A stretch of DNA of 64,000 bases, taken from assembly GCF_000223375.1 (NCBI RefSeq), contig NC_017384.1, positions 996,097 to 1,060,096 of the forward strand. The letters are read 5' to 3'. The position numbers were made by a program, and so were the translations under genes. Below are positions 1-64,000 of this stretch, in pieces; position 1 is the stretch's first letter, and the number at the start of each line of letters is the position of its first letter. The notes beneath the pieces are model-generated. The model saw only the letters and a list, made by a program, of their open reading frames with translations. It was not told where the DNA came from and did not search any database. Source of the stretch: Ketogulonicigenium vulgare WSH-001 (lineage in GTDB: Bacteria > Pseudomonadota > Alphaproteobacteria > Rhodobacterales > Rhodobacteraceae).

Positions 1-1
1 T

Positions 2-1090
2 CGCAGAAGTTTTGGCGCCGCAATGGTCGGCCTTGGCGCTGCAGGTGCCACGATGCTGCACAGCACCTCGGCCAGCGCGCAAGACAGTTTGCCGTCGCTG
101 ATGGCGGGCTGCATCACCGATGTACCGGGCATCAAACTGGGTCACGCGCTGATGGAGGGTCGCCCCACCGGCTGTTCGGTCATCCTGTGCGAGGAAGGCG
201 CCCGCGCCGGTGTCGACGTGCGCGGCTCGGCCCCCGGCACGCGCGAGACGGATCTGCTTAATCCAACCAATATGGTGGATACGGTCAATGCGATCCTGCT
301 GTCGGGCGGCTCGGCGTACGGCCTCGATGCGGCGGGCGGCGTCATGCGCTGGCTTGAGGAACGCGGCATGGGCCATAACGTCGGGCGCGGCGTGGTGCCG
401 ATTGTGCCGGCTGCGATCCTGTTCGACCTGGGTGTTGGCGATTTCGCGATCCGGCCGGATGCGGCGGCGGGCTATGCGGCTTGCGATGCGGCCACCGATC
501 AGCCTTCGGCCAATGGCAATGTGGGCGCAGGCGCGGGTGCGACCATCGGCAAGATGTTCCGCGGATCTTCGATGAAAGGCGGCCTCGGCACGGCCAGCTA
601 TACCGTACCTGGCACCAATATTGTCGTGGCGGCGATTGTTGCGGTAAACGCGGTTGGCGATGTGATCGACCCGCGCACCGGCCAAATCGTTGCCGGTGCC
701 TTGACCGAGGACCGCAGCGCCTTCCGCAATACCGAGCAGCAGATCCTGGCCGGTCATAACGTCATCACCTCTAGCGGGCAGAATACCACGATCGGTGCGG
801 TCGTGACCAACGCACCCTTTACCAAGACCGAGATGACAAAGATCGCCGAAATGGCGCATGACGGCTTTGCCCGTGCGATCAGCCCGATCCACACGATGTC
901 GGACGGCGATACGATTTTCGGCCTCTCGACCGGCAAATCGGATGGCGTGACCGCCAGTGTGACCGCGATCGGGACAATTGGCGCTGTGGTCATGTCACAT
1001 GCGATTGTCCGCGCGGTCATGGCCGCCGAAAGCCTGACCGACCCAGACATCCCCGCCTATCGCGATATCGCCCATAGCACACCGCTGTAA
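2..1090 (+). CDS. P1-family (S58/DmpA-like) peptidase, Tat-exported, 5' end cut
   Basis: Probable L-aminopeptidase/D-amidase of the self-processing DmpA (peptidase S58) family. The reading frame is open to the window edge. Bases 2-22 encode RRSFGAA, followed by a hydrophobic stretch and ASA-QD, so this is a twin-arginine signal peptide whose first codons lie before the window; the ATG at base 23 is inside the signal and is not the start. Family landmarks are CITDVPGIKLGH near the mature N terminus, LSGGSAYGLDAAGGV, GNVGAGAGAT, MKGGLGTAS and, near bases 775-810, NTTIGAVVTNAP. The last aligns with the region where DmpA autocleaves before its catalytic Ser250; here a Thr would be the new N-terminal nucleophile (inference). 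Expected location is the periplasm, where it would trim peptides or amides. Family assignment is firm; the substrate is unknown. Confidence 0.88.
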   Translation, partial: RRSFGAAMVGLGAAGATMLHSTSASAQDSLPSLMAGCITDVPGIKLGHALMEGRPTGCSVILCEEGARAGVDVRGSAPGTRETDLLNPTNMVDTVNAILLSGGSAYGLDAAGGVMRWLEERGMGHNVGRGVVPIVPAAILFDLGVGDFAIRPDAAAGYAACDAATDQPSANGNVGAGAGATIGKMFRGSSMKGGLGTASYTVPGTNIVVAAIVAVNAVGDVIDPRTGQIVAGALTEDRSAFRNTEQQILAGHNVITSSGQNTTIGAVVTNAPFTKTEMTKIAEMAHDGFARAISPIHTMSDGDTIFGLSTGKSDGVTASVTAIGTIGAVVMSHAIVRAVMAAESLTDPDIPAYRDIAHSTPL

Positions 1091-1183
1091 GCGGCCATAA
1101 ACCGCGCATGGGGCGGCGCCGCGCTAGGCATAGCGCGAAAGCTTTGACAGAATTGGCAAAACACCCAATTTATGCGAGGCTCC

Positions 1184-1678
1184 ATGCGCAAATTCATCCT
1201 GATCGCCGCCCTGACCCTGCCCGTCGCTAGCGCGGCTGCGCCCTTGGTCAGCACCGATCCCTTCCCCGAGCCGGGCAGCACCGTCTATGTGAACCTGCCT
1301 GCGGGCGCGGTCGAGATCACCGAAAACACCGTCGAGGGCTTTGGCCTCTTCGCCCATGCGGGCAGCGATCAAGAGGTGCTGCTGGCAAGCCAATATCTGC
1401 CCCGCGTGCTGGTGGTCGAGGGCGATAGCGCGCTGCTGGAAATGTATACAGGTGGCAATGCCTGCCCTGTTATGTTTGCCTGGATCACATATGCGGACGG
1501 CATCCTGCGCAGCAGCGGCGAATTCGGCACCTGCGCCGAGGAAGGCGATTACGTGGTCGAAAACGGGTTGCCGGTCTTTACTCTTGGCGATCTGGAAGAT
1601 GAAAGCGCTGCAATCGCCTATCGCTATGACCCCGCCACGGCACAGATTGCCGAGAGACCGGTCGAGATGACGCGATAG
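1184..1678 (+). CDS. Small exported protein of unknown function
   Basis: I do not recognise a family. The frame is also open from an ATG at 1172, but the ATG at 1184 follows GAGG at a good distance and begins an ideal Sec signal peptide (MRKFILIAALTLPVASA, likely cleaved after the Ala-rich stretch). The mature part is about 145 residues, acidic, with two cysteines about 20 residues apart (NACPV and GTCAEE) that could form a disulfide in the periplasm. It has no membrane segment after the signal. A TTGACA sits upstream at 1144-1149 but has no good -10 partner. It stands alone between the P1 peptidase and tRNA-Arg. The codon pattern and signal peptide make it a real gene, but no function can be given. 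Confidence 0.65.
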   Translation: MRKFILIAALTLPVASAAAPLVSTDPFPEPGSTVYVNLPAGAVEITENTVEGFGLFAHAGSDQEVLLASQYLPRVLVVEGDSALLEMYTGGNACPVMFAWITYADGILRSSGEFGTCAEEGDYVVENGLPVFTLGDLEDESAAIAYRYDPATAQIAERPVEMTR

Positions 1679-1906
1679 AGGGCGCGGCCTGCGTGAAGCG
1701 CGGGACACGTCGCTTTCGGAAAACGGCGCTACAACCCGCCAGATCGGCGCGTGGACTGGCCATGAATCCCTGTCGGGAATAGATCACTACAGTCGGAAAG
1801 CAGAGCGGCGGCGGATCTTCATGGGAACATCGACCGAACAGCAAAGTTCCAGATCAAAAAATAAGCCCTAAAATATCAGGTACTTATATTAAAATATCTT
1901 GATGAT

Positions 1907-1983
1907 TGGTGCACCCGACAGGATTCGAACCTGTGACCTTCGCCTTCGGAGGGCGACACTCTATCCAGCTGAGCTACGGGTGC
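1907..1983 (-). tRNA. tRNA-Arg (anticodon CCG)
   Basis: Read on the minus strand this is a full cloverleaf. The acceptor stem GCACCCG pairs with CGGGTGC, the D arm is AGCTCAGCTGGATAGAGT, the anticodon loop is CTCCGAA (anticodon CCG, codon CGG), and the T arm contains GGTTCGAATCC. The 3' ACCA is encoded at 1907-1910. It lies just downstream of sufS on the same strand but has its own promoter-like sequence. Confidence 0.96.
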
Positions 1984-1992
1984 TTGGGGTTA

Positions 1993-2021
1993 GCTATAGT
2001 CGCAGGCCCAACGGCCTGCAA
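1993..2021 (-). promoter_or_regulatory. Promoter of tRNA-Arg
   Basis: On the minus strand TTGCAG (2016-2021), a 17-base spacer and TATAGC (1993-1998) lie so that transcription would begin a few bases before the mature tRNA 5' end at 1983. The spacer contains a 7-base-pair hairpin (2002-2008 with 2013-2019). The geometry matches the promoter proposed for the first tRNA-Asn. Confidence 0.55.
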
Positions 2022-2039
2022 CCAATCATTCATCTGCCG

Positions 2040-3257
2040 TTACGCAAATAGATCGTGGCACAGATGCAGCGCGTCGATCAGGGCGTCGACCTCGGCGCGG
2101 GTATTGTAAACCGCGAAAGAGGCGCGACAACTGGCGGTCAGGCCAAAGCTGTCCAGCAGCGGTTGCGCGCAATGCGTCCCTGCCCGCACAGCGATGCCGC
2201 GTTTATCCAAAACGGTCGAGATGTCATGCGGATGCGCGCCTTTCATCGTTAGCGAAAAGATCGCCGCCTTGTCCGGACGCGTGCCCTGCACTTCGATGAA
2301 ATCCAGCTGCGCCAGGCGAATGGCGGCGTAATGCGCCAGATCCGCCTCGTGCGCGGCGATGTTTTCCATGCTAAGCGCCATCATATAGTCCAGCGCGACG
2401 CCAAGGCCGATGGTCTGGACGATGCCGGGGGTGCCCGCCTCGAACCGCATGGGCGGCGCGGCATAGGTGATGCGATCGCGCGTTACCGTATCGATCATAT
2501 CGCCGCCGCCCATAAAGGGACGCATCTCGGCCTGACGGTCAGGGTGGATATAGATCGCGCCAGAGCCGGAGGGGCCGTACAGCTTATGCCCTGTAATCGC
2601 ATAGAAATCGACGCCCAGATCCTGCACATCGACCGGCAGATGCACAGCGCCTTGGCTGCCATCGACCATCACCGGCACGCCTTTGGCATGGGCGCCGGCC
2701 GCCACGGCTTTCACATCGACAATCGTGCCCAGCACGTTCGAGCAATGCGTGACCGCCACCAGTTTCGTGCGCGGGCCGATAGCGTCGATGATCGCCTGCG
2801 GGTCGATCGCACCATCCGCGCCGACCTCGACCCATTTCAGCACGACGCCTTGGCGCTCGCGCAGGAAATGCCATGGCACAATATTGGCGTGGTGTTCGGC
2901 GACGGTCAGAACAATCTCGTCCCCCGCTTGCAGGCGGGGCATGGCCCAACCATAGGCGACCAGATTGATCCCCTCGGTCGAGCCAGAGGTAAAGACGATA
3001 TCATCCGCCCGCGCGGCGTTCAAAAAGCGCGCGATGATCCCGCGCACCCCCTCATACTTTTCAGTTGCAACATTAGAAAGGTAGTGCAAGCCGCGGTGAA
3101 CATTTGCATATTCATGGGAATAGGCGGTGGTGATCGCGTCGATCACCACCTGCGGCTTTTGCGCCGAGGCGCCGTTGTCCAGGTAGACAAGCGGCTTGCC
3201 GTTCACTTCGCGCGCAAGGATCGGGAAATCCGCACGGACCTTTGCAATGTCGAACAT
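2040..3257 (-). CDS. sufS: Cysteine desulfurase SufS
   Basis: PLP enzyme that takes sulfur from cysteine and supplies persulfide for Fe-S cluster assembly on SufBCD. It has 405 residues, the usual length. The PLP lysine is K225 in [13 protein letters not shown], and the persulfide cysteine is C363 in RAGTHCAQP, the short rigid loop of the SufS (group II) type. The ATG overlaps the sufD stop by one base (TGATG), so it is translationally coupled. It is the last gene of the suf operon here. SufS normally needs SufE or SufU as acceptor and neither is nearby; nor are SufA or the DUF59 protein that often follow sufS in related bacteria. The gene is followed directly by tRNA-Arg. Confidence 0.95.
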
Positions 3258-4531
3258 CAGCGCTTCAACCAGATCGTCAGTTGCTCGCGCAGATCGTCGG
3301 CCAGATCCTCGTCCGCGATTTCGTCCAGCGCTTCGGCAAGGAAGGCCAGCACCAGCAGGTCAATCGCCTGCGCATGGGGCACCCCGCGCGAACGCAGATA
3401 GAACAAAGCGGTGTCGTCAATCGCACCCGAGGTCGAGCCATGCGAACAGGCCACGTCATCGGCGTAGATTTCGAGTTCCGGCTTGGCAAGGAAATTGGCA
3501 TCCTCGTCCAGCAGCAACGACTGGCTGATCTGATAGCCGTCGGTCTTTTGCGCGCCGGGTTTCACCAGGATTTTGCCTTGGAAAACGCCGGTGGCCGCAT
3601 TGCGCAGCACCTTTTTAAAGACCTGACGGCTTTCGCAATTCACCGCATCATGCGTGATGAAGATCGTGTCATCATGCAGGAAGTCACGCCCCTCGCCGAC
3701 CGCGACGCCCGCAACATGCGCCGAGGTATCGTCGCCGGTCATCTCGATCACGCATTCATTGCGGGTGAAACGACCGTCAACGGCAAGGGTAAAGCTTTTG
3801 AACAGCGACTCTTGCCCTAGATGCGCGAACATATGGGTGGCAAGTTGGCGATCAGCGGTGCGGCCCTGGGTGCGGATGTGGTGGAAGGCGGCGTGGTCGG
3901 CTACTTCAACCTCGGTGACCGAATTGAAACGCGCGGCGCCGGTGCCGACCTCTAGCAGGGTCAGGCCTGCACCTTCTTCCAGCCAGATCAGGTGACGCAC
4001 GAATGCATCTGCGGCCGTCGCGCTTTGACGGTAAATGATCTTGATCGGCGTCTCGACCACGGCTTTGACGCGCAGGACAAGGCCGCTATAGGCAAAAGCC
4101 GTGTTCAGCGCCGCCAGCGGGCGCTGCACTGGAACCTGACCTTTTGCTTCAAGAGTGCCGAACAAGTCCTTGGCCCAATGGGCATCTTCGGATAGTGCGG
4201 TCGCCAGCGTATCCACTTCGACGCCTTCCAGCGCGGGCAGATCCGACAGGCTGGTGTCCAGGACACCATCGACAAACGTAATGGTCAGCACCTCGCGCGC
4301 GGCAAAGGCGTCATCCTCGGTCGCGGGCGCAACAGTTGCGGGTGCGCTGGCGGTCAGCCCCTCGGGGTTGGAATAACGCCAGTATTCGTCGCGGCGGAAC
4401 GGCAGACCATCCGTCTCGACCCGCGCGAGCGCGGCGGCGCGCACGGCATCTGCCCAAGGCGCGCCTTTGGGCAGCACCAGATTGGCCAAAAGCGCGGTGG
4501 TGGTATCAGCCTTGATCTTCGGCAAACCCAT
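3257..4531 (-). CDS. sufD: Fe-S cluster assembly protein SufD
   Basis: SufD subunit (424 residues) of the SufBC2D scaffold. The C-terminal half is the beta-helix core typical of SufB/SufD (VAGVAVGEGRDFLHDDT, KTDGYQISQSLLLDEDA, LEIYADDVACSHGSTSG). The ACSHGSTSG segment includes the conserved Cys/His region used with SufB at the cluster-forming interface, and the C-terminal SRGVPHAQAIDLLV helix binds SufC. It starts one base after the sufC stop and overlaps sufS by one base, so the three genes are read as one unit. Confidence 0.95.
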   Translation of the reverse strand: MGLPKIKADTTTALLANLVLPKGAPWADAVRAAALARVETDGLPFRRDEYWRYSNPEGLTASAPATVAPATEDDAFAAREVLTITFVDGVLDTSLSDLPALEGVEVDTLATALSEDAHWAKDLFGTLEAKGQVPVQRPLAALNTAFAYSGLVLRVKAVVETPIKIIYRQSATAADAFVRHLIWLEEGAGLTLLEVGTGAARFNSVTEVEVADHAAFHHIRTQGRTADRQLATHMFAHLGQESLFKSFTLAVDGRFTRNECVIEMTGDDTSAHVAGVAVGEGRDFLHDDTIFITHDAVNCESRQVFKKVLRNAATGVFQGKILVKPGAQKTDGYQISQSLLLDEDANFLAKPELEIYADDVACSHGSTSGAIDDTALFYLRSRGVPHAQAIDLLVLAFLAEALDEIADEDLADDLREQLTIWLKR

Positions 4532-4532
4532 C

Positions 4533-5297
4533 TTACACCCCCGCCAGCAGGTCGCCGTAGCCGTTATTCTCGACTTCCAGCGCCAGTTCCGGCCCGCCCG
4601 ATTTCACGATGCGGCCATTGGCCATGATATGGACAACATCGGGTTTGATGTGATCCAGCAGGCGCTGATAGTGGGTGATGACAAGGAACGACCGCTCGGG
4701 CGAGCGCAGCGCATTCACGCCCTCGGCCACCAGCTTCATCGCGTCAACGTCAAGGCCGGAATCCGTCTCGTCCAGAATGCACAGCTTGGGCTCGAGCATG
4801 GCCATCTGCAGGATTTCGTTGCGCTTTTTCTCGCCGCCCGAAAAGCCGACGTTGACCGGACGCTTCAGCATTTCAGCGTCGATCTTGAGGCTGGCGGCAC
4901 GGGCGCGCACCAGTTTCAGGAAATCGGCGGCCGAAAGTTCCTCTTCGCCGCGCGATTTGCGCTGTGCGTTCAGCGCGGTGCGCAGGAAGGTCAGATTGCC
5001 GACGCCGGGGATCTCGACCGGGTATTGGAAGGCCAGAAAGACGCCAGCGGCGGCGCGTTCCTCGGGTTCCATCTCCAGCAGGTTCTCGCCCTCGAACTCG
5101 ACTTCGCCGTCGGTCACTTCATAGCCGTCGCGGCCCGCCAGCACATAAGAGGTGGTCGATTTACCCGAACCGTTCGGGCCCATGATGGCATGCACTTCGC
5201 CGGGTTTGATCACCAGATCGACCCCTTTCAGGATCGCCTTGTCTTCCTCTTCCAGCTTTACATGCAGGTTCTTGATCGTCAGCATTTTGTCTTCCAT
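4533..5297 (-). CDS. sufC: Fe-S cluster assembly ATPase SufC
   Basis: ABC-type ATPase that drives conformational change of SufB-SufD during cluster building in the cytoplasm. Motifs, counted from MLTIKN: Walker A GPNGSGKST (36-44), Q-loop in LAFQYPVEIPG, signature GFSGGEKKRNEI, Walker B LCILDETDSGLD and the H-loop VITHYQRLLDHI. The start is uncertain: the ATG at 5297 has AGGA eight bases upstream; the ATG at 5285 gives the usual family N terminus. A GTG further out at 5324 has no ribosome site. It sits between the FkbM methyltransferase gene and sufD. Confidence 0.94.
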   Translation of the reverse strand: MEDKMLTIKNLHVKLEEEDKAILKGVDLVIKPGEVHAIMGPNGSGKSTTSYVLAGRDGYEVTDGEVEFEGENLLEMEPEERAAAGVFLAFQYPVEIPGVGNLTFLRTALNAQRKSRGEEELSAADFLKLVRARAASLKIDAEMLKRPVNVGFSGGEKKRNEILQMAMLEPKLCILDETDSGLDVDAMKLVAEGVNALRSPERSFLVITHYQRLLDHIKPDVVHIMANGRIVKSGGPELALEVENNGYGDLLAGV

Positions 5298-5339
5298 CTG
5301 GTCTGTCCTGCCGCCTTGGCGCACAGGAGATTTTCGGTA

Positions 5340-6113
5340 TTAGCCAAGCGGCTGCAATAGGTAATTCGATGTATCGGTGGCGACGGGCCAATCGGCGACG
5401 GGCTGATAGCGATGGCTATCCATCCAGTTCATCAGCGCGGGAATATGGCCGTGGAACACCTCGACCAAAATCGTGGGCTGACAGCGATCAACCATTTCAG
5501 AAATCCCGGAAAGCACTTTTATTTCCATGCCTTCCGTGTCGATCTTTACAAAGTGAAAGACCTGATCGCCAAACAGATCATCGCCGCGCCGCACCTGCAG
5601 ATCACCGCCACCCTTGCGCATTTTCGTCGCGCCAAGGTTGCGGTCGTGGCGGTGCATGGCAAAGCCGCCGGCGTCCTCATCCGACAGCCCGATCCCCAGG
5701 TAGTCGAGGTCAATGACCTCCTCGAGCCCGTTCACGATCACATTGGCGAACAGCGGCGCCATTGCCAGCGGGTTCGGCTCGATCACCACGACACGCGCGG
5801 CTTTGGCGCGGGTGGCAAAGAACAGCGCGTGATTGCCGATATTCGCGCCCACATCCAGAATATGCGCGCCCTCGGGCAGATGGCGCAGCACCTCGGCCAA
5901 TACATCGGCTTCATAGAACGTCCCGGCGCGCAAAGCGCGCTGGATCGGGTCGTTGTGATAGTTCAGGCAAAAGGTCAGCCCGCCCCAATGCGCCAGCTCG
6001 AACGGCGGGAAGTGCAGCACCTCGCCCGCCGCGCGCGCGTTTTGCGCGGCAGCAAGGTCAAAGTAATCTGCGCCCGTCGTCTCGGGCTGGGGCAAGGTCA
6101 GCGGGCCGTCCAT
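5340..6113 (-). CDS. FkbM-family methyltransferase within the suf operon
   Basis: SAM-dependent methyltransferase of the FkbM family, about 257 residues. SAM motif I is ILDVGANIGNHALFF, followed by the acidic strand VVVIEPNPLA and the later FHFVKIDTEGMEIKVLSG, typical of FkbM. The ATG at 6113 shares its first base with the sufB stop (TAATG); the longer open frame upstream only overlaps sufB. FkbM enzymes usually O-methylate sugars or small molecules, and no role in Fe-S assembly is established. Its tight coupling to sufB and position before sufC mean it is co-expressed with the cluster machinery. The target is unknown. Confidence 0.85.
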   Translation of the reverse strand: MDGPLTLPQPETTGADYFDLAAAQNARAAGEVLHFPPFELAHWGGLTFCLNYHNDPIQRALRAGTFYEADVLAEVLRHLPEGAHILDVGANIGNHALFFATRAKAARVVVIEPNPLAMAPLFANVIVNGLEEVIDLDYLGIGLSDEDAGGFAMHRHDRNLGATKMRKGGGDLQVRRGDDLFGDQVFHFVKIDTEGMEIKVLSGISEMVDRCQPTILVEVFHGHIPALMNWMDSHRYQPVADWPVATDTSNYLLQPLG

Positions 6114-7618
6114 TAGCCGACCGAACCTTCGAGGCTGATCGCGACCAAAGCTTGCGCTTCCATCGCGAATTCCATCGGCAGCGCTTGCAGCACGTCCTTG
6201 ACGAAACCGTTCACGATCACCGCGACGGCCTGTTCTTCGTCCATCCCGCGCGAGCGGCAATAGAACATCTGATCGTCATCCACCTTGCTGGTGGTCGCCT
6301 CGTGTTCCACGCGCGAGGAATTGTTTCGCACTTCGATATAAGGCACGGTATGCGCGCCGCATTGATCACCGATCAGCAGGCTGTCGCATTGCGTATAGTT
6401 GCGGCTGTTCTGTGCCTTTGGGTGCATCGAGACAAGACCGCGATAGGTGTTCTGCGCGCGGCCCGCCGAGATCCCTTTCGAGACGATCCGCGACTTGGTG
6501 TTCTTGCCAAGGTGGATCATCTTGGTGCCGGTATCGGCCTGCTGGGCGTTGTTGGCGATGGCGATCGAATAGAATTCGCCTTGGCTGTCGTCACCGCGCA
6601 GGATGCACGAGGGGTATTTCCAGGTGATGGCCGATCCGGTTTCCACTTGGGTCCACATCACCTTGGCGCGGTCGCCGCGGCAATCGGCGCGCTTGGTCAC
6701 AAAGTTATAGATACCGCCCTTGCCCTCGGCATCGCCCGGATACCAGTTTTGCACGGTGGAATATTTCACTTCGGCATCTTCTTCGACGATGATCTCGACC
6801 ACAGCGGCGTGCAGTTGCGCGATATCACGTTGCGGTGCGGTGCACCCCTCGAGATAGCTGACATAGCTGCCCTTGTCGGCGATGATCAGGGTGCGTTCGA
6901 ACTGGCCGGTGTTTTCCGCGTTGATGCGGAAATAGGTCGACAGCTCCATCGGGCAACGGACGCCCGGCGGCACATAGACGAAAGACCCATCCGAGAAGAC
7001 GGCCGAGTTCAGCGTGGCATAGAAATTGTCCGACACCGGAACGACCGTGCCCAGGTATTTCTTGACCAGTTCAGGGTGTTCGCGGATCGCCTCAGAGATC
7101 GAGCAGAAGATCACGCCGGCTTTTGCCAGCTCGTCCTTGAACGTGGTGCCCACAGACACGGAATCGAACACCGCATCCACAGCGACTTTGCGTTCTTCGG
7201 CCGCACCCTCGACACCGGCCAGCAGCATCTGCTCTTTCAGCGGGATGCCCAGCTTTTCATAGGTCGCCAGCAGCTTGGGGTCGACCTCGTCCAGGCTTTT
7301 GGGTTTGACGGCCATGCTTTTGGGGCGGGCATAGTAATACTGGTCCTGAAAGTCGATGACAGGCAGGGTCAGCATCGGCCAGGTCGGGCTTTCCAACTTT
7401 TGCCAGCGCGCAAAGGCCTGCAGACGCCAGTCCAGCATCCACTGCGGCTCGCCGTTATTGTCCGAGATCAGGCGCACGATGTCCTCATTGAGACCCTTGG
7501 GCGCGTAATCGGTTTCAATATCGGTTTCCCAACCGTGTTTATATGTGCCCGAAAGCTGCTGAACGGCGGCTACGGTTGCCTCGTCCACGCCTTCCTTTAC
7601 CTGTAGGTCTTCCATCAT
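6113..7618 (-). CDS. sufB: Fe-S cluster assembly protein SufB
   Basis: Scaffold subunit of SufBC2D, 501 residues, on which the nascent cluster forms. Recognisable segments include [63 protein letters not shown] and the C-terminal [20 protein letters not shown] that contacts SufC. YLEGCTAP includes the conserved cysteine used in sulfur transfer. Two adjacent ATGs (7618, 7615) are possible starts. It follows the NifS-like gene by 27 bases and overlaps the FkbM start by one base. Confidence 0.96.
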
Positions 7619-7645
7619 CCCGTCCTTTTCATAATCCCGCGCCGC

Positions 7646-8689
7646 TCAAGCCGCCTTTTGGCGGTGTTTGACGCTTTTCGCAATCCAGGCCGCAGCAAAC
7701 CGCAGCACCTGATCGCGTGTCGTATCCAATGTCAGCGAGACGCGCATGACCGAGGCCGCCGCATCCGCATCATATCCCATCGCCGCCAGCACCTTGCTGG
7801 TGCGCACCTTGCCCGAGGAACAGGCCGAGCCTGCCGAGATCGCAAATCCTGCCAGATCCATCGCCATGACCTGCGTTTCGCCCTTCCAGCCGGGGGTGAT
7901 CAGGCTGGTGGTATTGGGCAGGCGCGCGGCGCCCCTACCCGCGATTTGTGTGCCGGGGCTGCCGTCCAGAATGGTCTGTTCCAGCAGATCGCGAAGCTCC
8001 GCAATCTCATCCCAACGCCCGGTATTCAAATCATGCGCCGCCGCCGCCGCCGCCGCGCCAAATGCGGCGATGCCGGTGATGTTCTCGGTGCCCGAGCGCC
8101 GCCCCATCTCCTGCCCGCCGCCCAGCAGTTGCGCCGCAACATCGGTGCCCTGCGGAATGATCAGCGCACCGACGCCCTTCAGGCCGCCCAGCTTATGCGC
8201 CGAGATGATCGCGGCGCGCGCGCCCGACCATTCAAAGGCAAAAGGAATGCGTCCGAACCCTTGGGTGGCGTCGATCACGGCCAAGCCACCGGGCAGGTTC
8301 TGCACCACGCCGGTTTCCGAATTCGCCAGTTGCAGCGTGCTGCTGGCGGGGTCAGTCACCGTGACAAGGCCATTCGCATCCACCGGCAGATCGGAAGATG
8401 TCCAAGCCAGCACCGCCTCGTGCTCGATCGCGGCGGCTTGCAGATTGCGACCGGCCAGCGCAAGGCTCGAGGCTTCGGTCGCGCCCGAGGTAAAGATAAT
8501 ATCCGCATTCATCGCGCCAATCGCCTCGGCAATCTGGGCACGCGCGCGCTCCATGATCGTTTTGGCGGCACGACCCTCCATATGGACCGAGGACGGGTTT
8601 CCCACCGCATCCATCGCCGCAATCGCCGCCGCCCGCGCCTCGGGACGCAGGGGGGCTGTTGCGTTATAGTCCAGATAGATACGGCTCAT
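7646..8689 (-). CDS. Cysteine desulfurase, NifS/IscS-like (group I)
   Basis: Second PLP cysteine desulfurase of the operon, 347 residues. It has YLDYNATAPLRPEA at the N terminus, the PLP lysine K166 in ISAHKLGGLKGVG, and the mobile cysteine loop with C290 in ISAGSACSSGKV. The SACSSG loop is the long flexible type of NifS/IscS, unlike the rigid loop of SufS in the same operon. Its ATG overlaps the stop of the regulator gene (ATGA at 8686-8689). It may supply sulfur directly, which could explain how the operon manages without a nearby sufE. At 347 residues it is shorter than E. coli IscS. Confidence 0.9.
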   Translation of the reverse strand: MSRIYLDYNATAPLRPEARAAAIAAMDAVGNPSSVHMEGRAAKTIMERARAQIAEAIGAMNADIIFTSGATEASSLALAGRNLQAAAIEHEAVLAWTSSDLPVDANGLVTVTDPASSTLQLANSETGVVQNLPGGLAVIDATQGFGRIPFAFEWSGARAAIISAHKLGGLKGVGALIIPQGTDVAAQLLGGGQEMGRRSGTENITGIAAFGAAAAAAAHDLNTGRWDEIAELRDLLEQTILDGSPGTQIAGRGAARLPNTTSLITPGWKGETQVMAMDLAGFAISAGSACSSGKVRTSKVLAAMGYDADAAASVMRVSLTLDTTRDQVLRFAAAWIAKSVKHRQKAA

Positions 8690-9144
8690 TGGTCAATAAT
8701 CTCGAACAAAGACGGCACCGCAGGGCACGGGGCCAGTCGGTTTTTCACAATATCCGACAGTTTGGTCTGGTGCAAAAACACATAGACCTGCGCCGATAGC
8801 CCTTCCCACAAACGGTTGGTCAGCGATTGCGCGCGCGAGCCGGACAATCCGCCCGACACGCCCGCGCCTTTGTGCATAGCGCTGACGGTTTCATCGACCG
8901 CCTCGAGGATATCGGCAACCGAGATCTGATCCATCGGACGCGCCAGCTTATAGCCGCCGCCCGGCCCGCGCGCGGATTCCACCAGATCCGCCCGGCGCAG
9001 CTTCACGAAAAGCTGCTCGAGATACGGCAGTGAGATATCCTGCCGCTTTGAAATCTCGCCAAGGTTCACCAGTGCACTTTCTGGCTGCAAAGCCAGATCC
9101 ACCAGCGCCACCATGGCGTAACGTCCTTTTGTCGAAAGCTTCAT
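8686..9144 (-). CDS. iscR: Rrf2-family Fe-S regulator IscR
   Basis: Transcription factor of the Rrf2 family, 152 residues, first gene of the suf operon and its likely autoregulator. The winged helix is at MKLSTKGRYAMVALVDLA through SARGPGGGYKLARP. The open frame extends upstream to 9270, but MKLSTKGRY is the universal family start and is placed at 9144. The stretch where E. coli IscR has Cys92, Cys98 and Cys104 (residues 91-104 here) has no cysteine; the only one in the protein is C140 near the C terminus (LAPCPAVP). Rhodobacter sphaeroides IscR is also known to lack the canonical motif yet bind a cluster and repress iron-sulfur genes, so this is probably functional. Confidence 0.93.
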   Translation of the reverse strand: MKLSTKGRYAMVALVDLALQPESALVNLGEISKRQDISLPYLEQLFVKLRRADLVESARGPGGGYKLARPMDQISVADILEAVDETVSAMHKGAGVSGGLSGSRAQSLTNRLWEGLSAQVYVFLHQTKLSDIVKNRLAPCPAVPSLFEIIDQ

Positions 9145-9333
9145 GCCTTGCGTCCAACCGCTGAAATGACCACATCCATTGACCTTGGGGCGGCGCCTGA
9201 TTACTTGAGCGCCAACCGCCCGCTTTGCCGAAGTGGCTGCAACAGCGGGGTTTGCACTGGCGCTACGCATTGGCGTATGACAGTGCTGGCCCCATGTCCT
9301 GATGACGCTGCCGGGTCTAGCGGATTTTGAATC

Positions 9334-9362
9334 ATTCTAAACTGCCTATGCAAATTCGTCAA
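9334..9362 (-). promoter_or_regulatory. Promoter of the iscR-suf operon
   Basis: On the minus strand TTGACG (9357-9362), exactly 17 bases, then TAGAAT (9334-9339): five of six matches to each sigma-70 box. It would give a leader of about 180 bases before iscR. The -10 overlaps the left arm of the inverted repeat at 9336-9382, which makes regulation by a bound repressor plausible. Confidence 0.7.
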
Positions 9363-9382
9363 GAATTGCCCGGCAGTTTAGA
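9336..9382. promoter_or_regulatory. Inverted repeat, candidate iron/IscR operator
   Basis: Perfect 11-base arms TCTAAACTGCC (9336-9346) and GGCAGTTTAGA (9372-9382) flank a 25-base spacer in the divergent region between iscR and the alpha/beta hydrolase gene. The left arm covers the suf -10 and the right arm lies 27 bases before the hydrolase ATG. A dimer bound at each arm, or a DNA loop, could control both directions. The identity of the binding protein is inference. Confidence 0.5.
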
Positions 9383-9409
9383 CGTAACACGACGAAGATA
9401 GGGGTAACG

Positions 9410-10063
9410 ATGCCTGAAGTGATTTTTCCCGGACCCGAAGGCCGTATCGAGGGACGCTACCACCCTCAGAAGGACCGGGATGCGCCCATAGCCATCGTGC
9501 TACACCCGCATCCGCAATTCGGCGGGACGATGAACAACCGTGTCGTCTATAATCTGCACTACGCCTTTTATAACATGGGCTTTACCGTTTTGCGGTTCAA
9601 CTTCCGCGGCGTCGGGCGCAGCCAGGGCGAATACGATCAGGGCATTGGCGAGCTGTCGGATGCGGCAGCGGCGCTGGATTACCTGCAATCGATGAACACC
9701 AACGCCAAACATTGCTGGGTCGCTGGTTTCAGCTTTGGCGCGTGGATCGGGATGCAGTTGCTGATGCGCCGCCCCGAGATCACTGGCTTTGTCTCGGTCG
9801 CGCCGCCTGCGAATATGTATGATTTCAGCTTCCTGGCGCCCTGCCCGGCGTCCGGCCTGATCATTAACGGTGCCGCCGACCGCGTTGCGCCCCCGGCTGA
9901 TACATCGGCACTGGTGCGCAAACTGCACGAACAAAAGGGCATCACCATCACCCACGAAGTTGTCGAGGGTGCGGGCCACTTCTTTGAAGATACCCATATG
10001 GATACGCTGACGGGTTCGGTGAATTCCTATGTCAAACGCCGCCTGACCGAGGGCACCCGCTAA
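9410..10063 (+). CDS. Alpha/beta hydrolase, dienelactone-hydrolase-like (COG2945 type)
   Basis: Cytoplasmic serine hydrolase of 217 residues. The fold is clear from LHPHPQFGGTMNN (oxyanion region, residues 31-43), RFNFRGVGRSQG, the nucleophile elbow GFSFGA with S108, the acid D157 in NGAADRVAP and H190 in GAGHFFED. Proteins of this type are small esterases of uncertain substrate. It starts 265 bases from iscR in the opposite direction, behind the inverted repeat. Its stop overlaps the HD-domain gene start (TAATG), so these two are co-translated. Confidence 0.85.
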   Translation: MPEVIFPGPEGRIEGRYHPQKDRDAPIAIVLHPHPQFGGTMNNRVVYNLHYAFYNMGFTVLRFNFRGVGRSQGEYDQGIGELSDAAAALDYLQSMNTNAKHCWVAGFSFGAWIGMQLLMRRPEITGFVSVAPPANMYDFSFLAPCPASGLIINGAADRVAPPADTSALVRKLHEQKGITITHEVVEGAGHFFEDTHMDTLTGSVNSYVKRRLTEGTR

Positions 10064-10662
10064 TGACCGACCGCCTTGCGCAGCAACTGGGTTTTCTGCG
10101 TGAGGCGGAAAAGCTGAAATCCGTCTATCGTGCGACGGCACTGCCCGACCAGTCGCGGCGCGAAAACTCGGCCGAGCATAGCTGGTCGGTCGCGCTTTAT
10201 GCGCTGATCTTGCAAGATCAGGCGGGCGAAGGCGTCGATATTGCCCGCGCCATCACCATGCTGTTGCTGCATGATCTGGTCGAGATCGATGTCGGCGATG
10301 TGCCGATCCACGCCCAAGGCGGCAGCGCCCATTCCAGCGCCGCCGTGAAAGAGGCCGAGGAACGCGCCGCCGCGCGTCTGTTCGGCCTGCTGCCCGAGGG
10401 CCAAGCCGAACAGATGCTAGCGATCTGGCTGGAGTTCGAGGGGGGCGTCACGCCAACCGCGCTTTATGCCCGCGCACTTGATCGGGTGCAGCCGGTGCTG
10501 CTGAACCATGCCGGCGGCGGCGGATCGTGGCGCGAATATGACGTCAGCTTTGACCAGCTCGAGGAACGGGTCGGCGTCAAAGTCGCGCGGGGCCTGCCCG
10601 CTTTGTGGCAAGCGGTGCGCGAACATGTCAAGCCGTGGTTCGTATCCCACGGGAAAGCTTAA
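10063..10662 (+). CDS. HD-domain phosphohydrolase (YfbR/HDDC2-like)
   Basis: HD superfamily protein of 199 residues. Metal ligands are visible as H39 in ENSAEHSWSVA and H70-D71 in MLLLHDLVEIDVGD; the later ARALDRVQPVLLNH supplies the last Asp. This arrangement (R33, H39, H70-D71) resembles the 5'-deoxynucleotidase YfbR and human HDDC2, which remove phosphate from deoxynucleoside monophosphates. Nucleotide specificity is inferred from the family, not shown. It is coupled to the hydrolase upstream and followed by a strong terminator at 10669-10697. Confidence 0.85.
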   Translation: MTDRLAQQLGFLREAEKLKSVYRATALPDQSRRENSAEHSWSVALYALILQDQAGEGVDIARAITMLLLHDLVEIDVGDVPIHAQGGSAHSSAAVKEAEERAAARLFGLLPEGQAEQMLAIWLEFEGGVTPTALYARALDRVQPVLLNHAGGGGSWREYDVSFDQLEERVGVKVARGLPALWQAVREHVKPWFVSHGKA

Positions 10663-10668
10663 AATTTA

Positions 10669-10697
10669 GGGGCACCGCTGATCCGGTGCCCCTTTTT
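10669..10697 (+). terminator. Rho-independent terminator after HD-domain gene
   Basis: GGGGCACC (10669-10676) pairs with GGTGCCCC (10685-10692) across an 8-base loop, followed by TTTTT. It ends the two-gene hydrolase/HD unit. Confidence 0.9.
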
Positions 10698-10767
10698 CAT
10701 GGCCGCCCCTTGCATCCGCCGCGCGCCTGCGCTGAATGGCGCAAACACGTCCCTGACCGAGGCCCCC

Positions 10768-11373
10768 ATGTCCGACAAAGCCAGCCCCCATTCCCTGTTC
10801 GATGACGCGCAGGGCATTGCCTTTGGCACGGTGATGGCGGCGTTCGGGATGGTGATCCTGACATCGCTGGGGTTCATCACCGGGCAAATGGCGGGGCTGG
10901 CAGTGCTGATCTCTTATGTCAGCGGCTGGTCGTTCGGGGTGGTGTTCTTTGTGATCAACCTGCCCTTTTACTGGATTGGCTATAAGCGCATGGGCCTGCG
11001 GTTCATGGTCAAGACGCTGATTTCGGTCTCATTGCTGTCGGCCCTTAGCATTTTGATGCGCGATTGGGTAAGCTTCGATCTGCTGAACCCGCTGTTTGGT
11101 GCGGTCATCTATGGCTTTATCGCGGGATCGGCGCTGCTGGCGCTGTTTCGCCATGGTGCGAGCCTGGGCGGCATCGGCATTCTGGCGGTCTATTTGCAAG
11201 AACACACGCGGTTCCGCGCCGGTCACATCCAGATGGCATTCGATAGCGCGCTGTTCGTCGTCGCGCTGATCGTGATGCCACTGCATCTGGTGATCTATAG
11301 CTTTATCGGCGCGGTGGTGCTGAATTTCGTCATCGCTGTAAATCATCGCCGCGATCGCTATATCGGCTTTTGA
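10768..11373 (+). CDS. YitT-family membrane protein, first copy
   Basis: Integral membrane protein of 201 residues in the YitT (DUF161) family, with about six hydrophobic segments. Typical motifs are GFITGQMAGLAVLISY, WSFGVVFFVINLPFYWIGYKRMG and LFRHGASLGGIGIL. The open frame reaches back to 10699, inside the terminator region; the ATG at 10768 begins MSDKASPHSLFDDAQG, matching the second copy (YTLFEDIQG), so it is preferred. Molecular function of the family is not settled. It forms a tandem pair with the gene at 11454. Confidence 0.85.
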   Translation: MSDKASPHSLFDDAQGIAFGTVMAAFGMVILTSLGFITGQMAGLAVLISYVSGWSFGVVFFVINLPFYWIGYKRMGLRFMVKTLISVSLLSALSILMRDWVSFDLLNPLFGAVIYGFIAGSALLALFRHGASLGGIGILAVYLQEHTRFRAGHIQMAFDSALFVVALIVMPLHLVIYSFIGAVVLNFVIAVNHRRDRYIGF

Positions 11374-11453
11374 CTTTATTTTAGGTAAGCGGTACTGACC
11401 ATATTGACCTGAGGCCCGACAGTGATTTACTGGGCCCATAGGTCGGGGATGGG

Positions 11454-12053
11454 ATGATCATGCGCCGCTATACGCTTTTCGAAGATATTCAGGGGTTGGC
11501 CATCGGCTCGATCGGGGCCGCGACGGGCATTTTCCTGCTGCGCGCGGCGGGGCTGATCACCGGCGGCACCGCAGGGATCGCCTTGCTGCTCAGCTATGTG
11601 ACGCATTGGTCATTCGGCGCGGTGTTTTTCTGGGTCAACGTGCCGTTTTACGCCATTGCCCTGTTCACACGCGGCTGGTCCTTTACGCTGAAAGGCATCA
11701 TCAGCGTCGGCGCCGTGTCCCTGCTGACGGCGGTCGCACAGGATTACATCACCATCACTGCGATTGATCCCCTGCTGGCGGCGGTCGTCTTTGGCATCGT
11801 GGCGGGGGTCGGTATCCTTGGCCTGTTCCGCCACGGATCAAGCCTTGGCGGCACATCGATGCTGGCGGTGATGGCGCAGGAACGCTGGGGGATCAAAGCG
11901 GGCTGGGTGCAGATGGGCATGGATGCTGTCATATTCATTGTGGCACTTTTCTTACTGCCTTTCCCGCAAGTCGCGTTTTCCTTTGTCGGCACCTTTATTT
12001 TGTCATTCGTCCTTGCCTTCAATCATCGCAAAGATTGGTATATCGCGGGCTGA
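11454..12053 (+). CDS. YitT-family membrane protein, second copy
   Basis: Paralogue of the preceding gene (199 residues): GLITGGTAGIALLLSY, WSFGAVFFWVNVPFYAIALFTRG, GLFRHGSSLGGTSMLAV and the shared ending FNHRKDWYIAG against NHRRDRYIGF. The two are clearly related but diverged, so the duplication is not recent. ATGs at 11454 and 11460 are both possible starts. Six hydrophobic segments place it in the inner membrane. The 80-base gap to the first copy shows no clear terminator, and the SMR gene follows 21 bases later, so the three may form one unit. Confidence 0.86.
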   Translation: MIMRRYTLFEDIQGLAIGSIGAATGIFLLRAAGLITGGTAGIALLLSYVTHWSFGAVFFWVNVPFYAIALFTRGWSFTLKGIISVGAVSLLTAVAQDYITITAIDPLLAAVVFGIVAGVGILGLFRHGSSLGGTSMLAVMAQERWGIKAGWVQMGMDAVIFIVALFLLPFPQVAFSFVGTFILSFVLAFNHRKDWYIAG

Positions 12054-12074
12054 AACCGCAGACAGGTCAAAGAC

Positions 12075-12410
12075 ATGCCCACGCATTACATCACATTGAT
12101 CGCGGCGATCCTGTTCGAGATCGTCGCGACTTCGGCGTTGAACGCCAGTCAACAATTCACCCGGCTCTGGCCCTCGGTCATCGTGGTGATCGGCTATTGC
12201 GCCTCGTTCTATCTGCTGTCGATGACGCTGAAAGTCATGCCGGTCGGCGTGGTCTATGCGATCTGGTCGGGCGTTGGCATCGTGCTAGTGGCAGGCGTCG
12301 GGCTGGTGCTGTTCGGGCAAAAGCTGGATCTGGCGGCCATTATCGGCATCAGCCTGATCCTTGCCGGCGTTTTGGTCATCAACCTTTTTTCCAGCAGCAG
12401 CACACACTAG
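12075..12410 (+). CDS. SMR-family small multidrug efflux protein (EmrE-like)
   Basis: Four-helix proton-coupled exporter of 111 residues, the normal SMR length. The membrane-embedded E15 in ILFEIVATSAL corresponds to EmrE Glu14. Y61 and W64 in VVYAIWSGVGIV correspond to the substrate-binding aromatics of EmrE. It acts as an antiparallel dimer in the inner membrane, exporting cationic compounds such as quaternary ammonium ions. Only one SMR gene is present, consistent with a homodimer. It follows the second yitT-like gene closely. Confidence 0.9.
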   Translation: MPTHYITLIAAILFEIVATSALNASQQFTRLWPSVIVVIGYCASFYLLSMTLKVMPVGVVYAIWSGVGIVLVAGVGLVLFGQKLDLAAIIGISLILAGVLVINLFSSSSTH

Positions 12411-12499
12411 ATACACCATCACAGCGCGCGCGGCGTTTTCTACTGGTCTTTTCAGGCCTAGCACGTTATGCGCCGATCAATTCCTGAAAAGAGAGACCC

Positions 12500-14320
12500 A
12501 TGGACATTCGCAATATCGCGATTATCGCGCACGTTGACCACGGCAAGACGACCCTCGTGGACGAACTGCTGAAGCAGTCGGGCGCCTTCCGCGAAAACCA
12601 AGCCGTCGCCGAGCGCGCGATGGACAGCAACGATATCGAGCGTGAACGCGGCATTACGATCTTGGCCAAGTGTACCTCGGTTGAATGGAACGGCACGCGC
12701 ATCAATATCGTCGACACCCCCGGACACGCGGACTTTGGTGGCGAAGTTGAACGTATCCTCAGCATGGTTGACGGCGTTTGCCTGCTGGTCGACGCCGCTG
12801 AAGGCCCGATGCCGCAGACCAAATTCGTGACCTCGAAGGCGCTGGCCCTGGGCTTGCGTCCGATCGTTGTTGTGAACAAAGTCGACAAGCCCGATGGCGA
12901 TGCCGATAACGCGCTGAACCAGGTGTTCGACCTGTTCGCCGCGCTGGATGCGACCGACGAGCAACTGGACTTCCCGGTTGTCTACGCCTCGGGCCGTAAC
13001 GGCTGGGCGGATATGGAACTGGACGGCCCGCGCAAAGATCTGTCGGCCCTGTTCGATCTGATCGTCAAGCACGTCGAGCCGCCCAAGCAAATCGCGCGCC
13101 GCGAAGAGCCCTTCCAGATGCTGGCAACCACGCTGTCGGCCGACCCGTTCATCGGCCGCATCCTGACCGGCCGTGTCGAGGCTGGCACATTGCGCGCTGG
13201 CGACACGCTGAAGGCCCTGACCCGCGATGGCGACCGGATCGAGCAGTTCCGCGTCAGCAAGATCCTTGCCTTCCGCGGCCTGTCGCAACAGCCGATTGAT
13301 GTCGCCGAAGCTGGCGATATCGTTACCCTCGCTGGTATGACCAAGGCGACCGTGGCCGACACGCTCTGCGATCTGTCGGTTGACACTGCAATTGCCGCAC
13401 AGCCGATTGACCCGCCGACCATCTCGGTCACATTCGGTATCAACGACAGCCCGCTGGCTGGCCGCGAGGGCAAGAAAGTCCAGTCGCGCGTCATCCGCGA
13501 ACGTCTGATGAAAGAGGCCGAAGTTAACGTCGCGATCCAGATCAAAGACACCCCCGGCGGCGAAGCGTTCGAGGTCTTTGGCCGCGGCGAGCTGCAAATG
13601 GGCGTTCTGATCGAGAACATGCGCCGCGAAGGGTTCGAGCTGTCGATCTCGCGTCCGCAGGTTGTTCTGAAAGAAGAAGGCGGCGTGCGCATCGAGCCGA
13701 TCGAGGAAGTCGTCATCGACGTGGATGACGAATACACCGGCGCGGTCGTTGAAAAGCTGACCGGCGTGCGCAAAGGTGATCTGGTCGAAATGCGCCCCGC
13801 AGGCGCTGGCAAGACCCGCATCATCGCGCATGTCCCCTCGCGCGGTCTGATCGGTTACCAAGGCGAATTCCTGACCGACACGCGCGGCTCGGGCGTCTTG
13901 AACCGCATCTTCCACAGCTGGGCCCCCTATAAAGGCGCGATCCAAGGTCGTCGTCAGGGCGTTCTGATCTCGATGGAAGACGGTACCGCTGTTGCCTATG
14001 CACTGTGGAACCTGGAAGATCGCGGTAAGATGTTCGTCTCGCCGCAAGAGCCGGTTTACCAAGGCATGATCATCGGCGAGCATTCGCGCGAGAACGATCT
14101 GGAAGTGAACCCGCTGAAGGGCAAGAAGCTGACCAACGTGCGCGCTTCGGGCACGGATGAGGCTGTGCGTCTGACGCCGCCCACCATTATGTCGCTGGAA
14201 CAGGCCATCGCCTATATCGACAATGATGAGCTGGTCGAAGTGACCCCGGTCGCGATCCGTCTGCGCAAGCGCTTCCTCGACTCGAACGAGCGTAAGCGCA
14301 ATGCCAAGTCGATCGGCTAA
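12500..14320 (+). CDS. typA: Ribosome-associated GTPase TypA/BipA
   Basis: Translational GTPase of 606 residues, full length. The G domain has AHVDHGKTTLVDELL (G1), RGITI (G2), DTPGHADFGGEVER (G3) and VVNKVDKPDGD (G4). It is followed by the EF-G-like domains and the TypA-specific C-terminal domain (GRRQGVLISMEDGTAVAYALWNL). It binds the 70S ribosome and supports growth in stress and cold and ribosome assembly. It is preceded by GAGAG eight bases before the ATG and followed by two strong terminators. Confidence 0.97.
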   Translation: MDIRNIAIIAHVDHGKTTLVDELLKQSGAFRENQAVAERAMDSNDIERERGITILAKCTSVEWNGTRINIVDTPGHADFGGEVERILSMVDGVCLLVDAAEGPMPQTKFVTSKALALGLRPIVVVNKVDKPDGDADNALNQVFDLFAALDATDEQLDFPVVYASGRNGWADMELDGPRKDLSALFDLIVKHVEPPKQIARREEPFQMLATTLSADPFIGRILTGRVEAGTLRAGDTLKALTRDGDRIEQFRVSKILAFRGLSQQPIDVAEAGDIVTLAGMTKATVADTLCDLSVDTAIAAQPIDPPTISVTFGINDSPLAGREGKKVQSRVIRERLMKEAEVNVAIQIKDTPGGEAFEVFGRGELQMGVLIENMRREGFELSISRPQVVLKEEGGVRIEPIEEVVIDVDDEYTGAVVEKLTGVRKGDLVEMRPAGAGKTRIIAHVPSRGLIGYQGEFLTDTRGSGVLNRIFHSWAPYKGAIQGRRQGVLISMEDGTAVAYALWNLEDRGKMFVSPQEPVYQGMIIGEHSRENDLEVNPLKGKKLTNVRASGTDEAVRLTPPTIMSLEQAIAYIDNDELVEVTPVAIRLRKRFLDSNERKRNAKSIG

Positions 14321-14340
14321 TACGGTCGGTTGAATGATCG

Positions 14341-14372
14341 GGCCCCGGAGGAAACTCCGGGGCCTTTTCTTT
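14341..14372 (+). terminator. Terminator of typA
   Basis: GGCCCCGGAG (14341-14350) pairs with CTCCGGGGCC (14355-14364) across GAAA, a stable tetraloop, followed by TTTTCTTTT. Confidence 0.92.
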
Positions 14373-14417
14373 TGGGGGGCCTTTTCTTTTGGGCGGCCTG
14401 CGGGCGGTTTACCCAAT

Positions 14418-14447
14418 AAAAAAACCCGGCGTTTCCGCCGGGTTTTT
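14418..14447. terminator. Bidirectional terminator between typA and the DUF1330 gene
   Basis: CCCGGCG (14425-14431) pairs with CGCCGGG (14436-14442) across TTTC. Seven A's precede it and five T's follow, so it can stop transcription from both sides. It lies between two convergent units. Confidence 0.85.
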
Positions 14448-14468
14448 CGTGCATCGTTGTGGCGCGGA

Positions 14469-14759
14469 TTAATCCAGCGCTTCCATAATGATCAGATCGC
14501 GCACGGCGGCCCCTTCGACAAAGGCCAGCGCCGCCTGATAGGCGTCCGAGTTATAGCAAGCGCGCGCCGCATCCATTGACGGAAAGCGCGTCACGACATT
14601 GCGCGAACGGCCCTCGCCCTCGAGAACTTCGTATTTGCCGCCGCGCGCCAAAAATTCGCCACCAAAGGCCGCAATCGCAGCGGGCGCAAGGCGCGCATAT
14701 TCGGCGTAGCGTTCCGCATCACTGACGTCGATGCGGCCGATCCACAAAGCTGTCGGCAT
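14469..14759 (-). CDS. DUF1330 domain-containing protein
   Basis: Small cytoplasmic protein of 96 residues with the ferredoxin-like alpha+beta fold of DUF1330. Family features are the N-terminal WIGRIDVSDAERYAEYARLAPAAI, the central GGEFLARGGKYEVLEGE and VVTRFPSMDAARACYNSDAYQ. The biochemical role is not established; dimeric relatives resemble monooxygenase or dabb-type domains. It begins one base after the alaS stop, so it is translationally coupled to alanyl-tRNA synthetase, an arrangement without an obvious functional reason. Confidence 0.85.
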   Translation of the reverse strand: MPTALWIGRIDVSDAERYAEYARLAPAAIAAFGGEFLARGGKYEVLEGEGRSRNVVTRFPSMDAARACYNSDAYQAALAFVEGAAVRDLIIMEALD

Positions 14760-14760
14760 C

Positions 14761-17424
14761 TCAGACTCCTTTGATCAGGGCTTCGGCCGCGTCAAACGCA
14801 GCTTCCGCATTCTCGGCCGAGGGCGCACCGCCCTGCGCCAGATCCGCACGACCACCGCCGCCTTTACCGCCCAAAGCGCCGACAGCCGCGCGCAGCACCT
14901 CGACCGCCGAGACCTTATCGGTCAGATCAGCCGTGACGCCCGCCGCAACCGCAGCCTTGCCGTCAACATCAGCAATCAGCAGCACGACGCCCGAGCCAAG
15001 CTCGGATTTAAAGCTATCGACCAGCGCGGGCAGATCTTTGCCGGTGACGCCTGACAGCAGTTGCGCTTGCAACGAAACGCCGCCCGCGTCGCGGATCGCG
15101 ACATCATTCTTGGCACCGCCCGCCATCGCAAGATCGCGGCGCAGTTGCGCGACCTCGTTCGACAGGGCTTTGCGCTCGTCGACCAGTGCGCGGACACGTT
15201 CGACCACATCGGCGGCACTGGTTTTCAGCAAGCTGGCGACAGAGATCAATGCGGCTTCTTGGGCGGCCAAGTGATCCAGCGCGGCCTGACCTGTCAGCGC
15301 CTCGACCCGGCGGACACCGGCGGAAGATGCGGAATCCGACAGCAGCACGAAGGCGCCAATCTCGCCCAGACGGGTGACATGGGTGCCGCCGCAAAGCTCT
15401 AGCGAATAGGTGTTTTTATCGACACCTTTGTTAGACCCATCCAGACGGCCCATCGAGACGACGCGCACTTCATCGCCATATTTCTCGCCAAACAGCGCCT
15501 GTGCGCCCAGATCGCGCGCCTCGTCCGGCGTCATCACGCGGGTCTCGACCGGCGTATTCTGGCGGATATAGGCGTTCACATCGGCCTGCACTTTGGCGAT
15601 TTCATCAGCCGACAGCGCCTTGTTATGGCTAAAGTCGAACCGCAGGCGGTCGGGCGCATTCAGCGAGCCGCGCTGCGCGACATGATCGCCAAGCGCTGCG
15701 CGCAAAGCCTCGTTCACAAGGTGCGTGGCCGAGTGGTTTGCAGCGATCTGGCCGCGACGGGTGGCATCGACCGTCAGGACAGCGCCTTGGCCGACTGCGA
15801 CAAAACCCTCGCGCACGGTGCCGATATGGGCGAAAGCGCCCGCGTGTTTTTTGGTATCGGTGACCTCGATCACGCCGGTATCGGTGCGCAGCAGGCCCGC
15901 ATCGCCGACCTGACCGCCCGATTCCGCATAGAACGGCGTTTGGTTCAGCACGACTTGGACCTGTGCGCCGATCTCGGCCCGCTCCATCAGCGCGCCTGCG
16001 GGGGCGACGATGGCCGTCACCTGCCCTTCGGCCTGCAGCGTGTCATAGCCGAGGAATTCGGTGGTGCCGTTTTGCTCGACCAGATCGAACCAGACACTGG
16101 CATCGGCCTGCTCGCCCGAACCCGCCCAAGCGGCGCGGGCCTTGGCTTTTTGTTCGTTCATTGCGGCGGTAAAGCCGTCGGTGTCAACGGTGCGGTTTTT
16201 CTCGCGCAGCGCGTCTTGCGTCAGATCCAGCGGGAAGCCGTAAGTGTCATACAGCTTGAACGCGGTCGCGCCGGGCAGCGCGGCATCGCCCGGGAGTTGG
16301 CCCAGCTCGTCATCCAGCAGGCGCAAACCGCGGTCCAGAGTCTGCTTGAAGCGGGTTTCTTCGGCGCGCAGGGTTTCCTCGATCAGGGCCTGTGCCCGGT
16401 TCAGTTCGGGATAAGCCGCGCCCATTTCGCGCACCAGTGCCGGGACAAGGCGGTACATCACCGGATCTTTCGCACCCAGCATATGCGCATGACGCATCGC
16501 GCGGCGCATGATGCGGCGCAGCACGTAACCGCGGCCCTCGTTCGACGGCATCACACCATCCGCGATCAGGAAGCTGGTCGAGCGCAGATGGTCGGCGATC
16601 ACGCGGTGGTGCACCTTACCGGGCCCATCGGGATCGTTCGACGTCGCATGGGCCGAGGCCTCGATCAGCGCGCGCATCAGATCGGTGTCGTAATTGTCGT
16701 GCTTGCCTTGCAGCAGCGCGCCGATCCGCTCGAGGCCCATGCCGGTGTCGATCGAAGGCTTGGGCAAGCCGGTGCGGCTGCCGTCTTCGAACTGCTCGAA
16801 CTGCATGAAAACGAGATTCCAGATCTCGATGAAACGGTCGCCATCCTCGTCCGGCGAGCCGGGCGGGCCACCGGCGATATGGTCGCCGTGGTCATAGAAA
16901 ATCTCGGTGCAGGGGCCGCAGGGGCCGGTCGGGCCCATCATCCAGAAATTGTCATTGGTCGGGATGCGGATGATGCGATCATCCGACAGGCCGGCGACCT
17001 TCTTCCAGATATTCGCGGCCTCATCGTCGGTATGGTAAACCGTGACCAGCAGGCGATCTTTGTTGATGCCGAAATCTTTGGTCAGCAATTCCCACGCAAA
17101 GGGGATCGCGCTTTCTTTGAAATAATCGCCAAAGCTGAAATTGCCCAGCATTTCAAAGAATGTGTGGTGACGCGCCGTATAGCCGACGTTGTCGAGGTCA
17201 TTGTGCTTGCCGCCTGCGCGCACACATTTCTGCGCCGAGGTGGCGCGCACGTAATCGCGCGTCTCGACCCCGGTGAAGGTGTTTTTAAACTGCACCATGC
17301 CCGAGTTGGTGAACATCAGCGTGGGGTCGTTGCGCGGGACAAGCGGCGACGACGGCACGATGGTATGGCCGTTGCGGGCGTAGAAGTTCAGAAATGTTGA
17401 ACGAATATCGGCGAGGCTGGTCAT
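14761..17424 (-). CDS. alaS: Alanyl-tRNA synthetase
   Basis: Class II synthetase that charges tRNA-Ala, 887 residues, the normal length. The N-terminal catalytic core begins [20 protein letters not shown] and contains [13 protein letters not shown] and the motif 2 region [19 protein letters not shown] variant. The editing domain has [12 protein letters not shown] and CGGTHV, whose His and Cys bind zinc. The C-terminal domain is glycine-rich ([15 protein letters not shown]). The open frame extends to 17493, but the ATG at 17424 gives the conserved start. It is separated from recA by a terminator and co-translated with the DUF1330 gene. Confidence 0.97.
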
Positions 17425-17510
17425 GGCGTCCCAATGATCCTTATCTTTTGCATGTCTCGCATATCGTTGCACCGCCATGGCGTAAAGTGTCATCGCAGGG
17501 CAGGAAATAC

Positions 17511-17542
17511 AAAAAGCCCCGGTTGACGTCTCAACCGGGGCT
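17511..17542 (-). terminator. Terminator of recA
   Basis: Perfect 12-base-pair stem (17515-17526 with 17531-17542), loop CGTC. On the minus strand it ends in TTTTT (17511-17515). It separates recA from alaS. Confidence 0.92.
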
Positions 17543-17555
17543 AAATTTATCTGGA

Positions 17556-18644
17556 TCAGTCCAGCAGAGGATCGTTTCCGTCGCCCGCGTCGTCATCCGC
17601 ACCGGGCGAAAACGCCAGATCAAGGCCGTTCATCGCGCGGATTTTCCCCTCGATCTCGTCCGAGATGGCGGGGTTGTCGCGCAGGAATTGCTTGGCGTTT
17701 TCACGCCCCTGCCCGATGCGCTGATCGCCATACGAGAACCACGACCCCGACTTTTCAACGACACCGGCTTTGACGCCAAGGTCGATGATCTCGCCACGTT
17801 TCGAGATGCCCTCGCCATACATGATGTCGAATTCGACCTGTTTGAAGGGCGGCGCGACTTTGTTCTTGACGACTTTCACGCGGGTCGAGTTGCCGACAAC
17901 CTCGTCGCGATCCTTGATCGCACCGATGCGGCGGATGTCCAAACGCACCGAGGCGTAGAATTTCAACGCATTGCCGCCGGTGGTCGTCTCGGGGCTGCCG
18001 AACATGACGCCGATTTTCATCCGGATCTGGTTGATGAAGATGACCATACAATTCGAACGCGAGATCGAACCCGTCAGCTTGCGCATCGCTTGGCTCATCA
18101 GGCGGGCGTGGACGCCGACACTGCTGTCGCCCATATCACCCTCGATCTCGGATTTGGGCGTCAGCGCCGCGACCGAGTCAACGACGACCATGCTGACCGC
18201 GCCCGAGCGCACCAGCGTATCGACGATTTCCAGCGCCTGCTCGCCCGTATCGGGCTGCGAGATCAGCAGCTCGTCCAGATTGACGCCCAGCTTTTTGGCA
18301 TAGGACGGGTCCAGCGCATGTTCCGCGTCCACAAAGGCACAGACGCCGCCTTTTTTCTGCTCTTCCGCGACCGCATGCAGCGTCAGCGTCGTCTTGCCCG
18401 AGCTTTCCGGCCCAAAGATTTCGATGATGCGCCCCTTGGGCAGACCGCCGATCCCCAAAGCGATATCAAGTCCCAGCGAACCCGTTGAGGTTGCTTCGAT
18501 TTCAGGCAGCGCATTCGCCCCGCCCAATCTCATGATCGCACCTTTACCGAATTGACGCTCAATCTGAGCCAATGCGCTATCGAGTGCCTTTTGCTTGTCG
18601 GAAGCCTTCTTGTCCATCATCGAAATCAGATCTGCCGTTGCCAT
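17556..18644 (-). CDS. recA: Recombinase RecA
   Basis: Homologous recombination and SOS co-protease, 362 residues. Walker A is GPESSGKTT (78-86), followed by [19 protein letters not shown], the L1 loop [19 protein letters not shown] and the L2 region [20 protein letters not shown]. The C terminus is acidic and ends [13 protein letters not shown]. The start at 18644 ([18 protein letters not shown]) is the standard family start; the frame extends to 18683 without support. A LexA box lies 50 bases upstream. Confidence 0.98.
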
Positions 18645-18693
18645 TGTTGTCACCCTTATCCCATAGCCCTTGCCAAGCGGCAATCGGAGGTTT

Positions 18694-18708
18694 GTTCACT
18701 ATGTGTTC
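18694..18708 (-). promoter_or_regulatory. LexA (SOS) box upstream of recA
   Basis: GTTC-ACTATGT-GTTC is an exact match to the alphaproteobacterial LexA site GTTC-N7-GTTC. It lies between recA and the divergent sulfotransferase gene, 50 bases from the recA ATG. SOS induction of recA is the straightforward reading; whether it also affects the sulfotransferase gene is open. Confidence 0.85.
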
Positions 18709-18831
18709 ATGTTGTCGGTCCAAAATGAGAACAAATCAAGTAAAATCGACATCCCTAGCTTTTCGTCAGATTGGTTAACCGATAGTTTACGTCGAGGCGC
18801 GATATTTGCCTCAATGACGAACGGAGATTTT

Positions 18832-19425
18832 ATGCTGGTATTCTGGCAAGAGCGGCTGGTTCTATTTGCCGTGCCAAAGACGGGAACGACGGCCATCGAA
18901 GGGTTCCTTGCCCCCCGCGCGGCGATGATCCTGCGCAATCCGCCCACGATTAAGCATATGCAGCTAACACGCTATAATAGAACAATTAATCCTTTAATTG
19001 AAAACTCGGGTGGCGAGGGATTTGAAACATTAGCGGTCATCCGCGAGCCGGTGTCATGGCTCTCTAGCTGGTATCGCTATCGCCACCGCGAGGATTTGAT
19101 CGGCCATGCGAATTCGACGCGCGGAATCACATTTGACCATTTCGTCACCGAATATCTAAACGACAAGCCGCTGCCTTACGCCAAGGTCGGCAAGCAGGCG
19201 TCTTACGTGTTCGATGGCGATGGCAAGCGCGAGACGACGCTGCTGTCGCGCTATGAGAACCAAGATGGGCTGATTGAATTTCTGGAACAGCGCCTGAACA
19301 TGCGCATCACCTTGCCACGATTGAATATCTCGCCCGAGATCGAGACCAGCCTCAGCCCCGAGATCGAGGCCCGCTTTCGACGCGAGCGTCCGCTGGAATT
19401 CGAGGCGTGGGAGATGGCGCTTTAA
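18832..19425 (+). CDS. Sulfotransferase-family protein, short
   Basis: PAPS-type sulfotransferase fold, about 198 residues from the ATG at 18832, which has GGAG six bases upstream. The open frame reaches to 18670 but that part runs through the LexA box and has no ribosome site. The 5'-phosphosulfate loop is FAVPKTGTTAIEGF and the 3'-phosphate motif is VIREPVSWLSSWYRYR. It is shorter than the usual 250-300 residues. Upstream and early coding sequence is visibly AT-richer than the neighbours, which suggests later acquisition. The acceptor is unknown; envelope polysaccharide or lipid is typical. Its stop overlaps the convergent kinase gene stop (TTAA). Confidence 0.75.
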   Translation: MLVFWQERLVLFAVPKTGTTAIEGFLAPRAAMILRNPPTIKHMQLTRYNRTINPLIENSGGEGFETLAVIREPVSWLSSWYRYRHREDLIGHANSTRGITFDHFVTEYLNDKPLPYAKVGKQASYVFDGDGKRETTLLSRYENQDGLIEFLEQRLNMRITLPRLNISPEIETSLSPEIEARFRRERPLEFEAWEMAL

Positions 19426-20729
19426 CGCGCCAGCACCAATTCGGCGCGCAAGCCCCCCAGGGTCTCGCTTTGCGACAGACGCAGCTGCCCGCCGTGACTG
19501 CGCGCCACATCCGCCACAATCGCAAGGCCAAGGCCGACGCCCGATCCCTGATCTTGATTGCGCGCAGGATCAAGGCGCACGAAGGGCCGCATCGCGTCCT
19601 CGCGCAGCGACGCTGGAATACCGGGGCCGTTATCCTCGACAATGATGCGCAGATTACGTTCGTTCAGCAGCACGCTAACCTGGACCTGATCGGCGTAACG
19701 CTGCGCATTGCCGATCAGGTTCTCTAGCGCGCGACGGATCGAATCGGGGCGCAACTGCACCATGCCGACACCTGCCGTTTGTGTCAGCACAACCTGTCCC
19801 AGCTTTTGCGCCTTGGCGACCGTATCACGCACCAGTGCAACCGGGTCCGCATATTCCAGCGCGGCCTCGGCATCCGAGCGGGAAAAGTCCAGGAACGCGT
19901 CCAGCATATGTTCCATTTCCTCGACATCCTTCAGCATTTCGACCGCTTCGGGATCATCGCTGATCGACAGGCCCAGTTTGAGACGCGTCAGCGGTGTGCG
20001 CAGATCGTGGCTGACGCCCGACAGCATCTGTGTGCGCTGCTGTACCTGCCGCTCGATCCGGTTGCGCATTTCGACAAAGGCGGCGCCGGCCGCGCGCACC
20101 TCGGTCGAGCCAGAGGGGCGATAGGGGATCACCCTGCCCTTGCCATATTCCAACGAGGCCTCGGACAGGCGTTTGATCGGGCGCAGTTGATTGCGCAGGA
20201 ACACATAGGAAATAAAGGTCAGCAGAACACTCAGGACAATAATCAGAACAAGCAGTTGATGCGGGTTCGAGGCCGCAATCCGGCGCCGTTCAAAACTGAC
20301 AACATAGGGGCCGCTGTTGGTATCAAGCGCAACAAACACGCGGCGCGGATGGGTCAGGTCAATATGCGTGATCGGCAACGGGCTATCATGCAATGTACGG
20401 ATCAGGGCCCGCCCGGACAGATCCTCGAACGCGACGCGATCCTCCTGCATCTGTTGGGCCAGTGCCGGGTCTTCGATTTCAAACCGCAGGGCACGCGCCA
20501 CATTCGCCGCCTGCGCCAGCGCCAACGGATCGCCGTCATCGTAATAGGAGACCAGATGCGCCAGATCGACGATCAAAAATTCGGTCATCTGGGTTGTGAC
20601 CTGTTCAAAGTGGCGCTGGATGAACACCAACGAGATCGTCACCTGCAACGTCAGAATCGGCAGCAGCAAAATCAGCGCCGCCCGCCCGTAAAGGCTGCGT
20701 GGCATATACCGCTTTAGAAATTCGAACAT
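19422..20729 (-). CDS. EnvZ-like sensor histidine kinase, orphan
   Basis: Membrane sensor kinase of 435 residues. A transmembrane helix at about 17-37 leads into a periplasmic domain of about 120 residues, a second helix at about 158-178, a HAMP segment, the phosphoacceptor H241 in GVSHDLRTPLTRLKL, and an ATPase domain with ENLIGNAQRYA (N box), VEDNGPGIP (G1) and GSGVGLGLAIV (G2). Layout and sequence are EnvZ-like. No response regulator gene lies beside it, unlike the usual ompR-envZ pair. The stimulus is unknown. Confidence 0.88.
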   Translation of the reverse strand: MFEFLKRYMPRSLYGRAALILLLPILTLQVTISLVFIQRHFEQVTTQMTEFLIVDLAHLVSYYDDGDPLALAQAANVARALRFEIEDPALAQQMQEDRVAFEDLSGRALIRTLHDSPLPITHIDLTHPRRVFVALDTNSGPYVVSFERRRIAASNPHQLLVLIIVLSVLLTFISYVFLRNQLRPIKRLSEASLEYGKGRVIPYRPSGSTEVRAAGAAFVEMRNRIERQVQQRTQMLSGVSHDLRTPLTRLKLGLSISDDPEAVEMLKDVEEMEHMLDAFLDFSRSDAEAALEYADPVALVRDTVAKAQKLGQVVLTQTAGVGMVQLRPDSIRRALENLIGNAQRYADQVQVSVLLNERNLRIIVEDNGPGIPASLREDAMRPFVRLDPARNQDQGSGVGLGLAIVADVARSHGGQLRLSQSETLGGLRAELVLAR

Positions 20730-20837
20730 GACCGATCCCTCCTCTTACGGTGAATCTGCGGAATTCTTGAAAGATTGCAAAGGGTAAGTTTCAGTGTCAC
20801 TGACTTTAGGTTATGCGTATTTTTCGTGAAAATGCCC

Positions 20838-20866
20838 TAGACGGGCCGGAACAGCCTAGCTATACA
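20838..20866 (+). promoter_or_regulatory. Promoter of tRNA-Asn copy 1
   Basis: TAGACG (20838-20843), a 17-base spacer, then TATACA (20861-20866), ten bases before the mature tRNA 5' end. Weak -35, good -10, and placement like that of the tRNA-Arg promoter. Confidence 0.45.
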
Positions 20867-20876
20867 CCCCACATGT

Positions 20877-20951
20877 TCCGACGTAGCTCAGCGGTAGAGC
20901 AGTTGACTGTTAATCAATTGGTCGTAGGTTCGATCCCTACCGTCGGAGCCA
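20877..20951 (+). tRNA. tRNA-Asn (anticodon GTT), copy 1
   Basis: Complete cloverleaf: acceptor TCCGACG with CGTCGGA, discriminator G, encoded CCA, anticodon loop CTGTTAA, T arm GGTTCGATCC. An AT-rich bulged hairpin (20951-20979) begins at the last base and may guide 3' processing. Confidence 0.97.
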
Positions 20952-20979
20952 TTTTCAACCAAGGATTTGGTTTGAAAAT
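20951..20979 (+). other. Bulged hairpin between the two tRNA-Asn genes
   Basis: ATTTTCAACCAA (20951-20962) pairs with TTGGTTTGAAAAT (20967-20979) apart from one bulged T, loop GGAT. No T run follows at once, so it looks more like a processing or weak termination element than a classical terminator. Confidence 0.45.
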
Positions 20980-21038
20980 ATAAAACAAGGTGGTGCGTTG
21001 GCTGCTACGGCTGACATCAAATAGCCCACCCCGCATAT

Positions 21039-21113
21039 TCCGGCGTAGCTCAGCGGTAGAGCAGTTGACTGTTAATCAATTGGTCGTAGGTTCGATCCCT
21101 ACCGCCGGAGCCA
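21039..21113 (+). tRNA. tRNA-Asn (anticodon GTT), copy 2
   Basis: Same tRNA as copy 1 except for one base pair of the acceptor stem: TCCGGCG with CGCCGGA in place of TCCGACG with CGTCGGA. Both sides changed, so pairing is kept. CCA is encoded. It lies 87 bases after copy 1; its own promoter is not clear. The 150 bases from 21114 to 21263 hold no gene that I can support, only a 9-base inverted repeat (21161-21169 with 21211-21219). Confidence 0.97.
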
Positions 21114-21263
21114 TGCGGCGTAAAGCAGGCTGCCTCCCCATATGACCATGCATACGTGAAATGCGATGAACGCCATTTATCACGCGGGCCCATAGGCTTG
21201 CGGTATAGGGTCATCGCATCGCTAAATGCAGATGTATGACACCCGCCGGGCCGCGCCGCTATA

Positions 21264-22232
21264 TCATCGCGCCTCTAGGTGCCAGCACGCCGCTTTTCCC
21301 TGATCCCCCACCGCCAACAGGTCAGGCTCGGCCTGGTGGCAGGTTGCGAAAACCAGCGGACAGCGTGATTGAAAGACGCAGCCCTGCGGCAGATTTGCGG
21401 GGTTTGGTGGCTCGCCTTTTGGCGTCGTGCCCCTGGCGAGGCGCGCGGCGCGCGGGTCGGGCTCTAGCGCAGAGCGGCGCAACATCTGGGTATAGGGGTG
21501 GTTTGGATGCTGCATCACCGTGTCAGTGTCGCCCACCTCGACCACGCGCCCCATATACATCACCATCGTGCGGTGACACATCGCGCGCACCACCGCCAAA
21601 TCATGCGCAATAAAGATGATCGACAGCCCGAACCGGGCCTGCAAGTCGATCAAAAGGTTGACCACCTGCGCCTGCACCGAGACGTCCAGCGCCGATACCG
21701 GCTCGTCGCAAACCAAAATTTGCGGATCTGCCGCCAGTGCGCGCGCAATGCCAATCCGCTGGCGCTGGCCGCCCGAAAACTCATGCGGAAAACGGCTGGA
21801 GACCTGCGGATCAAGGCCGACCGCATCCAGCAATTCCCCAACGCGCGCCTTGCGCGCCGCGCCGCGTGCCAGACCATGCACATCCAACGGCTCGGCAATA
21901 ATATCCATCACCGTCAGGCGCGGGTTCAACGACAGATAGGGGTCCTGAAACACCATCTGCACCGCCCGGCGGCTGGCCTTATCGCGCACCAGCGCCTGCC
22001 CCCGCAGCAACACATCCCCGCCGTCCGGCACCTCTAGCCCTACCAACATGCGGGCCAATGTCGACTTACCGCATCCGGATTCCCCCACGATTCCCAATGT
22101 TTCACCGCGGTAGAGCTTAAGCGACGCGTCTTTGACGGCGTTGAACTTTTTGCCGGTGATATGGCCGCCAGCGCGAAAGCTTTTGCTGAGGCCCCGCGCC
22201 TCGAACAAGGGGGCGTCGGTGTGATCAAGCAT
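21264..22232 (-). CDS. Peptide ABC importer ATPase, DppF/OppF type (system A)
   Basis: Second ATPase subunit of a dipeptide/oligopeptide importer, 322 residues. Walker A is GESGCGKSTLA, signature [16 protein letters not shown], Walker B ILVCDEPVSALDVS, and it has the C-terminal oligopeptide domain with the cysteine-rich tail (PQGCVFQSRCPLVFATCHQ), which in this family can carry an Fe-S cluster. The ATG at 22232 ([19 protein letters not shown]) overlaps the preceding ATPase gene by eight bases. It works with the ATPase at 22225 and the divergently encoded permeases and binding protein from 23353. Confidence 0.92.
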   Translation of the reverse strand: MLDHTDAPLFEARGLSKSFRAGGHITGKKFNAVKDASLKLYRGETLGIVGESGCGKSTLARMLVGLEVPDGGDVLLRGQALVRDKASRRAVQMVFQDPYLSLNPRLTVMDIIAEPLDVHGLARGAARKARVGELLDAVGLDPQVSSRFPHEFSGGQRQRIGIARALAADPQILVCDEPVSALDVSVQAQVVNLLIDLQARFGLSIIFIAHDLAVVRAMCHRTMVMYMGRVVEVGDTDTVMQHPNHPYTQMLRRSALEPDPRAARLARGTTPKGEPPNPANLPQGCVFQSRCPLVFATCHQAEPDLLAVGDQGKAACWHLEAR

Positions 22233-23223
22233 GTTCGACCTCGGGCATGGGATGGTGGCAAGCATAGCAATGGGGCGCGCCATCGGGTGTCAGCAGCGGG
22301 CGTTCGTTGACGCAGATCGGCGTCGCATAGGCACAGCGCGGCGCAAAAGCGCAACCCGGTTTGGGGTTGATCAACACCGGTGTCGTGCCCTGAATAGGCG
22401 TCAGGCGCGCACGTGAGGAAATACGCGGTGCCGACGCCAGCAGCGCCGCCGTATAGGGATGGCGCGGCGCATCGAATATCTCCTCGACCCCTGCCCGCTC
22501 GACAATGCGGCCGCCGTACATCACGGCGACCTCCTCGGCGATACGGGCGACCACACCCAGATCATGGGTGATGATCATCACCGACATGCCCATGGCGCTG
22601 CGCAATTCATCCAGCAAATCAAGGATCTGCGCCTGAACCGTCACATCCAGCGCGGTTGTCGGCTCATCGGCGATCAAAACTTGCGGCTTTAGCGCGATCC
22701 CCGCCGCAATCAGCAGCCGCTGGCGCATACCGCCCGAGAACTGGTGCGGATAGTCATCCACCCGTTTTTCCGCATTGGGAATACGGACAAGGCGCAGCAG
22801 TTCGATTGCCCGCTCGCGCGCCTCGCGTCGGCTGGCCTGACGGTGAATGCGAAACAGCTCGCCCAACTGATCGGCAATCGACAAGACCGGGTTCAGCGCG
22901 GACAGCGCATCTTGAAACACCATCGCGATCTGCGCGCCGCGCAAACGGCGGCGGCCCTCCTCGCTCATGGTTTTCAGATCTTGACCGCAAAGCTGCAAGG
23001 TCCGGGTCGATACCTCGGCATGGTTTGCACGCACCAGTCCCATAATGGATTTCGCGGTGACCGACTTGCCCGAACCGGATTCGCCAACCAGCGCCAGTAC
23101 CGATCCCGATGGCAGATCAAATGAGACATCTGACACCGCCTCGACCACGCCGCGCAGGGTTTTGAAACGGACGTTCAACCCCGCGACCTGCAAAGCCAGA
23201 TCTTTCGTCGCTGTTTTTGTCAT
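22225..23223 (-). CDS. Peptide ABC importer ATPase, DppD/OppD type (system A)
   Basis: First ATPase subunit, 332 residues from the ATG at 23223 (AAGG seven bases upstream; a TTG lies one codon earlier). Walker [13 protein letters not shown]-loop [12 protein letters not shown], signature [13 protein letters not shown], Walker [15 protein letters not shown] and the C-terminal [20 protein letters not shown], whose cysteine spacing is typical of the family. It is transcribed away from the binding protein gene at 23353; the 129-base gap must hold both promoters. A TTGACA at 23274-23279 on the plus strand has no clear -10. Confidence 0.93.
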
Positions 23224-23352
23224 CAATCAGCCTTTCCAGCGCTGCGGTGAATCACGTGGCGTCAAACGGGAGCTTGACAGCCACATTTCCTCAAGCGCAC
23301 GATGCATTCAATAAAAATATGTTTCAACAGATGAACCAACGGGAGAATTTTT

Positions 23353-24948
23353 ATGGAAGTTGTGAAAAATCATGCAGCAAGCCGCCGGTTGGCTCTGCTG
23401 GCAGCAACGTCGGTGCTGGGACTGGCCTTTGCAGGGGCGGCGCAGGCGCAAAGCCTGCTGACGGTTGGCACAACGACAGATGTCGTCAACTTCAACCCTC
23501 TGGTCGGAAACAGTAAAACCGACACCTGGGTCACGAATCTGATGTATCCGCGCCTGATGCAAATGCATGATGACGGCACGACCAGCGCGCTGGTCGCCAC
23601 CGATTGGGGCTATTCCGAGGATGGCCTGACCGCTTGGTTCGAGATTCGGGGTGATATGACCTGGTCGGACGGCACGCCCCTGACCGCTGCCGACATCGCC
23701 TATACTGTGACGGTGGTGAAGGCCGAATCCCTTGGCAACCTCGCCGCAAAGCTGGGCGGGATGGAGGCTGTCAACGCCGTCTCGGATACCCGCGTCGAAT
23801 TCACCTTGCGCAGCCCCGATGCGATCTTTTTGGATTACATCGGCTTTTGGATGCCCATCGTCCCCAGCCATGTTTTCCCCGAGACCGGCGTAAAGGACTT
23901 TGCCAATGACGCCAATTGGGTGTCTGCCGGCCCCTTTGTGATGACCGGGTTCGAACGCGGTCAGCGTTATAGCTTTGTGAAAGTCGAGAATTATCCGCTG
24001 GTCGAGAATGGCTCGGCCCATGTCGACGAGCTGGAATACCGTGTTTTCCCCGATCTGAACGCCCAAGCTCTTGCCCTGCGCGCGGGCGAGCTGGATGTGA
24101 TCGCGAACCCGATCCCGCCCGCAATCGGTCGCACATTGGCCACTGCGCCGGGGATTTCACTGGTCGAGGTGCCCTCGCTGGGATGGGCGCATCTGCAATA
24201 TAACCTTAGCCGCGACATGCTGGACGAACTTGCCGTGCGTCAGGCGCTGGCCCATGCGGTTGATTACGATGCGATCCGCGCCATTGCGCTGCAAGGTCTT
24301 GGCACATCTACGAATTCGTCGGTCATCTCGCCTGCGCTTGCCTTCTGGGCCGATCCCGACGCGCAGGAATACGCCTTTGACCCGGCGCTGTCGCGCCAGA
24401 TCCTCGAGGATGCGGGCTATACCGATGCCAATGGCGATGGGTTCTATGATGGGCTGACCTTCTCGGTCATCTATGATCAGGCCGCGGGTGAGGTCGCGAA
24501 CTGGGTGCAGATCGTCAAGGACTCTAGCGCCGAGGCGGGTATCCGGATCGAGTTGTCGGGGATGGAGCGCAACACCTATCTGCAACGCGCCCGTGACCGC
24601 GATTTCGACCTTTATGCCGGCTCGTGGGGGGTGATGGAGGCGCCGCCCTCGTATATGCCGCTGATCTTCCGCGCGAATGGCAATATCAACTACGGCAATA
24701 TCAACGATCCGGTGATCGAGGAAATGCTGGACCGTCTGGTAACCGCCCCGACCCCCGATGCCGCCCGCCCGATCGCGCATGAAATCGCACGCTACGCGGC
24801 CGAGAATGTCTATGATAACGTATTGTATTATCAGACATTCCAGTTCGCCTATAACAGCGACAACTGGGAAGGCGTGGTGCCGCAGCCCTCGGATCTGCTG
24901 TCGATCATCAACCCGCTGTCGCTTGCCTCGATCAAGCCCGTGAACTGA
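23353..24948 (+). CDS. Peptide ABC importer substrate-binding protein, SBP_bac_5 (system A)
   Basis: Periplasmic binding protein of 531 residues. A Sec signal peptide ends at about residue 33 (GLAFAGAAQAQ). The mature domain is of the family 5 type: NFNPLVGNSKTDTWVTNLMYPRLM, EIRGDMTWSDGTPLTAADIAYT, the central AVRQALAHAVDYDAIRAI and DANGDGFYDGLTFSV. There is no lipobox cysteine, so it is soluble. GGGAG lies before the ATG. It is followed after seven bases by the first permease. Ligand is not predictable from sequence, but the downstream peptidase-like genes suggest peptides or amino-acid derivatives. Confidence 0.93.
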   Translation: MEVVKNHAASRRLALLAATSVLGLAFAGAAQAQSLLTVGTTTDVVNFNPLVGNSKTDTWVTNLMYPRLMQMHDDGTTSALVATDWGYSEDGLTAWFEIRGDMTWSDGTPLTAADIAYTVTVVKAESLGNLAAKLGGMEAVNAVSDTRVEFTLRSPDAIFLDYIGFWMPIVPSHVFPETGVKDFANDANWVSAGPFVMTGFERGQRYSFVKVENYPLVENGSAHVDELEYRVFPDLNAQALALRAGELDVIANPIPPAIGRTLATAPGISLVEVPSLGWAHLQYNLSRDMLDELAVRQALAHAVDYDAIRAIALQGLGTSTNSSVISPALAFWADPDAQEYAFDPALSRQILEDAGYTDANGDGFYDGLTFSVIYDQAAGEVANWVQIVKDSSAEAGIRIELSGMERNTYLQRARDRDFDLYAGSWGVMEAPPSYMPLIFRANGNINYGNINDPVIEEMLDRLVTAPTPDAARPIAHEIARYAAENVYDNVLYYQTFQFAYNSDNWEGVVPQPSDLLSIINPLSLASIKPVN

Positions 24949-24955
24949 GGCCTTC

Positions 24956-25915
24956 GTGCAAATACTTGGCTATATCGGATGGCGCGTTGGCCGCGGACTG
25001 TTGACGTTCTGGTTCGCGGTCACTGTGACCTTCTTTTTGGTGCGCCTTCTGCCCGGGGACCCCGTTCTGGTGGTCTCCGGCCCGGAGATGACCGAGGAAA
25101 TTCGTGCAAAAATGTTGGCGGATTTCGGTCTCGATCAGCCGCTGACCACACAATATGTCGCCTATATGCGCGAATTGGCGCAGGGCAACCTCGGGGTGTC
25201 ATTCCTGCGCTCGCAGCCCGTGACGACAGTGCTGTTTGAACGGTTGCCGTGGACGCTGCTGCTGACCTCGAGTGCGCTGGTTTTCACGATCCTGTTGGGC
25301 ATTCCATTGGGGGTTCTGGCGGCGACGCGTGCGCGGGGATGGGCCGATCGCGCGGTCCAAGTGGTTGGGATCGTGGGTCAATCTATCTTTGTCCCCTCGA
25401 TCGGCATCTTGCTGCTGTATACGCTGGGCCTGATGGCGGGATTGTTTCCCATCGGCGGTGCGGTAAACCCCCGCGCTGTTGGATTTGACCGCTATCTTAG
25501 CATCGCGCATCACATGGTGCTGCCGTGCATGACGCTGGTGCTGTCCAGCCTTGCCGGTTACGTGCTGACGCTGCGCTCGACCCTGATCGAGACACTGGGC
25601 GAGGAATATTGCGACCTTGCCCGCGCCAAAGGTGCCAGCGAGCGCCGCGTCGTCTGGAAACATGCGCTGCGCAATGCGCTGCTGCCGACGACCACGCTGA
25701 TCGGGTTGCAACTGGGCTTTCTGGTCGGCGGCGCCGTGCTGACCGAGACGATCTATGCCTATCCCGGCATCGGTCGCGCGATCTACGAGGCGGTCGGGCA
25801 AATGGACTTTCCCGTTCTGCAGGGCGCCTTCGTGCTGCTGGCGGCAACTGTCGTGGTCGCCAACCTGCTGACCGATCTGATTTACGGCATTCTTGACCCA
25901 CGGGTGCGCAGCTGA
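24956..25915 (+). CDS. Peptide ABC importer permease, DppB type (system A)
   Basis: Inner-membrane permease of 319 residues with about six helices and the N-terminal family motif LGYIGWRVGRGLLTFWFAVTV. The EAA loop, which docks the ATPase, is the ARAKGASERRVVWKHALRN segment. The typical C terminus ends LTDLIYGILDPRVRS. Its stop and the next ATG share a base (TGATG), so DppB- and DppC-type subunits are made together. Confidence 0.93.
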   Translation: MQILGYIGWRVGRGLLTFWFAVTVTFFLVRLLPGDPVLVVSGPEMTEEIRAKMLADFGLDQPLTTQYVAYMRELAQGNLGVSFLRSQPVTTVLFERLPWTLLLTSSALVFTILLGIPLGVLAATRARGWADRAVQVVGIVGQSIFVPSIGILLLYTLGLMAGLFPIGGAVNPRAVGFDRYLSIAHHMVLPCMTLVLSSLAGYVLTLRSTLIETLGEEYCDLARAKGASERRVVWKHALRNALLPTTTLIGLQLGFLVGGAVLTETIYAYPGIGRAIYEAVGQMDFPVLQGAFVLLAATVVVANLLTDLIYGILDPRVRS

Positions 25916-26778
25916 TGAGTGATATAACCCCAACCGCCGATATTCGCCCTGCGGCCCGCACATGGCGCGCCTTTCGCAAAAACCCACTTGGGATCTCATC
26001 GGCCATCATTTTGCTGGTGCTGGCGACAATTGCCATCCTAGCACCCTATCTGGCGAAATTTCCCAGCGGCTATGGCCGCAATATCCTGATGCCGCCATCC
26101 CCCGAGAACTGGTTTGGCACCGATGATCTGGGCCGCGATATCTATGCCCAGATCATCTGGGGCACCCGGATCAGCATGACCATCGGCTTTGCCGCATCCA
26201 GCCTTGCGATTATGATCGGCGTGGCGGTGGGCGTGCTGGCCGCCTATGCCAAACGGCTGGATGCGCCGCTGTCGATGCTGGTCGATGTCTCGCTTGCCCT
26301 GCCCGTCCTGCCCTTGATGATCCTGATCGCGGCGCTGGTCGGCCCGTCTTTGCAAACGCTGATCGTGGTGATCGCGCTGTTCTCATGGCCGGAGGTTGCG
26401 CGCGTGGTGCGCTCTCAGGCGCTGTCGGTTACCAAACTGCCCTATGTCGATGCGGCGCGGACGATTGGCGGCTCGCATCTGTGGATTATCATCCGCCATA
26501 TCCTGCCCGCTGTTGCACCGATCATTATCGTGGCGGTGGTGCTGACCGCCTCGCGCGCGGTGCTGTCCGAGGCCGGGCTCGCCTTCCTTGGCCTTGGCGA
26601 TCCGGAAACATGGTCCTGGGGCACGGTGCTGTATAACGCGCAACGCTCTGGCTCGCTGACCATCGCGTGGTGGGCGACGTTCTTCCCCTCGATCGCGATC
26701 CTCATTCTGGTCGTCGCGGCAACGCTTGTCTCGATCGCCTATAACGACGCCCGCAACCCCAAAACACGAGAGTCCTGA
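25915..26778 (+). CDS. Peptide ABC importer permease, DppC type (system A)
   Basis: Second permease, 287 residues. The N-terminal FRKNPLGISSAIILLVLATIAILAP segment, NWFGTDDLGRDIYAQIIWGTR, the EAA-type DAARTIGGSHLWIIIRHILP and FLGLGDPETWSWGTVL are standard DppC features. It ends two bases before the M24-fold gene, which places that protein in the transporter operon. Confidence 0.93.
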   Translation: MSDITPTADIRPAARTWRAFRKNPLGISSAIILLVLATIAILAPYLAKFPSGYGRNILMPPSPENWFGTDDLGRDIYAQIIWGTRISMTIGFAASSLAIMIGVAVGVLAAYAKRLDAPLSMLVDVSLALPVLPLMILIAALVGPSLQTLIVVIALFSWPEVARVVRSQALSVTKLPYVDAARTIGGSHLWIIIRHILPAVAPIIIVAVVLTASRAVLSEAGLAFLGLGDPETWSWGTVLYNAQRSGSLTIAWWATFFPSIAILILVVAATLVSIAYNDARNPKTRES

Positions 26779-26780
26779 CC

Positions 26781-27944
26781 ATGCGCCAAACGCTATCCCG
26801 CGCGGTTTACGAAAAAATCCAGTCCCGCGTGCGCGACGGTATGCGCAAGGCGGGGGTCGATGCGCTGATCGTCGAGGGTGATTTCGATGTCGCCTATCTG
26901 ACCGGCTTTTTCCATTCGGCCAATGAACGCCCCTGCGCCGTCTATATGACGCTGGACGAGACCTATATGCTGGTGCCCGCGCTTGAGGCCGACAATGCCG
27001 CCCGCCAAAAGGCGCTGGCGACCTTTGTGGTCTATGATGAATTTCCCGGGGTCGAGGATGCGTTTTCGATCCTGCTGCGCCGCCTTGCGCCGCGCGGCAC
27101 CTGTGCCTATTCGCCCGAAACACCGGCGGGTCGCGTGGCAAAGTTCAAATCCTATGCACCGGCGGCCGAATGGATCATGGCCGATATCGTGGGTGATGCG
27201 CGCCTGATCAAACTGCCCGAGGAAATCGCCCTGCACCGCGAGGCGGCGCGGATTTCCGATCTGATGGTGCTGTCGGGGATCGAGCTGATCCGCGAAGCGC
27301 TGGCAAAGGGCAGCCCCCTGCCCAGCGAATCCGAACTTGCGACCCATGTAAAGGCAGTGGGTGTGCGGACAATGTTCGCCGAACACGCGGATATCGTGAT
27401 CGGCAAGTCAATGTCGGGCGGGCTCGTGTATACAGGGGAGAATTCCTCTTATCCGCACGGCCTGCCATCGGGGCAACGCCTTGCGCATGGCGACACGTTC
27501 ATCCTGTCACTGGGCTGCGCGGTGGGCGGGCGTTTTGCCGAAAGCGAGCGCACCTTCGTGCTGGGGGAACCCTCGGCCCAGCAGCGGGACTATTACGACG
27601 TTGCGATGCGATCGCAGCAGATCGGATCGGACGCCCTGACCGTCGGCACGCCATGCGAGGCGGCAAACCGCATCTGTCTGGATGTGATCCGCGACGCAGG
27701 CATGGGCAAATTCATCCGCCATCGCCAAGGCCATGGCATCGGCGTCTGGCTGCACGAGGCGCCGTGGATTTCGGATGGCGACAGCACGCCGCTGGCCGCT
27801 GGCATGGTCGTCTCGTCAGAGCCGGGGATCTATGTGCCCGGTCACGCCGGCTATCGGATTTCCGACACGATCCTGATCACCGACGCCGGCCCCGAACGCC
27901 TGACGACCTATCCGCGCGATCTGGCAAGCTGCACGATACTCTAA
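26781..27944 (+). CDS. M24-fold (prolidase/creatinase) protein with lost metal ligands
   Basis: 387-residue pita-bread-fold protein: creatinase-like N-terminal domain (about 10-140) and M24 domain (about 155-380). Aminopeptidase P uses five metal ligands, Asp-Asp-His-Glu-Glu. Here the aligned positions are S243 (FILSLGCAVGG), E254 (FAESERTF), H319 (RQGHGIGVWLHEAP), E347 (VVSSEPGIYV) and S361 (YRISDTILIT), so only H319 and E347 are kept as such and one site is a conservative Asp to Glu. That is closer to metal-independent members such as creatinase than to true Xaa-Pro peptidases. It lies in the system A operon, three bases after the permease. It may hydrolyse an imported C-N compound rather than a proline peptide (inference). 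Confidence 0.82.
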   Translation: MRQTLSRAVYEKIQSRVRDGMRKAGVDALIVEGDFDVAYLTGFFHSANERPCAVYMTLDETYMLVPALEADNAARQKALATFVVYDEFPGVEDAFSILLRRLAPRGTCAYSPETPAGRVAKFKSYAPAAEWIMADIVGDARLIKLPEEIALHREAARISDLMVLSGIELIREALAKGSPLPSESELATHVKAVGVRTMFAEHADIVIGKSMSGGLVYTGENSSYPHGLPSGQRLAHGDTFILSLGCAVGGRFAESERTFVLGEPSAQQRDYYDVAMRSQQIGSDALTVGTPCEAANRICLDVIRDAGMGKFIRHRQGHGIGVWLHEAPWISDGDSTPLAAGMVVSSEPGIYVPGHAGYRISDTILITDAGPERLTTYPRDLASCTIL

Positions 27945-27953
27945 GGAAAACCC

Positions 27954-28802
27954 ATGTTTTTGACCATCAACGGCTGTGAACTCTATGTCGAAATGCTGGG
28001 CGGGGATGATCCGGCAAAACCGCTGATCATCGCTCACCACGGCGCACCGGGCCTTGGCAGCCATACCGAGCCAAAGAAATCCTTTGGATCGCTGTCAGAT
28101 GAATATCGCGTGCTGGTGTTCGACGCGCGCGGATCAGGGGCCAGCGGCGATGAAGGCCCATTCACCCATGAACAATGGGCCGCCGATATCGACGCGCTGC
28201 GCCAATGGGCGGGCGAGGAACGCATCATTATCGCCGGCGGCAGCTATGGCGGCTATATGTCGATGGAATATGCGATCCGCTATCCACAACATGTGATCGC
28301 CATGGTGCTGCGCGACACCGCGCCCGACAACAGCTTTCGGGCGGGATCAGACGCGCGGGCGCGCAACTCTGACCGGATCACCATCTCGGCCGAGGACGAG
28401 GACCTGTATTTGCGCCAGCGCGAAGGCCGCGTGCGCAATAACGAGGAGTTCAAGAAATCCTGGGGTATGATCCTGCCGCTTTACGACCACAAGCTGGACA
28501 TGGACAAAGTGCGCGAGCGGATCGAGACCACCCCCTACCACTATGCCACACATAACTATGCGTTTTCCGTCAACCAAAAGAATTTCGACCTGAAGCCGCA
28601 GTTGAAAGATCTGAAGGTGCCGGTGCTGATCACCGTGGGTCGCCATGACTGGATCACGCCGGTGGCCGCCAGCGAAAAACTGCACGAGCTGCTGGAAAAC
28701 AGCGAGCTGAAGATTTTCGAACATTCCGGTCACTCGCCGCAAGTCGAGGAAGCCGATCTGTGGCGCGCCACCGTGCGCGACTTCCTGCGCCGTCACATCT
28801 GA
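27954..28802 (+). CDS. Proline-iminopeptidase-like alpha/beta hydrolase, copy 1
   Basis: Serine hydrolase of the S33-like group, 282 residues, with no signal peptide, so cytoplasmic. Oxyanion motif HHGAPGLGSH, nucleophile elbow GGSYGG with S97, acid in VGRHDWITPV and His in EHSGHSPQVEEAD. AAGGAAAA lies before the ATG, nine bases after the M24 stop. The next gene is a close paralogue. Members release N-terminal proline or hydrolyse other amides; substrate here is unknown but should match what system A imports. Confidence 0.88.
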   Translation: MFLTINGCELYVEMLGGDDPAKPLIIAHHGAPGLGSHTEPKKSFGSLSDEYRVLVFDARGSGASGDEGPFTHEQWAADIDALRQWAGEERIIIAGGSYGGYMSMEYAIRYPQHVIAMVLRDTAPDNSFRAGSDARARNSDRITISAEDEDLYLRQREGRVRNNEEFKKSWGMILPLYDHKLDMDKVRERIETTPYHYATHNYAFSVNQKNFDLKPQLKDLKVPVLITVGRHDWITPVAASEKLHELLENSELKIFEHSGHSPQVEEADLWRATVRDFLRRHI

Positions 28803-28813
28803 AAGGTCACCTG

Positions 28814-29659
28814 ATGTTTGTCGAAATCAATGGCTGCCCGCTGTATGTCGAAATGCTGGGCGGCGATGACCCTGCAAAACCGCTGATGATCACGCACCAC
28901 GGCGCGCCGGGCCTTGGCAGTCACACCGAACCCAAGGCCTCGTTCGGGGCGCTGGCAGACGAATATCGTGTGCTGGTGTTCGATGCGCGCGGATCGGGCA
29001 AAAGCGGCGATATCGGCCCCTTTACCCATGAACAATGGGCGGCTGATATCGACGCTTTGCGCCAATGGGCGGGGGCTGAACAGATTATCATGGGCGGCGG
29101 CAGCTATGGCGGCTTCATGTCGATGGAATATGCAACGCGCTATCCCTCTCGCGTGCGCGCCATCGTGCTGCGCGATACCTCCCCCGACAACAGCCACGAA
29201 GATCTGGCCAATGAAAACGCCAAATCCTCATCGCGGATCGAGATCGACCTGCCGCTGTTTGATCGTATGATGCAGGGCAAGATCATCGACAATGATGATT
29301 TCAAAAAGGCCTGGGCGCATATCCTGCCGCTTTATGATCACGATCTGGATATGGAAAAGGTGCGCCAGCGGGTCGAACATACCCCCTATCACTATGCAAC
29401 GCATAATTATGCCTTTTCGGTGAACCTGCGCGATTATGACCTAAAGGACAAATTGCGCGAGCTGCATGTGCCGATGCTGATCACTGTCGGGCGGCATGAT
29501 TGGATCACGCCGGTCGCCTGCAGCGAAAAGATCCATGATCTGGTCGCAGGCAGCGAATTGGTCATTTTCGAAAACTCCGGCCATTCGCCGCAGGTCGAAG
29601 AGGCCGATCTGTGGCGCGCGACGGTGCGTGACTTCCTGCGCCGCAAGCTGGCTGCGTGA
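28814..29659 (+). CDS. Proline-iminopeptidase-like alpha/beta hydrolase, copy 2
   Basis: 281-residue paralogue of the preceding gene. Long stretches are identical (YVEMLGGDDPAKPL, GPFTHEQWAADIDALRQWAG), while the cap region around residues 125-160 differs. Nucleophile S97 in GGSYGG, acid in VGRHDWITPV and His in SGHSPQVEEAD are all intact, so both copies should be active. The ATG at 28814 has AAAGG upstream; the open frame from 28760 overlaps copy 1 and is not used. Divergence concentrated in the cap suggests different substrate choice. Confidence 0.88.
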   Translation: MFVEINGCPLYVEMLGGDDPAKPLMITHHGAPGLGSHTEPKASFGALADEYRVLVFDARGSGKSGDIGPFTHEQWAADIDALRQWAGAEQIIMGGGSYGGFMSMEYATRYPSRVRAIVLRDTSPDNSHEDLANENAKSSSRIEIDLPLFDRMMQGKIIDNDDFKKAWAHILPLYDHDLDMEKVRQRVEHTPYHYATHNYAFSVNLRDYDLKDKLRELHVPMLITVGRHDWITPVACSEKIHDLVAGSELVIFENSGHSPQVEEADLWRATVRDFLRRKLAA

Positions 29660-29660
29660 C

Positions 29661-30965
29661 CTATGGCTCGTCCAGCCGGCGCGCGGCTGGGCGGCCTGTG
29701 ACATCTTGCCAATAGCTGTCGGCGCGTTTTTCGAATGTGGCCGCGGCGCGCGCATCGCTTTGGTAAAAGCTGCCGGGCGGGAATGGCCCGTAATCCTGAT
29801 CGAGCCAGCCTCGCGGATCATCATGGGGCAAGCGATAGCCCGTGTGCCCCAGCGCCTCGGCCCCTTTGTAATGCGCATCGCGCAGATGCAGCGGGACGGG
29901 AACCGCAGGATTTGCCGCAACATAGGCCAGCGCCGTCGCGATACCGCGATAACTGGACATCGATTTTGGCGCGCGGGCGATATGCAGGGCGGCATGGGCA
30001 AGGACGATCTGCGCCTCGGGGTAGCCGATCTTTTCGACCGCTTGCGCCGCTGCGACCGCCGTTTGCAGCGCGGTATTATCCGCAAGCCCGACATCCTCCG
30101 AGGCATGGATCATCATCCGCCGCGCAATAAAGCGCGGGTCCTCGCCGCCATGGATCAGCCGCGCCAACCAATAAAGCGTCGCATCAGGGTCCGATCCGCG
30201 CATCGATTTGATAAAGGCCGAGATGATATCATAATGCGCATCGCCCGTGCGGTCATGGTTGACGGGCGCGGCGGCGAACACCTCGTCCAGCATGGCATCG
30301 GTGATCTGCACCGTGCCGCTATGCCCAACCGACAGGCTTTCCAGCACCGTCAGCGCGCGGCGCGCATCGCCGCCCGCACGTCCTGCAATCATGCGCAGAT
30401 GCGGATCGCTGATCGCGACCTCGGTGCCGCCCGCAGCCAGATGCTGCAATCCGCGGCGCAACACCTGTTCCATCGCCGTCAGGTCAAGCGGTTCCAGTTT
30501 CAGGATGGTCGATCGCGACACCAGCGCCGGTGTCAGCACATGGTAAGGATTGCCGGTGGTCGCGCCCATGAAATCGACCAGACCCTCTTCGCAGATCGCC
30601 AGCAGGTCATCGGTTTGCGTCGCGCTGAAACGCTGCACCTCGTCAACAAAGATCAGCAGCGGGGTCATGCGCGCCTCGTCCGCCAGCTTGCGGATGTCCG
30701 ATACGCCAGCGCGCGTTGCGTTCAGCGGGCGAAAGCTTTTGCCCAGCATCGCCCCAACCGCCCGCGCAATCGAGGTTTTGCCAACCCCCGGCGGGCCATA
30801 AAGGATCACCGACCCCAATGCGCCCGCAGCGATACGGCGGCGCAAAATACTGCCCGCACGGGTGATCTCGTCCTGTCCGATCACATCGTCCAGCGAGGTC
30901 GGGCGCAAAATGGCCGCAAGTGGCGCGCGGGAATGGCGCGCGCCGCTGTCAAACAGATCACTCAT
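29661..30965 (-). CDS. rarA: Replication-associated recombination protein RarA (MgsA)
   Basis: AAA+ ATPase of the clamp-loader type, 434 residues, acting at stalled replication forks. N terminus RPTSLDDVIGQDEI, Walker A YGPPGVGKTSIARAVG, Walker B LIFVDEVQRFS, sensor 1 MGATTGNPYHVL, arginine-finger region and the C-terminal domain with DPDATLYWLARLIHGGEDPRFIARR. The start at 30965 (MSDLFDSG) is preferred; the longer frame overlaps the neighbouring dehydrogenase gene. Its stop lies two bases from that of the convergent hydrolase. Confidence 0.95.
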   Translation of the reverse strand: MSDLFDSGARHSRAPLAAILRPTSLDDVIGQDEITRAGSILRRRIAAGALGSVILYGPPGVGKTSIARAVGAMLGKSFRPLNATRAGVSDIRKLADEARMTPLLIFVDEVQRFSATQTDDLLAICEEGLVDFMGATTGNPYHVLTPALVSRSTILKLEPLDLTAMEQVLRRGLQHLAAGGTEVAISDPHLRMIAGRAGGDARRALTVLESLSVGHSGTVQITDAMLDEVFAAAPVNHDRTGDAHYDIISAFIKSMRGSDPDATLYWLARLIHGGEDPRFIARRMMIHASEDVGLADNTALQTAVAAAQAVEKIGYPEAQIVLAHAALHIARAPKSMSSYRGIATALAYVAANPAVPVPLHLRDAHYKGAEALGHTGYRLPHDDPRGWLDQDYGPFPPGSFYQSDARAAATFEKRADSYWQDVTGRPAARRLDEP

Positions 30966-31026
30966 CGCCAGTCTCCCCGCAAAGCCCTTTGCTTTGGTTA
31001 AAGGCGATTGCAGGGACGGACAAGCA

Positions 31027-32043
31027 TTAGACCCGCAGCAAGGTCTTGATCGCGCGGCGTTCGTCCATGGCCTTATAGCCTTCGGCCACATCCTGCAGCG
31101 GCAGCTCGAGGTCAAAGACCTTGCCGGGGTTGATCTTGCGCGACAGCACCAGATCCATCAGATGCGGCAGGAAACGACGCACCGGCGCGGGCCCGCCCAA
31201 CATGCCAACCTGCGTGAAAAACAGGTTCGCGCCGTCAAACTGCACGCCATGGGGCACGCCAACATAGCCGATCATTGACCCGGGCCGCGCGACCTGCAGC
31301 GCCTGTGTCATCGACTGCTGCGTCCCGACGCATTCCAGCACCGCATCGGCGCCGATGCGCTGGGTCAATGCCTTGATCCGGGTCACACCGTCATCGCCGC
31401 GTTCCGAGACGATATCCGTTGCACCATAGTCCAGCGCCAGGTCCTGACGGGTCTTGTGGCGGCTCATGATAATGATCCGCTCGGCACCTTTTTGTTTGGC
31501 CGCCAGTACGCCCATCAGGCCAACGGCGCCATCGCCCACGACCACAACGGTCGATCCGGCCTGCACACGCGCGGCATCGGCCGCATACCAGCCGGTCCCC
31601 AGCACATCCGACACCGCCAGCAGGCTGGGGATCAGATCCTCGTCCGGATGGGTCGGGGTCGCGACCAGCGTGCCATCGGCCAGCGGAATGCGCGCGATCT
31701 GGGCCTGCGCGCCGGTCATAAACGCGCGCTGCTCACACGACGATTGAAAGCCGTGTTTGCAATGCGGGCAACTATTATCCGACAGCACGAATGATCCGAC
31801 GACGAAATCGCCGACCTTGACGTTTTTCACCGCCGCGCCGATCTCCAGCACCACGCCGCAATATTCATGCCCCATCGCCATCGGCGCGCCGATATCCTGC
31901 AAGCCGCGATAGGGCCATAGATCCGAGCCACAAACGCAACTGGCCGACAGGCGAATGATCGCATCGGTGGGGGCCAGAATTTCAGGCTCGGGCAAATGCA
32001 CGCAGCGGACATCACCGGGGGCGTGCAGAATTGTTCCTAGCAT
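31027..32043 (-). CDS. Zinc-dependent alcohol dehydrogenase family protein
   Basis: Medium-chain dehydrogenase/reductase, 338 residues. The GroES-like domain has catalytic zinc ligands in SCVCGSDLWPY and GHEYCGVV. A structural-zinc-type loop SCPHCKHGFQSSC shows three cysteines where classical enzymes have four. The Rossmann motif is VVVVGDGAVGLMG, followed by basic SRHKTRQ, which favours NADP(H) (inference). Substrate unknown. The gene precedes rarA by 61 bases on the same strand and is divergent from the GH114 gene; a 16-base dyad at 32062-32077 lies just before its ATG. Confidence 0.88.
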   Translation of the reverse strand: MLGTILHAPGDVRCVHLPEPEILAPTDAIIRLSASCVCGSDLWPYRGLQDIGAPMAMGHEYCGVVLEIGAAVKNVKVGDFVVGSFVLSDNSCPHCKHGFQSSCEQRAFMTGAQAQIARIPLADGTLVATPTHPDEDLIPSLLAVSDVLGTGWYAADAARVQAGSTVVVVGDGAVGLMGVLAAKQKGAERIIIMSRHKTRQDLALDYGATDIVSERGDDGVTRIKALTQRIGADAVLECVGTQQSMTQALQVARPGSMIGYVGVPHGVQFDGANLFFTQVGMLGGPAPVRRFLPHLMDLVLSRKINPGKVFDLELPLQDVAEGYKAMDERRAIKTLLRV

Positions 32044-32061
32044 CTTGTCCTCATACTTATC

Positions 32062-32077
32062 GATCAGGACCCTGATC
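32062..32077. promoter_or_regulatory. Dyad upstream of the alcohol dehydrogenase gene
   Basis: GATCAGG-AC-CCTGATC, perfect 7-base arms around two bases, 19 bases before the dehydrogenase ATG in the divergent region with the GH114 gene. The size and place suit a repressor operator; the cognate factor is unknown. Confidence 0.4.
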
Positions 32078-32223
32078 TAAGCCGTCTTGCGCCCCGTGAT
32101 TAGAGCGATGAATGTGATAGGGGCCATATCAGCATGACATGAATGCCCAAGACGCTGGATGGCGCGCTGGACAAGGGTATTTCCGCCGTGGTCGAATGCA
32201 GCAACACATCAGTGGTGGATGAT

Positions 32224-33015
32224 ATGCGTCTGTGCCTTGCCCTAATTGTCGCCGCCCTGCCCGCTGGCGTTTTTGCGCAGGACATCGTGCTGCCCCCTAC
32301 GGGCGCGCCCTTTGATTACCAGATCGGCACCTCGTATGCGCCTGATCCGCAGGTACGGATCGTCATCCGCGATTACCGCGACCAGATTGCTGCGGGTCTT
32401 TATAATATCTGCTATATCAACGGCTTCCAGACACAGCCCGAACATCAGGACTTTTGGTTGAACACCCATCCCGATCTGCTGCTGCGCGATGGCGATCATG
32501 TGATGGAGGACCCGAACTGGGCGGGCGAGTATTTTCTGGACACCCGCAGCGAGGGCAAGCGCGCCGCCATTTTTGTGGTGCTCGCGCCATGGATCGCCGA
32601 TTGCGCCGCCAAAGGTTTCAACGCAATCGAGACCGATAATCTGGACAGTTTCACCCGCACAAACGGCCTTTTGTCGCGCGCGGGCAACGCCGCGCTGGCG
32701 CGGATGATCAATGGGGCGGCGCATGGCTTCGGCATGGCCTCCGGCCAGAAAAACACGCTGGATCTGGGGGCCGAGGGCCCCGCGCTGGGGTTCGATTTCG
32801 TCATCGCGGAATCTTGCGCGGTGTTTAACGAATGCGATGCCTATCGCGAGACCTATGGCAACCACATGTTATCCATCGAATATTTCGACGAACCTGAAAC
32901 CGCCTTTGCCGCATCCTGCGCCGCGATGGCGGGTCAGGTGTCATTGATCCGGCGCGATCACAATCTGACTGCCCCGGATCACCCCGATTATCGCATCGCT
33001 TTTTGCCCAGCCTAA
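32224..33015 (+). CDS. GH114-family glycosidase (endo-alpha-1,4-polygalactosaminidase-like), exported
   Basis: 263 residues from the ATG at 32224, which begins a Sec signal (MRLCLALIVAALPAGVFAQD); an upstream ATG at 32143 would bury it. The GH114/TIM-barrel signature runs FDYQIGTSY near the mature N terminus, YNICYINGFQ, the GEYFLDTRSEG segment, KGFNAIETDNLDSF with the acidic cluster expected at the active site, AAHGFGMASGQKNTL and VIAESCAVFNECDAY. Members cleave galactosaminogalactan-type polymers; the real substrate in this organism is unknown. Expected in the periplasm or outside. Convergent with the DUF1684 gene, seven bases apart. Confidence 0.82.
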   Translation: MRLCLALIVAALPAGVFAQDIVLPPTGAPFDYQIGTSYAPDPQVRIVIRDYRDQIAAGLYNICYINGFQTQPEHQDFWLNTHPDLLLRDGDHVMEDPNWAGEYFLDTRSEGKRAAIFVVLAPWIADCAAKGFNAIETDNLDSFTRTNGLLSRAGNAALARMINGAAHGFGMASGQKNTLDLGAEGPALGFDFVIAESCAVFNECDAYRETYGNHMLSIEYFDEPETAFAASCAAMAGQVSLIRRDHNLTAPDHPDYRIAFCPA

Positions 33016-33021
33016 AGCAGG

Positions 33022-33774
33022 TTAAAGCCGCGGCCGCTTTTCGCCCGCCTCGATCCGGAAGGGCAGAATGTTCTGCGGCGGCGGCAAGGGACAGGTGGCA
33101 AAGGGCGTAAAGCCGCAAGGCGGCGTGACCGCTTTGTTGAAATCCAGCGTCACGCTATCCGCAGTCACATCCTCGCCAAAGACGAACCGCGCCGCCGGAT
33201 AGGTGCTGTCGCGCGCCGTCAGATCACGCAGCACGAACATCGGGCGATCCGCGCTGCCATGGGTCGCCAGCAGTTCCACCTGTTGCCCGCCATGGTGAAA
33301 GACGGCCTTATGGGTAACGGTCACGGATGTCGCGATTTCCGCCACTGTATCAATCGGTTGCTGGATCGGCGCATCCAGCGCCACCCAATCCGCGCGGATA
33401 CGCCATGCGGGATCGGCGGGGAAATAACTCAACCCGTCAAAGGCAAACCGGGCCTGATCCGAAAGGTCACGCACGCGGATGGCATAATGCCCCTCGAGCG
33501 CGGTGAATTCCAGCAGCAGGTCGCTGATCGTTACGCGGTTATGGTCAAGCGGCAGCGCCTGCCCGTCAGCATTCGCAAAACTGATCGCGCTGCCCGTGCG
33601 GGTCACTGTGCCTAAGTGGTCGGGGCCAACCGACAGCACCAGATCATTATCCGCCGCGCGGCCAATGCGGAACGTGCCTTGGCCATATTCCACGCGGTCA
33701 GTGATATTCAGCCAACCTGCATCAGCCTGCAGGCCGGCAAGGCGCGCCGCGCGCCAGTCGTCGTAACTCATCAT
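33022..33774 (-). CDS. DUF1684 domain-containing protein in transporter operon B
   Basis: About 250 residues, cytoplasmic (no signal). The DUF1684 core is plain: LRDLTARDSTYPAARFVFGED, then VTLDFNKAVTPPCGFTPF, ATCPLPPPQNILPFRIEAGEK. The starting ATGATG overlaps the stop of the dual ATPase gene (TCATGATG), so it is the fifth gene of importer operon B. The function of DUF1684 is not established; the paired PPC/CPLPPP motifs are highly conserved in the family. Its coupling suggests it handles the substrate of this importer. Confidence 0.88.
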   Translation of the reverse strand: MMSYDDWRAARLAGLQADAGWLNITDRVEYGQGTFRIGRAADNDLVLSVGPDHLGTVTRTGSAISFANADGQALPLDHNRVTISDLLLEFTALEGHYAIRVRDLSDQARFAFDGLSYFPADPAWRIRADWVALDAPIQQPIDTVAEIATSVTVTHKAVFHHGGQQVELLATHGSADRPMFVLRDLTARDSTYPAARFVFGEDVTADSVTLDFNKAVTPPCGFTPFATCPLPPPQNILPFRIEAGEKRPRL

Positions 33775-35378
33775 GACACCCACTTTGGTAAATCTGGCAG
33801 CGCCGCCAGCAGGCTTTGCGTATAGGGATGCGCGGGGGCGTTGAATACCTGATCAACGCTGCCCTCCTCGACAATCTCGCCCGCATTCATCACCAACACG
33901 CGGTCGCTGACATGGCGGATCACGCCCAGATCATGGCTGACAAACAGCATCGTCAGACGCAGATCATGGCGCAACTTTTCCAGCAGATCCAGCACCTGCG
34001 CCTGGGTCGAGACATCGAGCGCCGAGACAGGTTCGTCGCAGATCAGGATATCGGGCTCCATCGCCAAGGCACGTGCAATGGCGATGCGCTGGCGCTGGCC
34101 GCCAGACAAAGCGCGCGGGCGCCGCGACAGATAGGCCGCCGTCAGCCCAACCGATCCCAGCAGCGCGCCCGCGCGCGGGGCGCGGTCCTTTGCAGGCACG
34201 CCCGCCAGTTCCAGCGCCTCGGCCATGATCTGGCCGACGGTGTGGCGCGGGTCAAAGGCGCTGGCAGGATCTTGCGAGACCAGTTGCACCTTTGGCCGCA
34301 GGGGCCTGCGCGCGCGCTCGGGCAGTTCCGACCACGCCGCGCCGCGCAGGGTGATCGTGCCGCTATCGGGGCGTTCCAATCCCAGCACCAGCCGCGCAAG
34401 GGTTGTTTTCCCGCTGCCGGACGCCCCAACCAGGCCCAGAGTCTCGCGCTGCCGGATGGTAAAAGAGACGTTTTTGACGATGGGCTTGCCGCCAAAACCC
34501 TTGCTGACACCATCGGCAGCGATGACCACATCCGCGCCAGCCGCCGCCCGCGCGGGCGCAGCGGCCCCCAAAGTTAATGCTTTGCCGCGGGTTTTCTCGG
34601 ACGGGATCGCGGCCAGCAATTGCTGTGTATACAGCGCCTGCGGCGCGCCCAGCACCTGCGCAGGCGGGCCGGATTCCACGACTTCGCCCTGTTTAAGCAC
34701 GATAATATGGTCGGCCAACCGCCCCACCACCGCCAAATCATGCGAGATCAGGATGATCGCCTGCCCCGCCGCCTTCATTTGCGCCAGCAGGGTCAGGATC
34801 TGGTCCTGCACGATCACATCCAGCGCGGTGGTCGGCTCATCCGCGATCAGGACCTCGGGCGCGCCCGAGATGGCCGAGGAGATCAGCGCCCGCTGCCGCA
34901 AACCGCCCGACAGTTGGTGCGCAAACTGCCGCATCCGCGGGCGCGGATCGGGGATACCGACCGAGGTCAGCAGATCGGCCACGCGCGTGGGGATTGCACT
35001 GCGGGGGGCAAGGCGATGCTCGCGCAGCGTCTCGCCCACCTCGGCGCCGATCCGTTTCAAAGGATCAAGGGAGACCAGCGCGTCCTGCAATACGAAACCG
35101 ATATGGCGGCCGCGCACGCCGCGCCATTCCTGCGGGTTCAGCGCGAGCAGATCCGACGCACCAAGACGCATGTGATCGGCGCGGACCTCGGCGGTCTCGC
35201 CCGACAACCCCACCAGCGCACGGGCCGTCGCGGATTTACCCGAGCCACTTTCCCCAACAATCGCAAGGCATTCGCCCGCCCGCAGCGTAAAGGACAGGCC
35301 CTGCACGGCATGGACATCCTCAGCCGCCGTGCGACCCGCAAAACGGATATGCAGATTTTTCACATCCAAAAGGGTCAT
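33771..35378 (-). CDS. Dual-domain peptide ABC importer ATPase (system B)
   Basis: DppD- and DppF-type ATPases fused in one chain of 535 residues. First half: Walker [12 protein letters not shown], signature QLSGGLRQRALI, Walker [15 protein letters not shown]. Second half: Walker A GASGSGKTTLA, signature [16 protein letters not shown], Walker B ILICDEPVSALDVS. The ATG at 35378 overlaps the permease stop (ATGA); the frame continues upstream to 36047 only as an overlap with the permease. It energises the permeases at 35375 and 36226. Confidence 0.93.
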   Translation of the reverse strand: MTLLDVKNLHIRFAGRTAAEDVHAVQGLSFTLRAGECLAIVGESGSGKSATARALVGLSGETAEVRADHMRLGASDLLALNPQEWRGVRGRHIGFVLQDALVSLDPLKRIGAEVGETLREHRLAPRSAIPTRVADLLTSVGIPDPRPRMRQFAHQLSGGLRQRALISSAISGAPEVLIADEPTTALDVIVQDQILTLLAQMKAAGQAIILISHDLAVVGRLADHIIVLKQGEVVESGPPAQVLGAPQALYTQQLLAAIPSEKTRGKALTLGAAAPARAAAGADVVIAADGVSKGFGGKPIVKNVSFTIRQRETLGLVGASGSGKTTLARLVLGLERPDSGTITLRGAAWSELPERARRPLRPKVQLVSQDPASAFDPRHTVGQIMAEALELAGVPAKDRAPRAGALLGSVGLTAAYLSRRPRALSGGQRQRIAIARALAMEPDILICDEPVSALDVSTQAQVLDLLEKLRHDLRLTMLFVSHDLGVIRHVSDRVLVMNAGEIVEEGSVDQVFNAPAHPYTQSLLAALPDLPKWVS

Positions 35379-36229
35379 GTGCGGCGTCCCTCGGACAAGG
35401 CTTTCAGGCTGCGGCCCAACACAGTGGTCGCAATAATCGTCATCGTCGCGAAAAGCCCCGGAAAAACGCCGATCCACCACGCGACGCGCAGGTAATTTTG
35501 CCCCTCGGACAGCATCAAGCCCCATTCCGGCGTCGGCGGTTTTGGCCCAAGGCCAAGGTAAGACAGCGCCGCCGACTGCAAGATCGCGCTGCCAACCCCC
35601 AAGGTGGCCAGCACCACCAGCGGCCCGATCGTATTGGGCAGAATGTGCCGCCAGAGTGTCACTGCGGGCGCTTGACCTAGGATGCGCGCGGCCTCGACAT
35701 AGCCCGCGCTGCGGATCACCAACACCTGCGCGCGCACGATCCGCGCATAGCCCGGCACCATGGCAATCGCGATGGCCAGCAGGATATTGGTGCTGCTGGT
35801 GCCAAGGAATGCGACCACGGCCATCGACATCAGCAGGCTGGGAAAGGCCATCAGAATGTCGATAACACGCATCAGCGCCATATCGACCACGCCGCCAATC
35901 GCGCCCGACAAAAGGCCGATCAGAATGCCAACCGTAACCGCGATCAGCGTCGCGCCGCCCGCGATATACAGCGAGTGGCGCGCGCCATAGATCGTGCGGC
36001 TGAAAATATCGCGGCCCAGCTGATCCGTGCCGAAAAGATGCGCCCACGATGGTGCTTTCAGCGAGGCCAAAAGATCGGGTGTCAACGGGTTATGCGTGGC
36101 AATGACCTGCGGCGCCAGCGCGCAAAAAACGATGAACACAAAGACCAGTCCCGACAGGATCAGGCCCAACCCGATAGCCCTGGGGCGGTGACGGTCGAGG
36201 CTGGTCGCCTCTAGAACAAGGTTGCTCAT
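35375..36229 (-). CDS. Peptide/nickel ABC importer permease, DppC type (system B)
   Basis: 284 residues, about six helices. HLFGTDQLGRDIFSRTIYGARHS, EAA-type loop EAARILGQAPAVTLWRHILP and YLGLGPKPPTPEWGLMLSEG identify the DppC subunit. Start and stop each overlap the neighbouring gene by four bases (ATGA). Confidence 0.92.
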   Translation of the reverse strand: MSNLVLEATSLDRHRPRAIGLGLILSGLVFVFIVFCALAPQVIATHNPLTPDLLASLKAPSWAHLFGTDQLGRDIFSRTIYGARHSLYIAGGATLIAVTVGILIGLLSGAIGGVVDMALMRVIDILMAFPSLLMSMAVVAFLGTSSTNILLAIAIAMVPGYARIVRAQVLVIRSAGYVEAARILGQAPAVTLWRHILPNTIGPLVVLATLGVGSAILQSAALSYLGLGPKPPTPEWGLMLSEGQNYLRVAWWIGVFPGLFATMTIIATTVLGRSLKALSEGRRT

Positions 36230-37152
36230 GCGCCTGCCCTCTGCACGCGGGGGTCAATCAGGCGATAGAGCAGATCAACCAGAATATTGATGGTGACAAA
36301 GACCAAGGCAGCGAACAAAACGACGCCGATCACCACCGGAATGTCCTGATTGCGCACCGCTTGCAGCGTGATACGGCCAAGGCCGGGGCGGCCAAAGACC
36401 GTCTCGGTAATGATCGCACCGCCCAAAAGCGCGCCGAACATCTCGGCCGAAATGGTCAGGCCGGGGATCAGCGCATGGCGCAGCGCATGACGCCAGCGCA
36501 GCGCCCATTCCGACAGGCCTCGCGTGCGGGCGGTCAGCGCAAAGGGCTGTTCCAGCGCCATATCCATCTCTTGCCGCATGACTTGGCTGAGGGTGCCGAA
36601 CAGCGACAGCCCCAGCGTCGCGACCGGCAGCACCAGAGAGCGCCAACTGCTATCGCCCATCACCGGAAAGATCGCCCAGCGAAACGAAAAGAACGTCAGC
36701 AGCAGAATCCCGATCCAAAAGGCAGGCGTTGCAATCGCCACCAGCTCGATCCCCGAGATCAGCCACCGCCAGAACCCGCGCCGTCCCGCCGTCAGCAGCG
36801 CCGATAGCACCGCCAATGTCACCGCAAAGCCCACCGCCAGCACCGCCATGGTGATGGTTGATCCCAGCTCGCTGGTGATGATCGACACGACCGAGCGGCG
36901 CTGTTGATAGCTTTCGCCCAAATCCCCCTGCACCAAGCGACTGATAAAATTCGCATATTGCTGATGTACCGGCAGATCGAGCCCGTATTCCGCGCGGATA
37001 CGGTCGCGCATCTCGGGCGTGACGGTGCTGTCGGCGCCATAGATCACCTGCACGGGATCGCTGGGCAGTAATTGCAGAACCACGAATGCCAAAGATGCCG
37101 CGGCCCAAAGGACCGCGACACCGGCAAGAATTCTTACCAGAATCTCGCGCAT
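36226..37152 (-). CDS. Peptide/nickel ABC importer permease, DppB type (system B)
   Basis: 308 residues. Begins MREILVRILAGVAVLWAAASL. Family marks are LQLLPSDPVQVIYG, YGLDLPVHQQYANFISRLVQGDLGES, the EAA-type RTRGLSEWALRWRHALRHAL and the ending LVDLLYRLIDPRVQR. It lies three bases after the binding-protein gene and overlaps the next permease by four. Confidence 0.92.
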   Translation of the reverse strand: MREILVRILAGVAVLWAAASLAFVVLQLLPSDPVQVIYGADSTVTPEMRDRIRAEYGLDLPVHQQYANFISRLVQGDLGESYQQRRSVVSIITSELGSTITMAVLAVGFAVTLAVLSALLTAGRRGFWRWLISGIELVAIATPAFWIGILLLTFFSFRWAIFPVMGDSSWRSLVLPVATLGLSLFGTLSQVMRQEMDMALEQPFALTARTRGLSEWALRWRHALRHALIPGLTISAEMFGALLGGAIITETVFGRPGLGRITLQAVRNQDIPVVIGVVLFAALVFVTINILVDLLYRLIDPRVQRAGA

Positions 37153-37155
37153 AGA

Positions 37156-38754
37156 TTACGGAGCCAGCCAGGTGCCGTGATAGCTGCCGATCTGGCCCGA
37201 GTTGTGGAAGATCACCCCGTTCACGCTGCTACGCGCGGCGACGAGCACTTGGTTATTCGCAATCGGCAACAGATAGGCGTTGTCGTTGATGATCTGCTGC
37301 GCCTCGCGGTAAGCAGCGGCGCGGGCGTCCTGATCTGCGCTGTGCAGGCCAGTTTCCAGCGCCGCATCCAGCGCGGGGTCATTCACAAAGCCCCAGTTCG
37401 TATTGCTGACCGCCCAAGTCTGCGTCGAGAAGAAGGCCCCGAACAACAGGTTCGGATCGCCTGCCGCCTGCGAGGTATCAACGATATCATATTCATTATT
37501 GTTGAAGATCTGATCCACTGACGCGAAATCCAGCACATCGCGGGTATATTCGACGCCAATCGCCTGCAGACCGGCCTGAATGCCTTGGGCGAACAGCTCG
37601 CGCTGCTGGTTGTTCCAGTTCACAGCCGACACATCGCGCAGCGCAAGGCGCACGCCGTCTTTCACACGAATGCCGTCCGCACCCGGCACCCAGCCCGCCT
37701 CGTCCAGCAGCGCCTGTGCGGCGGCGGCGTCAAAGCGCCAAGCGCCTTCGAATTCAGGGACATAGGCCCATGGAATGCCGGGCGTGATCGCGCCATAAGC
37801 GGGCGTTGCCGTGCCAAGGAAGACCGCCTGCACAAGGCCGGCGAAGTCGACACCGATACGCAACGCCTCGCGCACGCGCTGGTCGTCCAGCGGCGCTTTG
37901 CTTTGGTTCAGCCAAAACGACCACGGGATGCCCGGCTGTTCGGTGCGCAGCAATTGCAGCGCGCTGTTCGCCTCGATCGCGGGGACGGCGATGGCGGGGA
38001 TGACGGTCGCGATATCGGCCTGACCGGATTCAACCGCGCCGACGCGCACCGCATCCTCGGCCAAAAAGCGCAGCTCGACCCCGTCCAGATAGGCCGGGCC
38101 CTCATGCGCGGCATCGGCGGGCGCCCAGTTATAATCGGGGTTGCGCTCCAGCGTCAGGCTTTGGCCGACAGCACGGGCCGCCACGCGGAACGGGCCCGAG
38201 CCTGCGGTGACACCGGGGCCACCCTCGCAACGCGCCTCTTTCGAGAATTCCGTCATTGAGGTGGGCGAGACGAGACCCAATTGCGGCTCGCTCAGGTCAT
38301 GCAGCAGCGGGCTGTAGGGCTCAGACAGGGTCAGGGTCACGGTCGCGCCATCGGCGGCGACAGAGGCGACGGGCACGCCGCCTGCATTCTTGTCATCGAC
38401 CCAGCGCTGCAGGTTGACGCGCACAGCCTCGGCATCCAGCGGGGTTGCGTCGTGAAAGATCACACCATCGCGGATCGTGAACGTATAGGTCAGCCCGTCT
38501 TCGGAAATCTCCCAAGCGCTGGCGATCCACGGATGGAACGTGCCATCGAGGTTCTTCGAGATCAGGCGATCATAGACATCCTGCATCGCCGTCTGGCTGT
38601 TGCGCGAGCTGCCCTCGTTCAGATCGAGGCAGAGCGGCTCGAATGTCGCGACGCGCAAAATCCCGCCGGCACTGGGCGCGTCCTGCGCCTGCGCACTGCC
38701 GGCCGCCACAAGCGCGGTCGCCAAAAGCAAAGTCGTTCGAGTGCCAAGACGCAT
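37156..38754 (-). CDS. Peptide/nickel ABC importer substrate-binding protein (system B)
   Basis: Family 5 binding protein, about 532 residues. A GTG at 38763 is possible, but the ATG at 38754 has AGGTGG five bases upstream and starts the Sec signal (MRLGTRTTLLLATALVAAGSAQAQ). Core motifs: GILRVATFEPLCLDLNEGS, YTFTIRDGVIFHDATPLDAEAV, QRVREALRIGVDFAGLVQA. First gene of the five-gene operon B; its promoter should lie in the 198 bases before the ATG, an AT-rich stretch with no clear boxes. The ligand is not predictable. Confidence 0.92.
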   Translation of the reverse strand: MRLGTRTTLLLATALVAAGSAQAQDAPSAGGILRVATFEPLCLDLNEGSSRNSQTAMQDVYDRLISKNLDGTFHPWIASAWEISEDGLTYTFTIRDGVIFHDATPLDAEAVRVNLQRWVDDKNAGGVPVASVAADGATVTLTLSEPYSPLLHDLSEPQLGLVSPTSMTEFSKEARCEGGPGVTAGSGPFRVAARAVGQSLTLERNPDYNWAPADAAHEGPAYLDGVELRFLAEDAVRVGAVESGQADIATVIPAIAVPAIEANSALQLLRTEQPGIPWSFWLNQSKAPLDDQRVREALRIGVDFAGLVQAVFLGTATPAYGAITPGIPWAYVPEFEGAWRFDAAAAQALLDEAGWVPGADGIRVKDGVRLALRDVSAVNWNNQQRELFAQGIQAGLQAIGVEYTRDVLDFASVDQIFNNNEYDIVDTSQAAGDPNLLFGAFFSTQTWAVSNTNWGFVNDPALDAALETGLHSADQDARAAAYREAQQIINDNAYLLPIANNQVLVAARSSVNGVIFHNSGQIGSYHGTWLAP

Positions 38755-38952
38755 GATATCCACCTGTTATTAGCCGCATATTCCGTGCAGCGCCGAAAAT
38801 ATCCCACCTTCATATGCGAGGCGGAATGCCCTGTCGATAAAGGCAGTCTGCCATCTTTTGTGCCGCATTTGGAAGAAAATGACTGCTTCAGGGTCGAAAT
38901 CAGTTAAATTTTCCCTCACCCCATCTGAAATATACCAATATATATAATTATA

Positions 38953-39684
38953 TCAGTTAATTAACATAGGTATTTCATCCAACTGATGAACCATATGGCG
39001 CGCCGCTTCGGGTTTTCGCGCCCGACGGTCTTCGGTGTAATAGATCGTCTGCAAACCAAGGCGCGCGGGCGCTGCGATATCCCAAATCGGGTCATCGCCG
39101 ATCATCCATGTCTGATCGGCGGACAGGTCCAACTGCGCCAGCAGCAGCCGATAGGCGGCGGGCTCGGGCTTGCCGATGCCGACCTCTTCCTCGATCTGGA
39201 TGGCATCGAAATAGCGCGCCAGATCAAAGCGCTGGATTTTGCCGCGTTGGCGTGCGCCAGATCCGTTGGTCAGCAGCGCCAGCCGCAGCCCGCGTTGCTG
39301 CAACAGGCCCAGCACATGATGCGCGCCGGGTTTGAGGGAAATCGTTTCTTCCAGATAACTTTCGAACCGGTCCGCAATACGGTCGGCGTCAACCCCATGC
39401 AGCGGTTCAGAGCCGCCAGGCCGTGCAAGGTTCAGGTGATGAAAGGCCGAGCGCACGACCTTGCGCCGCGTCGCATCGCCCTCAAGCCGCCACAGCTTGC
39501 GGCCTTCCTCGCGCGCCAAAAAGCTGAGGACTTTATCCAGCACGCCAGCCGTTACCCAGGCACTGTCATGCTCGCCCAAAGCCTCGGCATTTTCTGCGAT
39601 GATCGCGAACCAGGTCTTGCCCGGCGTGCGATAAGCGGTCAGCAATGTGTCGTCGAGGTCAAAGATCACAGCGCGGGCATTCAT
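38953..39684 (-). CDS. HAD-family phosphatase at the end of operon C
   Basis: HAD superfamily hydrolase, 243 residues. Motif I is VIFDLDDTLL (nucleophile D9, acid D11), motif II LALLTNGSG, motif III lysine in VGIGKPEPAAY and motif IV in MIGDDPIWDIAAPARLG. An alpha-helical cap follows motif I, as in YjjG/phosphoglycolate-phosphatase-like enzymes. It is not a phosphonatase: the DxAGTT motif and cap lysine of PhnX are absent. The ATG overlaps the aminotransferase stop by four bases, making it the last of seven coupled genes. Confidence 0.87.
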   Translation of the reverse strand: MNARAVIFDLDDTLLTAYRTPGKTWFAIIAENAEALGEHDSAWVTAGVLDKVLSFLAREEGRKLWRLEGDATRRKVVRSAFHHLNLARPGGSEPLHGVDADRIADRFESYLEETISLKPGAHHVLGLLQQRGLRLALLTNGSGARQRGKIQRFDLARYFDAIQIEEEVGIGKPEPAAYRLLLAQLDLSADQTWMIGDDPIWDIAAPARLGLQTIYYTEDRRARKPEAARHMVHQLDEIPMLIN

Positions 39685-40739
39685 CGCAAAGCCTCCAGCA
39701 CCGCTGCGCGATCGACCGGTAAGCCAATCTTTAGGAACACATCACAAAGCACTGAAATATCGTGCTCAATCACCCAAGGCGTGGCGCGCGGGCCGGTGTG
39801 GTTCAGACGAATGATCCGATCGCCCGCGGGGCCAACCCCGGCCGATAGCGCCGTGTCCTTGGGGGCAAGGGCCAGCACATCAGCCGCGCTGATCCCATCG
39901 GGCAAAGCCACCGCTGTCACAAGGTTGGACGCCGCATCAGGCCGCACCCATGCGCGCCCTGTCAGCAGCAGGGCCGCGCGGCGCGCGCGATCAGCGGTAT
40001 CGGCGTGCCGTGCAATGAGCGCCGCCGCCCCCTCATCCGCGACACGCGCCAGCGCCGCGTGCAAGGCGTGAAACTCGATCGCCGAGGGCGTGCCCGGCAG
40101 CGCGCCGCGCCCCCTATCCAGCCACAGCGCGCGCTGATCGGCCAGTGACAGGATCGACGGCGCCTCGCCCTGCGGCGCAACAGCGGCCCAGGCGCGATCT
40201 GACACGGCAATGGCCGAGGTGCCCGCCTGCCCGCCCAAGGATTTTTGCGGGCCGATCACCGCCAGATCAATGCCCCATTCGTCAACGCGCAACGCGTGCC
40301 CGCCGACCGAGGCCACCGCATCCACCACCACCAACGCGCCATGCGCACGCGCCAGCGCCGCGATATCGGGCAGCGGGTTCAGGATGCCATAGGCGCTTTC
40401 TGCATGGACCAGAGCCACCAGATCGAAATCGCCCTGCGCCAGCGCATCAGCCACCGCCGCAAGCGCAATCGGCTGGCCTGCCGCGGCCTGCAGATCCACC
40501 ACATCCGCCCCCGCGCGGCGCAGCCAGCCACCAAACCACTGCCCATACATCGAGGTCACGATATTCAGCGCGCTGGCGCCCGGCCGCCCCAGTGACATCG
40601 CGCAAGCCTCTAGAGCCACCACCGCCTCGGCCTGGATCAGCAGCACGTCGTTTTGGGTGTGCAGAATCTGGGCGATCTGATCGGCAAGTGGCGCATAGCC
40701 ATCCGCCGGAAAGGGCGGAATATCGGTCAGCGTGGTCAT
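39681..40739 (-). CDS. Class V PLP aminotransferase in operon C
   Basis: 352-residue fold-type I enzyme of the alanine-glyoxylate/serine-pyruvate/2-aminoethylphosphonate transaminase group. The PLP lysine is K166 in IGPQKSLGGQAG, and the cofactor-binding Asp is D140 in LVVVDAVASVGG. VHAESAYGILNPLPDIA resembles the substrate-side segment of the group. The C-terminal arginine region is RIIRLNHTGPRATP. Amino donor and acceptor cannot be told. It overlaps both the ATPase gene and the HAD gene by four bases, which argues that it acts on what system C imports. Confidence 0.86.
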   Translation of the reverse strand: MTTLTDIPPFPADGYAPLADQIAQILHTQNDVLLIQAEAVVALEACAMSLGRPGASALNIVTSMYGQWFGGWLRRAGADVVDLQAAAGQPIALAAVADALAQGDFDLVALVHAESAYGILNPLPDIAALARAHGALVVVDAVASVGGHALRVDEWGIDLAVIGPQKSLGGQAGTSAIAVSDRAWAAVAPQGEAPSILSLADQRALWLDRGRGALPGTPSAIEFHALHAALARVADEGAAALIARHADTADRARRAALLLTGRAWVRPDAASNLVTAVALPDGISAADVLALAPKDTALSAGVGPAGDRIIRLNHTGPRATPWVIEHDISVLCDVFLKIGLPVDRAAVLEALR

Positions 40740-41509
40740 GGGATGGTCCCCTTTATAGATGGAACGGCGGCGATCAGGCGGCGCGCCATATCAGATTGCG
40801 GCGCGCGCAGCAGCGCCTCGGCGTCGGCCTCTTCGACGATACGACCCGCCTCCATCACTGCGATCCGGTGCGAGATGGCGCGCACGACCGCGATATCATG
40901 GCCGATAAACAGATAGGACAGGCCAAGACGCTTTTGCAGATCGACAAGCAGATCAAGCACTTGGCCGCGCACGCCTGCATCAAGCGCAGAGACCGCCTCG
41001 TCCAGAATGATCAGCTTTGGCCCGGTTGCAATGGCGCGCGCGATGGCCACGCGCTGACGCTGGCCGCCCGACAGATCGCGCAGCGGGCGATGGGCAAAAT
41101 CGGCATCCAATCCCACCTGCGCCAACAGCTCGGCCATGCGCAGGCGGCGCGCGGGCGCAGCAAGCGGGGATTGCAGGCGCAGCGCCTCCGTAATCGCGCC
41201 GCCTGCTGTGGCGCGCGGGTGAAAGGCGGCGGCGGGGTCCTGAAACACCATTTGCAAGCGCCCGCGGGCGCGTCGCAGCGCCCCGCCGTGCAGCGCCAGC
41301 CAATCCTGCCCGTCAAATGTGACGCTGCCCTGATCTGCAGGCACCAGCCGCGCCAGCACCCGCGCGAGGGTTGATTTCCCGCAACCCGAAGGCCCGATCA
41401 GGCCCAAAGTTTCACCCGGCGCAATGGCCAGCGACACATCCGACAGTGCCAGAACGCCCCGCGCGCCGGTATAGGATTTCGTCAGACCGTTAACCGTCAG
41501 CAACGTCAT
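40736..41509 (-). CDS. Peptide/nickel ABC importer ATPase, second subunit (system C)
   Basis: 257 residues, DppF-like but without the long C-terminal oligopeptide tail, more as in nickel/opine importers (NikE type). Walker A GPSGCGKSTLA, Q-loop MVFQDPAAAFHP, signature DLSGGQRQRVAIARAI, Walker B LIILDEAVSALDAG. Four-base overlaps with genes on both sides. Confidence 0.91.
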   Translation of the reverse strand: MTLLTVNGLTKSYTGARGVLALSDVSLAIAPGETLGLIGPSGCGKSTLARVLARLVPADQGSVTFDGQDWLALHGGALRRARGRLQMVFQDPAAAFHPRATAGGAITEALRLQSPLAAPARRLRMAELLAQVGLDADFAHRPLRDLSGGQRQRVAIARAIATGPKLIILDEAVSALDAGVRGQVLDLLVDLQKRLGLSYLFIGHDIAVVRAISHRIAVMEAGRIVEEADAEALLRAPQSDMARRLIAAVPSIKGTIP

Positions 41510-42276
41510 ACTGACACCCGACGCGGGCTGTTCAGGTCGATTGTCGCCGCCAACAGTGACCGTGTATACATCTGGGACGGATGATGGATCACCTGTTCCG
41601 CCGTGCCGATTTCGACCAACCGCGTCTGATGCAGCACCGCGATCCGCTGCCCAAGACTGCCCGCCAGCGCGATATCATGGGTGATGAACAGCAGCGCCAT
41701 CTGGTTCTGGGCGCAAAGGCGGCGCAGCAGCGCGACAATCTCGGCCTGAACCAGCACGTCCAGCGCCGAGGTTGCCTCATCCGCGATCAGCAAGCGCGGC
41801 GCGGCGGCAATGGCCAACGCGATCGCGATGCGTTGGCGTTGCCCGCCGGAAAACTGATGCGGAAAGGCATGCCGCGCAAGCGCGGGTTGCGGCAATTGCA
41901 CCTGTTCCAGCAGCGCAAGTGCCCGCGCTTGCCGCTGTGCGCGGGTGCCGCCCTGATGTGCCTTGATCACCTCATCCAGATGCGCCCCGATGGACAGCAG
42001 CGGGTTCAGACTGCCGCCCGGATCTTGGAAAACATAGCCGATATCGCGGCCAAGGCGCATCTGATCACCCTGCCAGTCCAAGGTGCCGCCTTGGGCGGTG
42101 CCCGCAGGCAACAGCCCCGCAATCGCGCGCGCCAAGGTCGATTTGCCCGAGCCGGATTCTCCGATCACGGCCAGGCGTTCCTGTGCGTGCAGTGACAGGG
42201 AAAGGCCCGACAGCGCGGGCGCGGCGCTGCGCGGATAGCGCACGGATAGGTCGCGGATGTCCAGCAGAACGCTCAT
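41506..42276 (-). CDS. Peptide/nickel ABC importer ATPase, first subunit (system C)
   Basis: 256 residues from the ATG at 42276 (MSVLLDIRDLSVRYP); the frame further upstream overlaps the permease. Walker [13 protein letters not shown]-loop YVFQDPGGSLNP, signature [16 protein letters not shown], Walker B LLIADEATSALDVL. Like its partner it lacks the long oligopeptide tail. Four-base overlaps on both sides. Confidence 0.91.
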   Translation of the reverse strand: MSVLLDIRDLSVRYPRSAAPALSGLSLSLHAQERLAVIGESGSGKSTLARAIAGLLPAGTAQGGTLDWQGDQMRLGRDIGYVFQDPGGSLNPLLSIGAHLDEVIKAHQGGTRAQRQARALALLEQVQLPQPALARHAFPHQFSGGQRQRIAIALAIAAAPRLLIADEATSALDVLVQAEIVALLRRLCAQNQMALLFITHDIALAGSLGQRIAVLHQTRLVEIGTAEQVIHHPSQMYTRSLLAATIDLNSPRRVSV

Positions 42277-43085
42277 CTTCTGACCTTTCCGGTGACGCGG
42301 TCGCTGATCGCCTCGCCTAGCAGATAGGTCGCGATGACCGTCACCACCAGCGCAAGGCCGGGGATGATCGACAGCCACGGCGCGGCGCGCAATTGGTTGC
42401 GCCCCTCGGCGATCATCCCGCCCCAAGTGACGACATTCGGATCGCCGAGGCCCAAAAATGACAGCGCGGATTCGGTCAAGATCGCCCCCGCGACAATCAC
42501 CGCAGTCAGCGCCAACACCGGCGGCAATGCCAGCGGCATGATCTGGCGCAGGGCGATCTCGGCCGGATGCATCCCGATGACGCGCGCGGCGGCGACGAAA
42601 TCCGCCTGTTTCAACGCCAAGACACGCGCCCGTGCCAGCCGCGCGGGGCTGGTCCATGCCCCGATGGCAATGGCCAGCACCAGCATCCCAAGGGACGGCC
42701 CGCTGACCGCGACAAAGGCCAGCGCAAGCAGAAATCCCGGAACGATCTGGAACGCCTCGACAACGCGCATCAGCACAGCCTCGACCCAGCCACCGGCGAA
42801 ACCTGCGATGGTGCCGACCAGCATCCCTGCCGCAATCGCCACAATCGCCGCCGAGAGCCCGACGATGACGGATGTGCGGGCGCCGTGGATCACCCCCGCC
42901 AGCAAATCGCGGCCCAACCTGTCAGTGCCTAAAGGGTGATGTGCATCCTGAAACGGCAGTGTCAACGGGCGCGCTACAATCGCCAGCGGATCGCCCGGCG
43001 ACAGCCAGGGCGCAAACAGCGCCGCGCCCAGCACGATCAGCAGCAACACCCCGCCAGCCATGGCACCAAAATCAAACCGCATCAC
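42273..43085 (-). CDS. Peptide/nickel ABC importer permease, DppC type (system C)
   Basis: 270 residues. HHPLGTDRLGRDLLAGVIHGARTS, the EAA-type AAARVIGMHPAEIALRQIMP and FLGLGDPNVVTWGGMIAEG mark the family. About six membrane helices. Joined by ATGA overlaps to the permease before it and the ATPase after it. Confidence 0.92.
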   Translation of the reverse strand: MMRFDFGAMAGGVLLLIVLGAALFAPWLSPGDPLAIVARPLTLPFQDAHHPLGTDRLGRDLLAGVIHGARTSVIVGLSAAIVAIAAGMLVGTIAGFAGGWVEAVLMRVVEAFQIVPGFLLALAFVAVSGPSLGMLVLAIAIGAWTSPARLARARVLALKQADFVAAARVIGMHPAEIALRQIMPLALPPVLALTAVIVAGAILTESALSFLGLGDPNVVTWGGMIAEGRNQLRAAPWLSIIPGLALVVTVIATYLLGEAISDRVTGKVRR

Positions 43086-44062
43086 CCCTCCTGCCTGACG
43101 CGCGGGTCGAGCAGCCCATAGGTTAGATCGACCAGCAGGTTCGCGATGATGACCATGACGGCAGAGACGACGATCACCCCCAGCAGCAACACCGTATCAC
43201 GCCCCGCGACCGCCTCTTGCGCAAGACGGCCAAAGCCGGGGATGCCGAACACGCTTTCGATCACAACCGAGCCTCCCAGCATCGCCGCCGCTTGCAGCCC
43301 CAGCATCGTAATCAGCGGCATCAGCGCGTTGCGCGCAGCATGGTTCAGCACTTGGCGCCGATCTGACAGCCCGCGCGCCCGGGCGGCCAGCAGGTAATCC
43401 TGTGTCCAGGCCTCGGCCATGCCTGCCCGCATGATACGCAGAAACAGCGCCAGATAGATCATTCCCAGCGCAGAAACAGGCAGCGCAAGATGCCATGCGA
43501 CATCCAGCGCGCGCGCCAAACCGGCCTTGCCCGAGGCAATCGTCTCGATCCCCGAGACCGGAAACCACCGCAGTTGCACCGCGAAAATCACCGACAGCAC
43601 CAGCCCGAACCAGAAACTGGGCAGCGAATACAGCAGCAGCGAGCCGCCAGACAGCAGCCGGTCCAGCGCCGATCCGGGCCTGCGCCCTGCCAAAATGCCA
43701 AGGCCCGATCCAAACACAAACGACAGCGCCGTCGCACTGCCCATCAGCCATAATGTATTGGGCAGACGCTCAAGTATCACATCGGCAACGGGACGGTTCA
43801 GCGCTACCGACCAGCCCAGATTGCCCTGCGCCAGTTGCGACAGGGTAAACCACAGCCGCGCGACCAGCGGCTGGTCTAGGCCAAAGCGCGCGCGCATATC
43901 GGCAGCCAGGCCCGCATCACCGCCACCGATCGACGCCAGATAAGCGTCAACCGCATCCCCCTGCGCCTGATCGAGCAACAGAAACACCCCAACGACAACG
44001 ATCAGCAGCACCGGAATGCTGCCGATCAGACGCTGTGCAATCCGTTTCAGCAAGAAGCTCAT
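43082..44062 (-). CDS. Peptide/nickel ABC importer permease, DppB type (system C)
   Basis: 326 residues. Starts MSFLLKRIAQRLIGSIPVLLIV. Has RFGLDQPLVARLWFTLSQLAQGNLGWS, the EAA-type ARARGLSDRRQVLNHAARNAL and the ending LVDLTYGLLDPRVRQ. Its ATG overlaps the stop of the binding-protein gene (ATGA), an unusual lack of spacing after a gene whose product is normally needed in excess. Confidence 0.92.
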   Translation of the reverse strand: MSFLLKRIAQRLIGSIPVLLIVVVGVFLLLDQAQGDAVDAYLASIGGGDAGLAADMRARFGLDQPLVARLWFTLSQLAQGNLGWSVALNRPVADVILERLPNTLWLMGSATALSFVFGSGLGILAGRRPGSALDRLLSGGSLLLYSLPSFWFGLVLSVIFAVQLRWFPVSGIETIASGKAGLARALDVAWHLALPVSALGMIYLALFLRIMRAGMAEAWTQDYLLAARARGLSDRRQVLNHAARNALMPLITMLGLQAAAMLGGSVVIESVFGIPGFGRLAQEAVAGRDTVLLLGVIVVSAVMVIIANLLVDLTYGLLDPRVRQEG

Positions 44063-45648
44063 TCGGCCAAGGCGAAATCAGCCCAGTTCGACACGGCCCA
44101 ACGCGGATTGGTCGCGATGTTTTGCAGCCGGTCGGATGCGACCGAGGTAAAGGACCAGTCGGCGACGTTGATCAGGGGCAGATCCTCGGTCACTTTTTGC
44201 TGGAACTGGTGATACAGATCAACCCGCGTCGCCGTATCCAGCGTCGTCAGCGCGGTATCGATCAGCGCGTCCAGATCGGCATTCTGATAGCCGCCTTGGT
44301 TCGAGAATGTGACCCCCGCAGGCAGACCCGACCGCACGAGGTTCGTCGTGGAAATCGCGGGATCTGCACGGAAAACCGGCGGCGCGACGGCAAGGTCAAA
44401 GGCGTGATCGGTATAAACGGCGCGCTGATGGCCCGCGCTGTCATTGGCGATGATCGTCGCCTCGATCCCGATGGCGGCAAGGGCTTGGCGCAGGTAATCG
44501 CCGAATTGGCGCGTCTCGTTGAAATAGGGCGCGGGCAGCAGGCGCAGTGCAAAGCGCACGCCATTCGCGCCAGCGGCAAAGCCCGCCTCGTCCAGCAGCG
44601 CATTGGCGGCGGCGACGTCGAAATCATAGGTGGTGACATCGGGCGTGTAGAAGGTCGGATCATTCGCAGGCACCGGGCCGGTCGCGGCGGCGGCATAGCC
44701 GAGGAAGATCGTATCGAGCACGAATTGCTTATCAATCGCATGGGCGATGGCGCGGCGCACTGAAAGGTTCGACAGATATTCGTTGCGGTGGTTGATCTCG
44801 ACCACCAGTTGATAGGTAAGCGCCTCGTAACCTTTGGTGATCACCTGCAGGCCGGGCACCTGCCCGATCCGCGCCAGATCGACCAGCGGTACGGCAGAGA
44901 AGGCGGCCAATTGGATCTCATCCGCCTCGAGCGAGTTGGCGGCGGCGGCGCGGTCCGGCAGCACGCGGAAGACCAGCTCTTCGGTCACCGGCAAATCCGC
45001 CTGCCAGTAATTCGGATTGCGCCGCAGCAGGAAATATTCGCCGGGGCGATAGTCACCCCACGTATAAGGCCCCGTCCCGATCAGTGCACGGTTCGCCGGA
45101 TTTTCGGCGATATCCGTGCCCTCGTAAATATGGCGCGGCAGCACCGAGGAGACCGTTGGCAGCGCCAGCGTGATCAGTTGCAGCGGCGTTGGCTGCGAGA
45201 AGATGAAGACAGAGGTGTGATCATCCGGCGTCTCGACACTTTCCAGATTGGCGAACAGGCTGCGGCCGATATTTTGCAGCGGCTTCCAAACCTCGAGCGC
45301 CGAAAACGCCACATCGGCCGAGGTAAAGGGCTGGCCGTCGTGCCATGTCACCCCCTCGCGCAAGGTGAAGGTGATCGACAGCCCGTCCTCGCTGCCCTCC
45401 CAGCCGGTGGCCAGCAGCGGGGTCAGGCCCTCGCCATCATAGGACGCCTCGGCCAAAGGCTCGATCACCTTCGAGGCGACAAAGAACACGCCATTCGAGG
45501 CGACAATCGCGGGGTTCAACTGGCGCGGCTCGCTATCGGCGGCGATGGTGATGCGCCCGCCTGCCTGCGCCCGTGCAAATTGCGGGGCCAGCGCCATCAG
45601 CGCGCCGGAACTGAGCAGGAAACCACGACGGGAAAGAGCGAAAGTCAT
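44059..45648 (-). CDS. Tat-exported ABC importer substrate-binding protein (system C)
   Basis: Family 5 binding protein of 529 residues. The N terminus MTFALSRRGFLLSSGALMAL is a twin-arginine signal (S-R-R-x-F-L-L) ending near ARAQA, so it is probably exported folded. Core motifs: GRITIAADSEPRQLNPAIVAS, TFTLREGVTWHDGQPFTSADVAF and VRRAIAHAIDKQFVLDTI. GAGGTG precedes the ATG. It is first in the seven-gene operon C. Tat export may mean fast folding or a bound cofactor; the ligand is unknown. Confidence 0.92.
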   Translation of the reverse strand: MTFALSRRGFLLSSGALMALAPQFARAQAGGRITIAADSEPRQLNPAIVASNGVFFVASKVIEPLAEASYDGEGLTPLLATGWEGSEDGLSITFTLREGVTWHDGQPFTSADVAFSALEVWKPLQNIGRSLFANLESVETPDDHTSVFIFSQPTPLQLITLALPTVSSVLPRHIYEGTDIAENPANRALIGTGPYTWGDYRPGEYFLLRRNPNYWQADLPVTEELVFRVLPDRAAAANSLEADEIQLAAFSAVPLVDLARIGQVPGLQVITKGYEALTYQLVVEINHRNEYLSNLSVRRAIAHAIDKQFVLDTIFLGYAAAATGPVPANDPTFYTPDVTTYDFDVAAANALLDEAGFAAGANGVRFALRLLPAPYFNETRQFGDYLRQALAAIGIEATIIANDSAGHQRAVYTDHAFDLAVAPPVFRADPAISTTNLVRSGLPAGVTFSNQGGYQNADLDALIDTALTTLDTATRVDLYHQFQQKVTEDLPLINVADWSFTSVASDRLQNIATNPRWAVSNWADFALAE

Positions 45649-45831
45649 AGCGACACCTCATATTGCGCGGCCCCGCGGGCGGCGGGGGTTCGCATCATAG
45701 TGGCACCGGCGCGGGCCCCGCTCAAGCCATTCATTCACGATCACGTCAGAACAGTGCGCCCCTGCTAAGACCTATGGCCCACGCAGGGGAATAGTGTTTG
45801 ATTTCATCCCACTATGAGAAAAACCGCCGCG

Positions 45832-46653
45832 CTAGATCAGCGGCAGGCCAAGGTTTTGCAGCGCATCGCGCAGCCGTTCACGCCCCGATAGCGACCCGGG
45901 GCCTTTAACGCGCTGCACGGCAGTTGCCGACCATGGCAGATCGCCCCGGCCCTGCGCGCGTTGGAAATCGACCATCGCGGCATCATAGGCGGCGACGGCC
46001 GCCTGCTCTGGGGCGCTGTCATAGGTTTCATTGTGCAAAATCGTGGCCTGCGACAGGCGCGGCTTGATATCGGCGGGGCGCGCCGGATCGGGATAGCCGA
46101 TGCTCATCCCCACCAGCGCGAAAGTGCCGGACGGCAGGCCCAGCTCAGCTGCGACGTCCTCGGGGTGATTGCGGATGCCGCCGATATAGACCAGCCCAAG
46201 GCCAAGCGCCTCAAGCGCGACGGCGGCGTTCTGCGCGGCCAGCGCGGCATCGACCACACCGACCGTATAGCTTTCAAGGTAGTCGGTGCCGTCGCTGGGT
46301 TGATCCTGTGTCGCCGCAATGCGGCGCAGACGCGACCAATCCACCAGCCAGATCAGAAAGACCGGCGCATCATTGATATGGCGCTGATTGCCGCAAAGCG
46401 CGGACAGGCGCGCGCGTTTGGCGGGGTCACGGACGGCCACCACGCTCCAGGCCTGCAAATTCGACGATGTCGATGCCGATTGCGCCGCTGCGATGGCTTG
46501 CAGCAGCACATCATCCTCGACCGCGCGATCACTATAGGCCCGGACCGAGCGATGCCCCATCAGCCGCGCTACCAAAGGATCAATCTGCGACAGAGGACTG
46601 CTTTGCGCATAACGCGCCTGCCAGATGTCTTGGGTATGCGTCAGCTTGGTCAT
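45832..46653 (-). CDS. NADPH-dependent nitroreductase/FMN reductase (NfsA-like)
   Basis: Flavoprotein of the nitroreductase superfamily, 273 residues. HRSVRAYSDRAVEDDVL gives the FMN phosphate-binding Arg-Ser, and AAQSASTSSNLQAWSVVAV, VGVVDAALAAQNAAVALEALGLG and VGMSIGYPDPA are typical of the NfsA/FRP branch. AGGAG lies seven bases before the ATG at 46653. It follows the MFS exporter gene by 58 bases and may be induced with it through the TetR regulator. A role in handling quinones, nitro compounds or oxidants is inference. The 183 bases after it, before operon C, hold no gene. Confidence 0.88.
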   Translation of the reverse strand: MTKLTHTQDIWQARYAQSSPLSQIDPLVARLMGHRSVRAYSDRAVEDDVLLQAIAAAQSASTSSNLQAWSVVAVRDPAKRARLSALCGNQRHINDAPVFLIWLVDWSRLRRIAATQDQPSDGTDYLESYTVGVVDAALAAQNAAVALEALGLGLVYIGGIRNHPEDVAAELGLPSGTFALVGMSIGYPDPARPADIKPRLSQATILHNETYDSAPEQAAVAAYDAAMVDFQRAQGRGDLPWSATAVQRVKGPGSLSGRERLRDALQNLGLPLI

Positions 46654-46711
46654 TCTGTGGCTCCTGTTTGCGGGGGCAGGTTGCGCCGCCCCCGCACAAA
46701 GCGCAAGGTGT

Positions 46712-48232
46712 TCAGCCTGCGATATGATCCGGTTTGGGCGCCCGATAATGCGCCAGCAACACAAAGACGAGGCAGGCCAGCGCGCCGATCAGGGCCGCCG
46801 ATGTGGTCAGCAGCACGGCATGTGTGTCCGTAAAGGCCGCTTTGGCCGCCGCAATCAGCGCCGTCCCATCCGCCATCTGCGCCGCAACAAGATAGCTGTC
46901 ACCGATCGAGCGCATGGCCGCATCCGCCATATCGGGGGCAATCCCCTCGGGCAGGACGATCATGCGGGTGAAGATGCTGGACATGAACACCCCGAACAAG
47001 GTGATCCCAAGGCCGCTGCCCAGCTCATAGCTGGTCGCCTCTAGCGCGCCGGCAGCGCCGCCCTTTTCGGCCTCGACCGCGCCCATGATCGCGATGGACG
47101 AGGCCGTCAGCCCGATGCTAAGGGCAAGGCCCAGCAGCGCCAGCAGCATCGGCACCACCCAACCCGGATCGTGGAAATCAAGCTGCGCCAAAGTTGCCAG
47201 CGAGGCCGCCGATGAAAGCAGCGCCAGCGTGGCCACATTGCGCAGCCCGAACCGGTTGCTCAGATACCCCGCAACAGGCCCGCCGACGCCAGAGGCCAGC
47301 ATGATCGGGATCATGAAAATCCCGGCCTGCAGCGGCGTGCGATCCAGCACATATTGCAGCTCTTGCGCCAGCGTCAGCTCGACCCCGGCCAGCGCGGATG
47401 TGGCGACCACGGCCATGATCATGCCCGCGACAATCGCCGGGCGCGACAGCAGCGACAGATCCAGCATAGGTTCCGGAGCGCGCAGTTGCTGGCGGGCAAA
47501 CAGGCCCAGCATCAGCGCACCAAAGGCAAGGATCGCCAGCACGGTGCCGATGGATTGCTTGCCGCCAAAGCCCGCTTTGATACTGTAAACCACCGAAATC
47601 ATGCCGATGATCAACAAGATCGCCTGACCAAATCGCCAAGCACCGGGGGTGCGCGCCTCGGCCCGTGGCAGCAGGGCATAGGCGACTGGCGCGACGATCA
47701 GCATCACCGGCAGGTTGATCAAAAAGACCGAGCCCCACCAGAAATGCGCCAGCAGCGCGCCGCCCACCAGCGGGCCGACAGCCGCGCCCGCCGCGCCGAC
47801 CGTGCCCCACAGACCCAGTGCCATCGCGCGTTCCGCCGGGTCGTCAAAGGTTTTGCGGATCACCCCCAGCACACAGGGCATGATCATCGACCCGCCCAGC
47901 GCCAGCATCACCCGCGCCGCGATCAACATCGGCGCATTGGGTGCAAAAGCTGCAAGGGTCGAGGCCGCACCAAACACGACCAGCCCTGTCAGCAAGATGC
48001 GCCGCGTGCCGATGCGGTCCGCCAACGTGCCCATCGGCACCAGCAGACCCGCCATCATCAGCGGATAGATATCAATGATCCACAGCACCTGCGTATGCGA
48101 CGCGCCCAGTGCCTGCGTCAGCGTGGGCACGGCGATGTGCAGAATTGTCATATCGATGACAACCGGCAAAAATGCCAGCATCACCGCAAGCAGAATAAAC
48201 CAGCGTTTCGGATCGGATGGACGGGCAGACAT
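46712..48232 (-). CDS. MFS drug exporter, DHA2 (14-helix) family
   Basis: 506 residues with about 14 membrane helices. Motif A-like LVPMGTLADRIGTRRILLTG follows helix 2, and the N terminus VVIDMTILHIAVPTLTQALGAS has the Asp of the DHA2 motif D1. GLWGTVGAAGAAVGPLVGG is motif C of antiporters. The sequence resembles SmvA/QacA-type exporters of quaternary ammonium compounds and dyes. It is divergent from a tetR gene, and its promoter spacer holds a palindrome, so the TetR protein very likely represses it. Confidence 0.92.
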   Translation of the reverse strand: MSARPSDPKRWFILLAVMLAFLPVVIDMTILHIAVPTLTQALGASHTQVLWIIDIYPLMMAGLLVPMGTLADRIGTRRILLTGLVVFGAASTLAAFAPNAPMLIAARVMLALGGSMIMPCVLGVIRKTFDDPAERAMALGLWGTVGAAGAAVGPLVGGALLAHFWWGSVFLINLPVMLIVAPVAYALLPRAEARTPGAWRFGQAILLIIGMISVVYSIKAGFGGKQSIGTVLAILAFGALMLGLFARQQLRAPEPMLDLSLLSRPAIVAGMIMAVVATSALAGVELTLAQELQYVLDRTPLQAGIFMIPIMLASGVGGPVAGYLSNRFGLRNVATLALLSSAASLATLAQLDFHDPGWVVPMLLALLGLALSIGLTASSIAIMGAVEAEKGGAAGALEATSYELGSGLGITLFGVFMSSIFTRMIVLPEGIAPDMADAAMRSIGDSYLVAAQMADGTALIAAAKAAFTDTHAVLLTTSAALIGALACLVFVLLAHYRAPKPDHIAG

Positions 48233-48257
48233 AATACACCTATTGATTGCAAGCGGC

Positions 48258-48285
48258 TATATAAATACATACGTATGGATTTCAA
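48258..48285 (-). promoter_or_regulatory. Promoter of the MFS exporter gene
   Basis: Minus strand TTGAAA (48280-48285), 16-base spacer, TATATA (48258-48263). The palindrome at 48263-48282 fills the spacer, so an operator-bound repressor would block RNA polymerase. Confidence 0.6.
48263..48282. promoter_or_regulatory. TetR-type operator
   Basis: Twenty-base palindrome with one mismatched pair: AAAT-A-CATACGTATG-G-ATTT; the inner CATACGTATG is perfect. It lies between divergent tetR and MFS genes, the classic layout for a TetR repressor site. Confidence 0.75.
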
Positions 48286-48324
48286 CTGAAATGTGTCACC
48301 ACTACAGCTTTGACGGACTTTCGA

Positions 48325-48843
48325 ATGGGTAGAAAACCAACCATCTCGCGCGAAGGCTTGCTGGATGTTGCGACTGAAATTTTACGCAATGACGGCGCGC
48401 GCGCCCTGACGATCGACGCGCTGGCAAAGGCGGCGGGGATATCAAAGGGCGGCGTGCAATATTCGTTCTCATCCAAAGATGATCTGATCCGCGCGCTGGT
48501 CAGCCGCTGGACCGAGCAGATCGACGCGCTGCTCGAGCTGGATCAACAGACCGACCCGGTGGCGCTGGTGCGCCGCTATATCCATACGATGCGCGCCTCG
48601 GAAAATGCGATGGACAGCAAGATGGCCGGCCTGCTGATCGCGTTCTATCAAGATCACCAGAACCTGCTGGACACCCGCGCGTGGTATATCAGCGTGCTGG
48701 CAAAGCTAGAGGGCGATAGCCCCGGCGCACGGGCCGCGCGGATCGCTTTCCTTGCGGTCGAGGGGCTGCTGATGCTGCGCGCCGTGGGGGTCGAGCCACC
48801 GTGGAACCAGCGGCTGGACGAGATCGAGGCAAGCTTGCCTTAA
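48325..48843 (+). CDS. TetR-family transcriptional regulator
   Basis: 172 residues from the ATG at 48325 (MGRKPTISREGLLDVATEIL); a TTG at 48310 is possible but the ATG gives the usual family start. The N-terminal helix-turn-helix is ALTIDALAKAAGISKGGVQYSFSSKDDLIRAL. The C-terminal ligand domain contains DPVALVRRYIHTMRAS and KMAGLLIAFYQDHQNLL, typical of the TetR_C_6-like group. It should control the divergent MFS exporter and itself through the palindrome at 48263. Confidence 0.9.
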   Translation: MGRKPTISREGLLDVATEILRNDGARALTIDALAKAAGISKGGVQYSFSSKDDLIRALVSRWTEQIDALLELDQQTDPVALVRRYIHTMRASENAMDSKMAGLLIAFYQDHQNLLDTRAWYISVLAKLEGDSPGARAARIAFLAVEGLLMLRAVGVEPPWNQRLDEIEASLP

Positions 48844-48907
48844 GGGCGCATTTCGGGTCATCCTCGCGCAAGCCCGCGCCGCAGTCACGATCTGGAGACC
48901 TGCCCTA

Positions 48908-50722
48908 TTGCCCAATCGCCTGCGAAAACAGACCGTTATCCTGACCCTTGTCTCGGCGCTTGGGGTTGCGGCAGCGGTGGCGTCCTTTCGGGTGATGACG
49001 GATTTCTATCTGGAACAGACCGCCCAGCGCGCCGATAACACACTGGGTCTGGCGGTCACGGCGCTGAAAGGCCAGCTCGATCGCTATCGGCAATTGCCCG
49101 ATCTGCTGGCCGCACAGCAGAATATCCAGATGCTGGCGGGCAATCCCGATGACCCCGTGCGCATCGCGCAGATGGATGCCTATCTCAAGACGACGGCCGA
49201 GGTGCTCGAGGCCTCGGACATCTATATCATGCGCACCGACGGCACGACGATCTCGGCCTCGAACTATGATCTGCCGACCAGTTTCGTGGGCGAGAATTTC
49301 GCCTATCGCCCCTATTTCATCGATGCCATCGGCACCGGGCGCGGGCAGTTTTTCGGCCTTGGCACCACCTCGCTGCGGCGCGGCTATTATTACAGCGCCG
49401 ATATCCAGACCGATACCGGCACTGCGGGGGTCATCGCCCTCAAGGTCGATGTCGAGGCGATTGAAAGCGCGTGGCACGGCGCGGATTACGAGATCGTCGT
49501 GACCGATCCCAGTGGCATCGTCTTTATGTCGGGGCGGCCCGATTGGTTGTTCTCGGCCCTGCTGCCGCTGACGGATGAGCGGTTGGTGCGCACCCAAGCC
49601 ACGCGGCGCTATGCCGATGCCGACCTGACCGAGCTGCCGCTGCTGCGGTCTGAAACCCGGCGCGGGCGCGCGCTGATGACGTTGGTGCGGTCGGGCCCGA
49701 ATATCGAATATCTGGTCGCCAGCGAAGCTATGCCCGAGGCGGATTGGACGGTGCAAGTGCTGGTCGATACCGGCCCTGCCCGTTTGCAAGCCCGCGTGGC
49801 CGTGGCGATCACGCTATTGGCGTTCAGCCTGTCGGTCGCGGGTATGCTTTTGTGGCTGCAACGGCGCGCCGCCCTGCGCGAGCGGCAATCCCATCAACGC
49901 GAGGTGCAAGAGCAGCTTGAGCGGCGCGTGACCCAGCGCACCCAAGACCTCGCCGTGGTCAACGACCAACTGCAGCGCGAAGTGGCCGAGCGGCGCAGCA
50001 CCGAGGTGCAATTGCGCAAAACCCAGACCGATCTGATCCAAGCCGCGAAACTCGCCGCGCTGGGCCAGATGTCGGCGGAGTTGTCGCATGAATTCAACCA
50101 ACCGCTGGCTGCGCTGCGCTCGTTCATCGAAAGCGCGCAAACCCTGATCACGCGCGGGCGGATTGCGGATGCGGCGCAGTATTTGCAGCGCATTGACGGG
50201 CTGACCGAACGCATGACGGCGATCAGTCGCCACCTGTCCAGCTTTGCCCGCAAACCGGGCGAGCAGTTGACCGATGTTCCCCTGGCCGAAGTGATCACCG
50301 ACGCGCTGGCCCTGTTGGATTGGCGTATCCGCGCGGATGGGGTCGAGATTGTGCAAGATGTGCCCCCGCTGACCGTGCATGGCGGGCGGGTGCGGCTGCA
50401 ACAAGTGTTGGTCAACGTGATCGCCAATGCGCTGGACGCGATGGAGGATCGCCCCACCCGCAGGCTGACCATCCGTGCCGAGGCGAGCGGCGATCAGATC
50501 CGCCTTACGCTGCGCGATACCGGCATCGGCGTGCCCGACACGATCCGCGCGCGCATTTTCGATCCGTTCTTTTCCACCAAGGGCGTCGGTCGGGGCTTGG
50601 GCCTTGGGCTGTCGATCTCGTATAATATCATCAAGGATTTCGGCGGCGAATTGGCAATTGCCACTATCGATGGCGGCGCCGAGGTCACCATTTGGCTGAA
50701 ACAACATATCGGGGGCCAATGA
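48908..50722 (+). CDS. DctB-like sensor histidine kinase
   Basis: 604 residues from a TTG start (GGAGA nine bases upstream; the next in-frame ATG would remove the first membrane helix). Helix at about 9-28, a periplasmic double-Cache domain with the conserved YRPYF segment (133-137), helix at about 297-317, coiled-coil linker, phosphoacceptor H394 in ELSHEFNQPLAALRSFIES, and the ATPase domain with GLGLGLSISYNIIKDFGG. The N-Q-P-L after the His is typical of DctB/HK4-type kinases that sense carboxylates. It overlaps the response regulator gene (ATGA) and precedes tctCBA, so it probably senses the carboxylate taken up by that system. Confidence 0.9.
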   Translation: MPNRLRKQTVILTLVSALGVAAAVASFRVMTDFYLEQTAQRADNTLGLAVTALKGQLDRYRQLPDLLAAQQNIQMLAGNPDDPVRIAQMDAYLKTTAEVLEASDIYIMRTDGTTISASNYDLPTSFVGENFAYRPYFIDAIGTGRGQFFGLGTTSLRRGYYYSADIQTDTGTAGVIALKVDVEAIESAWHGADYEIVVTDPSGIVFMSGRPDWLFSALLPLTDERLVRTQATRRYADADLTELPLLRSETRRGRALMTLVRSGPNIEYLVASEAMPEADWTVQVLVDTGPARLQARVAVAITLLAFSLSVAGMLLWLQRRAALRERQSHQREVQEQLERRVTQRTQDLAVVNDQLQREVAERRSTEVQLRKTQTDLIQAAKLAALGQMSAELSHEFNQPLAALRSFIESAQTLITRGRIADAAQYLQRIDGLTERMTAISRHLSSFARKPGEQLTDVPLAEVITDALALLDWRIRADGVEIVQDVPPLTVHGGRVRLQQVLVNVIANALDAMEDRPTRRLTIRAEASGDQIRLTLRDTGIGVPDTIRARIFDPFFSTKGVGRGLGLGLSISYNIIKDFGGELAIATIDGGAEVTIWLKQHIGGQ

Positions 50723-52071
50723 CACAGATACAGGTTCTGTTGATCGACGACGACGATCACATGCGCGAGGCGACCGCCCTCGCCCTGCAGCTGGCCGATT
50801 TTGACGTGCGCGCCCTGCCCAGCGCGGACGAGGCGCTGCATCTGGTCGGCTTTGGCTTTAAGGGGATCGTCGTCAGCGATATCCGCATGTCCGGCATGGA
50901 CGGGCTGACGCTGATGAACCGTATCCATGATCTTGACCGCGATATTCCCGTAATCCTTGTGACCGGCCATGGCGATGTGCAACTGGCCGTGCGCGCCATG
51001 CAAGAGGGCGCCTATGACTTCGTCGAAAAGCCATTCACCAATTCGCATCTGGCCGATGTGGTGAAATGGGCCTGTGACAGGCGCGCTCTTGTGCTGGAAA
51101 ACCGGCTGCTGCGCGCGGCGGCGGGTCATCCCGATGATATCGAACAGCGGCTGATCGGCCGCTCACCCGCGATGATTGCCCTGCGCGACAAGATCCGCGC
51201 CGTCGGCCCGACCGAGGCCGATGTGCTGATCATGGGCGAGACCGGCACCGGCAAAGAGGTCACCGCCCGCGCCCTGCATGATATGTCACCGCGCGCAGAC
51301 AAGCCCTTTATCGCGATCAACTGCGCCGCGCTGCCGTCGATGTTGATCGAAAGCGAGCTGTTCGGGCATGAGGCAGGCGCCTTCCCCGGCGCGATGCGCG
51401 CGCGCTTTGGTAAATTTGAGCTGGCGCGCGGCGGCACGATCTTGCTGGACGAGATCGGGGCCATGCCCCTCGAGGTGCAGGCCAAACTGCTGCGCGTCAT
51501 CCAAGAACGCGCGACGACCCGTCTGGGCACCAATGATTCCATGCCGCTGAACGCGCGCTTTATCGCAACCAGCAAAGAGAACCTTGAAGACGAAGTCGCC
51601 GCTGGCCGGTTCCGTGCCGATCTGCTCTATCGGTTGAATGTCGTGACCCTGCGCGTCCCAGCCCTGTCGGAACGGCGCGAGGATATCGCGCTGCTGTTCC
51701 TGAAGCTCGCGCAAGAGGCCGCCTTGCGCTATCGCCTTGATCCGGTTGATGTCCCCGCGCAAATCACCACCGCGATCACCGACCGCGACTGGCCCGGCAA
51801 TGTGCGCGAACTGCGCAATGCTGCCGACCGCTTTGGCATGGGCCTTGGCATCGGCTTCGACAATGCCGCACCCGATGCGGGATCTGGCCTTTTGGCCGAT
51901 AAGATGGCCGCGTTTGAACGCACGACGATCGCAAACGCGCTGGTCGCGCATGGCGGCAATCTGAAATCGGTTTATGAATCGCTCGGCCTGTCGCGCAAGG
52001 CGCTGTATCTGAAGATCCGCCGCTATGGGCTGGATCGGCGCGAATACAGCTTTGACGAAAGCGACAGCTAG
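50719..52071 (+). CDS. DctD-like response regulator, AAA+ type with GAFPGA variant
   Basis: 450 residues: receiver domain with D54 (VVSDIRMSGMDGL), T82 and K104; AAA+ domain with Walker A GETGTGKE (173-180), Walker B ILLDEIGAM (241-249); Fis-type helix-turn-helix at about 405-445 (NLKSVYESLGLSRKALYLKI). The loop that contacts sigma-54 reads GAFPGA (220-225), with Pro (codon CCC) in place of the Thr of GAFTGA. That Thr is critical in known activators, so sigma-54 activation may be altered or lost. The start at 50719 overlaps the kinase stop. A perfect palindrome lies three bases after the stop, ahead of tctC. Confidence 0.9.
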   Translation: MTQIQVLLIDDDDHMREATALALQLADFDVRALPSADEALHLVGFGFKGIVVSDIRMSGMDGLTLMNRIHDLDRDIPVILVTGHGDVQLAVRAMQEGAYDFVEKPFTNSHLADVVKWACDRRALVLENRLLRAAAGHPDDIEQRLIGRSPAMIALRDKIRAVGPTEADVLIMGETGTGKEVTARALHDMSPRADKPFIAINCAALPSMLIESELFGHEAGAFPGAMRARFGKFELARGGTILLDEIGAMPLEVQAKLLRVIQERATTRLGTNDSMPLNARFIATSKENLEDEVAAGRFRADLLYRLNVVTLRVPALSERREDIALLFLKLAQEAALRYRLDPVDVPAQITTAITDRDWPGNVRELRNAADRFGMGLGIGFDNAAPDAGSGLLADKMAAFERTTIANALVAHGGNLKSVYESLGLSRKALYLKIRRYGLDRREYSFDESDS

Positions 52072-52073
52072 TT

Positions 52074-52124
52074 TGTGTCACGCGTGACACATGGCAGGCG
52101 GGGGTTTGTGCCGCCGCTGACACA
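52074..52124. promoter_or_regulatory. Paired operator ahead of tctC
   Basis: A perfect 18-base palindrome, TGTGTCACG-CGTGACACA (52074-52091), is followed by a degenerate 18-base copy TGTG...TGACACA (52107-52124). Their centres are 33 bases apart, about three helical turns, so bound dimers would face the same way, as with enhancer sites of bacterial enhancer-binding proteins. The neighbouring DctD-like protein is the obvious candidate ligand. Confidence 0.6.
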
Positions 52125-52136
52125 TGCGCTTGCCCG

Positions 52137-52152
52137 TGGCGCATTTTTTCCG
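52137..52152 (+). promoter_or_regulatory. Imperfect sigma-54-like promoter of tctCBA
   Basis: TGGCGC-N5-TTCCG compares with the consensus TGGCAC-N5-TTGCA: the -24 box is good, but the essential GC of the -12 box is CC. It lies 97 bases before the tctC ATG and just after the paired operator. Treat as a weak candidate. Confidence 0.25.
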
Positions 52153-52248
52153 CGCCGCGCGCGTCATGGCAGGTTGTCAGCCGCCCTCTCGCATCGGTTC
52201 ATCAGCACTGGCTTGGAGGAGCTAGACGCCAGTTCTGAGGAGGACATC

Positions 52249-53220
52249 ATGCGTAAATCAATTTCTGCGATCGCGATGACTGCGGCTGCCATTGCCGTGC
52301 CCGCGATGGCCTTTGCCTATCCGACGCAGCCCATTACCATCGTCGTGCCATTCTCGGCCGGTGGGCCCACCGATACGGTGACGCGTCTTGTCGCCCAGTC
52401 CATGAGTGCCGAGCTTGGCCAGAACATCGTTGTCGAGAATGTCGGCGGCGCAGGTGGCACCTTGGGCGCGGCGCGCGTCGCGCAGGCAAGGAACGACGGC
52501 TATACGCTGCTGCTGCACCATATCGGCATGTCGACCGCGCCGTCGCTGTATCCAAACCTGCCGTTCGATCCGACCACTGACTTTGAATATGTCGGCCTTG
52601 TGACCGAGGTGCCGATGGTGATCGCCGCGCGTCCCTCGCTAGAGCATGAAACGCTGGCCGATGTCATCGCATGGGTGCAGGCCGAGGGCGAAGGCGTGCT
52701 CTATGCCAATGCCGGTATGGGCGCGGCCAGCCATCTGTGCGGCCTGCTGTTCATGGAGGCGATCGGCACCCAGATGACCGTGATCCCCTATCAGGGCACT
52801 GGCCCTGCGATCACCGATCTGATGGGCGGTCAGGTCGACCTGCTCTGCGACCAGACCACCAATACGACCAACCAGATCCGCGACGGCTCGATCAAGGCCT
52901 ATGCCGTGACGGTGCCCGACCGCCTTGACAGCCTGCCTGACCTGCCGACCCCGGCCGAGGCTGGCCTGCCGGACTTTTCGGTTTCGATCTGGCACGGGCT
53001 TTATGCGCCCTCGGGCACCTCGCCCGAGATTGTCGCCCGCCTGACCGAGGCGCTGCAAATCGCGCTGGCGGATGAAAACGTCATCGCCCGCTTTGCCGAT
53101 CTGGGCACCGCGCCTTCGCCCGCAAGCGATGCGACCCCCGAGGCGCTGCAAGCCAAGGTCGTCTCTGAGATCGCATTGTGGGGTCCGGTGATCGAGGCTG
53201 CTGGCGAATTCGCCAACTAA
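52249..53220 (+). CDS. tctC: Tripartite tricarboxylate transporter substrate-binding protein TctC
   Basis: Periplasmic Bug-family binding protein of 323 residues. The start at 52249 has GAGGAGG eight bases upstream and begins a Sec signal (MRKSISAIAMTAAAIAVPAMAFA, cleavage before YPTQPI). Family marks are ITIVVPFSAGGPTDTVTRLVAQ, VENVGGAGGTLGAARVAQA and GTGPAITDLMGGQVDLLCDQ. It delivers a carboxylate such as citrate to TctBA. A strong hairpin follows the gene, so it can be made in excess over the membrane subunits. Confidence 0.93.
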   Translation: MRKSISAIAMTAAAIAVPAMAFAYPTQPITIVVPFSAGGPTDTVTRLVAQSMSAELGQNIVVENVGGAGGTLGAARVAQARNDGYTLLLHHIGMSTAPSLYPNLPFDPTTDFEYVGLVTEVPMVIAARPSLEHETLADVIAWVQAEGEGVLYANAGMGAASHLCGLLFMEAIGTQMTVIPYQGTGPAITDLMGGQVDLLCDQTTNTTNQIRDGSIKAYAVTVPDRLDSLPDLPTPAEAGLPDFSVSIWHGLYAPSGTSPEIVARLTEALQIALADENVIARFADLGTAPSPASDATPEALQAKVVSEIALWGPVIEAAGEFAN

Positions 53221-53229
53221 ACGAGCCCT

Positions 53230-53261
53230 ATGGGAAAGGCGCGCTGCCTTTCCCATTTTTT
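53230..53261 (+). terminator. Intercistronic terminator/attenuator between tctC and tctB
   Basis: ATGGGAAAGGC (53230-53240) pairs perfectly with GCCTTTCCCAT (53246-53256), loop GCGCT, then a run of T's. Inside an operon, such a hairpin should end part of the transcripts and protect the tctC message. Confidence 0.8.
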
Positions 53262-53299
53262 CAACATTATTGGGCGCTTGCCGCCCGTTTAGGTGTGTC

Positions 53300-53749
53300 A
53301 TGCTGTCACGCGATTATAGGGACATCGTCGGCGGTGCCCTGCTGATAGTCGTCGGCCTTAGCTTTGCGGGTTATGCCGCGACCCATTACCCGCTGGGCAC
53401 CATCGCCCGCATGGGGCCGGGAATGTTCCCGACCTGTTTGGGTGTGATCCTTGCCATTTTCGGCGTTTTGCAGGCGGTGCCTGCCTTTTTCCGCACCGGC
53501 AAAATGCCCGAGATCCGCATCTGGTCGCCGATCTTTGTCCTTGGCGGTGTTGCGGCCTTTGCCGCGCTGATCTTTCCGTTCGGCCTGATCCCGGCGATCA
53601 TCGCACTCGTGGTGATCTCGTCCTGCGCCGAGTTGAAGATCTATCCCGTCTCTCTGGTGATCAGCATTGTTTTTCTATGCGTCATGTCGTGGCTGATCTT
53701 CCGCGTTGGGCTGAATGTGCCCATCGCCATGCTGCGCTGGCCGTTCTGA
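53300..53749 (+). CDS. tctB: Tripartite tricarboxylate transporter small subunit TctB
   Basis: Small membrane subunit with four hydrophobic segments, 149 residues. The N terminus MLSRDYRDIVGGALLIVVGLSFAGYAATHYPLGTI and the RMGPGMFPTCLGVILAIFGVL segment are typical of TctB. The ATG at 53300 is used; the longer frame from 53270 runs close to the terminator. Twelve bases separate it from tctA. Confidence 0.9.
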   Translation: MLSRDYRDIVGGALLIVVGLSFAGYAATHYPLGTIARMGPGMFPTCLGVILAIFGVLQAVPAFFRTGKMPEIRIWSPIFVLGGVAAFAALIFPFGLIPAIIALVVISSCAELKIYPVSLVISIVFLCVMSWLIFRVGLNVPIAMLRWPF

Positions 53750-53761
53750 GGGGGATGACAG

Positions 53762-55276
53762 ATGGATATGCTTTCCAATATCGCCCTTGGGCTGGACACC
53801 GCGCTGACATGGCAGAACCTGCTGTATTGTTTCATCGGTGTCTTTCTGGGCACGCTGGTCGGCGTGATCCCCGGCATCGGGCATCTGGCCGCGATGTCGA
53901 TGCTGTTCCCGCTGACCTTCTACCTTGATCCGACCACCGCGCTGATCATGCTGGCGGGCATCTGGTATGGGTCGAGCTATGGCGGCAATACCGCCTCGAT
54001 CCTGCTGAATATTCCCGGCTCTCCGGCCAATGCGGTGACCTGTCTTGACGGCTATCCGATGGCGCGTCAGGGGCGCGGCGGCGTCGCGCTTTTCATGACG
54101 ACGATTGCCTCGTTCATCGGCGGCTCAATCGGGATCATCCTGCTGATGATGTTCGCGCCGGTCATCGCATCCTATGCGTTGCAATTTGGATCAGCGGAAT
54201 ATTTCGCACTGATGGTGTTGGGGTTGGTGGCCGCATCGACCATATCGGACGGATCGGCGGTCAAGGGCCTCGCGATGGTGACGCTGGGCATTATGTTTGG
54301 CTGCGTCGGATCGGATATCTATACCGGTATGCCGCGCTTTGACTTTGGCCAGCTGGAGCTGACCGATGCCATCAACCTTGTGGCGCTGGCGATGGGTATC
54401 TTTGGCGTGGCCGAGATTATCGCCTCCGTGCGCCGCATCAAAAAGGGCGATATCGACCCCGAAAGCGTCAAGCTGCGGGCGATGAAACCCACGCGCGAGG
54501 ATGTAAAACGGTCCTGGGGTGCGATGGGGCGCGGATCGGCGATCGGCTCGTTCTTTGGCACCCTGCCCGGCACCGGCCCGTCTGTTGCCGCCTTTATGGC
54601 CTATGCGGTGGAAAAGAAGTCGTCGAAAAACCCCGAGGAATTCGGCAAGGGCCGGATCGAGGGCATCATGGCCCCCGAATCCGCCAATAATGCCGCCGAT
54701 CAGACCAGTTTCATCCCGACCCTGTCGCTGGGCATCCCCGGCAGCCCGACCATGGCGCTGATGCTGGGCGCGCTGATGATCCACGGTATCTCGCCGGGGC
54801 CGAGCCTTGTGGCCGAGCAGCCCTCGCTGTTTTGGGGCCTGATCATGAGCTTCTGGATCGGAAATCTGATGCTGCTGGTGCTGAACATTCCGCTGATCGG
54901 GGTCTGGGTGCGGATGCTGATGATCCCCTATCACCTGCTCTATCCGGCGGTGCTGATGTTCATCTGTATCGGCGTCTATACGGTCAGCAATTCGGCCTTT
55001 GATGTCTGGCTGGTGCTGTTCTTTGGCGCGCTGGGCTATGTCATGCGCATCTTTGACTGGCCGGGCGCGCCGCTGCTGCTGGGCTTTGTGCTGGGCCCGC
55101 TGATGGAAGAGCATTTCCGCCGCGCCATGTTGATGTCGCGCGGCAATTTCGGCACCTTCATCGACCGGCCGATTTCCGCCACGGTGCTGGCGATTACCGC
55201 GATCTTGCTGCTGTGGACGATGTATTCGGCCCTGTCGGGGCGGCGCAAGAAACGCCTGTCAGCACTGGTGGAATGA
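53762..55276 (+). CDS. tctA: Tripartite tricarboxylate transporter large subunit TctA
   Basis: Large membrane subunit, 504 residues, about 10-12 helices. The family motif GVIPGIGHLAAMSMLFPLTF near residues 38-57 and its repeat-like counterpart GTLPGTGPSVAAFMAYAVEK are present, as are GSSYGGNTASILLNIPGSPANAVT and SFIPTLSLGIPGSPTMALMLG. GAGGGGG lies nine bases before the ATG. It completes the tctCBA operon; a hairpin follows. Confidence 0.94.
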   Translation: MDMLSNIALGLDTALTWQNLLYCFIGVFLGTLVGVIPGIGHLAAMSMLFPLTFYLDPTTALIMLAGIWYGSSYGGNTASILLNIPGSPANAVTCLDGYPMARQGRGGVALFMTTIASFIGGSIGIILLMMFAPVIASYALQFGSAEYFALMVLGLVAASTISDGSAVKGLAMVTLGIMFGCVGSDIYTGMPRFDFGQLELTDAINLVALAMGIFGVAEIIASVRRIKKGDIDPESVKLRAMKPTREDVKRSWGAMGRGSAIGSFFGTLPGTGPSVAAFMAYAVEKKSSKNPEEFGKGRIEGIMAPESANNAADQTSFIPTLSLGIPGSPTMALMLGALMIHGISPGPSLVAEQPSLFWGLIMSFWIGNLMLLVLNIPLIGVWVRMLMIPYHLLYPAVLMFICIGVYTVSNSAFDVWLVLFFGALGYVMRIFDWPGAPLLLGFVLGPLMEEHFRRAMLMSRGNFGTFIDRPISATVLAITAILLLWTMYSALSGRRKKRLSALVE

Positions 55277-55280
55277 AATG

Positions 55281-55306
55281 CGGCGGCCTTTAGGGGCCGC
55301 CGTTTT
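55281..55306 (+). terminator. Terminator after tctA
   Basis: CGGCGGCC pairs with GGCCGCCG across TTTAGG, followed by TTTTC. It overlaps the 3' end of the convergent YigZ-family gene, whose stop is in the loop. Confidence 0.75.
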
Positions 55307-55655
55307 CATTTAGGTCTTGCAGATAGATCCGCACCGCCTCTTGCACATGGCGAAAGCGGTCGCCGCCCAGATGTTTGCCGCCGAACCAGCGGGTGACGAC
55401 GACGATATGGTTTTGCAGCCCCTCGCGCTCCAGCATCCGCAAGATGACCATACCCGCGCCTGCCTCGCCGTCGTCATTCTTGATGGGCGCACCCTCTAGC
55501 AGCAGCCCCCAGGTGTTATGGGTTGCCTTGGAGAATTTCTTGTTCTTTTTCAACTCTTTGATAAAGGCCTTGGCCGCATCCTCGCTGGCGCAAGGCCCGC
55601 CCGCCACCGCGTATTTCGAGCCGCGATCCGCAATCACGCCATCCAGAATCCGCAT
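55290..55655 (-). CDS. YigZ/IMPACT-family protein (UPF0029), N-terminal domain only
   Basis: 121 residues matching the IMPACT/YigZ N-terminal domain: SKYAVAGGPCASEDAAKAFIKELKK, THNTWGLLLEGAPIKNDDGEAGAGMVILRMLE and VTRWFGGKHLGGDRFRHV. Full-length YigZ is about 200 residues with a second ferredoxin-like domain; that is absent, so this is a short single-domain form. The ATG at 55655 shares a base with the stop of the gene before it (TGATG); the longer frame only overlaps that gene. The function is not clear. Confidence 0.82.
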   Translation of the reverse strand: MRILDGVIADRGSKYAVAGGPCASEDAAKAFIKELKKNKKFSKATHNTWGLLLEGAPIKNDDGEAGAGMVILRMLEREGLQNHIVVVTRWFGGKHLGGDRFRHVQEAVRIYLQDLNENGGP

Positions 55656-56023
55656 CAGCCTGGCGCCAAGGGCGGGCGCTGGGCCTTTGGCAGGCTCTGC
55701 CAGATCAGCGTATAGGCCTCGTCCAGCAGGAAGCGCAGCAGATCCGCATCCACCCCGGGCCCCGCCGTCACCGTGATCCAATGCTGTTTGTTCATGTGAT
55801 AACCGGGGATGATGCTGGGGTGAATATCGCGCAGGAAACGAGACCGCTCGGGGTCGCATTTCAGCGTCACCGCAGGCGCGCCCTGATAGGTCATGGTCAT
55901 GCAGAACATCTTGTCCCGCAGCTTGAACACATCCGCGCCGGGGCCAAAGGGCTGCGTCATCGCAACGCCCAGCTTTGCCCCCGCATGTTCAAATGTCACC
56001 GCATGTAGATCAATGCTTTGCAT
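55655..56023 (-). CDS. MmcQ/YjbR-family protein
   Basis: 122 residues, with the CyaY-like fold of the MmcQ/YjbR family. Family segments are VFKLRDKMFCMTMTYQGAPAVTLKCDPE, RDIHPSIIPGYHMNKQHWITV and LLRFLLDEAYTLIWQSLPKAQR. Some members bind DNA; no pathway is established. The ATG at 56023 (MQSIDLHAV) is preferred over the upstream one at 56047. It is co-translated with the YigZ-like gene. Confidence 0.85.
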   Translation of the reverse strand: MQSIDLHAVTFEHAGAKLGVAMTQPFGPGADVFKLRDKMFCMTMTYQGAPAVTLKCDPERSRFLRDIHPSIIPGYHMNKQHWITVTAGPGVDADLLRFLLDEAYTLIWQSLPKAQRPPLAPG

Positions 56024-56075
56024 CACCCCCCCCTTTTTCCATCTCATCTACCCCAGTGCGGCGCGCCTGAAAACC

Positions 56076-56996
56076 CTAGGGCACCGGCGGCATACGGCTG
56101 ACATGATCAAGACTGAGGCGCATAATCTCGTCCTTTAGCGCATTTGCGGCGGGGCTGAGATAGCTGTCGGCGCGGCGCAGCAGGCCGAATTTTCGGGTCA
56201 GCCCGCGCACTTCCTCGCATTCGATGATCTGCGTCTCGCCGGAATTGAGGGTGGCGGCGTTCAGCATGGGCGCAAAGGTCAGCAACTCGGTGCCCGACAC
56301 CAGCGCCACCAGCAACGTGGTCGAGGCCGCCTCGTGGATCACTTCGGGCAACGCATGGCCATTATCGGCGCAAAGCTTGGCCAGCAAATCGAATTGCCCG
56401 CCGGCGGTGGCGTTCGTCAGCGCCCAATCTTGCGACAGCACCTGATCCAATGTGGCGCGCTGACCCAATGGATGCCCCGCGCGGCCCAGCACGCGATGCG
56501 CGACATCGAACCATGGCTCGACCACCACATTCGCGGCCGCATGCACGCCTTGCAACAGCACAACCGCGAAATCGACGCGACCGTCCGCCACCGCGGCCAG
56601 CGATGTGCGGGTAAAAGCTGGTTCTACGCGCAGGCTGATATTTGGAAACTGCCTATTAAATGTGCGGTATGCCTTAGAAAGTATCAACTGCCCCAGAACC
56701 GGTGACAGCGCGACCGACACGCGGCCCCGTTCTTGCCCGGCCATTTGGCGCATCTCCATCTCGGCATATTCCAACTCGCGGAACACAACGCGGCTGCGCA
56801 GCAACAGGCGCGATCCGGCCTCGGTCAAGATCGCGCCTGCATTGCCACGATCTAGCAATTTCAAGCCTGTAGCCCCCTCCAACTCGCGCAGGGCCTTGGT
56901 CAACGCTGGCTGGCTCAGGTGCATTTCACGGGCCGCTGCGCGGATGCCGCCAAGGCGCGCCACCGCATCCAACGCGCGCAGTTGATGAAGCTTCAT
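56076..56996 (-). CDS. LysR-family regulator of importer system D
   Basis: 306 residues. The winged helix-turn-helix at 1-60 reads MKLHQLRALDAVARLGGIRA, SQPALTKALRELEGATGLKLLDR; the effector-binding domain follows (VEPAFTRTSLAAVADGRVDFAV). It resembles GbpR/CbbR-like members. It is divergent from the M20 amidohydrolase gene with 99 bases between, the classical LysR arrangement, so it most likely controls genes 57096 onwards in response to a substrate or product of that pathway. Confidence 0.92.
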   Translation of the reverse strand: MKLHQLRALDAVARLGGIRAAAREMHLSQPALTKALRELEGATGLKLLDRGNAGAILTEAGSRLLLRSRVVFRELEYAEMEMRQMAGQERGRVSVALSPVLGQLILSKAYRTFNRQFPNISLRVEPAFTRTSLAAVADGRVDFAVVLLQGVHAAANVVVEPWFDVAHRVLGRAGHPLGQRATLDQVLSQDWALTNATAGGQFDLLAKLCADNGHALPEVIHEAASTTLLVALVSGTELLTFAPMLNAATLNSGETQIIECEEVRGLTRKFGLLRRADSYLSPAANALKDEIMRLSLDHVSRMPPVP

Positions 56997-57016
56997 GAAA
57001 ACCTCTGGTTATCGGG

Positions 57017-57028
57017 ATAGCTGCCTAT
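57017..57028. promoter_or_regulatory. Small dyad, candidate LysR site
   Basis: ATAG-CTGC-CTAT lies 20 bases upstream of the lysR ATG and 67 bases before the M20 ATG. It is short, but its location in the divergent gap and its T-N-A character fit a LysR box. Confidence 0.35.
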
Positions 57029-57095
57029 TGTCTTGCCGCAATTTTTTACGGTGTCTACCCAAATTCTTCAGATGCAAGACCAGAAGGAGCACCAC

Positions 57096-58271
57096 ATGGA
57101 CAACGGCCAACAACGTTTCGCACCTTATGCTACGGCAATGGTGCCGGTGCGCCAGCAGATTCACGCGAATCCTGAACTTGCGTTCGAGGAATTCGAGACC
57201 GCCGCCCTTGTGGCCAAGATGCTGGGCGAATGGGGTTACGAGGTGACAACCGGCATTGGTGGCACAGGTGTTGTTGGCACCTTGCGCGCGGGCAGCGGCA
57301 ATACGGCAATCGGCCTGCGCGCTGATATGGATGCGCTGCCGATCGTTGAAGCGACCGGCCTGCCCTATGCCAGCCAAGTGCCCGGCAAGATGCATGCCTG
57401 CGGCCATGATGGCCACACCGCGATGCTGCTGGGCGCTGCGAAATATCTGGCCGAGACGCGCAACTTCTCGGGCGTCGTGAACCTGATCTTCCAACCGGCC
57501 GAGGAAGGCAAAGCAGGCGCGAAAGCGATGATCGAGGATGGCTTGTTCGAGCGCTTCCCCTGCGAGGCCGTCTACGGCATCCACAACGGCCCCGGCACGC
57601 CGGTTGGCGAGCTGACCTTTGCCCCCGGCCCGTTTGCCGCCGCAAACGACCGTCTGGATGTGGTGATCGAAGGCAAAGGCGGCCATGCGGCCCAGCCCGA
57701 CACCACCTTTGACCCGATTGTCGCGGGCAGCGCGGTCGTGCAGGCGCTGCAATCGGTCGTCTCCCGCAACGTCCATCCGCTGGATTCGGCGGTCGTCTCA
57801 GTTGCCATGTTCCGCGCGGGCGAGACGTTCAACGTCATTCCCCAAAAGGCCGAGATGAAACTGTCGCTGCGCACCCACACCCCCGCCGTGCGCGCGCTGG
57901 TGAATGCCCGCGTGCGCAAGCTGATCACCGATGTCGCGGATGCTTATAACTGCACCGCCACCGTCATCGCCGCGCCGAACCCCTATCCGCCGCTGATCAA
58001 CGACGCCGAGGCGACCGAGCACGGCCGCACCGCCGCTGTCGCAGCATTGGGCGAGGCGAACGTCAAGCGCGCCGCCCGTCCGATGATGGGTTCGGAAGAT
58101 TTCTCGTTCATGCTGGAAAAGAACAAGGGCGCCTATTTCTTCATGGGCAACGGCACCGAAGGCCCCAACGGCATCGCCGTTCACAACCCCGGCTATGACT
58201 TTAACGATGCAGCGCTGCTGCCCGGTATCGCCTTTTGGGCGACGCTGGTCGAGCAAGAGCTGAAAGCCTGA
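57096..58271 (+). CDS. M20-family amidohydrolase (hippurate/N-acyl-amino-acid hydrolase type)
   Basis: Cytoplasmic dinuclear metal enzyme, 391 residues. AAGGAG lies eight bases before the ATG at 57096 (MDNGQQRF). Metal ligands: C102 and H104 in KMHACGHDGHTAMLLG, E136/E137 in FQPAEEGKAG and the His of YGIHNGPG; the C-terminal GSEDFSFML also belongs to the metal site. D78 in RADMDALP is structural. The group removes acyl groups from amino acids (hippuricase, IAA-amino-acid hydrolase, aminoacylase). It opens operon D before a binding protein, so it probably processes the imported N-acyl amino acid or peptide. Confidence 0.92.
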   Translation: MDNGQQRFAPYATAMVPVRQQIHANPELAFEEFETAALVAKMLGEWGYEVTTGIGGTGVVGTLRAGSGNTAIGLRADMDALPIVEATGLPYASQVPGKMHACGHDGHTAMLLGAAKYLAETRNFSGVVNLIFQPAEEGKAGAKAMIEDGLFERFPCEAVYGIHNGPGTPVGELTFAPGPFAAANDRLDVVIEGKGGHAAQPDTTFDPIVAGSAVVQALQSVVSRNVHPLDSAVVSVAMFRAGETFNVIPQKAEMKLSLRTHTPAVRALVNARVRKLITDVADAYNCTATVIAAPNPYPPLINDAEATEHGRTAAVAALGEANVKRAARPMMGSEDFSFMLEKNKGAYFFMGNGTEGPNGIAVHNPGYDFNDAALLPGIAFWATLVEQELKA

Positions 58272-58305
58272 AAAACCATAACAAACGACCAACATCGAGG
58301 TTCCA

Positions 58306-59898
58306 ATGACACAAACAAGACGTGACTTCCTGCGCAGCTCTGCGCTTTTGTCGGCCGCTTTTGCAATGCCGTGGCAGGCTGCTATGGCTCAGACCGGCAC
58401 CCGCGCCCCCGTGTTCAAATGGGTACCGCATGCCGATCTGTCGGTCGTCGATCCGATGTATTCGACCGCGCTGATCACGCAGCTTTACTCGCTGCTGACC
58501 TTTGACACGCTGTTTGGTCTGGACGAGAACTACGAGGCGCAGCCGCAGATGGCTGAAAGCCATAGCGTCGAGAACGACGGGCTGCAGCACACGATCACGC
58601 TGCGCGACGGGCTAAAGTTCCACAACGGCGATGCGGTGACGGCGGCGGATTGCGTGGCCTCGATCGAGCGCTGGTTCGTGCGCGGTGGCACGGCGACCTC
58701 GCTGGCGGCAGCTGTCGATAGCGTGACGGTCGTGGATGACAAGACCTTTGTCTTCGCGCTGAACACGCCGTTCCCGCTGCTGCCCGCGCTACTGGCCCGT
58801 CCGCAAAACGGCTGCACCATCATGCCCGCGTCCGAGGCCGCCTCTGCTGACCGCATTGATCGCCCGACCGGCAGCGGCCCCTATAAAATGGTCTGGGACG
58901 AATGGGTGCAGGGCGCCAAGGTCGTCTTTGCCCGCTTCGAGGATTACGTCCCGCGCGAAGGCGGCGAGGCCGTGTTCACCGCCGGCGCCAAGATCGCCAT
59001 GGTCGACCGTATCGAATGGCTGGTCATCCCCGATGCCGCCACTGCGGTCGCGGCCTTGCAGGCCGGCGAGGTCGACGGGATCGAGGGCGTGTCGCTGGAC
59101 TTTGCCCCGATCTTGCAAATGATGCCGGGCTTTACCCTCTATCGTAATGCCATGCCGCAAATGGGTGTGCTGCGTTTCAACCAACTGCATGCGCCGTTCA
59201 ACGATATCCGTGTGCGCCAAGCGGTGCAGATGGCCGTCAGCCAGCAAGACTTCATGTATGCTTTGGCCGGTGCGGAAAACGCCGACTATCTGGATGTGCA
59301 TACCGGTGCCTTTGTGCCCGGCACACCGATGGCCAGCGACCGTGGCATGGCGGCTTTGGACGGCCCCCGCGATCTGGAAGCCGCAAAAGCGCTGCTGCGC
59401 GAGGCCGGTGCCTATGGCGCGACGATCACACTGATCGATTCCGTCTCGATCGCCTCGCTGCATTCGATGGCGCTGATCGGTGCGGATCTGCTGCGCCGTC
59501 TGGACTTTGACGTCAAGGTCGAGACGCTGGACTGGGGTGCATCGCTGCAAAAACGCGAAGTGCGCGTCGCGCCGAGCGAAGGCGGCTGGAACGTGTTCTT
59601 CACCATCATCTCGGGCACCAACAACCTTGACCCGATCGGTCAGCTGGCCATCCGTGGTCGCGGTGAAGCAGGCTGGTTCGGCTGGCCGACATCCGAGCGG
59701 ATCGAAGAGCTGTATGCCCAATGGATGGCCGCCGCGACGCAAGACGAGCGGATCGAGATTGCCGCTCAGATGCAGGAACAGATGTTCGTCGACGTGCCCT
59801 ATATCCCGCTTGGTTGCATCTATGGCGTCACCGCCGTGACCGACAAATGGACCGGCGTGCAGACGAATATGCCGACCTTCTACACTTTGCGCGGCTAA
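58306..59898 (+). CDS. Tat-exported ABC importer substrate-binding protein (system D)
   Basis: Family 5 binding protein, 530 residues. MTQTRRDFLRSSALLSAAFA is a strong twin-arginine signal (T-R-R-x-F-L-R) ending near AAMAQ. Core: VPHADLSVVDPMYSTALITQL, LQHTITLRDGLKFHNGDAVTAADC, IRVRQAVQMAVSQQDFMYAL. It lies 34 bases after the M20 gene. A perfect 11-base-pair hairpin follows the stop, before the permease genes, which should stabilise the message and favour surplus binding protein. Confidence 0.93.
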   Translation: MTQTRRDFLRSSALLSAAFAMPWQAAMAQTGTRAPVFKWVPHADLSVVDPMYSTALITQLYSLLTFDTLFGLDENYEAQPQMAESHSVENDGLQHTITLRDGLKFHNGDAVTAADCVASIERWFVRGGTATSLAAAVDSVTVVDDKTFVFALNTPFPLLPALLARPQNGCTIMPASEAASADRIDRPTGSGPYKMVWDEWVQGAKVVFARFEDYVPREGGEAVFTAGAKIAMVDRIEWLVIPDAATAVAALQAGEVDGIEGVSLDFAPILQMMPGFTLYRNAMPQMGVLRFNQLHAPFNDIRVRQAVQMAVSQQDFMYALAGAENADYLDVHTGAFVPGTPMASDRGMAALDGPRDLEAAKALLREAGAYGATITLIDSVSIASLHSMALIGADLLRRLDFDVKVETLDWGASLQKREVRVAPSEGGWNVFFTIISGTNNLDPIGQLAIRGRGEAGWFGWPTSERIEELYAQWMAAATQDERIEIAAQMQEQMFVDVPYIPLGCIYGVTAVTDKWTGVQTNMPTFYTLRG

Positions 59899-59910
59899 AC
59901 CGCCCTATCC

Positions 59911-59938
59911 GCTGGCCCGCAACGCAATGCGGGCCAGC
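59911..59938 (+). other. Intercistronic hairpin after the system D binding-protein gene
   Basis: GCTGGCCCGCA (59911-59921) pairs perfectly with TGCGGGCCAGC (59928-59938), loop ACGCAA. There is no T run directly after it, so it more likely blocks 3' exonucleases or attenuates weakly than fully terminates. Confidence 0.65.
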
Positions 59939-59964
59939 ATCACCCTTCTTTTTCGCAGGGCGAG

Positions 59965-60906
59965 ATGACAAGCTATATCCTGAAACGACTGATATCGACC
60001 ATTCCGGTCATGGCGCTGATCGCGATCTTTGCCTTTGCCGTGCTGCGTCTGGCGCCGGGTGATCCGGCGATCATGATCGCGGGCGACAATGCAACGCCCG
60101 ATATGATCGCCGCAATCCGCAGTGACCTTGGCCTTGACCAGCCTTTCATTCCCCAGTTCGTCACCTGGGTGGGTGGCTTGCTGCGCGGTGATCTTGGCCT
60201 GTCGATGTATACACGCCAGCCCGTGGCCGAGATGATCTTCCAACGCCTTGCGCCCACCTTTTCGCTGATGCTGCTGACGCTGATCATTTCGGTGCTCTTT
60301 GGCATCGTACTGGGCGTGATTTCCGCCTGGCGCCAGAATAAGCTGACCGATCAGGCGATCATGGTCGTCATGGTGCTGCTGTTCTCGGTGCCGAACTTTG
60401 TGGTCGCCTATGTGCTGACATGGTTCATCAGCCTGAAACTGGGCTGGCTACCGGTGCAAGGCTATACGCCGCTGTCGGACGGCTTCTGGGCCTCGGTGCG
60501 CAGCCTGACGTTGCCTGCACTTGCGCTATCGTCGGTCTATATCGCGCTGATTGGTCGGATCACCCGCTCGTCCATCCTCGAGAACCTGCGCCTTGATTTC
60601 GTGCGCACCGCCCGCGCCAAGGGCGTGTCCGAGGGCGTAGTTCTGTTCCGCCACACGCTGAAAAACGCGGCTGTGCCGATCGTCACGATCATCGGCAGCG
60701 GTGTCGGCGTATTAATGAGCGGATCGGTCGTCACCGAGAACGTCTTTGCCATTCCGGGCCTTGGCCGCCTGACGGTCGATTCCGTCTTGCGCCATGATTA
60801 CCCCGTTATTCAAGGTGTTATCCTGCTGTTCGGCGCACTTTATGTGCTGGTGAACCTTGCGGTTGATATCGCCTACACTTTCTTCGACCCAAGGATCAAA
60901 TACTGA
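59965..60906 (+). CDS. Peptide ABC importer permease, DppB type (system D)
   Basis: 313 residues, about six helices. Starts MTSYILKRLISTIPVMALIAIF. Has VLRLAPGDPAIMIAGDNAT, LGLDQPFIPQFVTWVGGLLRGDLG, the EAA-type ARAKGVSEGVVLFRHTLKNAA and ends LAVDIAYTFFDPRIKY. The stop overlaps the next ATG by one base (TGATG). Confidence 0.93.
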   Translation: MTSYILKRLISTIPVMALIAIFAFAVLRLAPGDPAIMIAGDNATPDMIAAIRSDLGLDQPFIPQFVTWVGGLLRGDLGLSMYTRQPVAEMIFQRLAPTFSLMLLTLIISVLFGIVLGVISAWRQNKLTDQAIMVVMVLLFSVPNFVVAYVLTWFISLKLGWLPVQGYTPLSDGFWASVRSLTLPALALSSVYIALIGRITRSSILENLRLDFVRTARAKGVSEGVVLFRHTLKNAAVPIVTIIGSGVGVLMSGSVVTENVFAIPGLGRLTVDSVLRHDYPVIQGVILLFGALYVLVNLAVDIAYTFFDPRIKY

Positions 60907-61739
60907 TGGCCGGGTTTCTCTCTGTCTTTCGGGGTAATCTGACCCTGACAATCGGAACGATCATGCTGCTGCTGATCGTGCTGATGGCGATCTTCGCGCC
61001 TTTCCTTGGCACGGTTGATCCCTCATTGATCCGCGCGGAAATGCGCGGCGCGAACCCCTCGGCCGAACATTGGCTGGGCGGCGATATGCTGGGCCGCGAT
61101 ATCTATTCGCGGGCGATCTATGGCGCGCGTGTCTCGCTGATCGTCGGCTTTGGCGTGGCGTTTCTGTCGACCGTCGTCGGCGTCGCGCTGGGACTGATCG
61201 CGGGCTTTGTCCGCTGGGCTGATCCGCTGATCATGCGCGTGATGGACGGGTTGATGGCCATTCCGACCATTCTGATCGCCATCGCCATGATCGCGGTTGC
61301 GGGCGTCTCGCTAACCAATGTCATCATCTCGATCACGCTGGCCGAAGTGCCGCGCCTTGTCCGCCTTGTGCGCGCCTCGGTACTGTCGCTGCGTGAACAG
61401 CCCTATGTCGAGGTGGCCGCCGCATCGGGTGCCAGCAAGACGCGGATCATCTTCAAACACCTGCTGCCGAACGCCACCGCGCCGATCATCGTCACCGTGA
61501 CCTATCAGATCGCGCTGGCGATCCTGTTCGAGGCGGGCCTGTCGTTCCTGGGTGTCGGCATCCCGCCGACCACGCCGACCTGGGGCAATATGATGTCCGA
61601 GGGGCGCGCCCTGTGGCTGGTGAAACCGCATCTGGTGATGATCCCCGCCGTATTCCTGAGTGTGACCATCCTTGCCATCAACCTGATCGGTGACGGCTTG
61701 CGCGACACATTCGATCCGCGCATGAAGAAGAGGGCCTGA
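60906..61739 (+). CDS. Peptide ABC importer permease, DppC type (system D)
   Basis: 277 residues. [23 protein letters not shown], the EAA-type [19 protein letters not shown] and [20 protein letters not shown] identify it. One base separates its stop from the dual ATPase gene. Confidence 0.93.
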
Positions 61740-61740
61740 T

Positions 61741-63588
61741 ATGACCACAACTTTCCCCCTTCTTCAGGTGCAGAACCTGACCGTCCGCTTTGACGGATCG
61801 CCCAGCCCCGCCGTACGCGACATTTCCCTGCATGTGGATGCGGGCGAGACGCTGGCCATCGTGGGTGAAAGCGGCTCGGGCAAATCGGTGACCTCGATGG
61901 CGGTCATGCGCCTGAATGATTTCGCCGGTGGCCATATTGAAAGCGGCACGATCAAACTGCGCCGCCGCGACGGATCGGTGCTGGATATCGATAGCGCCGA
62001 ACAATCGGTGATGCGCAAAGTGCGCGGCCAAGATATCGCCATGATCTTTCAAGAGCCGATGACATCGCTGAACCCGGTGATGACCATTGGCGATCAATTG
62101 GTCGAGGCAATCCGCCTGCATCAGGACAAATCGGTGGCCGAGGCCCGCACCGAGGCCGCGCGCCTTTTGGATCTGGTGCGCATCCCCGGTGCGCGCGCGG
62201 CGCTGGCCCGTTATCCGCACGAGTTTTCGGGCGGGATGCGGCAGCGGGCGATGATCTCGATCGCGCTGTCCTGCCGCCCTAGCCTGCTGATCGCGGACGA
62301 GCCGACGACCGCGCTGGACGTGACCATTCAGGCGCAGATTCTGGGCCTGATGCGCGATCTGCAAAAGGAAATGGGCATGGGCATGATGTTCATCACCCAT
62401 GACCTGGGCGTTGTGGCCGAGGTCGCCGACCGCGTCGTCGTGATGCGCCGCGGCGAGTTGGTCGAACAGGCCGGCATTGCCGAGTTGTTCGAGGCGCCAA
62501 AGGCCGACTACACCCGCCGCCTGCTGTCCGCCGTTCCGCGTCTTGGCGCAACGCGCGGCACCGACCTGCCGCTGCGCTTTGACCTGATCGAGGAAAAGGC
62601 CGACGCGCCAGTGGCCGAGGTCTCTGCGCCGCAGCACGAGGGCGCGCCGATCCTGTCCGCCCGCGAATTGGAGGTCCGCTTCCCGATCAAGGGGGGCCTG
62701 ATGGGCCGCGTCCAGCGCGAGGTTCATGCGGTCGAAAAGGTCTCGTTCGATCTGTTCCCCGGCGAGACGCTGGCGCTGGTGGGCGAAAGCGGCTCGGGCA
62801 AGACGACAACCGGTCGCTCGCTTTTGTCGCTGGCGCCGCGCACGGGCGGCCAGATCCTGTTCGATGGCCAGGCGATCCTGCCGGGCAATACCGCTGGCAT
62901 GGCCCTGCTGCAGCGCCATATCCAGTTCATCTTTCAGGACCCCTATGCCTCGCTGAACCCGCGGATGCGGATCGGCAAGTCGATCACCGAACCGATGGAA
63001 ATCAACGGTTTGGCCAGTGGTGCCGAGGCCCGCAAACGCGCCGAGGCGCTGCTGGAACGCGTGGGCCTGCAAGCCGATATGTTCGACCGCTTTCCGCATC
63101 AATTCTCGGGCGGGCAGCGCCAGCGTATCTGTATCGCGCGGGCGCTTGCGGCCGAGCCAAAGATCATCATCGCGGATGAAAGCGTCTCGGCGCTGGATGT
63201 ATCGGTACAGGCGCAGGTGGTGAACCTGCTGCTGGATCTGCAAAAGGAAACCGGCATTGCCATGCTGTTCATCAGCCATGACATGGCGGTGGTCGAACGG
63301 GTCAGCCACCGTGTTGCGGTGCTTTATCTGGGGCAGATCGTCGAAATCGGCACCCGCCGTCAGGTGTTCGAGAACCCGCAGCACCCCTATACCCGCCGCC
63401 TGCTGTCGGCCGTGCCGATTGCCGAGCCGGGCAAGCGCAAGCCGTTCAATCTGGACATGTCCGAACCCAAAGGCGCGATCCTGCCGGTTGGGGAAACGGT
63501 TCCAATGGCACCGTTGGTCGATATCGGCGATGGCCACCGTGTCGCCCGCCATGCGATTGGCGATTTCAAACCCGAGGATGCCGCCTGA
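61741..63588 (+). CDS. Dual-domain peptide ABC importer ATPase (system D)
   Basis: 615-residue fused ATPase, like GsiA/YliA. First half: Walker [12 protein letters not shown], signature [16 protein letters not shown], Walker [15 protein letters not shown]. Second half: Walker [12 protein letters not shown], signature [16 protein letters not shown], Walker [15 protein letters not shown], with the usual Pro of D-E-P replaced by Ser in the second site. It is longer than the system B fusion by about 80 residues, mostly in the linker. Its TGA overlaps the ATG of the amidohydrolase. Confidence 0.94.
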
Positions 63589-64000
63589 TGTATGATATCA
63601 CCCTGCACGGCGGTCGCGTGATCGACCCTGAAACCGGCTTTGACGGCATCGCCGATGTCGGGATCACGGGCGATCGGATCGCCGCCATCGCCCCCGGCCT
63701 GCCGCCGGGGCGCGAGGCGGTGGACGCCAGTGGCTGTATCGTCGCCCCGGGCTTTATCGACATTCACGCCCATGGCCAGTCCCTCGCCGCAGACCGGATG
63801 CAGGCCTTTGATGGGGTGACAACTTCGCTGGAACTCGAGGTCGGCGTGCTGCCCGTGGCGCGTTGGTACGATGAACAGGCGCAGCGTCCCCGTGCGCTGA
63901 ACTATGGCGCAGGCGCGGCATGGCTGCTGGCGCGTCAGGTCGTGCTGTCGGGCGCGACGCTGGAAGGCCCCAATATCATGGGCCGCAACCTGCCCAATGA
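63588..64000 (+). CDS. Amidohydrolase (N-acyl-D-amino-acid deacylase/dihydroorotase-like), 3' end cut
   Basis: Only the first about 137 codons are in the window; the frame is open to the end. The ATG shares its first base with the ATPase stop. The N terminus [20 protein letters not shown], the beta-sandwich segment GDRIAAIAPGLPP and the metal motif APGFIDIHAHGQS (H-x-H on strand 1 of the barrel) are those of the amidohydrolase superfamily; DGVTTSLELEVGV just after resembles the D-aminoacylase branch. With the M20 enzyme it gives operon D two enzymes acting on acyl or amide bonds. Exact specificity needs the missing part. Confidence 0.85.
   Translation, partial: MYDITLHGGRVIDPETGFDGIADVGITGDRIAAIAPGLPPGREAVDASGCIVAPGFIDIHAHGQSLAADRMQAFDGVTTSLELEVGVLPVARWYDEQAQRPRALNYGAGAAWLLARQVVLSGATLEGPNIMGRNLPN

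Follow-up and report, generated by a model that had tools for sequence, protein, structure and literature searches.

What compound does this locus bring into the cell, and what becomes of it there? We analyzed a 64-kb stretch (64,000 nucleotides) of the genome of Ketogulonicigenium vulgare WSH-001, hereafter the window. Seven open reading frames on its minus strand, from 38953 to 45648, form a co-directional operon of importer, aminotransferase and HAD genes (Table 1). A sequence-only reading had described this operon as locked by six ATGA overlaps. The operon is real: all reading frames lie at the positions claimed and each of the six junctions is an exact 4-base overlap. Five of them read ATGA, but the one at 43082-43085 reads GTGA (a GTG start); an alternative ATG for this DppC/OppC-type permease gene, at 43082-43080, would leave a 1-base overlap with the preceding stop. 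Using a simple purpose-made gene caller, we found 4-base overlaps in 10 out of 47 same-strand neighbour pairs across the window. Six of these 10 make up the unbroken run in the operon, compared with 4 among the 41 other pairs, and the run exceeds chance. The consensus scan that gave the hairpin in Table 1 found 8 hairpins in the region, against 6.6 expected.

Table 1. Features of the locus, in window coordinates.
Feature	Position	Strand	Basis or remark
Extracellular solute-binding protein (SBP_bac_5), first gene	44059..45648	-	PF00496, 261.7 bits
DppB/OppB-type permease	43082..44062	-	PF00528, 127.3 bits
DppC/OppC-type permease, GTG start or ATG at 43082	42273..43085	-	PF00528, 79.1 bits
ABC ATPase, DppD/OppD-type	41506..42276	-	PF00005, 96 bits
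ABC ATPase, DppF/OppF-type	40736..41509	-	PF00005, 118.5 bits
Class V aminotransferase, PPAT lineage	39681..40739	-	NF046070 (217.4 bits), tree, residues, model
HAD-IA phosphatase-type hydrolase	38953..39684	-	PF00702, 87.2 bits
Terminator-like hairpin	45823..45844	-	between upstream nitroreductase gene and operon; consensus match only

Three other genera of the family (G389, G391 and G410) carry all seven genes in this order, with binding proteins 77-82% identical to that of the window. Exact 4-base junctions number 4/6, 5/6 and 1/6 in these operons, respectively; tight packing is kept, whereas the perfect overlap chain is not. Four rhizobial plasmids that we examined carry the first six genes in order and lack the HAD gene; transporter and aminotransferase are the core, and the HAD gene is an addition. 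The homologous binding protein of R. johnstonii 3841 is RL_RS27075, on pRL9. An order kept in four genera of the family and on the four plasmids (six genes) bears out the proposal that importer and aminotransferase are one functional unit. For a pathway shared with both enzymes the picture is mixed. Relatives of the transporter without the HAD gene do exist (rhizobia, G322, G065, G015, G165 and G275), and in G322 a window-type binding protein (72% identity) also has no adjoining aminotransferase. The enzymes, however, are not constantly found elsewhere: the window-type aminotransferase occurs in 4 of 394 family genomes, and relatives of the HAD protein at E<=1e-18 were found in none of 284 other genomes.

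Family assignments made from the letters agree with Pfam: SBP_bac_5, two BPD_transp_1, two ABC_tran, Aminotran_5 and HAD. The first five complete a Dpp/Opp-type ABC importer, whose subunit set, SBP-B-C-D-F order and Pfam families are common to the Dpp, Opp and Nik importers. The binding protein bears a twin-arginine-like signal (SRRGFLLSSG, by eye). A peptide or metal-chelate importer, with the enzymes co-transcribed incidentally, would suit a transporter superfamily that is mostly of the peptide/nickel/opine type, as well as the rhizobial versions that lack the HAD gene. We consider it quite unlikely, given that the transporter-aminotransferase order is kept across two orders and many plasmids and that the binding protein falls far below the curated NCBIfam cut-offs for NikA (nickel; 162 of 393 bits), DppA (dipeptide; 113 of 1005) and CntA (staphylopine; 111 of 800). 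None of the seven proteins reaches an NCBIfam equivalog cut-off, in keeping with the earlier suggestion of an uncharacterised route.

The best NCBIfam model for the aminotransferase is that of pyridoxamine-pyruvate aminotransferase (PPAT), at 217 bits, compared with 108 for BhcA and 100 for PhnW-AepZ. Because the PPAT model (NF046070) has a cut-off of 600 bits, the window enzyme (217.4 bits) is not filed as PPAT; its orthologues score 200.9-217.1 and the rhizobial enzymes 205-231. The low score is partly explained by some 35 missing N-terminal model positions: PPAT and AGT have an N-terminal Gly-Pro segment that the window enzyme lacks, a loss of about 30 residues. An unrelated-looking class V enzyme in G278 scores nearly level on the same model (202 bits). 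The nearest solved relative by sequence is the Mesorhizobium loti PPAT 2z9u (154.8 bits, compared with 97.6 for the next), which is also the best PDB match; the structure model of the window enzyme has a pLDDT of 90.7. Window-type and PPAT enzymes form a single clade (support 99/93), with PhnW outside. In the first tree, the window type was sister to all 16 PPAT-labelled rows (PPAT 90/79); with the rhizobial enzymes added it was recovered at 100/100, in a tree that does not order it against a long branch (L132).

The sequence-only reading had compared the enzyme pair with PhnW-PhnX of 2-aminoethylphosphonate breakdown, while doubting the identity. Both pairs do consist of a class V aminotransferase and a HAD protein, and the window enzyme matches PhnW models weakly, at 100, 75 and 68 bits. 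All these matches are under the cut-offs (TIGR03301, 100.5 of 360.8 bits; NF010006, 74.5 of 296; TIGR02326, 68.2 of 400.8), and the enzyme groups with PPAT. PhnW-PhnX pathways use aminotransferases and HAD proteins of other subfamilies and another importer type. The doubt was thus well placed; PPAT and vitamin B6 fit better, and this or any other phosphonate pathway is exceedingly improbable.

PPAT (EC 2.6.1.30; M. loti structures 2z9u-2z9x), which turns pyridoxamine and pyruvate into pyridoxal and L-alanine without PLP, and the window enzyme are 30-38% identical. Catalytic Lys197 and carboxylate-binding Arg345 of PPAT are K and R in every aligned row, and they are not diagnostic since PLP-dependent relatives have both. 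Asp171 is also retained. Glu68 of PPAT blocks the PLP phosphate site; an aligned Glu occurs in 4/4 window-type, 4/4 rhizobial and 16/16 PPAT-clade sequences, and in 0/27 AGT/SGA-type sequences (S, T or P there), although three basal Synergistaceae sequences have it too. Trp102 is found in the same 4/4, 4/4 and 16/16 sequences and in 0/30 others. Other positions differ from PPAT. Arg336, the second carboxylate-binding Arg, is Val in 4/4 window-type enzymes and V, I, V and T in the four rhizobial ones, and is missing from 3/16 PPAT-clade rows. At Asn/Gly196 there is a Gln, which PLP-dependent AGT has too, and His144 and Phe247 are Ala and Gly. These four differences may reflect a change of substrate or of cofactor use. 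The enzyme is a divergent and probably PLP-independent member of the PPAT lineage.

A rival reading is a PPAT-lineage transaminase recruited to another imported amine, not of the B6 type, whose phosphate the HAD protein would remove. With Arg336 and the N-terminal segment lost, the active site would have opened, and PLP use may have been regained. We regard such a recruitment as possible but doubtful, given the retained Glu68 and Trp102, the pairing of a window-type transporter with a true PPAT in G322 (on another contig) and, independently of the enzyme, the grouping of the window transporter with PPAT-linked transporters.

These PPAT-linked transporters argue for a link between the locus and vitamin B6. 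A binding protein at least 55% identical to that of the window occurs in 9 of 394 family genomes, a line set after we had seen the gap between 55% and 45%, and all nine genomes also hold a PPAT-lineage enzyme. That enzyme is present in 12 of the 394 (eight PPATs at >=566 bits and four of the window type). Without the four window-type genomes, the enzyme accompanies the binding protein in 5/5 genomes compared with 3/385 (Fisher P 7.6e-10, a value that ignores the relatedness of the genomes). The PPAT-linked binding proteins are 55-60% identical to that of the window. For instance, in G165, G275 and G015 (55-57%) the genes for PPAT and pyridoxal 4-dehydrogenase immediately precede the transporter, and 4-pyridoxolactonase belongs to the same run; the three enzymes are all above curated cut-offs. 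In G065 the transporter stands with PPAT alone; this is the only one of 17 genomes without PdxJ, and has PdxH and pyridoxal kinase above cut-off, a gene set expected if the transporter feeds PPAT. A Bmp-type ABC transporter adjoins the lactonase gene in 6/8 family PPAT loci, three of them without a Dpp-type transporter, so the Dpp-type transporter need not be the B6 carrier in mixed operons. Unlike the B6 degradation operons, the window operon has no dehydrogenase, lactonase or Bmp-type transporter, and its aminotransferase gene adjoins the HAD gene instead.

The HAD protein has a complete phosphatase motif set (DxD, Thr, Lys, acidic motif IV), with DLDDT from residue 9, LTNGSG from 138, GKPEP from 171 and GDDPIWD from 196, and the set is kept in three orthologues. 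The best 25 of the 33 families that it matches do not include the phosphonatase (PhnX) model. From its family it may act as a phosphatase on a phosphorylated form of the imported amine. Its nearest plasmid relatives (36% identity; 2 of 72,556 records at E<=1e-8) both sit in Agrobacterium opine-type regions with Opp-type transporter, GDPD and inositol-monophosphatase genes. The opine-like nutrient proposed earlier thus keeps a small probability; an opine-like or agrocinopine-like phosphorylated compound would be imported, relieved of its phosphate and transaminated on its amino part. On 3/4 rhizobial plasmids, the six-gene core is likewise followed downstream by genes for GDPD and inositol monophosphatase. 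However, the Shinella plasmid lacks them, other operons intervene in R. johnstonii 3841, the seven window genes include no GDPD, unlike the agrocinopine (Acc) system, and the binding protein resembles AccA only distantly (E 4.8e-18 or weaker, compared with 1.4e-42 for the best chain). We therefore judge an opine-like cargo unlikely.

In our preferred reading, at a probability of roughly 0.48, a Dpp/Opp-type importer brings in an amine of the vitamin B6 type, a substrate that we infer, and is joined by a divergent transaminase and a HAD phosphatase for the phosphorylated form. The cargo would be pyridoxamine itself or a derivative that contains pyridoxamine or is phosphorylated, and the HAD protein would strip any phosphate in the cytoplasm. 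The aminotransferase would transfer nitrogen from the aminomethyl group onto a 2-oxo acid, so that pyridoxal (or the matching aldehyde) and an amino acid are formed, with the B6 compound itself as the pyridine partner, as in PPAT. In the host genome (G000), neither 4-pyridoxolactonase (best 30.4 of 325 bits) nor pyridoxal 4-dehydrogenase (169.9 of 325) rises above the cut-off, so that the host shows no later B6-degradation genes, and no pyridoxal kinase was found. Known routes would thus take pyridoxal no further. Since PLP is made de novo in this host, which shows no pyridoxal kinase, the compound more likely serves as a source of nitrogen (and phosphate) than for cofactor salvage; with PdxH present, a phosphatase would be unneeded for PMP use.

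The locus is probably an unrecognised system that imports and processes an amine resembling vitamin B6. A 2023 survey counts only three prokaryotic transporters for B6 vitamers or PLP that had been characterised and describes the lack of the others as a puzzle (PMC9997740), which makes a B6 importer worth testing. According to the same survey, PdxU, PdxU2/HmpT and P5PA, which would share the proposed cargo class, belong to unrelated families (PF07155 (ECF) and PF13531; PMC9997740), compared with PF00496 in the window. Only tentatively do we extend the reading to a new class of B6 importer on a Dpp/Opp scaffold, specific for pyridoxamine or one of its phosphorylated or conjugated forms and coupled to a second, divergent subfamily of PLP-independent pyridoxamine transaminases, with which Rhodobacteraceae-type bacteria and rhizobia would obtain nitrogen (and phosphate) from B6 that plants or neighbouring cells release, with no kinase-based salvage. 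If true, the aminotransferase would reveal the way in which the unusual PLP-independent chemistry of PPAT diversified, and a family of B6 transporters would be gained that Rhizobium plasmids commonly carry: a binding protein at 60-80% identity is present in 108 plasmid records.

The seven-gene operon, which the sequence-only reading had described as locked by six ATGA overlaps, was confirmed on chromosomal contig C1 (2,766,400 bases; genome total 3,277,101 bases). A 4-base overlap occurs at every junction, although five are ATGA and one is GTGA. The same reading had noted a resemblance to the phosphonate pair PhnW-PhnX and suggested an uncharacterised route for an amino-phosphorylated or opine-like nutrient. 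Our interpretation has shifted from phosphonates to vitamin B6. Both the best curated model for the aminotransferase (217 bits; next models 108 and 100) and its best solved relative (the Mesorhizobium loti enzyme) are pyridoxamine-pyruvate aminotransferase (PPAT). The score is far below the PPAT cut-off of 600 bits. We regard the operon as a new, testable variant built from known kinds of parts, rather than as a proven pathway.

A sample of 394 family genomes, with roughly one for each genus, contains three others (G389, G391 and G410) that encode an aminotransferase 64-69% identical to that of the host; in each of them tblastn recovered the complete seven-gene set (58-82% identity) with its order unchanged. 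No comparable identity occurred in a class-wide sample of 384 other genomes, which also includes family members (best 40%). In a plasmid collection, 112 records matched the aminotransferase, most at 50-59% identity (Rhizobium 102, Shinella 7, Sinorhizobium 1, Haematobacter 1, Ochrobactrum 1). At least two are of another type (ACO-34A and Ochrobactrum, 35%), and the ACO-34A enzyme is a true PPAT by score (642 bits). The order binding protein, two permeases, two ATPases and aminotransferase recurs at four plasmid loci with annotation (pRL9 of R. johnstonii 3841, R. etli CIAT 652, Shinella HZN7 and Sinorhizobium B11), and none of the four stretches contains a HAD relative. Among 284 other family genomes (best nine candidates per genome scored), no HAD relative reached E<=1e-18; this sample cannot have included G389, G391 or G410, since each would have matched. 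The HAD gene is therefore a mark of the Rhodobacteraceae-type variant only. Given the RepA-like gene near the operon in G391 and the transposase in G410, the operon seems to be mobile and to travel.

In a tree of 63 class V enzymes, the window type (host, G389, G391 and G410; 100/100) grouped with 16 PPAT-clade sequences (99/93; PPAT clade itself 90/79), and three Synergistaceae sequences lay next outside (100/98). When the four rhizobial enzymes were added, they joined the window type (100/100), with no settled order between this group and the long branch L132. The predicted structure (pLDDT 90.7) had M. loti PPAT (2z9u) as top match, tied with ureidoglycine aminotransferases. Glu68, Tyr95, Trp102, Asp171, Lys197 and Arg345 (M. 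loti numbering, one above that of L135, a compared PPAT locus) are retained in all four window-type enzymes. Glu68 occurs in none of 27 AGT/SGA-type rows and in the three Synergistaceae rows; Tyr95 and Trp102 occur in none of these 30. The Synergistaceae enzymes (L013, L021 and L049) are basal to PPAT. In the M. loti structure, Glu68 reportedly excludes the PLP phosphate and Arg336/Arg345 bind the carboxylate. The window type differs from PPAT at Arg336 (Val), residue 196 (Gln), His144 (Ala) and Phe247 (Gly), and lacks the N-terminal segment carrying the Gly-Pro motif. The main rival enters here: a PPAT-lineage enzyme recruited to another amine.

Binding proteins in the 394 family genomes fell into two sets, nine genomes at >=55% identity (own 100, then 82, 78, 77, 72, 60, 57, 55 and 55) and seven at 43-45%. 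The first set is one clade (91/91) with two halves; one joins the window type to G322 (100/98), and the other comprises four PPAT-linked transporters (97/99; G165, G275, G015 and G065). In G165, G275 and G015, a co-directional run leads from a Bmp-type ABC transporter through 4-pyridoxolactonase, PPAT and an SDR pyridoxal 4-dehydrogenase to the Dpp/Opp-type transporter, and the three enzymes exceed their curated cut-offs in each (in G165, PPAT 650/600 and the other two 480/325 and 414/325). The G065 transporter comes after a PPAT-clade enzyme that scores slightly below cut-off (567 bits), with no lactonase or dehydrogenase alongside; among 17 genomes searched for PdxJ, only G065 is missing it, and G065 has PdxH and a pyridoxal kinase. 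In G322 no aminotransferase adjoins the window-type transporter, and a PPAT-clade gene (575 bits) lies on a different contig.

PPAT-clade genes of >=566 bits occur in 8 of the 394 genomes (six above cut-off) and window-type genes in 4; all nine genomes with the >=55% transporter have one or the other. With the four window-type genomes excluded, PPAT is present in 5/5 transporter genomes vs 3/385 others (Fisher P 7.6e-10; the test ignores phylogeny, and the identity line was drawn post hoc). The three are G187, G297 and G167, the last 84% complete with a contig that stops just past the operon. The 43-45% set (seven loci, L156-L162) adjoins other enzymes, including a class V enzyme of another type. 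At L159, from which these families are named, the neighbours are a SufS-like class V enzyme, an FAD oxidase, an ATC hydrolase and an M20 peptidase, with divergent SDR, glyoxalase-like and Lrp genes; within the stretch, L157 has no class V gene and L158 no peptidase gene.

A Bmp-type ABC transporter lies directly upstream of the lactonase, PPAT and dehydrogenase genes in six of the eight family PPAT loci (L134, L135, L136, L155, L163 and L164; PF02608 identified in L135), and Rhizobium sp. ACO-34A has another close to its PPAT gene (L175). It is a second, perhaps better, B6 transporter candidate. According to PMC9997740, PdxU, PdxU2/HmpT and P5PA were the only transporters for B6 vitamers or PLP to have been characterised in prokaryotes; P5PA is described in PMC8427247. 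Our search of open-licence papers found no Dpp/Opp-type B6 transporter.

The host has PdxJ and PdxH, no match to a pyridoxal kinase model (PF08543 matched below cut-off only), and neither lactonase nor pyridoxal dehydrogenase above cut-off, so cofactor salvage by known routes does not fit. G275 holds a full B6-degradation set without a match to either kinase model; kinase absence is thus compatible with B6 as a nutrient. In the proposed mechanism, the ABC pump would receive an amine resembling pyridoxamine from the binding protein. Past uptake we infer every step: the HAD protein may free a phosphorylated amine, if imported so; the transaminase would hold the unphosphorylated amine in a cofactor site closed to phosphate by Glu68; and the nitrogen would pass via Lys197 to a 2-oxo acid. 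A third reading, an opine-like phosphorylated nutrient, is weakly suggested by the Agrobacterium neighbourhoods of the closest HAD relatives.

Features of the operon, its window neighbours and compared loci
Feature	Location	Strand	Remark
SBP, two permeases, two ATPases, class V aminotransferase, HAD hydrolase	window 38953-45648	minus	seven genes
Second Dpp-type importer operon	window 33771-38763		directly downstream; SBP2, two permeases, fused double ATPase
SBP2	window 37156-38763		best model TIGR04028, 237.6 vs 468.5 bits
Two further proteins	window 23353-24948, 58306-59898		align with these binding proteins at 24-25%
SmvA-type MFS efflux gene	window 46712-48232		NF011571, 524.5 vs 701 bits
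TetR-like gene	window 48310-48843		by eye; divergent from SmvA-type gene
RepA-like plasmid partition gene	L125 2291-3589 (G391)		near operon
IS5 transposase	L126 11466-12398 (G410)		after operon
Closest plasmid HAD relatives (36%)	L172 8980-9711, L173 8791-9537		two Agrobacterium pAt plasmids; last genes of agrocinopine-like runs with Opp-type ABC, GDPD, inositol monophosphatase, NUDIX and epimerase genes
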